NCBI RefSeq assembly: GCF_018143015.1
Contig: NC_054748.1
Span: 21,086,406-21,150,405 of the forward strand
From: Lytechinus variegatus
Taxonomy: Eukaryota > Echinodermata > Echinoidea > Temnopleuroida > Toxopneustidae
DNA: 64,000 nucleotides
Direction: 5' to 3'
Below the pieces are notes generated by a model. The model was given only the letters and a program-made list of their open reading frames with translations, was not told the origin of the DNA and searched no databases. Shown in pieces: positions 1-64,000 of the stretch. Both the position numbers and the translations under genes were made by a program. Each line of letters starts with the position of its first letter. The stretch's first letter is position 1.

Positions 1-224
1 ACAGACCCTATTTACCTCTTGCTAGCATGCCAAAGAGTGTAATCGGTTGTTCTTGTATTTATTCATTGATATGCAAATGAGGTTGATGCTGGCTATTGAT
101 TTTGTAAGGGCATGGGGACAACGTGGAGGCATGGGGGGTGGCGATACGTATGGGGGCGCGGAATGGAGGTGGTGTATAGGGCATGTGAAGGTGGGGGTGT
201 ACGTCTGGGGCACGGCCCGGGGGG

Positions 225-440
225 GGGGGGCGTGCACTCGATTTTTTTTAAAAGGTAGTTTTGAAAGACTGGCCAATAGTCAATTGCAGGGTCATACGTA
301 TTTAGGGTATGTTTTTCCCCAAAGCTTTTTCCTGGGGTCATATTCTGGCGACGACTTGTTTAAAAACTTGTTTAGGGGGTTATTTTGCACACAGAAAAGG
401 CTCGTTTAGGGGGTGTTTAGAAATTGGCCACGCGCGTATA
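225..440 (+). repeat. Interspersed repeat, copy 1 (inverted relative of 10600-10830)
   Basis: The segment contains GACTGGCCAATAGTCAATTG, a 'tatttagggta' stretch and 'aacttgtttagggggttatt'. The same ordered blocks recur on the minus strand at 10600-10830 (GACCAGTCTTTCAAAACC, ACCCTAAATACG, AACAAGTTGTTGCC). It explains the overlapping spurious frames around 47-409. Confidence 0.6.
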
Positions 441-559
441 CAGCAATATTTTGACTGGAGGTGTGTATTTTGTAATGGCATGGTATACAAAGAGGCATTG
501 GGGGATACGTATGGGGGAATCGAGTTGACGTATTTGGTAAATTGCCACTAGGTCTACAC

Positions 560-1050
560 CAACTTGGTTTACTTTCCGTTTGGTCTCATCCCAAATAGTC
601 TAAACCTAGTCTGCGTTCACAGAATCATATTTGACAATTTAACCGATTATACCATATATACCGTGAAGACTAGTCTCCGAACATTGTGTCTGTGTCAAAT
701 GAGAGCCAGTCACAGTACATAGTGAATCTAGTCTCATTACTTCAGACTCTGAGTTATGCACTGTGTGAATTGCGAAAACCATGGGTCTGTGCCTACAGAC
801 TAGTCTTATCCTAGTTCGTCTACTAATTTTGATAAAATTGTCATTTAGCAATAAAGGACAGCACTAACCTAGTCTACCTACATCTGCAGTGTGTGTACCT
901 CAGCTGATTCAACGAGTCTGCATAGCAGACTAGGTCTACTGAGGCTGCTACGCTCGCCCTTTCAGGCTGGTTTGCTTAGCAAACCAGTAGCAGATCTCAC
1001 CTCACGAGCCATTCAGAGTCTGCATAGCAGACTAGCACTAACCCGAGTGA
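560..1050. repeat. Cluster of AGACTAG/CTAGTCT motifs and small hairpins
   Basis: The word CTAGTCT, its complement or a near match recurs at about 605, 668, 728, 800, 870, 928 and 1030. Two direct copies of GAGTCTGCATAGCAGACTA (about 915-933 and 1016-1034) are each self-complementary, and CTGGTTTGCTTAGCAAACCAG at about 964-984 is a further hairpin. No coding sequence is seen. It may be a structured foldback-type repeat. Confidence 0.5.
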
Positions 1051-1059
1051 GGTATGTTG

Positions 1060-1810
1060 TAATGTTAGGAAAGTAGAGTTAGACAAACAGTGGCGGCATC
1101 ATGCAACGGGTGGGCACGGGGGCATTTGCCCCCCCCCCCAAGAACTTTTGCTGGAAAAATGTGCAGAGTAAATGCTATCACCATGATCACTGTAAGCATC
1201 CTACTTAAGCTGTAAAGTGCCCCAAAACAACATTTTAATCTTTTCAAATTTTGAACATTTTCTCACTCAGTCAATGTCACCAAGGTCATTATACAAACTT
1301 CAAAATTTCGATGGCGCTTCGCGCTCACAGCGGCTGTTGATAGAGATTAATATATTATTTTTTATTTTATGTTTTAGCGAGATACGCATGTTCATGATTA
1401 CAAAAAAGGGCTGAATATTAAAAAAAAATCAGCTCGCGCTACGCGCTCTCATCTTTCTTTTTTTTTTATTTTTGGGTGTTAGTTAACATCATTTCAATGG
1501 TTACAAAAAGTATTCATAACGTCCAGTTTTCATCTAAGGATGTTGAAACTTTTTCTACTAGTGCTTCGCGCTCGCATTATTTATTTGTTGAGAATAGATA
1601 TCACCTTAATGAGAACCTGCAACCAGTCATGCCTACCTTTAAAATTCTTAGCTGTGAATTCGCGCTCGACTTTGTGAAACAAGAAAAAATGTGTCCGCCT
1701 CTGCCAGCTACAATGTTCGTTTAGTTTAAAAATCCTTAATGTAACTCTTTTTTACCCCTGTATAATTATCATGATGGCATCCAGGTCGTCCTGCCCGGTT
1801 GCCCCCCCCC
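1060..1810. repeat. Repeat with GCGCTTCGCGCTC-type motifs
   Basis: A repetitive segment bordered by C-runs (about 1131-1139 and 1802-1812). Inside, the CG-rich word 'gcttcgcgctc' and variants recur at about 1315-1328, 1432-1450 (CTCGCGCTACGCGCTCTC), 1562-1575 and 1661-1670 in AT-rich surroundings. The short frames here are not convincing genes. Confidence 0.5.
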
Positions 1811-2734
1811 CCACACCATCAAATCAAAATACTGGCCCTTGTGCCTTCGATCCCCCACCCTCTCCCGCACCGCACATGGATACACAACTCACATCTACGC
1901 GGACACAAGAGGATCCACAGTCACCAACATGATCAATGAAGGTAACCCCTTAATCTTACACCGACACTAATCAATACTTCGTTCTTTTCTTACCCATCCC
2001 TCAAATCGATATTCTATCTTTAAGTCTAAACGTCTTCCTACCAGGTAATCCTTTATACACGGTCCACTGTACCACAGCTGTGGCTTGTAGTATTACACGT
2101 TCAGATATTTATGGCGGCAATATTTTGTAAAGGTTTGACCTAAAAACAGTGGAGCACATTACTTCCTCTGCATTTTTATTCGCATCACTGCAATGATTGT
2201 TAAAAAACTGCTTCCCGCCTCAGTATAGCAGTATCACTTTCATGAAGTACAAGTGATCTTGGAATAGAGGATTCGAATACACAAAGATGGATCTGTGAAG
2301 TGCGGGCTTATCCCAGTACGGTAATTTAATAATTTTAGGACTGCAGGAGCTTGACATTGAGGTAACAAAGACAGAATTATTGATATCGACATGATTGAAA
2401 CGAGTAAGGAGAAGTCGACGTCGCCTACGGCGATGACGAGAGAGCGAATGTAAGTCATGATGTCAGATCGTATCTTTGTAATGTTTGTGGCCAGGAAGTC
2501 TCATTTTATATACAAAAATGATAAAGGTGCGTTATTGCTATACCATGCATGGTTAATCATCAAAACAAATTTGTTTTCTATCTAATTCTGTCTTAAGAAT
2601 GATGATGGTGATCGTCATCATTTTCATTGTAGTTTTCATTATACAAGTATTTGTAATTACCATTGAAGTGATTATTAGGATCATTCTGTCGTCATTATTC
2701 TATCTCAATATATTTTGACATTGTATTCATTATC

Positions 2735-2960
2735 ATGATTAATTACATTATAATTGTCATTTTCACCAATATCATCATCATTATCATCACCATCATCATC
2801 ATTAACATCATCATCGTCATCATCGTCATCATCACCATCATCATCATTAATATCATCATCATCGTCGTTGTCATCATCATCACCATCATCACCATTGATA
2901 TTGTCATCATCATCCTCATTATCATCATCGTTTCCATATCCTCATCTTCATCATCATGAA
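2735..2960. repeat. (TCA)n/(ATC)n microsatellite
   Basis: A 225-bp run of imperfect ATC/TCA/GTC triplets. It creates artificial frames on both strands reading poly-I, poly-S or poly-M. It ends about 65 bp before the first recognised exon of the sulfotransferase gene. Confidence 0.95.
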
Positions 2961-3025
2961 CATGATTTATCATCTTTCTCATCATCGCCACCGTCATTAT
3001 CCTCTTCCTCGTCACCATCTTCCAG

Positions 3026-6000
3026 AATATGTCTCAAGGTATGGATACCCCTCGGCGTCGTCGTCATGGTGGTCGTCGAAGTCCTCTTCGGTCTGCTGAT
3101 CGTGGCTAAGCTCCCGTTGGGTGTCGAGCTAAGTGGTAGGATGACGAGATGGATGAAGGCCCCCGAGCCCACCAGTCCACAACCTGTCTCTGGTAAAACA
3201 TTACTCAGTTATCTATCCACTTTTTTGCGTACGGAAACTTTTCACAAATTCACCATAAGTGTGCACAAACGGCTTTGATATTATTTTAAGAAATGCAAAA
3301 GTGCCCCAAGATAAGCTCGGTCGTTTCCCTCCCTCTGTTGATTTTTTTGTTTTCATAATTGTTTTTAATCCCCCCCTCCTGAAAAAAAAATCTGCCTGCT
3401 GCTATGGATCCATCCACCACTTCAACAACTCTCTATTTTATTTCCTTTCCCTTTTTTTCTTGCGGACATGGCATTATTGTTTTTCATCAGGGGCGGGGGG
3501 CAATTGCTACCAACCTTCGTCTCTCAATTTTTAGGCGCGATTGATATTTAATTCTTTATATTTTAGTAATTCCTACCAATCTGTGTTGCTATTGTAATAT
3601 AAATATTAAGGTAAATAAAATTCATCAACTATGAAATCTGGATTTCATTCCACTTTATGTAAATTTTTGTGATGTTCATGGTATTAAATTGTCGTTGTAA
3701 GTTATTGTATTCCTGTCATATAAATAAAGAAGTTCATGTATTATAATCATCGCCAATCATTACAATTTCTTGCATGATATTGTTTTGTGCTATCAAGTTA
3801 ATTCGTGTCAAATATAGTCTTCCTTCGCAATATAAAATTTCCATCCACTACACCAGGATCGGATCCAGGATTTTCCACAGGGGGGGGGGGGGCAAATTTT
3901 TCGGAGGATTATTTTGACAAGCCCCCAAAAAAGGTTTTCAACCACAAATTAAGGATATTTCGTACCCGAAAATTTAACAGAGGGGGCATATAACTGTTTT
4001 AATGGCCTTTTTACATTACAAATTTTAAATTTGCTTCTCAAGGGGGGGGGGGACACGTGCCACACCTGCACTACACATTCATTTCCTAATGACAGAATAT
4101 CGGTTCTCGACCTATAGTTCTATAGTATTATTGGTAGACAGGAATGCAATGTCCGGCTATTTATATTCGAGAGCGCTTTTACAGAATTTCTAAAGAATCG
4201 TTTCTGTCATATAGAATGATATACAAATTTCTTTGTAAAGCTGGTAGGTGTTTCATAAAGCTGTGCGTAAGATACGAATGACTTCACAAACTACTGGTGA
4301 TCCTTCTTTGCGCTGTGTAATATCCCTATGTAATTGAGTTAGGACACAAGATCATGTTCCTGTCGTGCGTACAGTCGTTCGTAACTTTACGACCAGCTTT
4401 ATAAAACCCCCATTTGAATAATTATACCTAGGCCTATATATTTGGTTTTATCATTTTCTAACCATCATCGATACCGTGTTATCATTTTTCTTTTTTTTTA
4501 TTTGACCCCCCCCCCCTATTTTGATTCAGCATGCGACAAGATTATTTTTCGGCCCTTTCAGTCTCTGACCTCGGTGGCTCTGGTCAGCTATCCGCAGTCG
4601 GGCAATGCTTGGACAAGACATCTGATTGAGAAAGCTACAGGAATCTATACAGGTACTACATATAGTTCGGAAAAGAACAACGCCAAAATATCAAAACGTA
4701 AGTAGAAACAGCGGCGAATCCCCCTCCCCCCCTCACCTTTACCGACCCTTGCCTCGCGTCGGGGGAGGAGGTCGATTGGAGTCACGACTCCTATTTTTTG
4801 TCTTGTCAGAATTTTGAAAAAGAAAAGTAGGCTCCTCTTTTGTGGCACCTATAATATTGCTACATAAATTGTAGAATATGTATTTGTTAGGATCCACAGA
4901 TAGAGTATAAGTATGAATGTCAGTGCCTTATCAAGTTCAAGTACAAGTACCAAAACAAAACCTGATATTTGGATTAAAAATGTCTAAATTGAAATAATGT
5001 CAGTAAAAGTCAGTTGAGTTGTGGAATTTTGTGGTTACAAAGTCCCTTCCCCTAAGGTATATTACAACGATAACTCAATAGAATGAAGTTGATATAACAT
5101 AGTTTACCTGAAAAATGATTGCAAAGAAGTAAAGTACATTTCTTCTTCAAATTGCCAAAGTTAGGAATATAAGTCTTAAAGAAATGAGCCAATTAATTCG
5201 ATGCAATTTCATTAATTCCAACTAATGATTATAGTACTGGAACAATGTTATAAAAATGCAATTAGTAATTATTAGTTGATAATAATTAGTTGTCATCATT
5301 TATATATTGAATATTCCAGATTTTCCAGGGAATAAAGTAGATTACAGGGCAGGTCGGGTTATCTGCGCCAAGACCCACCGGTACGAACCGAGACACATCC
5401 GGGAATTCGAAGCTGCCATATTATTATTACGTCATCCTTTCCAGTCGATCCTTTCCGAAGCTTACCGACAGCATATCTTGAAGCCGACGATGACCGAAAC
5501 AGAAAGGGATACTGCACTCAAGAGTCACAGTAAGCTAAGAAAGTCTCTTCCCCCTAGGGAGGGGACGGGGTAGTGTCCCCCACACTGTAAAAACTGTCGG
5601 TGTTAAAACTGACACCAATTGGTGTTAATAGAGGATCACACCCTGAGGTGTTAAAATAACACCCTAGAGATTGAACATAACACCAAAGAGTGTTCATGTA
5701 ACAAACATAGGTGTTGTAATAACACCTATAGGTGTAAAACTAACACCACCAATTTAACACTGGTGTAAAATAACTGGTGTGGTCCTCTATGTACACCGGT
5801 TAACATCACAGTTTTTGCTGTGCACCCCATATGCACGTCAATACACTGCACCATTAAAACAAACTACTCAAAATGAATCGCATTCCATGGATTTTTTTCA
5901 CTGTCTACGATACCCCTGCAACCCCTCCATGCCAACATAAGTAGCGCATCTAATTTTGTCTGAAGGAGAGCAGCAATAGACATTTCTACTTCGATCGATT

Positions 6001-6640
6001 AACAGGCTTAGTCCTACAACATCGTTGGACTAAACTAAACTAAAAACTATGCTGATGCACCCCCCCACCCCCCGTTTAGCACTAGGCCACATATTTCTTC
6101 AGATATCAGCTTGACTTACATAACCATACTACGCCTCAAAGAATCTTTAAGGACACTACACTATACAGCCTACCTTAAAAAGGCTTATATAAAAATATAT
6201 GCTGATGCTCTCATTGATTTTTAATCTATTATTTTACATTTTGTATATCAAAAACAGGATTCAGGGCCTTTGTCCAGGGTGAAAGTTTACGCTGGAGAAA
6301 CATCGCCCTGAGGTGGCTGGAACTTGCCAGGAGCACCTACGTCATACACTATTCGGATCTGATGTCGAACCCGAATCAAACCCTCGAGAAACTGGTCCGG
6401 TATCTGAACATCCCGGTTCGACAGGACCGGCTGGAGTGCGCCCTCACGCAGTATCCGCCACTGTTGACGGGTGAAGAAAGGACAGAAAGATTGCACCGTC
6501 AAAGGGTGTACATGACCGAGATCCCTTACACGCAGATGCTGGAGAGTACAGTCATGGAGTATGTGGTAGATGTGAATATCAGTCTTATGATGAACAGACA
6601 GAAGCCGTTTCCATGGAACTTCACCCTCGATTGGTACTAA
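3026..6640 (+). CDS. WSCD-like membrane-anchored sulfotransferase (4 exons)
   Basis: Likely a Golgi type II sulfotransferase using PAPS. Exons are 3026-3192, 4530-4697, 5320-5529 and 6258-6640; all three introns are phase 1 with AG/GT borders (GTAAGT after 4697, GTAAGC after 5529), and reading continues cleanly across each. The first exon encodes a hydrophobic signal-anchor (WIPLGVVVMVVVEVLFGLL). Exon 2 has the 5'-phosphosulfate-binding loop SYPQSGNAWTRHLIEKATG, close to the WSCD1/2 motif YPGSGNTWVRHLIEQATG. Exon 3 carries RAGRVICAKTH and AAILLLRHP, and exon 4 the WLELARSTYVIHYSDL segment. Vertebrate WSCD proteins are about 575 aa with two WSC domains between anchor and catalytic domain; here the anchor exon splices almost directly to the catalytic domain, giving about 295 aa from the ATG at 3066. 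That ATG has a good context, but an upstream start exon is possible because the frame stays open through an acceptor at 3025. WSCD1 has been reported as a sialic-acid sulfotransferase; the substrate here is unknown. Confidence 0.85.
3854..4068. mobile_element. Non-autonomous hAT-type element (215 bp)
   Basis: The ends read CAGGATCGGATCC... and ...GCCACACCTG, with the 8-bp TSD CACTACAC at 3846-3853 and 4069-4076. The interior has G-runs and no coding capacity. It lies in intron 1 of the sulfotransferase gene. Confidence 0.75.
5583..5824. mobile_element. MITE rich in GGTGTTA/TAACACC motifs
   Basis: The ends are similar inverted repeats (CACTGTAAAAACTGT and ACAGTTTTTGCTGTG). The interior carries about ten GGTGTTA/TAACACC words in alternating orientation, so it can fold on itself. 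It sits in intron 3 of the sulfotransferase gene, about 55 bp after exon 3. Confidence 0.6.
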
Positions 6641-6673
6641 ACCAACAACCGAATAAACAGTTTTAAGGTTTAA

Positions 6674-6820
6674 GAGAAATTGCATCACCAAATGACCGAC
6701 AGTCGTTACACGCAGATATTAGAGAGCACAGTCATGGAATACATAGTGAAAGTGAAAATCAGTCTTATGATGAACAGACAGAAGCCGTTTCCTTGGAACT
6801 TCACCCTTGATTGGGACTAA
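6674..6820 (+). pseudogene. Tandem copy of the sulfotransferase C-terminal coding sequence
   Basis: This stretch repeats the last part of the preceding gene (6485-6640) about 180 bp downstream, in the same orientation. It reads EKLHHQ-MTDSRYTQILEST and on to the same ending NRQKPFPWNFTLDW plus stop; relative to the original it lacks three codons (RVY). Over the 129 nt from each ATG I count 19 differences by eye, 13 of them at third codon positions, so the reading frame seems to have been kept under selection for a time. The frame is open only from 6674. An AG at 6673-6674 would give a phase compatible with the gene's other introns, so this could be an alternative last exon, although its pyrimidine tract is weak. 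Otherwise it is a partial-duplication relic. Confidence 0.7.
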
Positions 6821-7626
6821 ACAGATGAGGAAATAACTTTTTGCAATCCAGTGTTGACGCCCTCTAAGTTCGTCGGGATTCTTGCTGAACGACCCGAAGG
6901 CAATGACAAATGCCACCCGCTTGCATGTCTTGACATCGGTTGCTTCAATTAGGTCCTGAGATTGTTTTACCCGGAAACTAATCCCGCAACTAATGCATTG
7001 GGCATACAACCGATGAGCGTATTGTCAGGAAAAGACACAATTTTGCAACATAGGAATGACTAGGTCCTCACCAAAATCTGTAACCATTGTCCACATCAAA
7101 ATAAATTTTGGACCATTGATTGAGGATTGTTGGAAAATCATAAATCGATCATGGACATTTTTTTTAATCATGATGATGATCAGAAGAATCTCAGCGGAGA
7201 TATTGATGAAAAGATCAATGACTGTATTCGTTGATAAACCATGTAAACAGAAGATAGAAAACAAATATAGAATCATCGTTGGCCAACATGATCTGGGGTT
7301 CCTAAATCCGAGATCAGAACAATATGCAAGATCAAAATCCAGGGTTGCTGACCTAAGACATTCGCAAAAATACAAACAAATCGATTGACTATTTTTCAGT
7401 AAGAAAAATAGTCAATAATTTTCACTGAGTAGTTTGGTCTGATTCAAATGAATACAAGGATGTTGAAGTTCAATTTCTTTTTTTTATTAAAAAAAATCTT
7501 TATTCAATTAAACTTATAGTTGACATGATATATTCTCCATTTTGCAGCAAGATTCTTGTGAGTCTTTATTTTTGCTCTTTGGTGAAGAGACGACTGCATT
7601 AGACAGGCTCGGTTCTATACTATTAA

Positions 7627-8199
7627 AGGGATGGTCTGGGTTGAAAATATTTATATCTAAATAAATAAAGTAAAATTCACAGAGCAAAATGCATCAAAAT
7701 TGGATAACAAATAACGAAGTTAAAAATTTATCAATATTTTTCTAAAACAGTATTATGCACATCGTCATGAATATTCATTGTGTGGGCTGATGATGTCACA
7801 TCCCCACTTTCCTTTTTCTTATGTTATTACATGAAATCCTAAATATTTCACTTTTTTCATACATGACATGGTGTGTCTCCATTGAGATGAAATAAGTTGC
7901 GGCAGTAAATAAATAATGCACTTAATCAATTGTCAATCAAATTGTTTTAGTTCTTGGTAGAAATAAACAAAATTTCATATAATAAGATACAAAAGAACAA
8001 GTGGAGCTATGACATCACTAGCCCATCTAATGAATATTCATAACGACATGGCTTTGGCTGTTTTACCGGAATAATGCAAATCTTTAAAATTGAATAATTT
8101 TGTTATGTGTTATCCGATTTTGGTCAAATTTTCAGCATTTTGCTTCATGAATTTTACTCTATTTATTGAAATATAAATATCCCAGCCTGGATCATCCCT
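7627..8199. mobile_element. TTAA-type MITE with long inverted arms
   Basis: Flanked by TTAA at 7623-7626 and 8200-8203. The left end AGGGATGGTCTGGGTTGAAA is mirrored by a right end giving AGGGATGATCCAGGCTGGGA on the complement; similarity continues about 90 bp inward. It has no coding sequence. Termini and TSD fit the Kolobok/piggyBac type. Confidence 0.75.
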
Positions 8200-8203
8200 T
8201 TAA

Positions 8204-9523
8204 ATGGGTACTATAGGTTAAGAACCATATGATTTTGAACATAAAGAAAAATGAGACAAAAAAACACTGCCAAAATTGATAAAAATCGGACAAGGAATGA
8301 TGAAATCATGACAGATTTGCATTGTTTTGGTGAACAGTCCTATGCATGCATGCCCTCATGAATATTCATCGAGCAAGTTGATGATGTCATATCCCCACTT
8401 GTTCTTTTGTTTATTCTAATTTGATACTTCAAGAATGTAAAAACAAATGGATTGACAACTGATTTCATGAAGTAGATATTTATTACTGCAACTAATTTCA
8501 CTAGAAGGAACCCATATCAGACACACATGTATGAAAAAATAAAATAGTTATGATTCCATGTAGTAATATTTAGAAAAGGAAAGGTGCACATAACTGTTTT
8601 CACAAAATATTACTAAACTTTAACCCTATCTAGGCCGGGGGGAGGGGCTCGGAGCCCCCCCCCCCTCAACGAATCGCGCGATATTTTCGCCGTGCGAATT
8701 TTTTTGACTGCGCCGCTCGCTGAGTTTTTACTTTCAAGTCTTGCGCAACTTTTGAGACCAATTTTGCGTCACCCGGGTACGTGGTTCCGAAATTACGCAA
8801 CATTATGTAAGTGCATGTCGGACTTAAAATTGCTCAAAAACGTAATTTTGTGTACAAAGTCAATGCAAATTGTGTTTTCAACCAAAATTCATAAATGTAT
8901 GATTATTTTTAGTTTTGCTGGTCTAAATGTGTTCATTTTATGCTTTTTATGATCACAGAAGAGTCCCCAACAAATTTCATTCAAAAAACAATGAAAAACA
9001 AAAGGTCAAAAAAACAAAGAAATACATAAGAAATTGCAAAAAACAATATAATTCATAAGAAAATGATTTGATATCACAATTTTTTTCATGTACTCTTGCT
9101 TAGGACAACACAAAGAGTTTCTACACCAAAAATTAGTACATTTGGAGCTTTATTTAGGGAGTTAGAGGAAAAAGTATGATTTCTTATACTAATTACACAT
9201 AAATTAGCATAATCACTTACTAGCGATTCGCATGAAATAAATTACTATACAATCTTGTAGATTATGTCCAAGGCAACCCGTGTGCCAATTTTTGGCGCGA
9301 TCGCGGGGTCAACGGCCGAGATCTTAGGGGGGGAGGCTGGGAGGGGCCATAGGAACTCCCAAAATACCCCGGCCTAGATAGGGTTAAATTCATAACTTAG
9401 TTCCTCGTTATCACATTTTGATGAAATTTTCAGCATTTTGCTCCGTAAAGTTTTTGCCTACTCTGTGTATCTGTTTATTAAGCATGTTTGAAATGATATT
9501 ACTTTCAACACGGAGTTCCCTTT
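8204..9523. mobile_element. MITE split by a second element
   Basis: The left part (8204-8619) and right part (9388-9523) carry the AT-rich inverted arms of the 'aaaatcgga...aaatttt' MITE group seen at 7627. They are separated by the complete TTAA element 8624-9383. It abuts the element 7627-8199. The left end has drifted, so its exact border is uncertain. Confidence 0.5.
8624..9383. mobile_element. piggyBac-like MITE (760 bp), nested
   Basis: Perfect terminal inverted repeats CCCTATCTAGGCCGGGG / CCCCGGCCTAGATAGGG are directly flanked by TTAA on both sides (8620-8623 and 9384-9387). The CCC terminus and TTAA TSD fit piggyBac. The interior has no transposase; the 86-codon frame at 8692 resembles nothing I recognise. 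Confidence 0.8.
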
Positions 9524-9906
9524 GATAAATAAATTGGATAAGAAATTGTCATTCATACATACTATGCCTACTCAAACATTCCTATTCATCACATTTCACA
9601 GTGGCAGTGAAATTTCGCGGTGCAGGGTATTTTCATAGAAAGTGTGGGGGGGGGGTGCAGGCGGACTCATGCCCTATCGAATTTCTAAGTGATGAAAACA
9701 GAAGATAAAGAAAAAAAAGTGGATATAAAGAAAAGGGTGAATAAGAAGGAAGATCGGCAGAAATAGATATAATAGAGGCATGGATCTGTATTTCTATATT
9801 GGCCATTAACAATTAAGAAAAAAAGTCATATCTAAATACAAGTAGATTGTCTTGCCGCCAACGCCCCCCCCCCCAAAAAAAAAAAAAATATCCTGGAACA
9901 TGCAAC

Positions 9907-10185
9907 CATTGGCGGCGGAAGCCAATAAATTTAGGGGGTGTCCACCTGAAATTTTGGGACAAGCAAAAAAAAAAAAAAAAAAAAAAAGGTCATCAACCTA
10001 AATTTTAGGGGGGGGACAACACACGTTTCAAGGGGGGGCACGTGAATTTAGGGGGGGACGCAGGAAAAAAAATTGACAAGCAAAAAAAAAGGTTATCAAA
10101 GAAAAATTAAGGGGGGGGACCGTCCCCCCCCCCACCTAAAATTTAGGGGGGGGGGGACACGTCCCCCCCGCTTCCGCCGCCTATG
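9907..10185. mobile_element. hAT-type MITE with G- and A-runs (279 bp)
   Basis: The ends are CATTGGCGGCGGAAG and CTTCCGCCGCCTATG, with 8-bp TSD CATGCAAC at 9899-9906 and 10186-10193. The interior alternates poly-A, poly-G and poly-C runs with 'aggtcatcaa' and 'aatttagggggg' blocks. A second copy lies at 42967-43217. Confidence 0.8.
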
Positions 10186-10589
10186 CATGCAACCCTTGTA
10201 AAGGGGACCAGATGGTCTGAAAATGATGTAATTTTTGTTCTCCCTCAATGAAATAAGGGCAGTATAAAGTTAGATGACTCGTACCCTCTCATCTACTCTC
10301 TGCATGAATGTACCTGTATTTTATTCCTTTCCTGTTCTTTTCCTTCTCTTTTGGTTATATTTTTTTCTTCACAACTTGAAATATCAAAGGGGAGTGGTTA
10401 CCCCACAATCATGATGAAATGTCCAGTGTTCTGTTTAAAATCCACTAGATTTTTTTTTTTTTAATTTACATGTATAGTACAGGAACTCCCAGGTCCTGAC
10501 ACATATTGGCTTCTATCGTTCTCCCTGCCTTAAGCAACCCGTTTTCCCGGGGGGGGGGGGGGGTGGGGGAGTCAAATGTATTGCTGTAC

Positions 10590-10980
10590 ACATGCGTGAC
10601 CAAATTATTTGCGAACACCCCCTAAACGATTTTTTTGTGTGCAAATAACCCCCTTAAGAAGTTTTCCGCGCGCTTTATTTACAAAATTTGGCCGCTAAAC
10701 AAGTTGTTGCCAGAATATGACTTCCGAGAAAAAAACTTTTTTGGGGGGGGACATAGGGCCTACCCTAAATACGTTTGACCCCGCGCAATTGACCAGTCTT
10801 TCAAAACCACCCCTTTTCTTGAAAATCGGTGTGTTTTTGATACCCTTCACGAGTGCACGCGCGGCCCGCGTCCAAAACTGAAAAAAACACCCCTTTAAAC
10901 GCGATTTAGGTAAAGATGTGTATATACAGCGATATATTTGACTGCCCCTTTTCTTGTCCACAATTCTGTGTGGACACAAA
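10590..10980 (-). repeat. Interspersed repeat, copy 2 (inverted relative of 225-440)
   Basis: The blocks ACCCTAAATACG, GACCAGTCTTTCAAAACC and AACAAGTTGTTGCCAGAATA match the complement of 225-440. The minus-strand frame here is taken to be non-genic. Confidence 0.55.
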
Positions 10981-11396
10981 TTCAATTAAGGTTTTGCTTA
11001 TAATTCAAATTCAATTATTTAATAAATCAACAAATCTACATACATTTATTAAGCAGCTGGTTAATAAATGAAACACAATTAAAAGTATGCACTTCTTTAG
11101 ACGAAGGCTTCGCTAAAAGGCAAAATTATGTGTCATGGCTTATAAAAAAGTGGAACGAAAAATAAATTGCAATACACAACATAATTACGTGTAAAATACT
11201 TTATTCCACCAATCCACCTCCACTATTGCAAGAAAAAAAAAGTCACAAAAAATACAGTCAACACCCTTTTAAAATGAAATAAGCCTATACAATGAAAGGC
11301 ACATACACTACATAATGGTTATAACTAAATTAATATCAAGATATAATTACAGTGTTTGTGAAGATGACATCGTTTACAGTGCTAAATGGGGTTATC

Positions 11397-11556
11397 TGGG
11401 GGGCGTTTCATGAAAGGACTTGTCAGACGTTTTATCCGACAAGTCCCATTTTATCCGACAGTTACCATAGGAACAGTGCCTCTCAGCCAATCAAAGTCAT
11501 GGAAAGATGTCAGATCTGACAACTTGTCGGATGAAAATATTGATGAAACGCTCCCC
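11397..11556 (+). mobile_element. Short MITE of the GCGTTTCATGAAA family, copy 1
   Basis: A 160-bp element running from GGGGGGCGTTTCATGAAAGG to GATGAAACGCTCCCC. Its arms contain 'gacttgtc' and 'acttgtcggatgaaaatatt'. Copies lie at 35200-35358 (inverted) and 58970-59240 (a pair). The open frame across it is a by-product of repeat conservation. Confidence 0.7.
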
Positions 11557-11809
11557 TACACAAAGGTTACAATCAAACATAACTATTCATCTAAGACAAG
11601 CCAAAAACCAATAATTACAATTAATTGTAAATATTGATCGTATATTTTTGTGTAAAACGGTCCCATTCATAAATCGGTCAATAAACCAAGTTTTGGTGTC
11701 AAAAGCAGATCGGTTTCCAAAAGTGTACATTCATAGCAACACAAAAATAAGGCGTCCATCAATGCACTTTCATTTGGTGTTAGGAGAGATGTTGATTATA
11801 TGATACATT

Positions 11810-12010
11810 GCTATTATTGTATACTTGACACTGAACACTAAATCAATCTTGGTGTAAACCAAAACCAAGCTCAGAACTGAGAGTCATTGCCACTATTGTA
11901 TCCTTGACACTGAACACTAAATCAATCTTGGTGTAAACCAACAACAACCTCAGAACTGATAGTCGTTGCCATTATTGTATCCTTGACACTGAACAATATA
12001 TCAATCTGGA
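11810..12010. repeat. About 80-bp minisatellite, roughly 2.5 copies
   Basis: The words 'attgtatccttgacactgaa' and 'aatcaatcttggtgtaaacc' recur at a spacing of about 80 bp. No coding sequence is seen in 11560-13420, which is AT-rich and otherwise unremarkable. Confidence 0.75.
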
Positions 12011-13423
12011 ACACAGAAGGATGTTTCACAAAGTGTTCAGTGTCAACCTACTTGAAACATATCTTGAAATCACAAAAAAACACATCTCGATCAGATTAAC
12101 GCACATCTTGTGGATTACAGTGACCCACAATGCAACAGAATCTTGAAGTTATGATCAAGTTCAATATACCTTTAAACCATGCATACAGTGCAAAGATACA
12201 ATCTATAAACATAAAATTGGAGTCAGGCATTGTAAAGAAAGGGGGGGGGGCAACACACACTACATACACAGGTACAATTTAAGAGAAAAAGTCATTAAAG
12301 TGATCATAAGAGAAATTAAAACAAATTACAATCAAACAATAAGCCAACTCCCATTGTAACTCCCATAACTTGGCATAAAAAAGGTGATCTTAGAATTTGA
12401 ATGGAAATAAAGGCAGGGATAAACCTTATGCTTACAAGGAACTCAAATTGAAGTTATTTTTTTTCTCTTATTTTTTCATTACTTTGAAGGACCAAAAATA
12501 TCCAAAGTATATAACAACATTCTTCAGGATGTACATGCACAAAAAACCCCCCCACATAAAACAGATTGGAATCATGTATGACTAAAAAATTAAGAGTTGA
12601 AATCATTAGTGATCACAAAGAGAAATGGCTTTACATGAACACCCCCACATAATAAAAACAGTAAAAAGGACATTTAAAACAAGTACTACAAGTACATAAA
12701 TTATCATGATTTGTTAAATTAGTATTATCACTCCCCTTCCCCCCCAAAAAAAAATGGAATAAGAAATTAAGAATATCAAATAACTCATACATTTATGAAT
12801 GACAAAGATTTTGAAATTCTTACGTGAATTGTCTCACAAATTGTTGCTCACTATTGAAAGTAACAGGGTGCAATAATTTGGCAATGATAATTTCCTTCTT
12901 ACTAAAACAAGTTACACATTATAAACCTTTGATGTAATATTTAGTACAACTCTCAGGATATTTTTATGGACACTAGTCAATATGAGGCTACATTCATTTG
13001 GTTTCATTCCAATAATTCAAGTGTTCACTAAACTTAAATTTAAACTTACTACATATAATCCAAGCGCTGAAATCCATGCAAGACAACGCTGTTCTTAATG
13101 TTTTACTATCTATTTCTTGGGAAATAAGATAGCTACATTACAAATGTTTTTTTTATGTTTTGAATACTTTATTTTTTACTGAAATATATCTAAAAACAAG
13201 CCAGAAATTTAAAACCTCTTTATCTTGAATGACTGAGCTTATCTAAGAAAGAAAATCTGAATGCATATTTTAGTATTTAAAAGAAAAAAGATTTTTAAAT
13301 TTGTCACCCAACAAAATAATCTAAATCCCTTCAGCAGTCAGCACTTCCCTCTATCAATTCATGTGAATGTACTGGGAACAAAGCACATGAAATATACTAC
13401 ATTGTAACTGGATAATTTGAATA

Positions 13424-13674
13424 AGAATAATAATAGGCATTTATATAGCGCCATCTATCCAGAAATATTCTATTCTGAGGCGCGTTATTATTATTATTAC
13501 CCCGGCTGCATTCAAGGAATTAATCCTGCCGGGTACCCATTCACCTCACCTGGGTCGAGTGCAGCACAATGTGGATAAATTTCTTGCTGAAGGAAATTAC
13601 GCCATGGCTGGGATTCGAACCCACAGCCCTCTGTTTCAAAGTCAGAAGACTTATCCACTGGGCCACAACGCTCC
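13424..13674 (-). mobile_element. tRNA-derived SINE
   Basis: On the minus strand the head reads like a tRNA (GTGGCCCAGTGGATAAGTC, then box B GGTTCGAATCCC). The body follows with GCACTCGACCCAGGTGAGG and GGGTACCCGGCAGGATTAAT, and the tail has a TATATAAATGCC-like stretch and ATT repeats. It is the best example of the main SINE family here. Confidence 0.8.
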
Positions 13675-13679
13675 ACAGT

Positions 13680-16300
13680 CACATGTTAAAATAAGTACAT
13701 ACATATATAAAAACACTAGTTCCGTCAAGTACAAATGCAGGACTCTACATTAGCAGTAGCCCGGTGGCCCAGGGCAAACTAAAATGAGAGTATCCGGCAT
13801 TAGCCCACACTTGGTGGTCCAGTTGGGCTACCAAAGTGTTGATAAATGGTAATCTTTTCTATTGTTTAAGGCCACCAAATTTGCTTGGCGGGACATTAAA
13901 ATTGTGATATTAATGATTTCAGAGGACCAACCAGGCCATGAAAAAAAAAGCGTCGAGCCTTGACAAAAGTAAGAGAGAAGTGACTGCAATCAATTCATGA
14001 AGGAGACATACATTACGGACATAAATACTCAATTTAAATTCAAAATTAAAAAGTAATGCTAAAATACATATTTCATTTGTAAATGAAGAAAAAAAAACAA
14101 TGAACAATGACATATTCATGTAATATATATTTAAATGATGTAACAAATTCATAACAAATGGTTTATATATGAACGTGTGTATCCATCAGCGGCAAATTGA
14201 AAATATGCATACAGTTATAAGCAAGTGTGCTGTAATACTAATTTGAGCAGATAACAGACCTTTAAGAAACACCTACAATAAAGTTTCAAACACAATAGAA
14301 TTTAGTATTGAACCCCTAAACTTAGGGGGTGAAATGTCTCTTGCCAGTGTAGTTGTAATAATAATAGTAAAAACAACAGAAAAAGAAACCGAAAGATGTC
14401 TTCAAGGGAAAAGCACTAAAATCTTGGTATTTAACAAACACCTCATGAAAATGCCATTAAATTTAATTGATGAAAAACAAATTCATATTTTTTTCTCCCT
14501 TTTCATAAAAGAGGCTAACAGATTTGTTCTTGTGGCCTACATAACAAAATATTCACACTAACTTGTTCTATGTAAGAGTGAATTATCCAAATCAATTTAC
14601 TACATGTACATGTAACAAAAATACTTGTTTGTTGCAGCAAATAAGTTTTTCACTCATGATAAACAATGGTGAGTACAAATATTAATGTCCTTTCTCTCCC
14701 TCTCTTCTAATGATGCAAAATTTAATTTCTACACCAAGCATGCAAGTAAAATGGAAAGTTTGACAGGTGAATGAATGTATGCAAATATAGATTAAAACAT
14801 GAATGACAGATAAGCAATATTTGGCAATAGAAATGTGTGATATGTACACTAAACCTATTCTTTCTTTCATTTTATAAAGGAGAAATGAAATGGTCCTTTT
14901 AATTGGTGCTTACGAATAAGTCTTCAATTTGGCTACTCATCCCCCCCCCAAATGCTCCCAAAATAATGAACATAATTGCAGGAGGACATATAAAGTGAAA
15001 AGGATGTACAAAAGTGATTCAGGGCATCTTTACATTACATTTGAGTAAATCTTGGTCAGAGTTTGGATGTTTCTTTGTTTCAGATAGCTCTTGAATCTTG
15101 TTAGAAAAAAAAATCTTTGGTACATGCAAGCACCAGGAATGTTTGCCAAATTCATGTCAGACCAAACGATGTCAAAGATGGAAGTTGCTGCTACCCTGTT
15201 TGGCGTTCCAACATTTCATGGGATAGAGCCTCATCATCAATCTGGCGGTGCAAAGCTTCTGCCGGGCCCCAAGATCAATTGGGCAAAGCAACTTTTCATT
15301 TCATGTCTATTTCAAACAATAAAATATGGACTGGACTAAATTATTCTCATTAAAAAGAGGGGCATTTTGTCAATATCAGCTTATTCAACCAGAGTGACTT
15401 GACTTGCCAATGCTAAATTTAAGGTAGAACAACATCTGAGCTATTCCATGCAGGAAAATATTTAATCCGTACATGATTTGACATGAAGTTGTGATTCTCG
15501 TTTCAAAATTCTAAAAGAAGTGATCATGAAAACTATTTACCAGTTTACAAGTAAAATACTATAACCAAGTTTTTGTTTTTAAAAGAACTGAAAAATACAT
15601 ATTAATAGAACATTGACTTATTGTTCAGACATGTATTACATGTAAATAGTTTTTGTTGTTCTGCTCTGAAGCGCCTTGAGCATCTAACCAAGATGGAAGG
15701 TGCGCTTAATAAATCTCATGTATTATTATTATTAACAAGAGTAACAATGCTATTAAGCCCTCCTGTCCAATGATATGTCTATACAAGGGAACAGACCAGT
15801 ATGTGTTAAATGTGCATAAGGGTAGGCTCTTTGTAATAGAGTCAATATCAGCAAGAGAACGGGTTATGAAGTTGTTATACAAAAATATGTTTCGAATACA
15901 AACATGCATACCATTTATATTTCCTAATTGAAAGAAATTCAAAGAGGTCATTAAGAAAAGGCCCCTCCCCCCAAATAAAAGGCGAGGCAATAGGGGGAAA
16001 ATAATTCTAAAATATGCAGGTATGTAGGTAGCTCATGTTATATGCATGGCGAGTGGATAAGAGAGTGCCAATTTAGCATGCCTTGTGAATGATGATTAAA
16101 ATCACTTACATGCAATATACCTCACCAAAGAACTAATGCACCTTAATTCTTAAAATTTTTCATCCACTCATGAACACATAAAATCCCAAATTGATAACAG
16201 CTTTGAAGTCCTTATACTGTTATTGAATGATTTTAAAACTCCTAAAAAGGCATAAACCCTCTTTGGGATATGTATCGCATTCCCTACTGGAACCGGATGA
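13680..16300. other. AT-rich stretch without recognised gene
   Basis: Downstream of the SR-factor stop codon (minus strand), so part may be its 3' UTR. A SINE 3' end lies at about 15660-15736 ('gcgccttgagcatctaac' plus ATT repeats). A higher-GC patch at about 15120-15290 is open in two plus-strand frames, but neither gives a recognisable protein. Confidence 0.4.
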
Positions 16301-16305
16301 TTCCT

Positions 16306-16433
16306 GGGCCCCGTAACACAAAGCTTAGCAATTGAACATCTGGCTGATTTCTATGATTGATTGCATTGATTATTGTGTATGATCAATCGTAAAATCAGCT
16401 CCACGATCAATTAAAGTTTTGTGTTACCAGGGC
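16306..16433. mobile_element. MITE of the GGGCCCCGTAACAC group
   Basis: The ends are GGGCCCCGTAACACAAAGCT and TTTTGTGTTACCAGGGCC, with internal 'gattgattgcattgatt' / 'gatcaatcgtaaaatc' inverted words. Relatives lie at 59253-59744 and, more distantly, at 37250-37519 and 57528-57775. Confidence 0.6.
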
Positions 16434-16495
16434 CTGTGCAAAGCTAATAATACATGTAGTCCAGCAGGTGACTAGTTTACACCAAACTTTGTCAT

Positions 16496-19400
16496 CTAGT
16501 CCCCACCGTCGTTTTCTTGCTGGTGACTGGGAGAGTTATCCTCGTAGGAATGATGATCCTTGTTATCTTCGGGAGTGCGGGAACGCGAACGGGATCGGGA
16601 CTTCTCGTAGCGGGGGCTCTTGGACCGTGATCGGTAGCGGCCCCTGGAGCGGTCGCGGGATCTGGACCGCCCTCTGGAGCGGTCGTGGGATCGGGACCGC
16701 CCCTTGGATCGTTCGTGAGATCGGGAACGCTCCCGGGATTTTCCGCGCGATCGGTCACGAGAATGGGATCTGCTCCTGGTTACAGAAAAAAGTTGAAACC
16801 ATGTATAAAGATGTTTATTGAGGTAAAGGAACATATCTTTTTCACAACAGGCAAAAAAAAATTATATAACAATCAAATTATGAGTAGTTTGGCCCCACAC
16901 AGGGTTTCTTCCTTTTCAGCCAATACCTTCCTCATTTCCAATAATTAATTAGATGTCCATTGTTATACATAAACATTTTCTATTTTATGTATATTTTACC
17001 TGATCACTTCAGGCAAAAAAAAAATGAAACTTAAATTACTAGTAAATTTGTATAATTGGCTACTTGAAGAGACATAGTTTTTGAAATCCCAGCAAAAAAA
17101 AAATAATAATAAGGCAAAAATCAGTCACGTCTAAAGATAAGAAAAATGCCCACAGCCTGTAAGCTGTAAATGAGTCCTGTATAATTACATCACACTCAAC
17201 ACACATTCAAAAGAAACATTACCTTCCTACATGAAGAGAAATATGAACAGTTCCCCTGCAATAGAGAAAGCTATTACCTTTTAAAGACGGGTGATCGACG
17301 TCGTGGAGATTTGCTTGGCGATCGACGGCGTGGTGATCTACTCGGCGATCGACGACGTGGTGATCTACTTGGCGATCGACGGCGTGGTGATCTGCTGCGA
17401 GATCGGTAGCGCCTAGGAGATCTAGCAATTGAACCATATAAGAACATTATAATTCAAAATAATTAGTGCGCATCATTGACGTGATCTAACCAATGTGGTC
17501 ATGCTTTTTATACTGCATGCAACTCAGCATTTAAGTGTGACTCTATCAAGTCATACTTAAAATCTTTGTGAAACACCTCCCTGATCTATATCAACCATAA
17601 TACGGTGACGGATTAGGCTTGATTTTAGAGACTTCCTCATGAAACTATTGTTTGCTGCAACTACAGTAAAAGGGCACTTAATAGCTTTGAAGTAAAATGT
17701 TTAGCGTAAGAACCCCTTACATAAACAAAATCATGTTTAGCGCTGTATGAGAAACATTTTTATAAAGTTTTTACAGTCAAGAATCAGAGCTTATCTCACC
17801 TGCTTCGACTCCTGCTACGGCTGTATCTGCAAAAAAAATAACATAAAATTAAAAAAAAATAGAATTAATTAAAAAAGCTGGATGGATATCACCAAAATAT
17901 ATTCCTACATTCAACTGATTCCCTCAACTACTCGTCTCAAAACCTAGAAATTCAAAACAAATTTGTCTGCCCGAATAACTAAGAAATTTGTCACCATTGT
18001 GAATGTTTTGTTATCGTCATTTTAAAAGTGGGAACTACAACAAAATCAAATTAGAGATGGAGAATAAAGCATGGGTTCCCATGACTTATTTGGTTTTATT
18101 TCGTCTTGCATCCAATGGGCATAAGAATATATATGATGAAATATCCTACGTTCATTTTTCTGTTCACACTTCTTTCCACGATCAGTGATCATGTGATTAC
18201 ATTAATTGGGACGTCAAACTGAAGACCTTGTATTGTGGTCACAGTCACATCAAAATTATCCAAGTAATTATATGCTTTTCAAAGTGCTCTCAAATGCTGA
18301 ACCATACATTGTAAAATTGATTCTGAATTCACAGCATCCCGGACTAGAATGTTCAATCTAGCAATTTTCAAAAGTCACAAATTATTTCCAAAACAGCAGC
18401 GCAAGTCACTATTAAAATGAAAAATCTGCAAATGTGTCTTCACTGATATTTCGGAAGCAGTGATTTTCTTTTACAGCAGGCTAAGTAAGGATAATCAAAT
18501 GCAATAGCTTCAAATAATGTCAAAGCTGTCTTTCACTTCCTAATCAGGCATTATGGCAATTTACAAATTGACTGAACAACACAGGTTGCTGTAAATTCAT
18601 GAATCCAATGCAATCAAGCTTGGCAGTGTGTAAATTTGATTCAATTCCAATATGAATTGGGAGAATCTCAACTCCTCCTCCACTTCTTCTCCCTCGACAT
18701 AGAAGAATAAATAAACAAAATAAAGTTGGCAATAAAACAGCCAGGAACCTTTGATTTGGAAGACTGGAAGTTGGATGGTTGAGAAGGATGGAGAAGAGTC
18801 AGACCAGTTGTTTAGGCTGGATGTTAAAGCCAGAAGAAGTTGTTTGGACCAGATGTGGTTGTTTAGACCTGGTGTTTGGACCAGATGTTGGGCCAGATGT
18901 GGTTGTTTGGACCAGGTGATTGGGCCAGATGTTGGATCTGATGTTTGGGCCAGATGTGGTTGTTTATACCAGGTGTTTGGGCCAGATGTTGGATCTGATG
19001 TTTGGGCCAGATGTGGTTGTTTATACCAGGTGTTTGGGCCAGATGTTGGATCTGATGTTTGGGCCAGATGTGGCTGTTTAGACCAGGTGATTGGGCCAGA
19101 TAAGGATGTTTGGGCCAGATGTGTTTGTTTAGACCAGGTGATTGGGCTAGACAAGTTTGTTTGGACCAGGTGTTAGGGCCAGATAGTTGGACCAGGTGAT
19201 TGGGCCAGATATTAGATCTGATGTTTGGGCCACATGTGGTTGTTTGAACCAGGCACCTAGGCCAGATGTTTGGACCATGTGATCAGGCCAGTTGTTTGAT
19301 CTGATATTTGGGTCAGATGTGGCGTTGGGACCCACTATACTGCAGTTGCTTAGACCAGGTAATTGGGCCAGATGTGTTTATTCTAGACTACACATAGATG

Positions 19401-22400
19401 CTGGGCTAGATGAGGTTGTTCAAGCCAGAACAATTAAAACTTTGAAGATCTAGTTGTCAGGCTGAAACTTTGATATCTGTTTTATCTCCCTATTTCCAGT
19501 CTAAATCTATAACATTGTTCCTACGAAGGGCAAGATCTCTAACCAACTTTTCACTTTTTTTTATCAGGAATAGAGAATGGCAGACAGAAGGTGCTGTTGT
19601 TGTTTTGGATGTGTTGATAGCCTTCGGGATGAAAAAAACCAGAGGGTTGATTGGGCAGATGTGATCATGTGATCGATGAGTCGTGGTGGTGATGAGGAAG
19701 GTTGAGGATGGTGGTGTTGAGGAGACAAAGCCTGAAATAAGTGGCAGCAAAAACGGTATTATGAAGTCAGTCGGAGACCAACAGGGCTCAGAAACTTGAG
19801 TTGAATTCAAACTTCTTGAGCTGGAGAAAGATGCATTTTAAAAACAACCCCCACTTCAAGGGGTGTAACATAAAAATCTACCGTAATTGTTGGAAATTAC
19901 TTGCAAGTGATTTTTAGACTGCTTCTTCTAACATAGAGTACTGACTCTCTATGACCAATCGTTTGCAATTGAGTTAAAATTGAAATTGATTGCAGTTATT
20001 TCTTGCAAATAATGAAGCAAATTCAAAATAAGTTCCTGAAAGAAATCAAATGAGAATATCTACATCCCAACTAACGAAAATAAAATAGATAAACAAGAGG
20101 AATGCTTCTGGAAGTCTCGTCTGCATTACAAGATTCAATACAGTGCAGCAGTGCTGACTTTGAAAATAACTATTGAATAATTATTCACAAAAAATACCAT
20201 CCATACCTGTATGATAATAAAAATATTATGTTCATTGACCGTAAATGACCTCGAGCATGTACGACTCATGCAAAATGATACGTGATACTCGATTACCCAT
20301 TTGTTTCACGAACTATAAACATATATCATGATGGCAATTCAACAAATACCCCCAACGTGGCCAAAGTTCACTGACCTTATATGACCTTTGACCCCAGGGT
20401 GACCAGATTTCACAAAATGAAATACGGGACAATCGACAAAATATGATCAACAAAGAAGGCTACACAGTGTTAGACTTGTGAAAAAAAATATAAAGAATTG
20501 GAAGGGAGGGTGAACGAAAGCCGAATGGAGGAGAGAAAAAAAAGACGAAAGAAAAGAGATGAATTGAGAAGAAAGAAAAAATGAACTTAGGGGAAATGAA
20601 GAAAAAAAAATTTAAAAAAAAAGAAAATTAGAATAAAAGACGGATGAAAGAAAGAATAAAAGAGAAAAAAAGGTTTCCATCATTCTTTGAATTGAATATA
20701 GAAAGAAAGGAAGAGAAGTTAGATAAATGTGTGAATTCAAAGACAAAATAAAGGAGAGAAAAACAGTAAGAAAAAAAGATCAAGGAAAGAAAAATAAAGG
20801 AAAGTCATGATTCCTTCATTCTTTTAAAGTAAGAAACAAAGAAAGAAGTAAAACAAGAAGGAAGGAGGGAAATAAGGGAAAAGAATAAACGAAAAATAAA
20901 ATAAAGAATGAAAGAAAATTAGGAAAGAGAGGGAGGAAAGATGAAGGAGAGAATGAAAAAAAAATAATGGAAGGAGAGAAAGAACGAAAAGAAAAAGGAG
21001 AGAGAGGGAGAAGCTAGGAAGCAAAGAAAAGTTTAAGGAAAACAAATAAGGATATAAAAATGAAATTTAATAAAGAAGGCAGGTAAAAAAGACGGATAGA
21101 AAGAAAAATGGTCAGAGAGAGAGAAAAGGATCAGGAAATAAAGATAGATGGAACAAAAAGGGCAAACAGGAAGGGTAGAAAAGAAAGAAAAGATCAAACA
21201 AAAACAATCCAATCATTTAACAAACAAGTGGAATGCCTCTGGCCGTCTCACCTGCATCACGCGGTTCAATATAGCAGCAGTGCTGACTTTGAATACTACT
21301 CTAACTCGCACAAGATGTTCAGTGATACATGGTTACTCTTATGTCCACTTTTTATGAACTAGACCAATAAACTTACAGAGATATGGTTATTCACCAAAAA
21401 AACCCAACATGGCCAAAGTTCATTGACCTTACATGACCTTTGACCTTGATCATGTGACCTGAAACTCAAACAGGATATTCAGTGATACTTGATTACTCTT
21501 ATGTACAAGTTTCATGAATCAGATCCATAAACTTTCAAAGTTATGATGGTAATTCAACAGATACACCCAATTCGGCCAAAGTTCATTGACCTTTGACCTT
21601 GGTCATGTGACCTGAAACGTGCACAGGATGTTCAGTGATACTTGATTACTCTAATGTCCAAGTTTAATGAACTAGACCAATAAACTATCAAAGTTATGAT
21701 GGTAATTCAACAGATACCCCCGATTCGGCCAAAGTTCATTGACCCTAAATGACCTTTGACCTTAATCATGAGACCTGAAACTTGCACAAAATTTTCAGTG
21801 ATGCTTGATTACTATTATGTCCAAGTTTCATGAATCAGATCCATAAACTTTCAAAGTTATGATGGGAATTCAACAGATATCCCCAATTCGGCCAAAGTTC
21901 ATTGACCCTAAATGACCTTTGACCTTGGTCATGTGACGTGAAACTCATGCAGGATGTTCAGTGATACTTGATTAACCTTATGTCCAAGTTTCATGAACTA
22001 GGTCCATATATTTTCTAAGTTATGATGACATTTCAAAAACTTAACCACAGGTTAAGATTTCGATGTTGATTCCTCCAACATGGTCTAAGTTCATTGACCC
22101 TAAATGACCTTTGACCTTGGTCATGTGACATGAAACTCTAATAGGATGTTCAGTAATACTTGATTAACCTTATGGCCAAGTTTCATGAACTAGGTCCATA
22201 TACTTTCTAAGTTATGATGTCATTTCAAAAACTTAACCTCAGGTTAAGATTTGATGTTGATGCCGCCGCCGCCGTCGCCGCCGCCGTCGGAAAAGCGGCG
22301 CCTATAGTCTCACTTTGCTTCGCAGGTGAGACAAAAATCATGATATTTGGTGTTTTTTAGTATATTTAAAACAAAATTAAAAAATGTTTCAGAAATGAAT

Positions 22401-25400
22401 AAAATTTCGAAGTGAGGCATTGTCAACTTAACAATTTGATGACATCGCGGCATGATACACAACGAAAGCTGAAACAACTAGATCTAGTTATGAAAACTCA
22501 TAACTTGTTTCTCCGATTACATCTCCAAATCAGTAACCTGAGAATCCATAATATAATTATACAAATTTCCCGCCGATTTTGTGATTATTTTGGTGGAAAA
22601 ACTGTTTATGATGTCATTGTTTGCACCATTGAGAATCTGCTCCGATCTTAATTGCCAGCTAGCCAGTACCTGCCAAACACAATTAAGCAGGAGGCCAGTT
22701 TGCAATATCACTGCAGAACTTGCAAAGGTTATCGCTTTTATTGCTGTCTCTGCTTCGTCATCTGTTGGTTATTTAAAGAAAATTCGTCACTTTTAAATGT
22801 ATTAACTACATTTTGTTCAATTTTCTGAAATACGGGACAAATAGGCGTCCCGGGAAGGGTTTGTCGGGACGCCGGGACAAAGGAGCAAAATACGGGACGA
22901 TCCCGGGAAATACGGGACGTCTGGTCACCCTGTTTGACCCTGGTCATGTAACCTGAAACTTACACAGGATGTTCAATGATACTTGATTACTCTTGGATCT
23001 AAGTTCATAACTAGATCAATAAACTTTCAAAGTTTCACATCTATGATGGCAATTCAACAAATACCCCCCCCCCCCCCAAAGTCTGTTGACCCCATTTAAA
23101 TGACCTTGATTATGGGTCATAACACTCACACAGGATGTTCAGTTATACTTGATTGCTCAGATTGTGCATAGTGAATTTTATGAATTAGATCCACAAACTT
23201 TCAAAGTTATTTAGAGTTACAACAATTGCAACTTTTCTATTTATTATGGTAAAGTAACAGGGCTTAGAAGCCACAATCAGAACCAAGATTTCCATGGCAC
23301 TTTTTATAATGGCAAAGCCACCGTAGTTGCAAGTCTGTATGAAATGGATCCCATAAGTTGTCAGGTTTCCACCGTTCAAGTTAGTTTAATATTTACCAAT
23401 CGTCTCCTGACTGCATAAAACATATTTATATAAACAAAGAATATTTATACAAAGGAAATTGAGCACATTAACTGCAGGAAAATGCAGTCATGTATGTGTA
23501 GTGTGAAGGTGCAGAAACCAAATTTCTTAATTTTTAAAGAAACGGTATTTTTATTATTATTTGTTTGGCGTCACCTGTGCCTGGGAGGCGAAAAGCAAAC
23601 TGAATCACTATGACCCGCAGGTCTCTCCTCCCAAAATAACAGACTGGGGGGAATGCAGGTGGACCACTACACCAGGGTTTCCCCCTACTCTTATTCGAAT
23701 ACTGCAGTGGGTTCTGAACGTGCAAAGGTGGTGACTCTCCTCTACACGGGGCCTCCATTTAACGTCCTATCCGAGGGACTAATTGAATGTTAACGTGTGA
23801 AAAGAAGATGGTTGGATGCGACACATGCTGCCCTGTACATGACAAATCTGGGTGACATTCAAAATATCTAATAAAACAAAAAATACAAAATAAATGCCTC
23901 TTGAAAGTGGTTTTCTTTAGAAGCATTAGTGCTGCTTTGGTGATAACAATGTTGCAACTTCTTTGCACAATTATTACATTTATTCTTTATAAAGGAAACT
24001 TAGGATTCCAAAGTTTGAATCACCAAAGTCAATTAGAGGGACAAATGGACTCTATGTATGGCACTGGATATGGGGTAAATCCAATCCCTGGAGAAGAACT
24101 GTACTTAATAGACTTATTACACGGAATACCATGTAAATGTATCATACTTCAAATTTAAGGTAAATTTCTTGTCCACCAACTCCAAAATGAAGAAAATCCT
24201 AAAAATAAGGCATAGGCTATAGATGCAAAATCGCTTGAACCCATGATTTATGCAGATTTCAGATTGATAAGTGTCCAATGCTGATGAGCGTTTTTGTCAC
24301 AATGTGCTAAGTTGACCTTTTACCTCGGTTGAGCATGCTAATTTATTCATGAGTCCACTGTTCAAGACAGTTGAGTCATTAATTCACAACAGTAAACTGT
24401 TGAATAAAATAGCGTGCTCAACCATGGCAACAAGTGTTAATTTAGTGCAATGTGACAAAAGTGCGCAGCAGCATCGGACATTTTATTCGCGGTAAATTCA
24501 GCAATAATTTAGCCATGAAATCTGCATAAACCATGGGTTCAAACGATAGTTTTCAAAACCACCTTTGCGAATGCTGGCAAATATGGTTAAAGTATTAACC
24601 AGTTCGATCCTGCCAGTGGATAGACCCTGTAGAGTGTATGTGATTCACAGATTGAAGTTGTCAATGGGTTAACTGATCAAGTAGGTACTGAACTTCATAA
24701 ACTGACCTAAAATTAATTTGCCAAAGATAAATCATACCTTGATCTGTTCCAGCCGCCTCCGCTGTATCCACCGTACCGGCCGGACGGGTATCCCCCTCCA
24801 CCGCCGCCACCGCCCCAGTTGGACCGGTGGAAGTCACGCTCACGAACTCTGGGACGCCTGGATCTGCCGCTGGACATCTCAACGCGGACGCGCTTTCCAC
24901 AGAGATACCTGATAGAGAGAGAAGGTAAAATGCATGCACAGGTTTCATTTGAAATATGTTGTCCATAATGGAATATGCAAGAACAATATGATCCACCAAC
25001 ATGAAAGCACACGTATCTGCCCTAATTCTATTCATTGCTTAAAAGATTTAAAGCCCCCATCACATTTATTCCGAATCAAGCAGAATTTGCCAGAATAAAA
25101 GGACTATTGTTCGAACGCCAGTTGGTCATTTAAATCAACTTCAACACCATTTGAAAATATCCCTCAAATGTTTTGAACATGACCAAAACCTTCGGGACGG
25201 CCAAAGAAATGACGAAAATATTTCGAATGCACTCAGAATGCAGTCAGGATATTTAGAATGTGCCTAGAATGTCCAAGAATGTAGCACGAATTATCAGTCT
25301 GACTCCATTGCGGTTTATTTTGACTAGTGTATGATGATTCACCTGGTCAAGTTACTGAATTTCAACTCCAGTTTGGTGAATTCATAAGTTCCTCCCAAAA

Positions 25401-28151
25401 ATTTCAACACTTTTTGAAATATTTTTTTTGGTTCCAGCTTCTGCTTGATTCCTGCTGATACCGAATAATTGTGATGGGGGCTTTAGTAACGCATACACAA
25501 ATTGTAACATGTATACAATTGTGTATACAGCACATGCAATGCCAATGCAGATAAAAACATGTACATGTAGACATTTTTTCAGCCTGGGCTAATTTTTGCA
25601 ACCTACATGTACTGCCTCAACTTTTATGCTACACTGCATAGCTGTAACATTACAAAGAATGTCCGGGTGATATAGTCCCAAGCCCCTACATAATTATTTT
25701 CCTGCATGGTGTTCAGTACCATGAAGCCTCATCTTTCTTGTACATGTAGGGAAACAACTTTTTTTTACAATATACATGTAAATAGATATTTAAAGGTCAA
25801 GTCCATCCCAGAAAATTGTCGATTTGAATCGATAGAGAGAACGCTGCAAATTACATCGAAATTGGATGTAAAATAAGAAAGTTATGTCATTTTTAAGCTT
25901 CACTTATTTTTCACAAAACAGTTAAATGCACAACTCAGCGATATGCAAATGAGAGTCGATGATGTCCATCACTCACTATTCCTTTTGTTTTTTATTGTTT
26001 GAATAATACAATATTTCAATTTTTACAGATTTGACAATAAGGGCCAACTTAATTTAACCCTTAACTGTTCAGATAATGGTAATTCCACATGTTCAGGGAG
26101 AAATAAACTTTGTTTCACAAGGAGGAGAAAATTAGAATATTTCATATTTCTCATAATAAAATACATAAGAAATAGTGAGTGGATGACGTCATCAGTCTGC
26201 CAATTTGCAAACCGACCAGGATGTGCATATAACTGTTTTGTGAAATTAAGCGAAACTTTAAAATAACTTTCTTATTTTACATCCGATTTTGATGAAATTT
26301 TCAGTGTCTTGCTTGTTGGATTTTTCTCCCTTTTTTCAAATTAACTTTTTGTTAGGGTGGACTTGTCCTTTAACTGACCAGTCACTGCCTAGGCTGAAAC
26401 TTTGATAAAACAATTGATCTTTACACGAGACAAGCTTTATAAAACGTAATGTTCTGGGGCCTTCTGTACATGAGTCATTTCAGCCTGCCCATTCAGATGT
26501 ACAGTGGTGCTAAAATGTTAGTAAACCCCACCAGAAAATAAACATAGTATTTAAAGGACAAGTCCACCCCAACAAAAACTTGATTTGAATAAAAAGAGAA
26601 AAATTCAACAAGCATAACACTCAAAATTTCGTCAAAATCGGATGTAAAATAAGAAAGTCATGACATTTTAAAGTTTCGCTTACATGTATTTTTACAAAAC
26701 AGTTATATGAACGAGCCAGTTACATCCAAATGAGAGAGTTGATGATGTCACTCACTCACTATTTCTTTTGTTTTTTATTGTTTGAAATATGAAATATTTT
26801 GATTTTCTCGTCACTGTCATGTGAAATGAAGTTTCATTCCTCCCTCAACACATGAAATTCCATTATCTTAACATCTTGTGCGTCAGGCAAGGAGGTCCTA
26901 ATCATCAAATTTGTAAAAATTGAAATATTGTATAATTCAAACAATAAAAAACAAAAGAAATAGTGAGTGAGTGACATCATCGACTCTCTCATTTGGATGT
27001 AACTGGCTCGTTCATATAACTATTTTGTTAAAAATAAGCGAAACTTTGAAATGTCATAACTTTCTTATTTTACATCTGATTTGATGAAATTTCTGCATTG
27101 TGCTTGTCTGATTTTCTCTATTGATTCAAATCAACATTTTTCTGAGGTGGACTTGACCTTTAAAAAGTGTTCCAATAATGCCATCTTTAGTTATGAAGTC
27201 AGCCTGTCAGGTGATGAAATATTACCATCTATATTCAATAGTTTGTTTCTCTGGGCTCGCCAGACACTGCAACGTTGTTGTCTACTTCGAACACACAGCA
27301 TGAAGGAGTGTATTTTCAGAATGGGATTCACCAACTTTCACATACATGTACATGTCACTCCAATGAAGGGTTTGCAAAGGAGACTAGTGAGATTCCAGGA
27401 ACATTAACGCCATTTTCACTACCATCTTTAAAGAAGTTTACTGGAAACTACATGTAGTTTAACGTGTAATGAGAACGGTCAAAGCGATCTTTCAAACCTG
27501 TTCAGAAAACCACCTTGCGATGTACATGTAGTTTTGAAGATCGCCTTGCCTCGTTAAACTGGTTTTAGCGTGAAGACACAACTGGTTATTAGACAAGATA
27601 GAGAGTGGACGAAATGGTAATTACATGTAGATCATGTGGATATTGGACAAACTGATGGTAGACCAAATGATAGTAGATGATATTGTTATTGGTCTATAAA
27701 TTGGCGTTAGACCAACTGAAAATAAACCAATAATAGGGGCGCAACTAGACAGATATCTTAAGTCTCTGTTTCCTTGGTTGTTCCACCAGTTGATCAAGTC
27801 TTGCTTCACAACAACTGCTCCATGGAAACCTAAAAAGTAAAATAGTGTAAAGACTCTTCCGAACAGACAGATGTCAGCTGTATAGGTGGCACGCACCTAA
27901 TATGAAACAAACACATTTGTAAATCATTGAACTTACTTCCCATCCATGCACTTTGCAGCGTCATTTGCGTCCCTGTCGTCTAGGAACTCCACGAAGGCGA
28001 AACCAGGCGGGTTCCTGGCGATCCAGACATTGGTGATATGGCCATACTTCCCAAAGGCCTCTTCAATTTCGTGCTTTGCAGCTGAGCTCCCCAGGTCACC
28101 GACGTAGACCTTGCAATCAAGGGGACCCTTGTCTCTGTAATGGGACGTCAT
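16496..28151 (-). CDS. SRSF3: SR splicing factor, SRSF3/Rbp1-like (5 exons, 278 aa)
   Basis: A nuclear pre-mRNA splicing factor that binds exonic enhancers through one RRM and recruits partners through an RS domain. Exons in transcript order are 28151-27937, 24908-24738, 17826-17800, 17421-17278 and 16775-16496. The lengths 215, 171, 27, 144 and 280 sum to 837 nt with consistent phase 2 at every junction. The RRM spans about residues 13-84, with RNP2 KVYVGDL, the family signature [14 protein letters not shown] containing RNP1, and [15 protein letters not shown] linker with eight consecutive glycines follows (about 100-125), then an RS domain from about 129 with SPRRRSPS repeats in exon 4 and [11 protein letters not shown]-type repeats in exon 5. 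No CCHC zinc knuckle is present, so it is SRSF3/Rbp1-like rather than SRSF7-like, though the RS region is longer than in vertebrate SRSF3 (164 aa). The 6.9-kb intron between exons 2 and 3 is packed with transposons. Confidence 0.92.
18830..19400. repeat. 57-bp minisatellite inside SR-factor intron 2
   Basis: The core unit of 57 bp begins GATGTTTGGGCCAGATGTGG and recurs nearly perfectly at about 18930-19070, with degenerate units on both sides. Because 57 is divisible by three, long frames stay open on both strands (141 codons plus, 185 codons minus). These are not thought to be genes. Confidence 0.85.
20110..20394. repeat. Left part of a 155-190-bp tandem-repeat array
   Basis: Contains 'cagcagtgctgactttgaaa' and units with 'ttcactgacc...atgacctttgaccc'. 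The array is interrupted by the hAT element 20395-22932 and resumes at 22933. Confidence 0.7.
20460..21220 (+). repeat. Purine-rich (GA/AAAG) low-complexity tract, about 750 nt
   Basis: The plus strand is overwhelmingly A and G for about 750 nt, in GAAAGAAAG/GGAAAGAG-like runs with few pyrimidines. It lies within the hAT element. The minus-strand frame ([10 protein letters not shown]-type) is a composition artefact. Confidence 0.9.
21245..22332. mobile_element. Element with short inverted ends and internal tandem repeats
   Basis: Begins GTCTCACCTGC and ends GCAGGTGAGAC. Inside are five units of about 155-190 bp marked by 'ttcattgacc' at about 21419, 21582, 21735, 21898 and 22090, each followed by 'atgacctttgacctt' and 'tgttcagtgatacttgatta'. 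A (CCG)n patch precedes the right end. The repeats belong to the same family as the array outside the hAT element. Confidence 0.7.
22933..23220. repeat. Right part of the interrupted tandem array
   Basis: Resumes with TTTGACCCTGGTCATGTAAC and further 'aggatgttca...atacttgatt' units. With 20110-20394 it makes one array if the hAT element is removed. Confidence 0.7.
24226..24555. mobile_element. Foldback element, about 100-bp arms
   Basis: The left arm has TTGAACCCATGATTTATGCA and 'gatgagcgtttttgtcaca'; the right arm has the complement, TGCATAAACCATGGGTTCAA and 'tgtgacaaaagtgcgc'. It ends about 180 bp from the SR-factor exon 2 on its 3' side. No coding sequence. Confidence 0.65.
25049..25485. 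mobile_element. MITE with TAAAGCCCCCATCACA ends
   Basis: The left end TAAAGCCCCCATCACATTTA and the right end AATTGTGATGGGGGCTTTA are inverted repeats; 'aagcagaatt' and its complement lie further in. It sits in SR-factor intron 1, about 140 bp upstream of exon 2 in transcript sense. Confidence 0.7.
25794..26369. mobile_element. TTAA-type MITE, AGGTCAAGTCC ends
   Basis: TTAA at 25790-25793 and 26370-26373 flanks AGGTCAAGTCCATCCC... and ...GGGTGGACTTGTCCT. The arms include 'ggatgtaaaataagaaagtt' and its complement. Same family as 26555-27159. Confidence 0.8.
26555..27159. mobile_element. TTAA-type MITE, AGGACAAGTCC ends
   Basis: TTAA at 26551-26554 and 27160-27163 flanks AGGACAAGTCCACCCC... 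and ...GGTGGACTTGACCT. The arms exceed 100 bp and include 'gatgtaactggctcgttcat'. No coding sequence. Confidence 0.8.
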
Positions 28152-28268
28152 GTTATTCCGCTGCTTCTACAGATGGTAGCTGGAGATCTGCTCCTATTCT
28201 GCCACTGAAAACTTTGGAAAAGAGGAAAGTAAAAAATACATGTAACACTGAAGATTTTTTCTATTTAA

Positions 28269-28758
28269 AGGGGAAGTTCACCCTGACAAAAAGTTTATTG
28301 TAAAAATAGCAGAAAATAATATAAAATATTGCCGAAGGTTTGAGAAAAATTCATCAGTTAATTAAAGTTATTAGAATTTCAATTATTTGATTTGTGACGT
28401 CATATGCGAGCAGCATTCCTACATAGCGAATGGTAAAAAAATCAATGAGATGTAATTTTTTCAGAATAGTTTCACTGTACCTTTGGTATATCAATAGACA
28501 AATCATTTCACACCCGATCATGATATATAACTGTCACATTTGGAAAAATTAAGTCATCAGGAACAATACAAAATTTGAAATTCATGCATTTTATAATACA
28601 AAACACATGGGACAGCTGCTCGTTTATGACGTCACAAATCCAAAACTTTGAACTCTAATAACTTTCTTACTCTTTAGAGATTTTCCTCAAAACTTCAATA
28701 TTTTTTACTATTTTTCTGCTATCTTGCAAGAAATTTTTCTTCAGGATGAACTTCCTCT
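28269..28758. mobile_element. TTAA-type MITE, AGGGGAAGTTC ends
   Basis: TTAA at 28265-28268 and 28759-28762 flanks AGGGGAAGTTCACCCTG... and ...CAGGATGAACTTCCTCT. It lies 118 bp upstream of the SR-factor start codon (minus strand), so it may sit in the promoter or 5' UTR region. Confidence 0.75.
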
Positions 28759-29452
28759 TTAACTCTGCATAGAATTTGAACTGTTTGTTTCTCTATTTTC
28801 ACCTTTGCTCCTTGAGCATAAAATGGATTTGGCGCAATGGAAATCACATTTATTAATATTAGGGAAGTCATATTTATTAATATTACGGAGATCGCTATAC
28901 CAAAAGCTTGGGTATCTGTTATATTGGTTGTTCCGCTGAACTCCGTTGGCTCAACTCACCAATTACAGAGACCTAACTTCGACCTTGATCAGTACAGGGA
29001 CTCAATGGAAGAAATAGAAAAGTAAAAAAAAAATAATAAAAAAAACTGAAATCTATAGCAATATCAATCTCTTCTTCTTCTTCTGGAAACAGTACAGTCC
29101 ACCGTCTGGTGTATTGTCGTACTGGTGAAGTGCAGCGTGCACTTCATTAAATACCATAGTAACCTATTAAGAGCACCGTAATGATATACATTTGGCTAAT
29201 TTTTTACCCTTTTTTCCTGCCTTGAAACTGGTTTATGATCAATTTCTTCATGAGATTCCAATTGTTCGTTCCCGTTTTGGTGCATTTCAGACAAAAACGT
29301 ACTATACTACTAATATTACTAACTACATGTATTTGTGAACTTTTAGCTAATAAAAAGCATTTAGATAAAATCTAATAAATTGTATTTATTAGCTAAAAAA
29401 GTCCAGGTCCCTGCCGGTACTCGCATGATGAGGTATGCCCTGATTGAAATCC

Positions 29453-30331
29453 AGAGCTACCAAGTCTCACGCATTGTGCGTGAGACTCATGCATTCAGGG
29501 TCCGTCTCACGATCTCACACATGGCACCCATTTTTCTCACGCATCGGGACCCGACAGAAAAAAAAGAAGAAAAAGTAGCATTATTCGCCAGATTATACGA
29601 CTGGCCGACCGCCTTCGCGTCTAGCCCTGCACGCGAGATCTCGAGACGAATCGAGAGTGCAGTCAGCGCACAGCTAGTACCACGATACGACGAATCGCGT
29701 GCGTGCATCGCATGGTTTTGAAGCCCATATCTCATGCGCGCGCGCCTTTTTGCAACGTATAGTGAGTGATTGTATTACCGAACGCGTGCATCGTATGCGT
29801 CAGAAAATAATTTCATTCGCTCAAAAGTTGGCAACATCCTTCCAAAGGGAACTTGAATAGAAAGATGATGAAAATGGTCAAAAACACATTTTCAAAAATA
29901 ATAAAATATAGTCAAAATATTCATCAGCGATCTTGTTGTTTTCTCAATTTTTCTCATAGAAAACACACGTTCGGTAATACGATACCTTTTTCAAGTGACC
30001 AAAATATTTCACATGCGAAGAGGGGTCCGATTTGAAGCTAATATTATTGAAATGAAAAACGATTTCGGCAAATTTTTTACATATTTAATTTATATTTTGT
30101 TGGTAATTGTCAATGATTGTGCATTTATGGTGGTACTAGTTAGGTGAATTTTATGACAATAATGTGTTTGATATGATTGAATTCATGAAAAGTGTTCGGT
30201 AATACAATCCACTACCATACGAGTGTGTAAGTACTGGCCGCGCGCCGCGCGCGCACAGAGACGTCGAGTCATGAAAATCTCACGGCGTGAGTCACGCATA
30301 GGCCTAACATTTTTTTGAACTTGGCATCTCT
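29453..30331. mobile_element. hAT-like element (879 bp)
   Basis: The ends AGAGCTACCAAGT and ACTTGGCATCTCT are imperfect inverted repeats. The flanking octamers TGAAATCC and GGAAATCC differ at one base. CG-rich 'ctcacgcattgtgcgtgaga' near the left and 'cacggcgtgagtcacgca' near the right act like subterminal repeats. No transposase was recognised. Confidence 0.55.
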
Positions 30332-30339
30332 GGAAATCC

Positions 30340-32800
30340 TGTAAAAAAGTGAGAATTCATCACAAGTTACAATGAATGTAAAAATATTACATGTAACTTG
30401 TTCATCATAATCATTTTGGTGACCAGTTCTGAAACACAGGGTTGCTTTTGCTGGTGACTTTTTTTTACTTACAATCAACATTTTCATTTGTTCTACATTC
30501 ATCATGGAAACGTGATTATCTCAATTCGCTCGCGTGCATAAGAAAACGCACGCAATTGATTTCTAAATGGCCATTCTCATTATTCAGGACACGCAAGAAA
30601 AAAAAAGAGGCACGCCACATTTCGCACAAACTACAGTGTCATTCACGTTAATTTCACATTTGTTCCCGAACAAAAACGATCAAAAAATATAACAGATTCA
30701 TAAGAATAAACCGACAATGGTTGAATAGAAATAATGTCAAAAAACAAGGCAAAATTTGGCCCATATTTACCAGGACTTAGCTTCCGTCCGTCCAGACGCT
30801 TTCTTGTTAAAAAAGAACAATAGAAATTTCGTGATTGATGTCTAGCGCCCTCAATCGATAGATGTACTTCTTGGGCCTGGGAGTTTCCCCCATTTATGCA
30901 TTTCCCCATTTATTTTCTATTTTTCATTTTCCTACTATTTTGAGTAGGGGGACACTTCCCCCCCCCCCGGGATTTCCACCCATGGGTACTAAATATAGTT
31001 TTTTACACTAAATTTGTGTCTTTAAATTTGTTGTCTTGTGCAGACCAGCAGGTGCAGTATATCATTACATGTTCATATTATTAAGAGTACTAAGGATGAA
31101 GAAAGAACAGGTGTATAGAATGGATGTGGGTAGGGCAATGGAGAGAGAGAGGGAAGGTAAGAGAGAACGGGTCAAGAGGGAGAGGGACGGAGGGAAAGTG
31201 GGGGAAGAGAGGTTCATACAGAATAAACAATGTTGTGATGACATTTTAAAATTCTGCTATTTTTTTTTGTCATTTGCCCATAAGTTATATGTTGATGCAC
31301 AACTTTGTGATATATAATCATCTTAATGAGAGAGCCGGATTCACTCACAATATCTATCATATTTCATAGTGTATTTGTGTGAATTATACCTTGTATAATT
31401 CTTTGCAGTTTGGAACTCAGGGAGACTCTTTATTGAACCACAATAGGTTGCAAACAATGACAGCTCCTCATGTATTTGTCTCGCATTATAATGGGGAGAA
31501 AATAAGTATCAAGTCCTTTAAGAAGTCCTTTAAAACTCTCTTGTTCTAGGCAATTGCCTTCATTATATATATCATTCTGATTTTTGTTTGTATAAATATG
31601 TTAATTGCAATTGTGAGCGCTTTGGGCCATTTGGGAAAAGCACGTTATGAATATTGAGTATTATTATTATTATCATTATTAAGCTTAATATTTCTTTTTA
31701 TCCATATCAACCACCTAGAAAAAAATTAACTTTAGAATAAAAGAGAAAGGATATACCAAATTTTGTTCATCATCACCATCAAAGGAAGTAGACATAAAAA
31801 TAAAACAGGTCAAACATCATGTTACATATATATATATCTCAGAAGTTATTTTGTTTATTGAGTTAAATATATCTTTTTACATATAATATGCTAATATTGT
31901 CTCACATTCTTCTTTTAAAATCATTAAATATGTCCTAAGAAGATATTATGTTGAATAGACGTGTCTGTGTCTGCTCCTTAGGTTTATATTCCTTTAGTTG
32001 GTCTAATTGTTGTTGTTTTTTTTGGGGGGGAGGGGGGGTCTACCCTTCTTTTTGACTTGTGTTTCTCGTTTTGCAACTTAGTCTAAATCTCATTCAATCT
32101 GATGCCTAAAGGCAGACCAAAGAAATAGTGGCAGATGTTTTTGTGCATAACAATTACAAAAAAGCTGAAAAACAAATCTCGGCTTCTGTAAAAGCCCATA
32201 GTAGCTAAGTGAACGACTCGCTGAGCTTCTGTGGAAGCCCGTCGCACCCAAAGTGTTACAAAATGGGAAAACATAATGTTGGTCCCCAAAATTATACAAG
32301 TAAAATATAAGTTCTGACTTCTAAAATGAAGGGGGGGGCATTTTTCAAAAAAGAGCAGCCAAAATGAATATTTTCTTCTCAACAGAGGTGGCCCATCTCT
32401 GGGGTGGGGTAGGTTCCCCCCCCCCCCCCCCCCGGGCTTTTAACATGTGACATCATAAAGACTTGGATAAAATGTTATAAAACTAAACAAAGTTTCTTAT
32501 TGTACAACATCAGGCAGAAAGAAATTAATCTTAATAAGACAACGAACAATAAACTAATATTACATGTGAAAATAACATTTTGAAAAGCTGATAATTTCAC
32601 ACAATCCAGGATAAAATCACAAGCTTTCCAGTTAAAAGAAAACAGTATATTTGTAGAGAATCAAATAATTTTGCATCTGTCCCGATTACATGTACTCCTA
32701 TATCAATAATACTCACTCACTAGGTGCTGAAGTACTGAAAAGGCAGTATAAAAAGAAATAACACAATTAAAAGATTTAAAACATACTAAACCGAAGGATA
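30340..32800. other. Intergenic stretch without recognised gene
   Basis: Contains a short GA-rich patch (31130-31210), a tail-like 'gcgctttgggccatttggga' plus ATT repeats at about 31615-31680 (a SINE or LINE 3' end), and G/C runs. No reading frame resembles a known protein. Confidence 0.4.
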
Positions 32801-32808
32801 GTGATACA

Positions 32809-33319
32809 GGGCCCAGGTGCATAAAAGTTACTATTGTAGTAACTGCCATCCAATGGTAACTATCATGGACTCCTTGATTCTGATTGGCTATTCAGTGGAA
32901 GTGTCATGGTGTAGCAGTTCTGACACTCGCTTTGTAATCAGAGGGTCGTGTGTTCGAATCCCACCATGGCCTAGCGTCCTTTGGCAAGGCGTTAATCCAC
33001 ACTTTGCCACTCTCCACCGTGGTGTTAAATGGGTACCCGGTAGGATGTGAAAGCCTATATGTATGTAGTATGCCTAACAATTGAGTCTTGGAACTCTTGT
33101 TGGAATGCTCCCCAGGGAGTGGAGAAGGTGCATACATTGTATGCGGGCATGCAAGGATCCGATGACCAGGGTAATAATATATCTGTAAAGCGCTTAGAGA
33201 CGTCATTCCGATGTATTAAGTACTATATAAATGCGGAATATTATTATTCAGCATCGTTACCATGGTAGTTACCATCAGATGGCAAAGTTACCATAATAGT
33301 AACTTATGCGATGGGGCCC
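32809..33319. mobile_element. MITE interrupted by a SINE
   Basis: Inverted ends GGGCCCAGGTGCATAAAAG and ACTTATGCGATGGGGCCC continue inward with 'gttactattgtagtaact' / 'gttaccataatagtaact'. The internal SINE at 32896-33247 accounts for its length. A related, shorter copy lies at about 58528-58655. Confidence 0.7.
32896..33247 (+). mobile_element. tRNA-derived SINE
   Basis: tRNA-like head (ATGGTGTAGCAGTTCTGAC, box B GTGTTCGAATCCC), then GGGTACCCGGTAGGATGTGA, CTCCCCAGGGAGTGGAG, 'gtaaagcgcttagagacgtc' and a (ATT)n tail. ATTCAG appears on both sides as a likely TSD. Confidence 0.8.
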
Positions 33320-33415
33320 TGATTGGCTAACTCACTGTAATGTCATCTGCAATGCAGATGTCTTTGATAAAATATTTCCAGTGGCGTATCAAGCTGGATT
33401 GGATACAACACCATT

Positions 33416-33694
33416 GTGGGGGCGTCACGGTCTAATGGTTAAGACTCTCCTCGTTCAATGAGAAGGGCGTGGGTTCGATTCCAAGCCATGGCGTGTTTTC
33501 ATTCAGCAAGAAAGTTACCCATATTGTGCTGCACTCAACCCAGGTGAGGTAAATGGGTACCGGCAGGAAGTAATTCCTCAAAGAGCTGTGCACACCGGAA
33601 TCGGTAGTCTAGCTTAGCTGGGGTAATATAGGAGCGCCTTGAGCACCTAGCAAGGTGGATACGTGCGATATACAAATCATACATTATTATTTTA
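33416..33694 (+). mobile_element. tRNA-derived SINE, main family
   Basis: Head GTCACGGTCTAATGGTTAAG with box B GGGTTCGATTCC, body GCACTCAACCCAGGTGAGG and 'aaatgggtaccggcaggaag', tail 'gcgccttgagcacctagc' and ATT repeats. Same family as 13424-13674. Confidence 0.8.
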
Positions 33695-34924
33695 GGGGCC
33701 ATACTGCTTGTTCATAATTATTCAGCCCCTCAAAAACTATAGGCCCATATTCTGAACTCGTAATTGATTTACACTCTGTTTTAAAAGTTATGGCAGCCAA
33801 TTGTAGCACGTATCTCTAACAGTACAAGCACAATCTGTCAGCTCATTTGACACTCAAATCATGACTGGGAATAATTAGTTTCTCTTCATCATGATAACAC
33901 AAGGAAAAAGCCAAGTAAAGATAGAAACATATAACAAATATATTAATAATTTTGACATTTTAAATTCCCAAAGTTTTAACACAGATTTAGACCATGGCCT
34001 AAATTAAACCAAACTTAAGTACACAGGTCATTAGGTCTAAACCAGCTGAATCTGTGCCTGATTTCAATAGTAAAAACATCAATACATGTACGGTGATTTG
34101 GCTTATACATTGCACTTTCTCACACAGTAATACATGTACAGTGCAAATCGGTTAATTCACAATACGGTGCGCCATCTATTGGTTGCAGCGGGCAGGCCAA
34201 AATTCACAATGCCCAATGGGAAAAATTTGACATCTGTGTTGTGCGTGCTAGTACATGCATGTGATTATTCAGTGCTGGCCGACGCAGCTCGACCAGCCGG
34301 CAAATGCTCTTTACTACTTGGTCCAGAAGGTGGAAGAGAAATCTGCCTGCATATTTCTTTGCAAAATTTAGACCGTTTTTGGTGAATTCTTGCAATATGG
34401 TATTCACTTTTGAAGCATCAGTGTCATATTACAGTACCCTAGCACTGTGTGCTGCCTATCCTTTCATGTGATGTCAACCCGTGGATCCACCGAATTGACC
34501 CATATCAACTTACATTGTAACCAACCAACATAGAGGGCATATATCTCAAGTTTGCAAGCATTGAAATCTACTATAATAATTTGTATTGTACAACGCCTAC
34601 TTAGCTTGTTGTACGCGATCAAATGGGAGGCTGAATGTCACACATTCGTACCGTTGCACACAAGACGTACCATCCAAGACGTACCATCCAAAATGTACCA
34701 TTGCACGGTTTTAGGAGGTGACATCACAATGCGATTTCATTGAATAAGGTGATAATGCGCGTACAGCCCGCTGGCTAAATGTGCAATGCTGTCCAAGATC
34801 ATGTGCGCTTGTGGGCCCGGCTTGTGGGATTTTGCTTTTCGCTTTCAATATTTTTGCTCCCTTTTCATAGATTACTGGAGGGAAAAACTCTTTTTTTTCG
34901 CTAGATTCCGAGGCGTTGTACAAC

Positions 34925-35088
34925 ACAAATAGCGAATATTCTTATTCGTGCAATGGTGCGAGATTTCGCATTCGGTGAAAGAAAGAAACGCTCTATTCAA
35001 CTCGGCTAACGCCTCGTTGAATAGAGCATCTTTCTTTCACCTCATGCGAAATCTCTCACCATCGCACTAATGCCTATTCGCTATTTGT
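34925..35088. repeat. Imperfect palindrome with about 75-bp arms
   Basis: 'acaaatagcgaata...gagatttcgcat' on the left is matched by 'atgcgaaatctctcacc...tattcgctatttgt' on the right, around 'gaaagaaacgctctattcaa' and its complement. Another inverted pair (TTGTACAACGCC near 34587, GGCGTTGTACAAC near 34912) lies just outside. It may be a foldback element. Confidence 0.7.
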
Positions 35089-35199
35089 ATATTGATATAC
35101 TATCAAGAACAATGGGTGATTGGTGTTGGCATTGGTGTCGGAATATGGATTGCTTCCCCTAGGTCCAAAAATTACTCTTGAGTTTGGAAAACTGATCCA

Positions 35200-35358
35200 G
35201 GGGAGCGTTTCATCAATATTTTCATCCGACAAGTTGTCAGATCTGACATCTTTCCATGATTTTGATTGGCTGAGAGGCACTGTTCCTATGGTAACTGTCG
35301 GATAAAATGGGACTTGTCGGATAAAACGTCCAACAAGTCCTTTCATGAAATGCCCCCC
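35200..35358 (-). mobile_element. Short MITE of the GCGTTTCATGAAA family, copy 2
   Basis: Runs from GGGGAGCGTTTCATCAATAT to CCTTTCATGAAATGCCCC, inverted relative to 11397-11556 and closely similar to it. Confidence 0.7.
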
Positions 35359-35849
35359 AGATTACACTATTGACACCTCAACAACTAGTGAGTGACTTTT
35401 CAGGACCATCTTCATTTTATGTTTGGTGTTATACTCATGTTAAAATTGACCTAACACCAACACCAAAAGGTCAACACTGAACTTGAAATCACTCAATAGA
35501 TATGCAAAAGATCGAGATACATCATTTATTTAAATACCACCTTGAAAAAAAGGGCACAAATAAAAATCGACCATTGGGTGCATTCAGCTACACTTTCAGG
35601 AGTTGGTTTATCAATCTACCTCTGTACGCTCTGGAGAAAGAGACCCCAACCTTTGGTAAATATTTAAATATTTCAGGGCACATACAATCCAATTAATCTA
35701 TTATCTTCACTAAAAAGCATGCAGAGAACGGCATCACTAGACCTAAATGTCAATGCTTCCTCATCTGAGGATGCCACGAGTGAAAGACACCATTCTCTGA
35801 AAGAGATTATGAGACTTCTGAATTCATTTCATTCCTTACATGCAAGGAC

Positions 35850-35975
35850 GGAGCTTAGACCAGCCTTGAGGCCCCATTTTGCCGGCTTTGGCCTTGGGCC
35901 GAGTAACATGTACAAAGTCTATGGGAAAAGAGTTTTCCAGCTGCCTCATGACTCAGAACTCCGGCCTCAACTCCA
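35850..35975 (+). repeat. Interspersed repeat shared with 62505-62605
   Basis: 'catgtacaaagtctatggga' with nearby 'ggccttg' words matches the complement of 'tcccatagactttatacatg' at about 62535. The border is unclear. It lies just beyond the TMEM183 stop codon, within its probable 3' UTR. Confidence 0.45.
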
Positions 35976-36011
35976 TTCCAGCTTGCTTGAAAGCTAATCC
36001 AAGGCATTAAC

Positions 36012-39000
36012 CTATAGTCCTTCCCAAACTATATTCTCTCTCAGGTTCGCTACGTTCTGGGCGACCGCCTTATCGATGGACCTCTGCGAACACTCGCGGA
36101 ACTGCGGGTGCCACCACTGCAGGACGTCCACTTTCAAGACCGGATCTAGGACGACCATGATGACGCTGGACTTGACGCAAGAACCCCTGCGGTCTTTCCG
36201 GCCAAACTCCAACCTGACCTTATGGTGGCGCATGTTGGCGCTGACGCTCACCGAAGCCTTCAGAAGCTGAAGACCCATGATCATCCCGGACGGCACGTCC
36301 TGGAAGCTTTCACAATGGACTCTGAGGATACACTCCCTGCGATTGTCATTAGCAAAGATGTCTCTGTCGAAGCTATTGCCTTTATGCAGCACAGCGCCCT
36401 CTTTGCTGCACAAACGGAGCTTCATAAAGTGCGTAAAATGGTGCCCCATCCTTCCGTTGGACCAAGTATAAAGGCAAGTATAATCTTTGATGGCTTCGGG
36501 TGAGGCGTGGCCTTCTCCGACAGGGCAGGGCTTGTTGAGTGAGAGTCTGTAGGGCTCATGCAGGAAGTAGAGGGCACGGATCACGAAGGCACAAAGGCCA
36601 CGGGTACGCTCTATCCCCTCCGGTTGAAGATATGGTGGAAGAACAGTACTGGGGTTGAGGTATCTGGAAAAATATGAAAGCAAATTAGAACATGCAACAA
36701 ACAATATTAAATAGCTAAGGTGAATAATACAGTATTGCAATATTGGACGGTGAGGTTTGCAGTTAGACCATGTAAGTTAGTCCTGAAAAGGACTGTCAAT
36801 TTATTATCTCTTTAAAGAACATTTAAATAGTATTTACCCTTATATCTAATTACAATGGAAACATTGGTTGTGATTTTCTGCTGTGCTCTGTTATGGTAGT
36901 GGCTATAATGGAAAAGTTACCATAGTTGTAACTAAGATTTGAGATTTAGATTTTACAAAATTATTTTTCATGACAATATTTACAATTTTATACCAGTACA
37001 AATAATATAGTTTCATAAAAATAATGACATCATTTGCAACATTGCAAAGTATTTGTATAATTTATTTACAGAAGTAACTAGTACAAGACTTAAGACAAAC
37101 AAAAGAAAACTCCTTTGCTCTTACAAAACAGGTCCCAGTTCTCTGACAGCTCCCCAACAGGGCAAGTCTGTACTGACTGAGGGAATAGTCCCATACAAAA
37201 TAATCCCAGTACATTCTTCCAAAGAAATATTCCCCTGGAGCAAAAATCTGGGCCGCGTCTTACAAAGAGTTACAATTGATCCAATCAATCCTAACTCTAT
37301 GGAAATCCATCAACGTCATAATTTTTTTACAGAAAATTTGCAAAATGTCCTTTGTAAACAAAGGAGAACAAACCATATTGTCAAGAAATCAAAGAAATTA
37401 TGGATATACATTCATATCTAGAATTTTTTGATCAAACATGCATTTGATATGTTGACTTTGCTGGCTTTCCATTGTTGCCATTGATCGGATCAATCACAAC
37501 TATTTGTAAGACAGGCCCCAGGTCACCTACCTGAAATACAATTTCTTCCAGAATGAAACTGTCCTCGTAATACTGTACGCATCTTTGCACAGACATGAGA
37601 ATGTAGCGATGTCTTCAGGTCTAACATAATCAGCAAGAATGTACCACAGGTCTATCGGGTACACCCTTGTGTCCTCCTGGACGGGTTCTAACGTTGCTTT
37701 GCCCTTCTTTTTAGAACCTGTTGGAAAACAGAGATGATGAAAGTTATTATTACTGTGCGAGTCCCAAAAAAATAACTCCTCACATATCCCCATTTTAAGG
37801 AAAAAATATGTCATGAACACATAATCATTACATATGGTTGGAAAGAGTATCTTCTCCCAAATAATTTCATACCATAATTATGTGGTATGTCTTCACGCTT
37901 GGACAATCAGTAGGTATTCTTTGCAGGGATGCAAATTTTGACTTGCGCCAACTTAAGGCATGACTGCAATGAATAAATCCAGATGCCAATGTCACAATCA
38001 TACATGAGTTACTGAAAATATTTGCAAATCCCTTTTCAATGAAATTATTTTGAAAATTGACACTAAAAAGTGTTTAATAAACAATTATAATGAAAACTAT
38101 TGAAAAGGTGTTTTAAAATGGATTTTAATACAAGTGTTGTAGCATTATGATGTCATTGACATCTGGATTCATTCATTGCAGTCATGCCTTACTTTGGCAC
38201 AAATCAAAATCTACATCACTGCAAAAAAATACATCCCGATCATCCAAGCATTAACACATACCACATAAATATGGTATCAAACTATTTGGAAGAAGATACT
38301 CTTTCAGGCCCTACATAATCAAATAGTTAAGTGTTCACTGCAAAAAATACATCCTGATCATCCAAGCATTAACACATACCACATAAATATGGTATCAAAT
38401 TATTTGGAAGAAGATACTCTTTTACACTTTTTACACAGGATTTTCTTAGCCCCGGACTATCGCTAACCCCGTACTATCCTTAACCCCGTACTATTTTTTT
38501 TTCCTTTTCACACATGCCAAATTGTTATTGCTAACCCCGGATAAGGAATGCTTGCTTTTCACACACGAAACTCGCTAACCCCGGACTAGTGGTTTTTGTC
38601 GATCATTCATAGTACAAGTACTTCACTCGTATACTTTTTACACAGGCTAAAATTTCCTTAACCCTGTACTATAGGTGGGGCTAAATTGCCATTTAGCCCC
38701 ACCTATAGTACGGGGTTAAGCTTAGCCCACTTTCGTTTTACACTAGCGATCTTAACCCCGTACTATCGCTCTTAGCACCGCAATTGCTGGGATAACCCTG
38801 CTTTTTTGCAGGGCCAAATAATCCCGTACTAAAGGTGGGGTTAGCCCACTTTGCAAAAATGCTGTGTAAAACGAAAGTGGGCTAAGCTTAACCCCGTACT
38901 ATAGGTGGGGCTAAATGGCAATTTAGCCCCACCTATAGTACGGGGTTAAGGAAATTTTAGCCTGTGTAAAAAGGGTATTACAGGCCCTACATAATTAAAT

Positions 39001-42000
39001 AGTTATGCATTCATGACATAAAAAAAAAATTGAGATGAAATGAGTCATTCGGATCAGATCATGTCACAAGTTTTCTATTATTCTTGCTACTGAGCAAATA
39101 AAAGATACAAGAAAACCTAACAGACCACCTCTTAGGGCAAGCCTAGCAAATGCATTTGGAGAGCATTTCATGGAGAATTTTGTCAGTGACTTTCAATGAC
39201 TAATTCATTCTCAGGCAATCAGAAGCAGGGATTTCCAGAAGCTTATAACATCTGTCAGTGAAAATCACTAGCAAATATCTTCATGAAACGCTCCTCTGGA
39301 ATTCAACATCACCTTTCCGTGATTTCTTCCTGGTGGTCTTGTCTCCTTCTTCATTCTCATCATCAAACTCTTGGTGAGTTGAATAGCTGGCATTGGTCTC
39401 AAAATCAGAGGGATCCTTTTCATCCCAATCTCGCTCGTCCCAAGCAAGATCTTCCTCCTTCTCCTTCTTCTCCATTTTATCTTCCACCTTTGAATCTGCT
39501 TCCTGGGTCATCAGTTTGCTCTTGACCAGAGATGCTGTCTCTTCCTTCATGTCGGCTATTTGAACTGCGATAGAGAATATAATGATACCAGCAATTACAA
39601 CTATAATGTACTACTACTACTAATAATAATACTAATAATTATAAGAAAAGCATTTGTATAGCGCTATTAATCTCTATATGTTCTAGTCTGAAGCACACTA
39701 TTATTTCTTATACTTTAGCTCAAGCTGCCATTTCTAGCTTTTTCTCAATTCATGCAAGCAATTAAATCCTGCATTGAACCCCTTTACATGTATTTCATCT
39801 GGGCTGAGTGCAGCGTGTTCGAATCCCACCGCTAAATGGGTACCCGGTAGGATGTGAAAGTCATTGTAGCTTGTCCAGTACTGTGTGCGCCTCACCGGCG
39901 ACTGACTGGAATACTCCCCAGGGAGTGGAGGATGTGCACACATTGTGTGCGGGAATGACTGATTGAATCCGATGACCGGGGTAATAATATATCTGTGAAG
40001 CGCTTAGACACGTCGTTCCGATGTATTAAGCGCTATATAAAAGCGGATTATTATTATTATTATTATTACAACGTTGCCAAATTTCTTGCTGAATAAAACA
40101 TGCAATGGCTGGGATTTGATTCCACGACCCTCTCATTGACAGAGTCAGAACCACTAGACCACAATGCCCCCACAAATAACTGATTCAACATCACCAATCA
40201 ATTTCTATTTCTGAACAAGGAAATTAATTTTAAGAAGTCATTTTTATGCTGATAAAATAATAGTAGCTTATTTATCCTACTGAGTTAAGAATATTGTAGG
40301 CCCATAATCTGGGTCTTTGTCTTTATAGGTAACAACAGTACATCTTTCCCTGCTTGCAATCAACAACACTTTATTAAATGTGAACTAGCAATTATCCATA
40401 CAAAAAACCCAGAATAAGTAACAGTATGAAATATTGTTCATTGGGAAACCTTACCCGTATCATACTTCATCCGAAAAGATTTCTTGCTCACTCTCAACGG
40501 CAACCTTGCTGCAGGATTATCAGCAAAATCACCAAGCTTGAAATCTGCAAAGAATATTGATAAGATAAAAATTAAAATAATACGAACAAAAAACAAATGT
40601 CAATGACTTTATGAGGCATAATTTGATAAGCAATCTGGCATTCTCGGTTGCATTACGTGATTCAAAATAGCAGCAGTGCTGACTTTCAAAACAGCTAATC
40701 AACTTGCTACATGAAAGTAGATGAAAGCATTGTATAAAGCCTATCATAATACTTTTCCCAAGTTTTCTGTTTTTTTTCTTCTCGGTATTGGCGTAGTGTC
40801 ATTATACGACAAAGGGTTAAGTGTTATTGTACGACAAAGGGTTAAGTGCATATGTGCCAAATACATGATCCAATGAATGAAACATATTTTGCATCTACAA
40901 CCAAAACAACAAGACAATGCCTCTAACAATTGAATGAAACAAGCACAAAGAAACACAAAATCTTGAAATGTCAAATTTTAGACAGACTTCTTTTCATAAA
41001 AGAAGAAAACAAGGCCAAGAGGGGTCTGTTTTTTTGTAAAAAAAAACCCAAAAACTTTATTATGGGCTTAGATAAGTCTTAAATTATGGCAAAAACCATT
41101 TAGACATTTAAAACAACAGCATTGGGACAGAGAGAAATCAAGTATTTTTGTCCTGTCTTGTATTCTTGTAAATGCTTACAATCAAAGTGTTGATCATTAT
41201 GGCAACTGAAGATAGACTTGATTAATCACACTGACGATTCTTGCACAGTGAACGTGCTGTGACTGTTGATTTTAAAATGTCAGAAAATATTACTTCATCC
41301 CAGAATAAATGTTTGCTGAAAATTGGTCAAAGTATGACTCAACAAACTATTCATTGACAATGTTGAATTCAATTTTTATTTAAATAAGAAAATAATTCAA
41401 AAATTGAGTCTCAGTTTGACGACTTATTAACAAAGCACCAAAGGTAAACTGAAGTTCTGAACCTTAAGTTGAATTTTAAATAGAGAGTAGATTAATAAAT
41501 TTGCTAAAATAATATTAATTTATTGATAAAGTAACTTGTTCTTGACATGATGAACCAACTAAGACAAAGTCAGAATAATTTGAGTCACAATAAGTGAAGA
41601 ACACAACCTGAATAAAGAAAGTGAATAGAAGTCTACTGCAGCACAGATGGTCACTGCAGCTGCACTCAGTCAGTCTCACCCTCACTCTCACTCACTCAGC
41701 TTTGCCGCTGTGAGCTGTGCTAGCCATGCTAGCTCCTCAGGTCAATTTACATCGAGGACGAGGCCGGGTACTGACTACCCTCGCATACATGGCAGACTAC
41801 ATCTAGAACTAGAAGCAGAGTTGACTGTGTAAATATCCTAAAAAATATTTTCCAAAATCTGTCGCAATAAGACAAAGGTCACAATCGATCAGGGGTTAGC
41901 ATTTCGCAATAGTCACCGCGCCGCACGCAAACGTCATCGCAAGCGTAACATATACGGAAACTCCGCTACAACTGCCGGAAAACTCCGGGCGTCCGTTTTT

Positions 42001-42146
42001 GCCAATCGCCCCTTGAGGCTTGGCCCGAGCCGCATGAAATAAAAAACTTACACAGAAGTCCATACATGGGACACATGATATTTACCAGCTTGGTTGAGAT
42101 AACCGCCACAATCCCGCCCTTTTCTCTGTTTTGACCTTCGAGGCAT
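36012..42146 (-). CDS. TMEM183A: TMEM183 family protein (5 exons, 413 aa)
   Basis: Orthologue of vertebrate TMEM183A (376 aa), whose function is poorly known. Exons in transcript order are 42146-42086, 40544-40455, 39564-39313, 37717-37531 and 36663-36012, totalling 1242 nt with matching phases (1,1,1,2). The start MPRRSKQRKGR resembles human MPKRGKRLKFR. Exon 3 is acidic and lysine-rich (KMEKKEKEEDLAWDERDWDE), probably disordered. Exon 4 encodes an F-box-like helix region at about residues 154-197 (YPIDLWYILADYVRPEDIAT ... FWKKLYFR; human [20 protein letters not shown]). Exon 5 has CAFVIRALYFLHEPY, MRHHKVRLEF and the conserved DPV...WWHPQF ending, followed by about 25 extra residues. The segment equivalent to the human hydrophobic stretch (VPSGMIMGLQLLKASVSVSA) is only weakly hydrophobic, so membrane insertion is doubtful. 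It diverges from the ArsS-like gene. Confidence 0.92.
37250..37519. mobile_element. MITE with TTACAAAGAGTT ends
   Basis: Left 'gtcttacaaagagttacaat' and right 'cacaactatttgtaagacag' are inverted repeats. The interior 'ttgcaaaatgtcctttgtaa' is shared in inverse orientation with 57528-57775. It ends about 12 bp from TMEM183 exon 4. Confidence 0.6.
38221..38422 (+). repeat. Tandem duplication of about 120 bp
   Basis: 'aagcattaacacataccaca', 'aatatggtatcaaa' and 'tttggaagaagatactcttt' occur twice about 120 bp apart. The second unit is interrupted by the element at 38423-38981, after which 'caggccctacataat' resumes. Confidence 0.75.
38423..38981. mobile_element. Palindrome-rich inverted-repeat element
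   Basis: The ends TACACTTTTTACACAGG and CCTGTGTAAAAAGGGTA are inverted repeats. Inside, 'aaccccgtactat' and its complement recur many times, and two near-perfect hairpins (about 38670-38702 and 38897-38943) are built from CTATAGGTGGGGCTAAAT and its complement. It lies in TMEM183 intron 3. No coding sequence. Confidence 0.65.
39648..40172 (-). mobile_element. tRNA-derived SINE, interrupted by another SINE
   Basis: The minus-strand head at 40100-40172 reads ATTGTGGTCTAGTGGTTCTG with a box B-like GAATCAAATCCC. The body resumes left of the inserted SINE (39808-40070) and ends with 'tatagcgctattaatc' near 39660. Confidence 0.65.
39808..40070 (+). mobile_element. 5'-truncated SINE nested in another SINE
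   Basis: Starts within box B (GTTCGAATCCCACC), then matches the 32896-33247 copy: GGGTACCCGGTAGGATGTGA, CTCCCCAGGGAGTGGAG, 'gtgaagcgcttagacacgtc' and a long ATT tail. Confidence 0.75.
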
Positions 42147-42328
42147 TTCTTGTGATCCTCGAATATCCCATCTCCTATTTCCTCTGTTGCATATTACTTG
42201 GGCTGACAAAATATTCGTGTATCAATATTAGAGTAACTTTGAGGAAATCTTCGGGCACTGACGTTGTGCGAAGAGAACTATGGAAGCAGTGAAGGGGGGG
42301 GGGGCGGGCGGGGCGCGCGACCGCGCTG

Positions 42329-43061
42329 CCCCCCCCCGGGCCACTTACATTGACGAGTGGATACCATGCGCGACCCCCAAAACACGTAAAAAGGATGTCT
42401 TTTTCACGATAGGGCACGTTACGTACGTAACGTGATAAGGGTGTCAAAAACCTTGGAATAGCCTAAGTAATGAATTAGTAAATGCACCCAGTGTCCACAG
42501 CTTCGAAAATGGATTGGATAAGTATTGGAGATGTGAACCTGTGAAGTTCAAGTTTGATGCTGACCCACCAGGACATGACCCGGCCAACCTAAAAAGGAGA
42601 CAGAATTTGGAACTGAATATAGAGTCTTAGACTGCGTTCAGAAGCATCCATAGGTATCCATAGGTAGGTAAAAACGCAAAAATAATGAAAAAAGATCTAT
42701 TTCGCTAGGAAAATTACGTGTTTAGGATGGAATATGCGGGGATGATAAAACAAAATTAAAATGTTTTATAAGGGATGTCCTTTTTGCCCCAACACTTTGT
42801 GTTTAGAGTCCGATTTGCGCGAGGTGTAGAAGGTGGGGTCGGGCCAACCAAATAAGGTAAAGCCGACGACCGATAAGGACGGCCCGTAACAATAAAACAT
42901 TCCCGTGTACTAGCTTGTTTAGGGGTTCATTTCAGGGAATACTTGCCAAGAGTATCGGTTTGTTTCCATAGGCGGCGGAAGCGGGGGGGACGGGGGGGAC
43001 GTGTCCCCCCCTAAATTTGAGGAGGGGGGGACGGTCCCCCCCCTAAATTTGTAGCTGATGA

Positions 43062-43099
<38 letters not shown>

Positions 43100-43373
43100 T
43101 GTCAATTTATTTTCCTACACGTCCCCCCTAGGTTGAGAACCTTTTTTTTTTTTTTTTGCTTGTCAAATTTTTTCTTGGGTTGTCCCCTCCTAAAATTTTT
43201 GGCTTCCGCCGCCAGTGTTTGTTTCCAATACTTGTTAAGGGTAGGGTTTCACACGCCAATACTTGTTTAGGGGTGCATTTTCAGAATATGGAAATTACGT
43301 GTTTAGGGTGCTTTTCGAGACCGGCATATGGTCGCGCAGTATATCCACTCGTGAATGGAAGTGCCCCCCCCCC
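42329..43373. mobile_element. GC-ended element, copy A (CCACTTACATTGACGAGTGG family)
   Basis: The left end CCACTTACATTGACGAGTGG plus 'ataccatgcgcgacc' is mirrored at the right by 'ggtcgcgcagtatatccact'. The interior has the 20-bp palindrome CACGTTACGTACGTAACGTG and 'ttgtttaggggttcatttca'. It is interrupted by 42967-43217 and by extra sequence at about 42460-42650. Copies: 43547-45672 and 46441-47116. Confidence 0.7.
42967..43217. mobile_element. hAT-type MITE (251 bp) nested in copy A
   Basis: The ends CATAGGCGGCGGAAG and CTTCCGCCGCCAGTG are flanked by the 8-bp TSD TTTGTTTC (42959-42966 and 43218-43225). The interior has a poly-T run of about 35 and G/C runs, as in 9907-10185. Confidence 0.8.
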
Positions 43374-44088
43374 GCTCCGGGGATATGGATGAGGGGCGTT
43401 GGGGCAATGCAAGAAACTTGCGATCAATTGCAAATCTATTTTCGGTGCCTAAATCAATGACATCTCTTTTAATTAATTGTAAACTTGTAATTGATTGCAG
43501 AACTGCTTTATGTATGATCAGAAATGTAATCTGATTTATACAGCTACCCGGGGGGGCCACTTCCATTCACGAGTGGATACCATGCGCGACCATGGGGTCT
43601 CGAAAAGCACCCTAAACACGTAATTTCCATATTCTGAAAATGCACCCCTTAACAAGTATTGGGTTGTCAAACCCTACCCTTAACAAGTATTGGAAACAAA
43701 ACGATAATCTTGGAAAATATTCCCTGAAATGAACCCCTAAACAAGTACAGGAATGTTTTATTGTTACGGGTCCTTCGGTCGTCGGCTTTACCTTGTTTGG
43801 TTTAGTACGACCCCACCTTCTACACCTCGCGCAAATCGGACTCTAAACACGAAGTGTTGGGGAAAAATGGACATCCTTTATAAAACATTTTAATTTTGTT
43901 TTATCATCCCCGCAAATTCGACCCTAAACACGTAATTGTCCTAGCGAAATAGATACCCTTTTTTCATTATTTTGTGTTTTTGACACCCTTATCACGTTAC
44001 GTACGTAACGTGCCCTATCGTGAAAAAGACATCCTTTTTACGTGTTTTTTTTGGTCGCGCATGGTATCCACTCGTCAATGTAAGTGCC

Positions 44089-45532
44089 CAGGGGCGTAGA
44101 TAGCGGGGGGGATGCATCCCCCCAGAATTTTAGGTGGGGGGGATGGTGTGTACAATCATCCCCCCCCCAGGTTTCTGTGGGGGAAGAAGCAAAACTATAC
44201 AGTAATAAAGCAATGAATGCTAGTTAAAATCAATCAATAATAATAGCAGTAATAATCATAACGTACAGCAATGACAAACATGATAAAAATTGGACTTTTA
44301 TTCAGAGTCAATCATCTTATATGCATTTACAACTTTTAAGTAATAACAACTGTCTTGCGTCGTCATATACAGTTAAGGATCGTTATTCAGAGTTTCACCA
44401 AGTACATTTCCTTATAATAATTATGTATTTGCAAAGGAGATAAGTTCAAAATATTTCATTACAGATTTAAGAAAGTGTCGCTTAATCACTCCCTTTCAGA
44501 GCAATTGCTTTCATAACACATTAACACTGTTCAAACGAATTAATAAGAAATTACCTATACACATACACTGACCCTTTTCCCTGCTGGCCATGTCCTCAAC
44601 CCCTACTTTGCAAAGGAAAGGTGAAAATTTTCAGTCTCTAAGGAGCGAATTAGTAAATGAATGATTTTGGAATGAAAGTGCAAATTTTGGATGGCCTCAG
44701 TGATATCCGAGGTTTTTTTCACTCAATATTTTTGGCGCAAAAATTTTGGAATTACTTATACCAGTGATTTCTGTACGTGCGCAGTCTTCTAGGTTTGAAG
44801 GTTATAAACTGTTACATTTCATTACCTATGTTTTTATCATAATCATCATAACAAGGTACATAATAAGAAATGAATCGAAATTATAACAAGTTACTATCTA
44901 TACAGTTTACTTCCGACAACCCGGTGAGGTTTATTCCATTTCCATACTTAATTCAATCAAGCCTTTGTAATCATGGTAATTTTAGACAGAGTGTGCTTAT
45001 CATTTTAGTGTCCGCATATCTGCACGTGGATAAGAAATATAATGTTGAGCTTTTTTTATTTTACCCCTATTACTATAATTGTAATTGATATTTTTTTTTA
45101 GTTATTTGGCTGTTTATTTGTTTATTCCTTTAGTTGTTGATTCATTCGTTTGATCATTAACAATATCGCTACTTTTAAAAGAGTATACTACTATACTAGT
45201 AAAATAAGGAATACTAGTTATTCTAGATCATGTTTAGCAGGACTGTCATGACCAAGATGATAACTAGACATCCGACAAATGACATTTCTCTTATGATCAT
45301 CTTTACTCATTGTCATTAATCAAACAAAAGATTACTGCCATGAAAAATGTGCAAGGAAGTTTGTTTATTACTGGATGCCCTGTTTATTGCTGAAAGCAAA
45401 GTGATTAAAAGACACACGAGATTATCCATGAGGCAGATCGTGTTATTTTGTTATCTTTAACTCGTCTGCTTTGGCCCATGATATTTTGTTTTTATCGAGT
45501 ACGTTATCTCCTTCATTCTTTATATTTATATA

Positions 45533-45575
<43 letters not shown>

Positions 45576-45654
45576 TATATAATATATATATATATAAAGT
45601 ATGACCCAGCTAGGGATCATCCCTCCCAGGTCTAAGGACCTGTCTACGCCACTG
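44089..45654. mobile_element. Non-autonomous hAT element (1566 bp)
   Basis: The ends CAGGGGCGTAGATAG and CTGTCTACGCCACTG are flanked by the 8-bp TSD TAAGTGCC (44081-44088 and 45655-45662). The interior is AT-rich with a (TA)n microsatellite at about 45537-45596; no transposase frame was found. Confidence 0.85.
45537..45596. repeat. (TA)n microsatellite
   Basis: About 60 bp of nearly pure TA, close to the right end of the hAT element. Confidence 0.95.
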
Positions 45655-46440
45655 TAAGTGCCCCCCCCCGGGACAGCTAACATTGATCTATTCATTCTAA
45701 AATGACAACAGAATATTTGCGATTGATTGCAAATATTTTCTTGCAACTGTACCCCATAAGACTATGCGAGACTGGGATTTAAATCCACTCTCTATTGATA
45801 ATTACCAAAAGTCATCTAACTGACCAATTTTAACCTCAATTGAACCCGGGAACTGAACATCATGGCAGTATCAATCCCTTGCCCCCCGCCCCCTTTTCAT
45901 ACATAGTCAGCCATACAGGGTATGCCTATAGGCCTATTAGAGATCAAAGTGCTTATGTTAATGAATGGAATGAAATATAATGGGAGCAGATCATTTTCTG
46001 AAGATAAGAAAGCAAAACAATTAAGCCGCGAGCAAAATACATTTGGCACAGACGGGGCACAGGCCGGGGCGCGAACGTACCATGATGGGAAAGAATGATA
46101 GCATTAAGGGGCTGTTTAATCACCCCCCCCCCCAAACACACACCGGACTCATATAATCATGGTTGCCACGGGAGCAGCAGAACTTAAAAAACTACCCGTG
46201 TACAAAAAAATACCACTAATCTGATTGTGATATATTTTGCCACCTCACTGACCCCCCCCCCCCTCCTCCTCCCCGGCATGTGCCATAAAATGTCCAACTA
46301 TTTTGCTCACTTGCTTTACTTTCTCATCTTGAAAAAATATTATGCCCCCATTTAATTTCATTTATCAATTATCATTATCAGCATTTAGATCTGATTTCCA
46401 GGCCTTATTTTTAGGATCTCCTTGGCGACCCCCTCATCAT

Positions 46441-47116
46441 CGGGGGGGGGGGGCACTTACATTGACGAGTGGATACCATGCGCGACCAAAAACACGTGAA
46501 AGGGATGTCTTTTTCAAGATAGGGCACGTTACGTACGTAACGTGATAAGGGTGTCAAAAACACAAAAATATTGAAAAAAAGGTATCTATTTCGCTCGGAA
46601 AAATATACGTGTTTAGCAGTTTAGGGTCAAATATGCGGGAATGATAAAACAAAATCAAAATGTTTTATAAAGGATGTTCTTTTTGCCCCAACACTACGTG
46701 TAGTTTAGAGTCCGATTTGCGCGAGGTGTGGAAGGTTGTACCGTACTAAACTAAAATAATGATGTGTAAAGGTAAAACCGACGAACACGGACCCGTTACA
46801 TAAAAATAAAAAATCGCTGTACTTGTTTAGGGGTTCATTTCAGGGAATACTTGCCAAGAATATCGTTTTGTTTTCAATACTTGTTAAGGGGTGCATTTTA
46901 GAAATATGGAAAATACATCGCTGTAATTGTTTAGGGGCTCAATTTTGTGAATACTTACCAATAGTATTTGTTTCCAATACTCGTTAAGGGTAGGGTTTCA
47001 CACGCCAATACTTGTTAAGGGGTGCATTTTCAGAATATGGAAATTACGTGTTTAGGGTGCTTTTCAAAACCCCGTGGTCGCGCATGGTATCCACTCGTCA
47101 ATGGAAGTGGCCCCTT
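46441..47116. mobile_element. GC-ended element, copy C
   Basis: Inverted ends 'cacttacattgacgagtgga' and 'tccactcgtcaatggaagtg'. The palindrome CACGTTACGTACGTAACGTG lies at about 46527, and the 'tacttgttaaggg' block is repeated inside. It looks complete except for small rearrangements. Confidence 0.7.
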
Positions 47117-47759
47117 CGGGGGCTGCATATCGGCAAACAGTGTATCTTTAGGGATGGGACAAATTCGACGACAAAGACCATGCAAATAAACGAAGTCGTA
47201 ATGAACCAAGAATTTTGATGGGGATCAATATCAGGCATATCGCGTAAAATCAATTAAAAGTGCATGCGAGCAAGCAAAAATTTTGACATTTTCATACCAA
47301 ACTCCAAGTTTGTGATATATTTTGACATAATATTCATAAAATGATTCCATAATTCACCCTTATCTTATATTTACTTTTTCACATTCTCTCTCTTTTTTTA
47401 GTCTTGATTTTTTTGAGGGGGCAAGAGCCCCCGCCCCTCCCCCATTATATAGCTATATAAAATTGATACTGACACCTTCTTTAAAATTAACCGCTATACT
47501 AAAGATCGAAGTGGCATACTAATTACTGTACAGTATAGTTCCATCATGATGTATTTCTCGACTCATGTTTTCATTACAACCAACGTCGATAACGCAAATA
47601 CCCTTTTCATTGTTTGATTTTTATGCTTTAGAAAGACGAAACTAGTACCCTTGAGTCTGTTAGCAATACATTATATGGATGTTTATTCAGCATGTTCAGG
47701 AAGGATATTGGTCACCTTTAGTTTGTAAAATAAATTCTCGGTTCAGGGCGGATCCAGGA

Positions 47760-47945
47760 TTTTCCAAAGAGGGGGGGGGGGCACATTTTCCCCCGAGGAA
47801 AAATTTTACAAGCAAAAAAACCAAAAAGAAAGAAAAAGGTCTTCACATTCAAAGGGAGGGGGCACATTTGTATTTTAACGGATTTCGATTGTACCTCTCA
47901 AGGGGGGGGGCAAGGCCGGCCCGTGCCCTCCCCTGGATCCGCCAG
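47760..47945. mobile_element. hAT-like MITE with GGATCCAGG ends
   Basis: The ends CAGGGCGGATCCAGG and CCTGGATCCGCCAG are inverted repeats. The interior has G-runs and 'aggtcttcacattcaaaggg'. No clear TSD. Similar in style to 3854-4068. Confidence 0.55.
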
Positions 47946-48961
47946 GTTTCAGAATTGATATTATTCCTATGATGGGGGTGAATTTGACAATTACTGGGAA
48001 ATATACGCGCAATGCAAAGATTTTACCTGACGTCATGTATCTGTATCTGACTTCCGACCGCTCCCGCGCAAAGCATCGACGCAGATATATTCAATCATTT
48101 TTTTAAAGAAAATGCTCTGTTTACTTATTTTTACTTTAACAAAAAGCACAATTTATGCTTCCCTTTTCTCCCTTAACTCCTGCCTTAACTACTCATCCTC
48201 CAATTCCTTTTCTACCTCCCAAATTGGGGGGGGGGGCGTTTTTAAGGGGGTGGGAATTAGCAACGGCCCCACCGCCACATACTTTACACTTACACTATAA
48301 ATTCAAAATTCGGGTATACTAAAATATCGGACCCCTTTCTTTATCTCCTACTGTCCGTCTATCTCTCCCTACCCTCTCCCTCTCTCTGCCTAGGAGTATA
48401 CCCGAGTCCAAGGTACAGTGAACGATCTCGAACTGTTTTGGCTTCAAAGATATTGCCAGGATGACTAATGGTTTTTTTATTCTTCTCTTTGTTTTTAGAA
48501 TTGCTAGAATCATCAGGTTAATTGGCAGAAAGGGAGCAAGTGGCACATGTCAGGATCAGGGGAGGAGGAAGATGCGGCTGTTTTTTTTCTCTGCGGGTTA
48601 TTTTTTTTTATTGTCAGTATTTTCTGGAGACCTAAGCCCGATAGCTCCTCCGGTTTGTGAGTGAGGGCCTTTTTATTTTTTTCTGCAGATTTTTGGAACG
48701 AAATACACCCCTTCTGAAGAAAAATCCTGGATCCGGGACTGCATATCGACCAAAACATTAATTAAAAAAATAGTGATCATTTAAATTACTAGTAGACCGG
48801 GCCTTTGGTATGCATGAATTATCGAAGGTATCGAAAATTACATTGTATGTGAGCGTATTTCCTTCTTTCCTTTTTTTTTCAATAACAGGATTTTTTTAAA
48901 CAAGTGCACACCTAGTTACCAATAATGCATATAGCATTTCCATTTATTTGAAAGCAAGATT

Positions 48962-49075
48962 ACAGAGCATTGTAGATTAAATGCCTTGCTCACGGGCATA
49001 TTATGTGCCGCGGCTCGAACCGGACTTCCCATGTATAGCCAGGCGCCTTAGGCTTAGAACACTCGGCCACGGAAT
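48962..49075 (-). mobile_element. tRNA-like SINE head
   Basis: The minus strand reads CCGTGGCCGAGTGTTCTAAG, then 'ggcgcctggctata' and box B CCGGTTCGAGCC. A genuine tRNA is unlikely because it runs directly into SINE-like sequence (CCCGTGAGCAAGGCATTTA). Confidence 0.6.
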
Positions 49076-49096
49076 GTTAATTGCATCTCGATTCCT

Positions 49097-49342
49097 CCCC
49101 GGGGGGGGGGGGTACTCACGATATAAGGCCTACGGGGATGTGCTGCTGGCCTATACCACCGGTAGGCCTATAGGTCCATATTCTCCTCCAATTTTGGATG
49201 ATAACTTTGTTTTTTTGGCTCGTCAAATCTTAATAAATCCTTAGTAATGGGTACCTTTTCAGCCAAAATGACCCGTAAATATGGGATCTGAACCTTCAGC
49301 CGCACACCCCCGTCCAAACCAAATCTAAGTACCCCGGGGGGG
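49097..49342. mobile_element. MITE with CCCCGGGGGG...TACT ends
   Basis: The left end is 'tccccgggggg' running into GGTACTC, and the right is AAGTACCCCGGGG. It ends about 250 bp upstream of the ArsS-like start codon. Confidence 0.55.
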
Positions 49343-49375
49343 GGGGGGGTGGGCTCGGCCTCATGCCCAGCGCTG

Positions 49376-49412
49376 TTTTATAAATGGTCATGTGACGTAT
49401 CAGTCACGTGAT
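49376..49412 (+). promoter_or_regulatory. Possible promoter elements upstream of the ArsS-like gene
   Basis: An AT-rich TTTTATAAATGG stretch is followed by TGTGACGTAT and by GTCACGTGAT (49403-49412), a USF/TFE-type E-box. They lie about 180-215 bp before the start codon in otherwise unique sequence. Function is inferred from motif and position only. Confidence 0.25.
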
Positions 49413-49589
49413 TTTGTCCTACCTGTGAACCATTGCCGATGCCGATGTATTTCGTTTCCGACAAAAACAAAGCTATCATGACTTGAAACTTTAGTTTCAC
49501 ATATTATAATTTTGGACAAATCTGTGAGTTCTATTTGTTCAATTTATTTTACATGAGCAGGAAACTTGTAACAGCGAGAAGACATCGAA

Positions 49590-52500
49590 ATGCTTCGCTT
49601 GTCTTCTATTTGCAGGCGAGCTGGAGCTCAAGCTCCAGTAACTGCCTTTGCCAGTAGGGCCTTGATCGGTGAATCGACGCCAGAGTTCCGGGGAAGAGCG
49701 AGCCCATGCAACCGCCCCTTTCTTCAGAACACCTCGTCATTCCATACACACTTCGTTTTGAGCCGTCCTGTTCCAGATTTGCCAGACTTTAATACCAGTG
49801 TGAACATCCATGAACACAAGCTGAACAGACCTGTTAAGCCAACAAAAAACACAAATGCACAGACACAGAAGAAAAAAGAACGGGCGAAATTGGTGAGATA
49901 ATCCATTGTCAAATATCCATTGAAAATGAATTACATTGCCTAGCCTTTTAATTTAATTATTGGTTGGAACTTGGAGTAGGTTTTGGACACTCATTCAATG
50001 AACAAGGTTATAATATAATGGTTTTGAATGAAGTTAGGCCTACTCCGCAAATTCATTTTAATTTATGTTACATCTATATAGTACAACTCCAATTTCCCAA
50101 ATAAAAAGTTCTTCTACTTAAATATATTCTACAATGTATTATACATACATGATGTAAGCATTATTAATTATTATTATTATAGTATTATTAGGTGATCTGT
50201 CAATTGACAGATCACCTCTTATGTTTCTATGAATTTTCTTTTTTATTTATTTCTTTATTCTTTTTATTTATTTTTCTTTTTCCACCCTTTTCTTGTTCCA
50301 CCAAAATCAGCAAAACTATTCAATCAATTTTCATCAAAATATTATCAATTATGGACAGTTATCATACAATGTCACAATAGGCCAAAAATGTGCAAAAACA
50401 TGCTTTTACAAAATTCTATATAACTCTTCAGATAGTCCGTTGACCCCCAAATTTTCTTTTATATTCGGATAGAGTAGGACTTGTAGATGTGATTTCATGT
50501 CACATTTGACAATAAATTTTATCATAACGTCATCAAATTGGCGTCAAAACTAAAATTTTCAATTTTTGTTTTATTACGTTTCAATAATTTTGCAAATATG
50601 ACTATAACTCCGTAATCATTGGTCGCTTTTCGCCCGGTTTTCGACATATTGTAGTTGGATATTCTTCCATATTATGTTACATTTTTATCATCTTGAGCAG
50701 GAGATCATCATGAATATTAGCAATGTATAGAAGTATATTATTATGATAAAACTTTCACTTGAAAAATTCAATTTGAGGTTATATTTTATCGTTGCCTTGC
50801 AAGTGTATGGCAGTTACTATGGTCTGATGGTTAGTGCATCTGCCTTGCAATGCGAGGTCCCTGGATCGACATCCATCAGCATCTATTTTTTCATTTATTA
50901 AATTTTGTCTCATTTTGCATGTAACCCCTATAAGCCGGTTTGGGGTTCCATTTTGCGCATGATAAGAAGTTCATTCGTATAATTCAGTGACATGATTGTT
51001 TTATATTTAATGAGATATTAGCAACAACCTTGATGTCTTGGTTATTCTTTTGAATTGTATGTTTCATTACATCCATAAAAACAACAACGCGTGCACTAGC
51101 AACTGGTATTTGAAACTTGGCTACGTATTGTTATAAGCACACGCTAACGCATTCCAAGAAGAAATGCAACAAATGCCTCCGTCAGTGTTCATTGCTTTGC
51201 TATTCTATTCACCAGGTCTAAGCAATTTCTTCATCTTGCTATGCAAGACATGCTTGCATAATATCTCGCAATGAAATCTACATATCGTCATGTAAGAAAT
51301 TAAATGTCATAACTGCTCATGAGGTAACAAAATACTGGTCTATGCATACTGATTTAAATTTTTCAAAACTGGATTTTAGATTCTTGCTTTCGTCAACACT
51401 ATGCTCACTATTTTGTGTTATCGCTTGCTAAATTGGAATTGGCATTCTTTACAAAAACAAGATCTTTTCATACCACCTTTTATTTCAATGTCTTTCAAAA
51501 GTATTCAGCATGTCCTTTCATTAATAAAACTGGGCTTATTCTCATGAAGCTCATATTGATTTGCATTAACATGGTGATCATGAGAAAAAAAAATAGATCG
51601 TGATCGTGATCATGAGATTCACAGACAGATCACCTAATTCGTCCTCAAGAAGAATTAAAATTCTAGTTTTTATTAATATTAATTTTATTATTACTATTGG
51701 ATAGTATTATTAGTATTAATCTTTTCTTCACAGGAATATAAGGAAAGACCTAAACAAATCACTTTTCAGGTAAAAATCACAAACTGCAGGTTCCCAAACT
51801 ACATCTGCTAAAATTTCACAATATCCAAACCATAACAGTTTTAGGAAGTCGTATATTATTTTTAGTAACTTGATTAACTTGGGTGGGGGGGGGGGGGTAG
51901 TACCAGTATCTTAGAGAATATAGGCCTACCATGTCCATGATGTTATTGTTGGGTACTTAATAGTTTTTAATTAAACATATTTAATAGCCTATCTCAATCT
52001 TATTCAAAATGAAGAAGCTTTGTAAACAAGACCTATTGGCATGATAATGAAAAATAATGAAGGCAGCACATGTTTCGGATAACATCGTAAATCTCAACGT
52101 GAGGGGTATGAGTCCCACCCATGCCGAAACGTGCACTATAACGTTGTGTGTTAGCATGCCTCACCACTGTATTCAGTGCAGGTGTGAATGCAGTTGTTAA
52201 ACACTCCGTCCATCGGAAAGGATGCAAATGTTAGTCCAGTGTATAGGAGAGTCACAACCTATGCACGTTAAAACCAATACACTATTCGTCCAAGAGTAGG
52301 GTGTTCACCCGGTGTATTGCACCTGCCGGTCCCGGCACACTTCATGTCAAGTACCCGATGCGTTTATGCCAAGGAGGGCCCAGCATCATATACATCCAGA
52401 TCCAATACACAGTAAAAACCTCACCTGGGTTTAGTACAGCCTAGTGTGGATAAATCCCTCGCTGAAGAAAGTAATGCAAAGTTGAGTCCCCATGACCTGC

Positions 52501-55500
52501 TGGTTTACAGGCGAGAGTCAGAACCACTAGACCACAACACTTCCAAATTGATTGAATCAATAGACTGAACACTCAAGGTGGTTTGCAAATTCAGTGACGA
52601 GAAGCATTTGTGATTTGATGATCTATTATTCATACTCCTTGTTTTCATCACACCATCTAAAGAGTAAGAAAATTTTCATGATCATCAGTTTAGCAGTAGC
52701 CAGAATATAGTCAAAGTCTCAGAAGCAAGCAGTACTTCAAACAATTGTAAAATTTGGTCTATGCCATGTCTATCTTTCTAAATATTTGAACTAAATAGGA
52801 TGCTATGTCAGGAAAGATCATGCAACATCTTCATCAATTTTATTTTGTTGTTCCTGTAGGGCTCCCTTATCCCTGAGACTCTGAAGGAGATGGAGAACGA
52901 TGAAGAATTCAAGATCACTGCCCAGAAACTCAAGCAAATGGGACAGGCCAAGCTGACGAGGGAAGAGAGAAAGAAGAGGCAGAGGGCGCTAGACAACCTG
53001 GGCGTTCCAAACTTCAGAGATTTCCTCAAACAGTATCATCATGAAGAAACAGGAGGTAGATTTGTATACAGCAAAAGAACCCCCCCCTCCTTCGGAAAAT
53101 AGTTGGGTTACATTTGCTTATAGTTTATTCCTGTGCCGCATTTTAGTTAATGGCTAACTTGAGTATATCATGGAAAATGTTTTTATGCAACATGCCACAT
53201 AAATTTTTTATCATACATATATTCCCATACAGGTTACCCATAAACCAGGGTTCTTAATTAGTTTTGTTATCAGAAATCTGTACTATGCTAATGCCCATCG
53301 ACCGAACAAGTAGCATGGGATAAAGGGGGCCAACTAAAGGGCATCTGTTGAGAGTTGAGGGGGTGGGGCCCTAAATCATTTATACAAATTTATTTTCATT
53401 TAGAAAAAATGTCTTGGATATATGCCACTTTGAAAGGCCCGATGTGAGCTGCTTATCAAGAACATTTTTGCTCTATTTTTATGAAGAGGTGTTGTGGCTT
53501 AGTGGATAGGTTTACGGTCATTGAACCAAAAAGGTGCGGAGTTCAAATCCAACTGCAGCACTTGCATCCTTTGGCAAGGTGTTTATCTGCATTTGTCATT
53601 CTCTACCAGATATAGTAAATGGATACCCGGGCAGGAAACGCTTAGAAACATTAAGTATCAAGCACCGTACTGTATAAATGTAATCATGATTAAATATTAG
53701 TAGGAAGTAGTTCTCTGAATTCTCAAGTGTCTAATCAGGGTAGCTGTGTTAAAGCTACAGAAATAGTATGTTGCAATATAAATGGCTATATATTTTTATC
53801 TCAACAGAGAAGTGCTCATCCCTCCTGCGAAAGATCGACATTGAGATCCTGCAATTGAACATCGGTCTTTACTGTAACCAGGCCTGCAACCACTGCCACG
53901 TTGAATCTTCTCCTCGGCGGAAGGAGATGATGGATCGAGAGACGGCAGAGAAGTGCATTGACATCCTGGAAAAGAGTCCCAACGTTCATACACTTGATCT
54001 TACAGGTTGGTGGGTTGTATTAAAAGACTTTTAATCGAAACTTGATTTCATTTGATAATCCACCGGCAGTACGTGTAGCTGCTGTTGTTGTTTTTGTTTT
54101 TTAATACTTTATAGTGTGTTTTCTTTCTCTTATGGCATTGTATTTTGTTTTGATGATATCAATTGTACTGATCTTTGCTATTGTTAAAAGAAAAAAAATT
54201 GTCACAACTGTATTGCAATAAATAATATTATTAACCGTATCAGACATCTGAGCAGGGCAACTTTGAAACATTGTTGCCTGCTTAACACTGGGATCGAATG
54301 GCCGGTCAATAAAATTCCAATTGTTTATCCACGGGCCCAATTTATTGCCCGCTCAAGAAAGTCAATGAGAAAATGCGTGGAAATGTGGCGGGCAATAAAA
54401 GGCAGCTCTAACATCCGGGTATTCTACGCGTTTTGTACGCGTCCTTGAACCGCGCAGTGCTATACGTCATAATGGTAATGAAGTTGAGACAACGCTGGAT
54501 ACTGCGTCCCTAGGCCAGGGATACGTCACAATGGTAAAGTTCAGAAGCCCAGTCTGCTCAACATGAGAAACTAGATTCTCATTCTAAAAATTTAAAATAT
54601 CTAAATTTTAACGATTTGGCTCTAGATGTCTGATTTGGTTAATAATAGCAATATTGACTGGCCTGGGGGCGAAAGGACATATATCGCCCTCACTAAATTG
54701 ATATCACCCTCGTCTACGACTCGGGCGATATAAATCTAGTTTGGGCGATATATGTCGTATCGCCCCGAGGCCAGTCAATATTGCTTTAATAAATAAAGTG
54801 AATATAAATGGAAGGATGGATACATGGATGGACAGATGGTGCATTCGTATCCAACCCCTATGTGTGGCACCTTACTTTGCCTGTCCAAAGCTTTAGTAAA
54901 TCCTTACAAACATGACTATAGTATTGCAATTCATTACTAAACTATATGAATGTGTATACCCTAGAAAAAATTATGGTGTGGCTTGTGTAGATTTTGGTAC
55001 GGGCAGCGAAATTAAGCAGAAGAACGGTAACACAAATGTCATTAGTCTATTTATATTTATTGCTATGCAAGCTACAAGAATCATAAGAACCATTTATATT
55101 ACATTTTTCAAAAATACAAAAATACTTAAATAATATTATTTTACATATTTTCTTAGGTTTCATTATCCATAAAAATAGTAAAATTGAACAAACGAAAAAA
55201 ATCAACTCCAAAAAAGTTGTCTGGGAGAAAATGGTCACAAAATCTGAGCGAAGTGGACCTTCCTAATAGCAACACTGCTGTGTGTTGCTGCCCTCTACGT
55301 CCGTTGGTCTAAGATAAGACTGTCAGATAAATAGACCATCTGCTTTTAATGCCAAGTGCATACAAAACCACACTGTAGCCTTGGATTGAGTCAAACCTGC
55401 CTGTTAAAATCATATTCATCCTTTACCTTTCAGGTGGGGCTCCAGAGCTGTGTTCTCAGTTTCGTTACCTGGCGAGCGAGGGTCGGAGGCTGGGTCGTAA

Positions 55501-58500
55501 GGTCATCGACCGCTGCAACTTGACCGCCTTACTGGAGCCGGGTCAAGAGGACACCCCAGAGTTCATGGCCGAGCTCGGGGTCACAGTCATAGCATCACTT
55601 CCATGTTACAGGTGTATATTATTGTTAAATTGCCACTTGTTATACACCCTCTTGGTCTACCCCCCACTCAGTGTTATTTAGGGTACGTCTATGCTCGTTC
55701 CCTCCCTTTGAAAGCACCCCCCTATCAAAGGTCTGCCAAAATTTCAGAACCCCCCTTTCGAGGGATTTTTCGCTGTCTTTTTCTGCCTTGGAGACCCCTC
55801 TAAATCTGGAACACTGCTCACTGTACCTCCTATCTCAGGTGAGCTCTCATTCCAACAAAACGTCCGTACTAGGCCCGTTTTGAAAGTCCATTTTTGATGC
55901 ACGTGTACACGGCGTGTTTTTCGGTCGTGTACACGTTGTAAACAATGTGAGAGCGAGTTCTGTTTTCATGTCGACACGGACCCGCATCAATATGTCATAA
56001 AAAGGGGTCTATATAGCCTAAGTCACGGTTTTAAAGCTTACCTGAGAAGTTTGAAGTATCAATCCACAAAAATTGGTGCAAATTAAAAGTTTACTCGGCT
56101 TAGCAGCGCATTAAATTAATAAAGAATGCAAAAGAAAATCAGTGCAGGGCCCTAGCTATCGCCGACGCTCGGTGGATGCGCATTTTGTATACTGTACCGT
56201 ACATGCATGCACAGATCGCTGCAGAATAAGTGTAACTGAAGTTATCGATTAATTTTCATTATTATGTTGCCAATTTGAAGAGCGTTTGTTTGTAGGCTTG
56301 TGTGCGAGCGTATAACACGTAAGTTGTAGCGATGATCGCTATCGCAATTGATGATTCTCAAATTGACTCTGAGTGTGATTGAGCAACGCTTTCGAGCTTT
56401 TGAGACCGGAGCAGACCCATTTCGTGCCGATTTCGTGGTACAAAAACGTGAGTCTCCAGAAAGAATGGATTGAATTGGCAATTTTGGAAGTGAACTCACT
56501 CTGGATTAATTGAAATATGTTGACATATTAGTAATTAAAACGTGCAGTGTCTGAGAACTAAGATTTAATGTGAGGCTGTGAGCTTGTTTATGCAGATGCT
56601 ACCGTGTACACGGTGATGGAATTTAGTACACGTGCACTGACTTGACCGTGCGTGTACACGTGTACCCGAAACGGGCCTAGTCCGTCCTTTACTTTTCAAA
56701 AATCAAAATGAAATAATCCTGAATTCAGGATTATTCGGGCTCATTCGAATGAGCTTTGAAAACTAGCAGGAATTTCAGGAATTTGATCCCAGGATTTGAT
56801 CAATTTTTTTATGTTATTCAAATTATTTTATAATCCCCTTTTAAAATTTCTCAGGAGTCCAAAGAGAGAGATAAAAAACAGCCCCTTTTTAAAGAAATCT
56901 CCGGGTGAAAATACAAATACACCCCCTTTTTTACAATTTGCGGGCCGGACTTGTCCCGCGAAAAGTACCCCTTTACCGGACATTTTGGAACACGCATGCG
57001 GTCCTTCTCACCCGGAGTAGGGGGGGGCAGGCCCAAAACCACCAATAAGTCACCAGGGAAGGTTCTCTGTTAATAGCCAAAATAGTAGATTGGTTTTCAA
57101 AAGGCAAAAATTCAAAACCTTGCTTGTCTGAAGGAGCATTTCTTCATCTTTATACTGTAAAAATGTAGATTTGGAAAGTTGAATAGAAAACAAGATACAA
57201 AAGTTTCTTTGATGCAGATTTTTGCAGACAGCTTGGAAGTTTAATTGAAATTGCAGTGTGCACATCTCATGCTTGAGTGAACAGAAACTTCAAATGTTGT
57301 TTTTTCCTTTATTCTCTGAAGCTCTGCACTTTGTTTTATCTGCATTCAATCAAGCATTTGAGTAAGTTATTATTTTTCAAGTTTGGCAAATCATATATCA
57401 TTTTATTAAAGCTTGGGGTAACTGGTCATGCTTGTTCAAACTCAATCAAAATCTCAACATTTATTTTGGGAGACTTATAATTGGTTTTGTGGTGACTGGT
57501 CATATTTGATCTCCTTCCAGATGGTCAGGGCCCCATCTTACAAAGAGTTGCGATTGATCCAATCAATCGCAACTATGGAAAGCCAGCAAAGTCAACATAT
57601 AAAATGCATGTTTGTTCAAAAAAAATTCTATTGATTTCTTGACAGTTTGGTGTGATCTCCTATGTTTACAAAGGACATTTTGCAAATTTCCTGTAGAAAA
57701 GATTATGACACTGATGGATTTCCATACAGTTACGATTAATTGGATCAATCGTAACTCTTGGTACGACGGGGCCCCAGATCATCTACTAACCATTTCGTCC
57801 AATTCCCACTCAGGCTATATGCATTTCTTTGAGGTCTACTACCACTTATTCTATATATGTTTTATAGGTCCACACCCACTTTCTGTTTGGCATCATCTCA
57901 GATGTTCAGATCACATTTGATCTACAACCAAGATCGTCTACTAACCATTGTCTTATTCGCCTTTAGGCCATACACATGTCAAATAACCTACTTGGTCTAA
58001 CAAACCTTATGGGGTGTTGCAAGAAACTTGCGATCAATCGCATGTCTATTTTTAGTCCCTAAATCAATCATATGTCTTGCAGTTAATTGCGAATTAGTGA
58101 TTGATTGCTAATTTGCTCCTTGAAACAAGAAGTGTAATCTGATATGCTATAGCTATCGTTGATCTGTCAGTTGCAATTGATTGCAACTATTTTCTTACAA
58201 CACCCCCTAAGTCTATATTCTTTATAGGTCTACATCCACTTTCAATACTTTCCGTTTGGTCTCATACCAGATGATCTGCAAATAGTCTAATTTCTGAAAG
58301 TTTCTGTGAAGGTTTCTGAAGGTACTAACCACTGTCTAATTCGCAATTGGGCCATTCACATTTGAAAAAATCCATTCGGACTAACACCACTCTATGGTTT
58401 ATAGATGAATTGTTTACGTACCAAATTTTAATTTTACAAAGTGCGAAAAAGATAATACATGAATAAACCCATCTTCGTAACTACCTTGGAAACTAATATT

Positions 58501-61500
58501 ATGATATGTGGGGCAATGCTGGGCCTGTTGCAAAAAAGTTACCATTATGGGAACGCTGCCATCCAATAACTTGTATGGAATCCTTGATTCTGATTGGCTG
58601 TCAATCATCGTTTCCATGGTAATTACCGTTGGATGGCAAAGTTACTATAATGGTCTAATGTTAGTGACTCTTGTCTAGAATCAGAGGGATGAGGGTTTGA
58701 TTCCAGGCCATGGCGTACTGTCCTTCAGCAAGAAATTCACCCACATTGTGCTGCACTCAACCCAGGTGAGGTTACTAGGTACCTGGTAGGAATTTATTCC
58801 TTGAAATGCTGCGCGCGTCAGAGCTGCTCTGCTAAAGCCAGGGTAATTATGCTGCGTTACTGTAGAGCGCTTAGAGACTTCTGATAAAGTAAGTGTTAAG
58901 CGCTATATAAGCAAGTATAATTATTATGATTGACTGCTGAGCCCCATTATGACTTTATAGAACGGGGGCGTTTCATGAAATGACTCGTCAGACGTTTTAT
59001 CCGACAAGTCCCATTTTATCCGACTGCAGTTACTATAGGAACAGTGCCTCTCGGCCAATCAAAATCATGGAAAGATGTCAGGGGAGCGTTTCATCAATAT
59101 TTTCATCCGACAAGTTGTCCGGGCAAGTTGTCAGATCTGACATCTTTCCATGATATTGATTGGCTGTTCCTATGTAACTGTTGGATAAAATAAGACTTGT
59201 CGGATAAAACGTCAGACAAGTCCTTTCATGAAACCCCCCCCCCCAGGTCTCAGGGTCCTGTATCACAAAGGTTAGCGATTAATTGTATGCTTCATTTTCA
59301 CTATTGATTATATACAGTGCATCCCAGAATAAACGAAACCGAGATTTAGCGACCATTTATCATAACTTAATCATAAATAGAATAGATAAATGACCTACCA
59401 ATTTAAAGCTTAGAATCTCTTCTTTCATCTGATATTACTTAGCTTATTTCTTATTCACGCATGAGTGAGCAAAAACAATTTGAAGAAAGGATACCAAAAA
59501 CTCATTTGGCGAGGGGTATCTGGGTTTCAAAAAGAAAACCACATTTCTGAAAAGTTCAATGTCTGCTCTTTAATTTGGTACCTCAATTACAGAAAATGGT
59601 CAAGAAATAAAAAAGTTCTGGTCATTTGAAATTTATGATTAAGTAATGATAAATGATCGCTAAATCTCGGTTTTGTTTTTTCTGGGACGCACTGTATTGT
59701 ACAATGCAATCAATCGTAGAAAAAAGCTTTGTGTTACGGGCCCCTGATGCTTTTTTTTTTTTTTTTTCAAGAATACTTATTTCTAATTGATATTTTTTGC
59801 AGTGCCAAGAATGTCAACCTACAGAGGGGTAGTCAAGTCTTCCAACGCAGCGTTGCAGCATTACAAACTCTGAATGAGCTTGGCTATGGGCAACCCGGGA
59901 GCGGTCTGGAATTACATCTGGTTTATAACCCTCTAGGTAACGATAGACTTAAAGGAAAATGAAAAATTTGGAATAAGTAGGCTTGTGTCGAAACAGAAAA
60001 AAATCAAAGAAACAGATCAACGAAAGTTTGAGAAAAATCGGACAAACAATGAGAAAGTTATGAGCATTTGAATATTTCAATCACTAATGCTATGGAGATC
60101 CTCCCATTGGCAATGCGACCAGGATGTGTGATGTCGCATGTGAACAACTTTCCCTTTGATGGACTATAAAATACCCCCAAAATGTCTCTTTTTGCTTATT
60201 TCTGATGGTGATACAAACTCTTATCCATGATGTATTCTTTCAATAACTGTATTACATGCCCTTCTATAGAAAGAACACATGATCTACTGATAGATGTGAT
60301 AATAGAGGCAATTTAAGTGAAATATATACTAGAGTAATGGGGAAATTTGTCCACATGGGACCTCACATATCTTTGTTGCATTGCCAATTTGAGGATCTCC
60401 ATAGCATTAGTGATCACAATATTCAAATGCTCATAACCTTCTCATTCTTTGTCTGATTAAACTCAAACTTTTGTTGATCTGTTTCTTTGATTTTTCTGTT
60501 TTCACACAAGCTATCTTGTTCTAAACGTTTCATTCTCCTTAATGTGGCGCAGGATTGATCCTGTACGTGGTGGGCAAAAGAAAGGATCACCAGTAAACAT
60601 TGCACCATTGTTGAACACCTGGGCACAGGTGTATTTAAACTGAGTTAAAAAGAAACCGATCAAACTTTACAATGGCACTACACAAATTCCACACAGTCAA
60701 AATGAATAATGTTTTTACACAGGCTAGCCTCAATAATCTTTTCTAAGCACATGTCAATAATTGAGATCACAGAGAGGCTATAGCCCCTCACATCAAATGC
60801 TTTCAGAATCAAAAGTCACAAAAGGGCAAAAGAAAGACAAATGAAAATGAGCTGGGATCAAACAAAATTTCCAGTTTACTTCATATGTCCTTCATGATAA
60901 TGTTTTAGTGATTGGCTCAGTCACAAAGAAGCTACAGGAAATTAACATCAGAATTTTGAATGACAGTTTCTTTGGAACCTTTTCTTTCTATTATGAATAT
61001 TACTGAGCTCAATTCGCTCAAAATGGCATTCGCGAGAGATTTCAATTCTGACAGAATTGAAGAGAGTTTGAAATATGCTGCCCAAAAGCTCAGAATAGAT
61101 GACTTTAAGGACCTGCAGGCTTCAGCGATATGTTTAGTACTTAATGGAGAGGATTGTTTTGTAAGTTTACCGACTGGATTCTGAAAAATTGCAATAATTA
61201 TGCCAGGCTCTGCCATTGTCGTTTGACTTTCTACGTTCGAGACTGAGAGCAGTGAGACAGAAGCCGCCAGTGCCAGCCGCAGGGAAGTGTGTCACGCATA
61301 TGATAACCATATATGCATATTGATGACCTTACCAGTGATGATAGTGTTGTGTAGTATGTATTTAACTTCCTGTTATCCTTTCAGTCATTCACCCTCACTT
61401 GTTTACAAACTCTCCCAATGTTATCTAAGAATCCCAAACCCCCAATACCATTTAACTGCTAAGCCTTGACCATTTAAGACCAACCCTCAGTGACGTCAGC

Positions 61501-63762
61501 TAACTTCATGGAAGAAGTATGACTCACACTCCAGCCCGGGCTCCAGCCCTAGTCACTTGCACAGAGCATCACCACACCCCAGATACCAGAGAGTTTGATA
61601 GACAGTTAATTGTAGACCAATCAGATCAAGTTTAGATCACTCCCACCTTAAATTGTTACACCCCAAAACAAATGATATAAATAAGACTTCTTGATTATTA
61701 GAAGAGAATACCAACCCTAGAATACTAGACCCACACTCATCCAGATAGACTAACTGACTTCAAGACTTAGACGTCCATCCAATATTATTTTAACTTCACT
61801 CCGAATCTCAATCTGATACTTCAAATTGTGAATTGTCAACTGCAAGTGATGATTAAATACTTTGTGATTTGAACTGTATAACTTTCTGCAAAGTTTCCTC
61901 ATTACGCTTCCCTTCAATAATCACCGATCCGATCCCAACACAACACGACAATAGGCGCTCGGGCTGTGCCCTCGTCCATCAGTCTGCTTCGCACGACCAG
62001 TAACTTGCCCACTATTGCCCTGCGCATATCAGATAGGCTAGGTTGTGTGTGGATTGCATGCTGGTGTATAATCATAATTTAGTCTACCCACAGTGATATC
62101 AAGAATCTTTCAATCTTGTTCTTAAATTCAGAACCTTTTCTTTTTATTTCATACAGGTGGTTTCCTCCCACCGCCTCAGGGTCCGTTGGAGCAGAAGTAC
62201 AAAGAGGAGTTGGATGAAGCCTTCGGTATCAAGTTCAATAACCTCTTCACAATCACCAATGTCCCGGTCAAAAGGTTTACAGATTTCCTGGTTAGAAGGT
62301 AATCTTCTTTCTCATTCTTTTTCTTCTTTGCTTTTATTCATCTATCTTTTTATCTCTTTATTGATTGAATAATCGACTTGATTGTTTCATTCATTCGTTC
62401 TTTCGTTCCTTTATTTGTCGTTCATTCATTCATTTATCCATTCATTTATTCATTTAATTATGTAGTTAATAAATTACTTTGTTTCTTTATTAGTTAGTAC
62501 TTCTGAGTCGCAAGACCGCTAGAGAAAGCCTTCTCCCATAGACTTTATACATGTGACTTGGGTGGAGGCTGAGGCCAAGGCCTCGGGGTCTGCCTCGAGT
62601 GCATCCCTATTAGAGATATTGCTCATATATTTGAAGTGCTTTATAAAAGTATATTTTCAATACTATTTTTTGTGATTTTGATGATCATGATCATAGGTGT
62701 GTTCTTTTGTCTTCAGGAACGAGTTGGAAGACTACATGAACATGCTGGTCCGTAACTTCAACCCGGCGGCCGTTGAAGGTCTGATGTGCAGGAACTACAT
62801 CAACGTTGGTTGGGATGGACGTATCTTTGACTGTGATCTCAACCAGCAGTTGGACCTGTCAAGCAGAAGACCTCTAAATATCCAATCAGGTAAAATCAAC
62901 AACAACAACAGATCTCAGGAAAATTAATGTTTGACTGAGGTTCTACCAGGTGTTGCGTACACTGCTGTCGACCAGTCTTGCAGAAGTAGTGCAACTTGGG
63001 AGGGACATCACAATAGGGGTCACCTTGCAAGCAAGGATTGTGAAATAAATAAATGCAGTCTTTATAAGATGGGGACAACATTAAACTTGATATCATGCAA
63101 CCTAGATTAGGTTATCTTATTTTATATTGAATCTATGCAAGATGTTCCTTTTCTTTGAGATAAGTTATGTTATTCTGCTTGCTTTTGGTAAAATAATGTT
63201 ATACTGTATAATGATAATTAAATATTTGAAGATCTTCTTTAATTCTTTGTTATACATTTGCTTAATGAATATGATTTGTATATTCTGTTTACCATTTGGG
63301 TAATATAATAGTGTTCTAAATATTTGACTGTCTTGTAATTACTTTCTTGTTATGCACATGTAGTTGCTATATGAATATTACTACAACTACTAATTATAAG
63401 GATGATATAAGCAATAATGATAATGATGATGATGACAATATGGCTTGTATTTGAACCTGCAGCATTCTGATTCAAACTCCCAAGACTAATCCACTGCACC
63501 ACAATGCTTCCCATATGATATTTATGTAAATTTCAAGACTATACAACTTAATATACACTTGATAAGTATCTTCTCTATAATTGTTATTATCTTCCACATC
63601 ATAGATACTTCCGGACATGCCATTCCAAGTGGACTGAAAGGACCCAGCATTTGGGATATTACATCAGCTACTGACTTTGCCGACCTCGGAATCGTCACTG
63701 ACAACCACTGTTTCGGCTGCACGGCTGGTAGCGGTTCATCTTGCCAGGGGGCCACGGTTTAA
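49590..63762 (+). CDS. ArsS-like radical SAM protein (9 exons, 505 aa)
   Basis: Member of the radical SAM family containing bacterial ArsS, which attaches the 5'-deoxyadenosyl group of SAM to trivalent dimethylarsenic in arsenosugar synthesis. Exons are 49590-49892, 51734-51769, 52860-53055, 53808-54005, 55434-55611, 59803-59936, 62157-62298, 62717-62889 and 63605-63762. They sum to 1518 nt, with phases 0,0,1,1,2,1,2,1 matching at every junction. Residues 1-40 are rich in R, A and S with no acid before residue 28, like a mitochondrial presequence. Residues 114-178 form a charged, probably helical module. The [4Fe-4S] motif is YCNQACNHCH (C201, C205, C208), followed by DLTGGAPEL, VIASLPCY, LVYNPLG and GWDGRIFDCDLNQ. 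Conserved cysteines C420, C435, C489, C492 and C500 (HCFGCTAGSGSSCQG) may bind a second cluster. All expected motifs are intact. The substrate in an animal is unproven, and the arsenic link comes only from family membership. Confidence 0.9.
50815..50890 (+). mobile_element. tRNA-like SINE fragment
   Basis: 'actatggtctgatggttagt' with a degenerate box B 'gtccctggatcgacatcc'. Only the head is present. ArsS-like intron 1. Confidence 0.5.
52428..52545 (-). mobile_element. SINE fragment, main family
   Basis: Minus-strand head GTTGTGGTCTAGTGGTTCTG and body through 'aacccaggtgagg'. ArsS-like intron 2, about 320 bp before exon 3. Confidence 0.6.
53486..53693 (+). mobile_element. tRNA-derived SINE
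   Basis: Head GTTGTGGCTTAGTGGATAGG with box B-like GGAGTTCAAATCC, body 'atcctttggcaaggtgttta' and 'tggatacccgggcaggaa', tail 'aagcaccgtactgtataaat'. ArsS-like intron 3. Confidence 0.7.
54647..54785. mobile_element. 139-bp palindromic MITE
   Basis: AGCAATATTGACTGGCCTGG and 'aggacatatatcgccct' at the left are mirrored by 'gggcgatatatgtcgtatcg' and GGCCAGTCAATATTGCT at the right, arms about 45 bp. ArsS-like intron 4. Confidence 0.75.
55872..56677. mobile_element. Element with subterminal GTGTACACG palindromes (806 bp)
   Basis: The ends GGCCCGTTTTG and CGAAACGGGCC are flanked by TA on both sides. GTGTACACG or close variants lie at about 55902, 55926, 56601, 56627 and 56652, concentrated near the two ends. 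No coding sequence. ArsS-like intron 5. Confidence 0.6.
57528..57775. mobile_element. MITE with GGGCCCC...TTACAAAGAGTT ends
   Basis: Left 'gggccccatcttacaaagag' plus 'ttgcgattgatccaatcaat'; right 'ttggatcaatcgtaactctt' plus GTACGACGGGGCCCC. The interior is shared with 37250-37519. Confidence 0.7.
58011..58206. mobile_element. Intact copy of MITE X (196 bp)
   Basis: The ends GGGGTGTTGCAAGAAACTTG and 'tattttcttacaacacccc' are inverted repeats, with 'gcgatcaatcgc' and 'caattgattgc' words inside. It serves as the reference for the interrupted copy at 43401-45754. Confidence 0.75.
58648..58927 (+). mobile_element. tRNA-derived SINE, main family
   Basis: Head ATGGTCTAATGTTAGTGAC with box B-like GGGTTTGATTCC, body GCACTCAACCCAGGTGAGG, tail 'gagcgcttagagacttctga' and 'gcgctatataagc'. 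It follows directly on a MITE fragment at 58528-58655. Confidence 0.75.
58970..59240. mobile_element. Two GCGTTTCATGAAA-family MITEs in opposite orientation
   Basis: The first (58970-59080) runs GGGGGCGTTTCATGAAATG to 'catggaaagatgtca', truncated. The second (59081-59240) runs GGGGAGCGTTTCATCAATAT to CCTTTCATGAAACCCC, inverted. Copies of 11397-11556. Confidence 0.65.
59253..59744. mobile_element. GGGCCCCGTAACAC-group MITE interrupted by a TA-type MITE
   Basis: Left 'gggtcctgtatcacaaaggt' and right 'aaagctttgtgttacgggcc' are inverted ends. The middle is the element 59315-59694. It ends about 60 bp before ArsS-like exon 6. Confidence 0.65.
59315..59694. mobile_element. Mariner-type MITE (380 bp)
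   Basis: The ends CAGTGCATCCCAGAATAAAC and 'tctgggacgcactg' carry about 65-bp inverted repeats ('cgagatttagcgaccattta' and its complement) with TA on each side. No coding sequence. Confidence 0.8.
59953..60538. mobile_element. TTAA-type MITE beside the ArsS-like exon 6 donor
   Basis: TTAA at 59949-59952 and 60539-60542 flanks AGGAAAATGAAAAATTTGG... and ...CGTTTCATTCTCC. The arms include 'gaaacagatcaacgaaagtt' and its complement. Its left TSD starts only 13 nt into intron 6. Confidence 0.8.
60960..61190 (+). pseudogene. Fragment resembling a RecQ-type helicase N-terminus
   Basis: The plus-strand frame reads LKYAAQKLRIDDFKDLQASA, then ICLVLNGEDCFVSLPTGF and a stop. This resembles the start of RecQ-family helicases, where motif I would continue GKS after LPTGF. 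No other helicase motif follows, so it is a truncated piece, probably brought in by a mobile element or retrocopy. It lies in ArsS-like intron 6 on the same strand. Confidence 0.55.
61289..61950 (+). repeat. Possible isolated LTR (fossil, Ty3/Gypsy-like)
   Basis: The segment begins TGTCACGCATATG and ends ACACGACA, with a TATA-like GATATAAATAAG near 61674 and a polyadenylation-like ATTAAA near 61853. No internal retroelement genes are adjacent, and target duplications are not evident, so the borders and the identity are tentative. Confidence 0.25.
62505..62605 (-). repeat. Interspersed repeat shared with 35850-35975
   Basis: 'tcccatagactttatacatg' followed by 'gaggccaaggcctcgg' is the complement of the plus-strand block at 35850-35975. 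ArsS-like intron 7. Confidence 0.45.
63440..63512 (-). mobile_element. SINE head fragment
   Basis: The minus strand reads ATTGTGGTGCAGTGGATTAG with a box B-like GAGTTTGAATC. It lies about 95 bp before the last ArsS-like exon. Confidence 0.5.
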
Positions 63763-64000
63763 TTCAAGTGACATCAGAATTTGAACAGCCAAGGTCAAAG
63801 GTAAAAGGTGGTGGCATATCTAGAGGGGGGGGGGCAAAATTCAGGGAATTGCTCATTGAATAACCAAAATTGGACAGAATTATTCTCACAAGAACCAAAG
63901 GTTATTTCTTCTGTGCAGTATATTAGTATACTTGATCGTTCCACAACAATATTCTGCCATTTTTGTGGGGTTCTATGTTTTTACACCAACTTTGCTTGAC

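What the first reader, a model, noticed from the sequence alone, without database searches (positions are those of the whole stretch)
49590..63762. Intact ArsS-type radical SAM gene in an animal genome
Nine exons with fully consistent phases encode a 505-aa protein keeping the CxxxCxxC cluster motif, DLTGGAPEL, GWDG...CD and the Cys-rich C-terminus. Bacterial ArsS makes the adenosylated arsenical from which arsenosugars derive, and marine animals are rich in organoarsenicals usually attributed to algae in the diet. A spliced copy with a probable mitochondrial presequence raises the possibility that the animal makes or remodels such compounds. The arsenic role is inference from family membership.
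Basis: partly seen in the sequence, partly recalled or inferred. Interest (0 to 1): 0.75.

Follow-up and report, generated by a model that had tools for sequence, protein, structure and literature searches.

The report
Arsenic-sugar enzyme gene in an animal
A gene split by introns, in what looks like an animal's own DNA, encodes an intact-looking relative of the bacterial enzyme that joins arsenic to adenosine on the way to arsenosugars, so some animals might make these compounds themselves and not only eat them; the enzyme's activity has not been shown.

Summary
The window carries a spliced, frame-consistent gene at 49590-63762 (+). The protein passes the curated ArsS cut-off (TIGR04167, 401.8 against 300 bits). 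It keeps 79 of 83 columns that are at least 95% conserved in 85 bacterial relatives, including three radical-SAM and five C-terminal cysteines. It is at most 56% identical to the bacteria fetched, has seven GT-AG introns, and two introns carry repeats shared with the rest of the window, so it is not a bacterial contaminant. The tree resolves no donor. A mitochondrial presequence is not supported beyond charge. The arsenic role is inference: from published work on the cyanobacterial enzyme, seen second-hand, and from bacterial neighbourhoods (of 80 loci, ArsM-like genes near 26, arsenosugar-type glycosyltransferases near 34, methylthioadenosine-phosphorylase relatives near 12). The last suggests a route an animal could finish: AS3MT, ArsS, MTAP. 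'Animal' itself rests on recalled gene and repeat likenesses.

The parts
49590..49892 (+). exon 1: start codon and basic N-terminus without bacterial match (residues 1-101)
   Evidence: open frame, donor ATTG|gtgaga, phase 0; no bacterial homology, 0 of 86 queries
52860..53055 (+). exon 2: Lys/Arg/Glu-rich linker running into the region just before the radical-SAM domain
   Evidence: tag|GGC acceptor and GGAG|gtag donor, phase consistent; 0 of 86 bacterial queries hit it; loosely aligned with the N-terminal linker of some bacterial members
53808..54005 (+). exon 3: LQLNIGLYCNQACNHCHVE with the CxxxCxxC cluster motif (Cys189, 193, 196), up to DLTG
   Evidence: 85 of 86 bacterial queries hit it; no gap at the junction in the rows shown
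55434..55611 (+). exon 4: GGAPEL ... RCNLT ... SLPCY, radical-SAM core
   Evidence: 85 of 86 bacterial queries; no gap at the junctions in the rows shown
59803..59936 (+). exon 5: QRG ... GYGQPGSGL ... LVYNPLG
   Evidence: 85 of 86 bacterial queries; no gap at the junctions in the rows shown
62157..62298 (+). exon 6: DUF3641 region, ... ITNVPVKRF ...
   Evidence: 85 of 86 bacterial queries; the DUF3641 match covers residues 340-491
62717..62889 (+). exon 7: MCRNYINVGWDGRIFDCDLNQ with Cys408 and Cys423
   Evidence: 86 of 86 bacterial queries
   Evidence: AG before, GT after, 36 nt; no bacterial query hits outside the eight exons
63605..63762 (+). exon 8: DNHCFGCTAGSGSSCQGATV-stop with Cys477, 480, 488 (Cys488 codon TGC, not TGA)
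   Evidence: 86 of 86 bacterial queries; codon

Best explanation
It is a working nuclear gene for an ArsS-type radical SAM enzyme with an auxiliary-cluster C-terminal domain. Shown: family membership, catalytic and C-terminal cysteines kept, spliced gene in host sequence. Inferred: Cys189/193/196 hold the SAM-cleaving [4Fe-4S] cluster; Cys408/423/477/480/488 hold an auxiliary cluster or the substrate arsenic; the enzyme makes a 5'-deoxyadenosyl radical from SAM and adds it to trivalent dimethylarsenic (product of the animal's AS3MT), giving an adenosylated dimethylarsenical. A phosphorylase such as MTAP could then swap adenine for phosphate, giving the arsenosugar ribose. Whether the animal does this to detoxify arsenic or uses the enzyme to remodel dietary arsenicals is open.
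For: TIGR04167 401.8 bits over a cut-off of 300; DUF3641 164.3 over 24.9 and Radical_SAM 31.6 over 29.5. 79 of 83 strongly conserved columns kept, with all eight cysteines that are identical in 85 of 85 bacteria. The model of a 55%-identical bacterial relative (pLDDT 92) is closest in the PDB to SuiB, SkfB, EpeE, BlsE, DesII, MoaA and the like, several of them auxiliary-cluster enzymes by recall. Bacterial neighbourhoods, of 80 loci: ArsM-like 26, TIGR04282/4283-type glycosyltransferase 34, TVP38/FAD oxidoreductase 25, MTAP relatives 12, at least one of these 59. One locus, L015, reads arsS, arsM-like and two glycosyltransferase-like genes in a row. PMC8552651 passage: Synechocystis SsArsS acts with SsArsM in the first steps of arsenosugar synthesis. 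PMC12159101 passage: a radical SAM enzyme adenosylates arsenic. PMC5398495 passages: AS3MT homologues in animals from primates to cnidarians and sponges, with sea urchin, acorn worm and oyster in its species list.
Against: No transcript, protein or assay. 21 of 80 bacterial loci show none of the four neighbour types, and 14 of the 46 loci with both 6-kb flanks show none. The two ArsM-like neighbours scanned (L015, L012) fall below the curated arsenite-methyltransferase and arsenosugar-ArsM cut-offs, and both L015 glycosyltransferases fall below theirs. None of 12 bacterial neighbour proteins (ArsM, glycosyltransferases, MTAP, TVP38/FAD and others) has a match in the window at E<=0.01. PMC5398495 also reports no AS3MT in insects, arachnids, crustaceans, flatworms and roundworms, so the route would not hold in those. 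The family name covers proteins whose substrate was not tested.
Confidence: 0.52

Rival explanations
1. Same fold and family, other job: the animal enzyme adenosylates or otherwise modifies a different substrate (another metalloid or a thiol compound), and the arsenic name is carried over from the family.
For: 54 of 80 bacterial loci have no ArsM-like gene within the DNA held. The animal end branch, 1.4 changes per column, is the longest in the tree (median 0.52), which leaves room for a change of substrate.
Against: Conserved columns almost all kept; score well over an equivalog cut-off.
Confidence: 0.35
2. Diet remodelling only: the enzyme acts on arsenicals or nucleosides taken from food or symbionts, and the MTAP genes beside bacterial arsS merely recycle 5'-deoxyadenosine or methylthioadenosine, by-products of SAM chemistry.
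For: In 7 of 8 searched genomes the arsS-adjacent MTAP is the only match at E<=1e-20, as a housekeeping enzyme would be; bacteria metabolise MTA and 5'-deoxyadenosine by a common pathway (PMC10986504, start of abstract in the listing).
Against: Position looks non-random: in 8 of 80 loci an MTAP of at least 38% identity lies within about 0.85 kb of arsS, whereas 12 kb of a 4-Mb genome would give about 0.3% per genome (my estimate).
Confidence: 0.1
3. Contaminant, dead copy or assembly artefact.
For: No transcript evidence; eukaryotic relatives could not be searched.
Against: Seven GT-AG introns, introns 1 and 4 sharing repeats with the window upstream, at most 56% identity to bacteria fetched, conserved columns kept.
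Confidence: 0.03

Closest known systems
ArsS (TIGR04167, rSAM_SeCys), studied in Synechocystis PCC 6803 (second-hand passages, PMC8552651 and PMC12159101; primary papers not seen)
   Same: Radical-SAM core, DUF3641 C-terminus, CxxxCxxC, DCDxNQ, HCxGCTAGxGSSC; about 44-56% identity to the near-full-length bacterial members fetched or listed
   Different: Nuclear, eight exons, about 166 N-terminal residues without bacterial match, a stretch before WDI longer than in the bacteria fetched; no arsM, glycosyltransferase or MTAP match in the window
ArsL, arsinothricin radical SAM enzyme (PMC8552651, passages)
   Same: Radical SAM enzyme that makes a carbon-arsenic bond
   Different: Transfers a 3-amino-3-carboxypropyl group and likely has a single cluster, by that paper; not compared by sequence here
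Radical SAM enzymes of known structure: SuiB, SkfB, EpeE, BlsE, MoaA
   Same: Overall fold of the bacterial ArsS model
   Different: 11-17% identity in those alignments, other substrates

Membership tests
ArsS (TIGR04167 equivalog) | Whole-protein score over the curated cut-off of 300 bits | tested here: met
   401.8 bits, residues 174-491, profile 3-302 of 303. Control: over the cut-off in 1 of 14 well-known genomes though all 14 give matches
ArsS (TIGR04167 equivalog) | Radical-SAM CxxxCxxC | tested here: met
   Cys189, 193, 196, identical in 85 of 85 bacteria
ArsS (TIGR04167 equivalog) | C-terminal DUF3641 with conserved Cys; a GxxU form exists (PMC13188914 table passage) | tested here: met
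   PF12345 164.3 bits; Cys408, 423, 477, 480, 488; Cys488 in GSSC has codon TGC
ArsS (TIGR04167 equivalog) | Adenosylates dimethylarsenite | not testable with these tools
   needs an assay
ArsS (TIGR04167 equivalog) | Genetic partner ArsM | tested here: inconclusive
   three bacterial ArsM or ArsM-like queries have no match in the window; the rest of the genome could not be searched
Mitochondrial protein | Amphipathic basic presequence | tested here: inconclusive
   basic, first acidic residue at 28, but helical moment not above shuffles
Nuclear gene of an animal | Spliceosomal introns and host surroundings | tested here: met
   seven GT-AG introns; introns 1 and 4 share repeats with window 1-49000
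Nuclear gene of an animal | Host is an animal | tested here: inconclusive
   F-box exon over cut-off, sulfotransferase-like exon under cut-off; likeness to TMEM183, WSCD sulfotransferases and echinoderm repeats is recalled

The most novel reading that the evidence does not exclude
Some animals make the arsenosugar core themselves: AS3MT gives dimethylarsenite, a horizontally acquired, domesticated ArsS adenosylates it, and the ordinary animal MTAP phosphorolyses the product to an arsenoribose phosphate. Part of the organoarsenic load of marine animals would then be their own product, not algal.
Probability: 0.3. Interest if true: 0.85.

Novelty: new member of a known kind. Interest (0 to 1): 0.6.

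Why it matters
An animal ArsS would give one gene to knock out or assay, and so a direct test of that view. The MTAP gene next to some bacterial arsS genes also offers a candidate for a pathway step, loss of adenine from the adenosylated arsenical, using an enzyme that animals already have (recalled).

Tried and rejected
Ninth exon: found a candidate (62950-62985) but no support. Donor of the gene: a tree of 86 rows gives no supported sister; holding the animal with a Bdellovibrio-like group, a Bacteroidota/Planctomycetota/Nitrospirota group or a beta/gammaproteobacterial group is not rejected (p 0.67, 0.37, 0.12; groups were named after the tree was seen). A 100-aa stretch of the N-terminal region (residues 72-171) has no PDB sequence match at E<=1. 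Viral contigs: the first scan, with the animal protein, found no relative; the second, with an alignment, found one fragment, L086, dropped from the tree and the conservation count but kept among the 86 tblastn queries. Window: no Rfam match at gathering scores, no tRNA. Neighbour proteins: none of 12 in the window. Papers: ten searches ran; in the titles and abstract starts that they listed (for several only the top rows of many) I saw no animal ArsS; most subscription journals are not held, so this does not show that none is in print.

Full report
What is there. Reading the frames and joining the pieces at GT and AG gives eight exons, 1482 bases with the stop, 493 residues. All seven introns are GT-AG and the phases agree. 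The introns are 2967, 752, 1428, 4191, 2220, 418 and 715 bases. I see no reason to add it: between QLDL and WDI the eight-exon protein already has 26 residues where 81 of 85 bacterial rows have 7-13, three have 16-18 and one has 25.

Is it more than chance. All 86 bacterial proteins from the fetched loci (85 near full length and the fragment L086) were used as queries on the window. Exons 3-6 were hit by 85 each, exons 7 and 8 by 86, exons 1 and 2 by none; nothing else in the window was hit, and the reversed window gave nothing. At the junctions after exons 3, 4, 5 and 6 the animal row and the six bacterial rows shown have no gap; the junction after exon 7 falls in the longer stretch just described.

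What family. NCBIfam: ArsS, TIGR04167, 401.8 bits, cut-off 300, E 1.7e-120; the next best family has E 1.5e-7, and the other 24 of the 25 families shown (34 in all) are far under their cut-offs. Pfam: DUF3641 and Radical_SAM, both over cut-off. By sequence the best PDB match is weak, E 0.0023. As a control on the model, its cut-off is passed in 1 of 14 well-known genomes and in 5 of 5 genomes of fetched relatives. In the 85 bacterial rows 83 columns are at least 95% conserved; the animal keeps 79, a share of 95.2%, about that of the lowest bacterial row when each is left out in turn (80 of 84; median 98.8%). The four lost are V to A at 246, G to Q at 303, S to N at 413 and F to L at 425, animal numbering. 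Two cautions: the 80 genome loci are the best of 590 confirmed, from a pattern list that hit its limit, and the scan patterns were [LIV][YFH]DCD[FL]NQ and HC[YF]GCTAG, so conservation at those motifs among the bacteria is partly built in.

Is it the host's gene. The introns exclude a bacterial contig. Introns 1 and 4 hold stretches 74-93% identical to places between 11.4 and 43.5 kb of the window, so the gene sits among the host's own repeats. Exons have 50% GC, introns 37%. The host: an F-box exon over cut-off and a sulfotransferase-like exon under cut-off lie upstream. From memory they resemble animal TMEM183 and WSCD-type sulfotransferase genes, and the tandem repeats at 21.3-22.3 kb resemble repeats of echinoderms. 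None of that was tested; no eukaryotic collection was at hand.

Where it came from. Highest identity is 56% (Bdellovibrionales L006). In a tree of 86 rows (the animal and 85 bacterial rows, L086 left out) the animal lies among bacteria with an end branch of 1.4 and no supported sister; three placements are not rejected. An old transfer is the natural reading, but without other eukaryotes neither direction nor age can be shown. Of the partner enzyme AS3MT, one paper argues that animals got it from bacteria by horizontal transfer (PMC5398495, passages).

How it works. A bacterial relative, L006, folded with 45 other bacterial rows, gives a confident model (pLDDT 92). Its nearest solved structures are SuiB, SkfB, EpeE, BlsE, DesII, anSME, MoaA and PqqE, several of them radical SAM enzymes with SPASM or twitch auxiliary-cluster domains by my recall. 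So the five invariant C-terminal cysteines most likely hold an auxiliary cluster, or hold the arsenic; this is inference. Passages in PMC8552651 and PMC12159101 say that cyanobacterial ArsS acts with ArsM at the start of arsenosugar synthesis and that the adenosylation is a radical SAM reaction. The primary papers were not seen; one was looked up and is not held.

Bacterial neighbourhoods. By tblastn at 1e-10 within the DNA held (up to 6 kb each side), of 80 loci: ArsM-like 26, TIGR04282/TIGR04283-type glycosyltransferase 34, TVP38/FAD oxidoreductase 25, MTAP relatives 12, at least one of these 59; of the 46 loci with both flanks, 13 have ArsM-like, 19 the glycosyltransferases and 32 any. The named plasmid loci agree in part: arsM near arsS in Pseudanabaena, one annotated arsenosugar-type glycosyltransferase in Hymenobacter and in Thiodictyon, both kinds in Acinetobacter; the Cupriavidus record carries no annotation there. 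Scanned one by one, the Pseudanabaena ArsM passes the arsenosugar-ArsM cut-off, while the ArsM-like proteins of L015 and L012 and the two glycosyltransferases of L015 stay below theirs.

MTAP. The L009 protein passes the MTAP cut-off (278 against 274.85). Of the 12 MTAP relatives, nine are 38-100% identical to it (L009 itself included) and three are 29-30%, perhaps other nucleoside phosphorylases. Eight of the nine lie within about 0.85 kb of the arsS match, the ninth at 1.4 kb. In 8 genomes searched, 6 pass the cut-off; by position the arsS-adjacent gene is the best match in each of the 8 and in 7 the only one at 1e-20 (L010's genome is not held; positions matched by hand). Either it removes adenine from the adenosylated arsenical, or it recycles 5'-deoxyadenosine and methylthioadenosine. 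A search of the paper library for arsenosugar with these enzymes showed no paper on the link among the ten listed of 816. If the first is right, an animal with AS3MT (homologues in animals from primates to sponges, sea urchin in the species list, but none found in insects, crustaceans and some others; PMC5398495), ArsS and MTAP could reach an arsenoribose phosphate. None of these partners is found in the window by a tblastn with 12 bacterial queries.

Verdict. A real, intact-looking, spliced ArsS gene; the family call is strong, the arsenic function plausible, the animal's own synthesis of arsenosugars a testable idea and not a result.

Noticed in passing
L009:4411-5253, L010:6930-7760, L018:3008-3847, L028:6960-7802, L053:5063-5908, L014:5164-5799, L060:2512-3183, L075:4949-5779: Methylthioadenosine phosphorylase relatives lie next to bacterial arsS, within about 0.85 kb in these eight loci; a candidate for the adenine-removing step of arsenosugar synthesis.
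   Followed up: partly
window 6218-6637 and about 6704-6817: The last exon of a sulfotransferase-like gene is followed by a second, similar copy of its C-terminal end (RYTQILESTVMEYIV...NRQKPFPWNFTLDWD), a tandem duplication.
   Followed up: no
window 36015-39610, minus strand: F-box exon at 37530-37877 (PF00646 over cut-off) and neighbouring open stretches that recall the animal TMEM183 gene.
   Followed up: no
window 21303-22261: Tandem repeats of 163, 192 and 316 bases with TTTGACCTT and TTCATGAACTAG, recalled as echinoderm-like.
   Followed up: no
L015:2679-9360: Bdellovibrionales cluster in one direction: TVP38/FAD oxidoreductase, permease-like gene, arsS, arsM-like, two arsenosugar-type glycosyltransferases.
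   Followed up: partly
L046, L047, L042, L025, L031 N-termini: Several bacterial ArsS carry an N-terminal linker that aligns loosely, with large gaps, with the animal residues before the radical-SAM domain.
   Followed up: no
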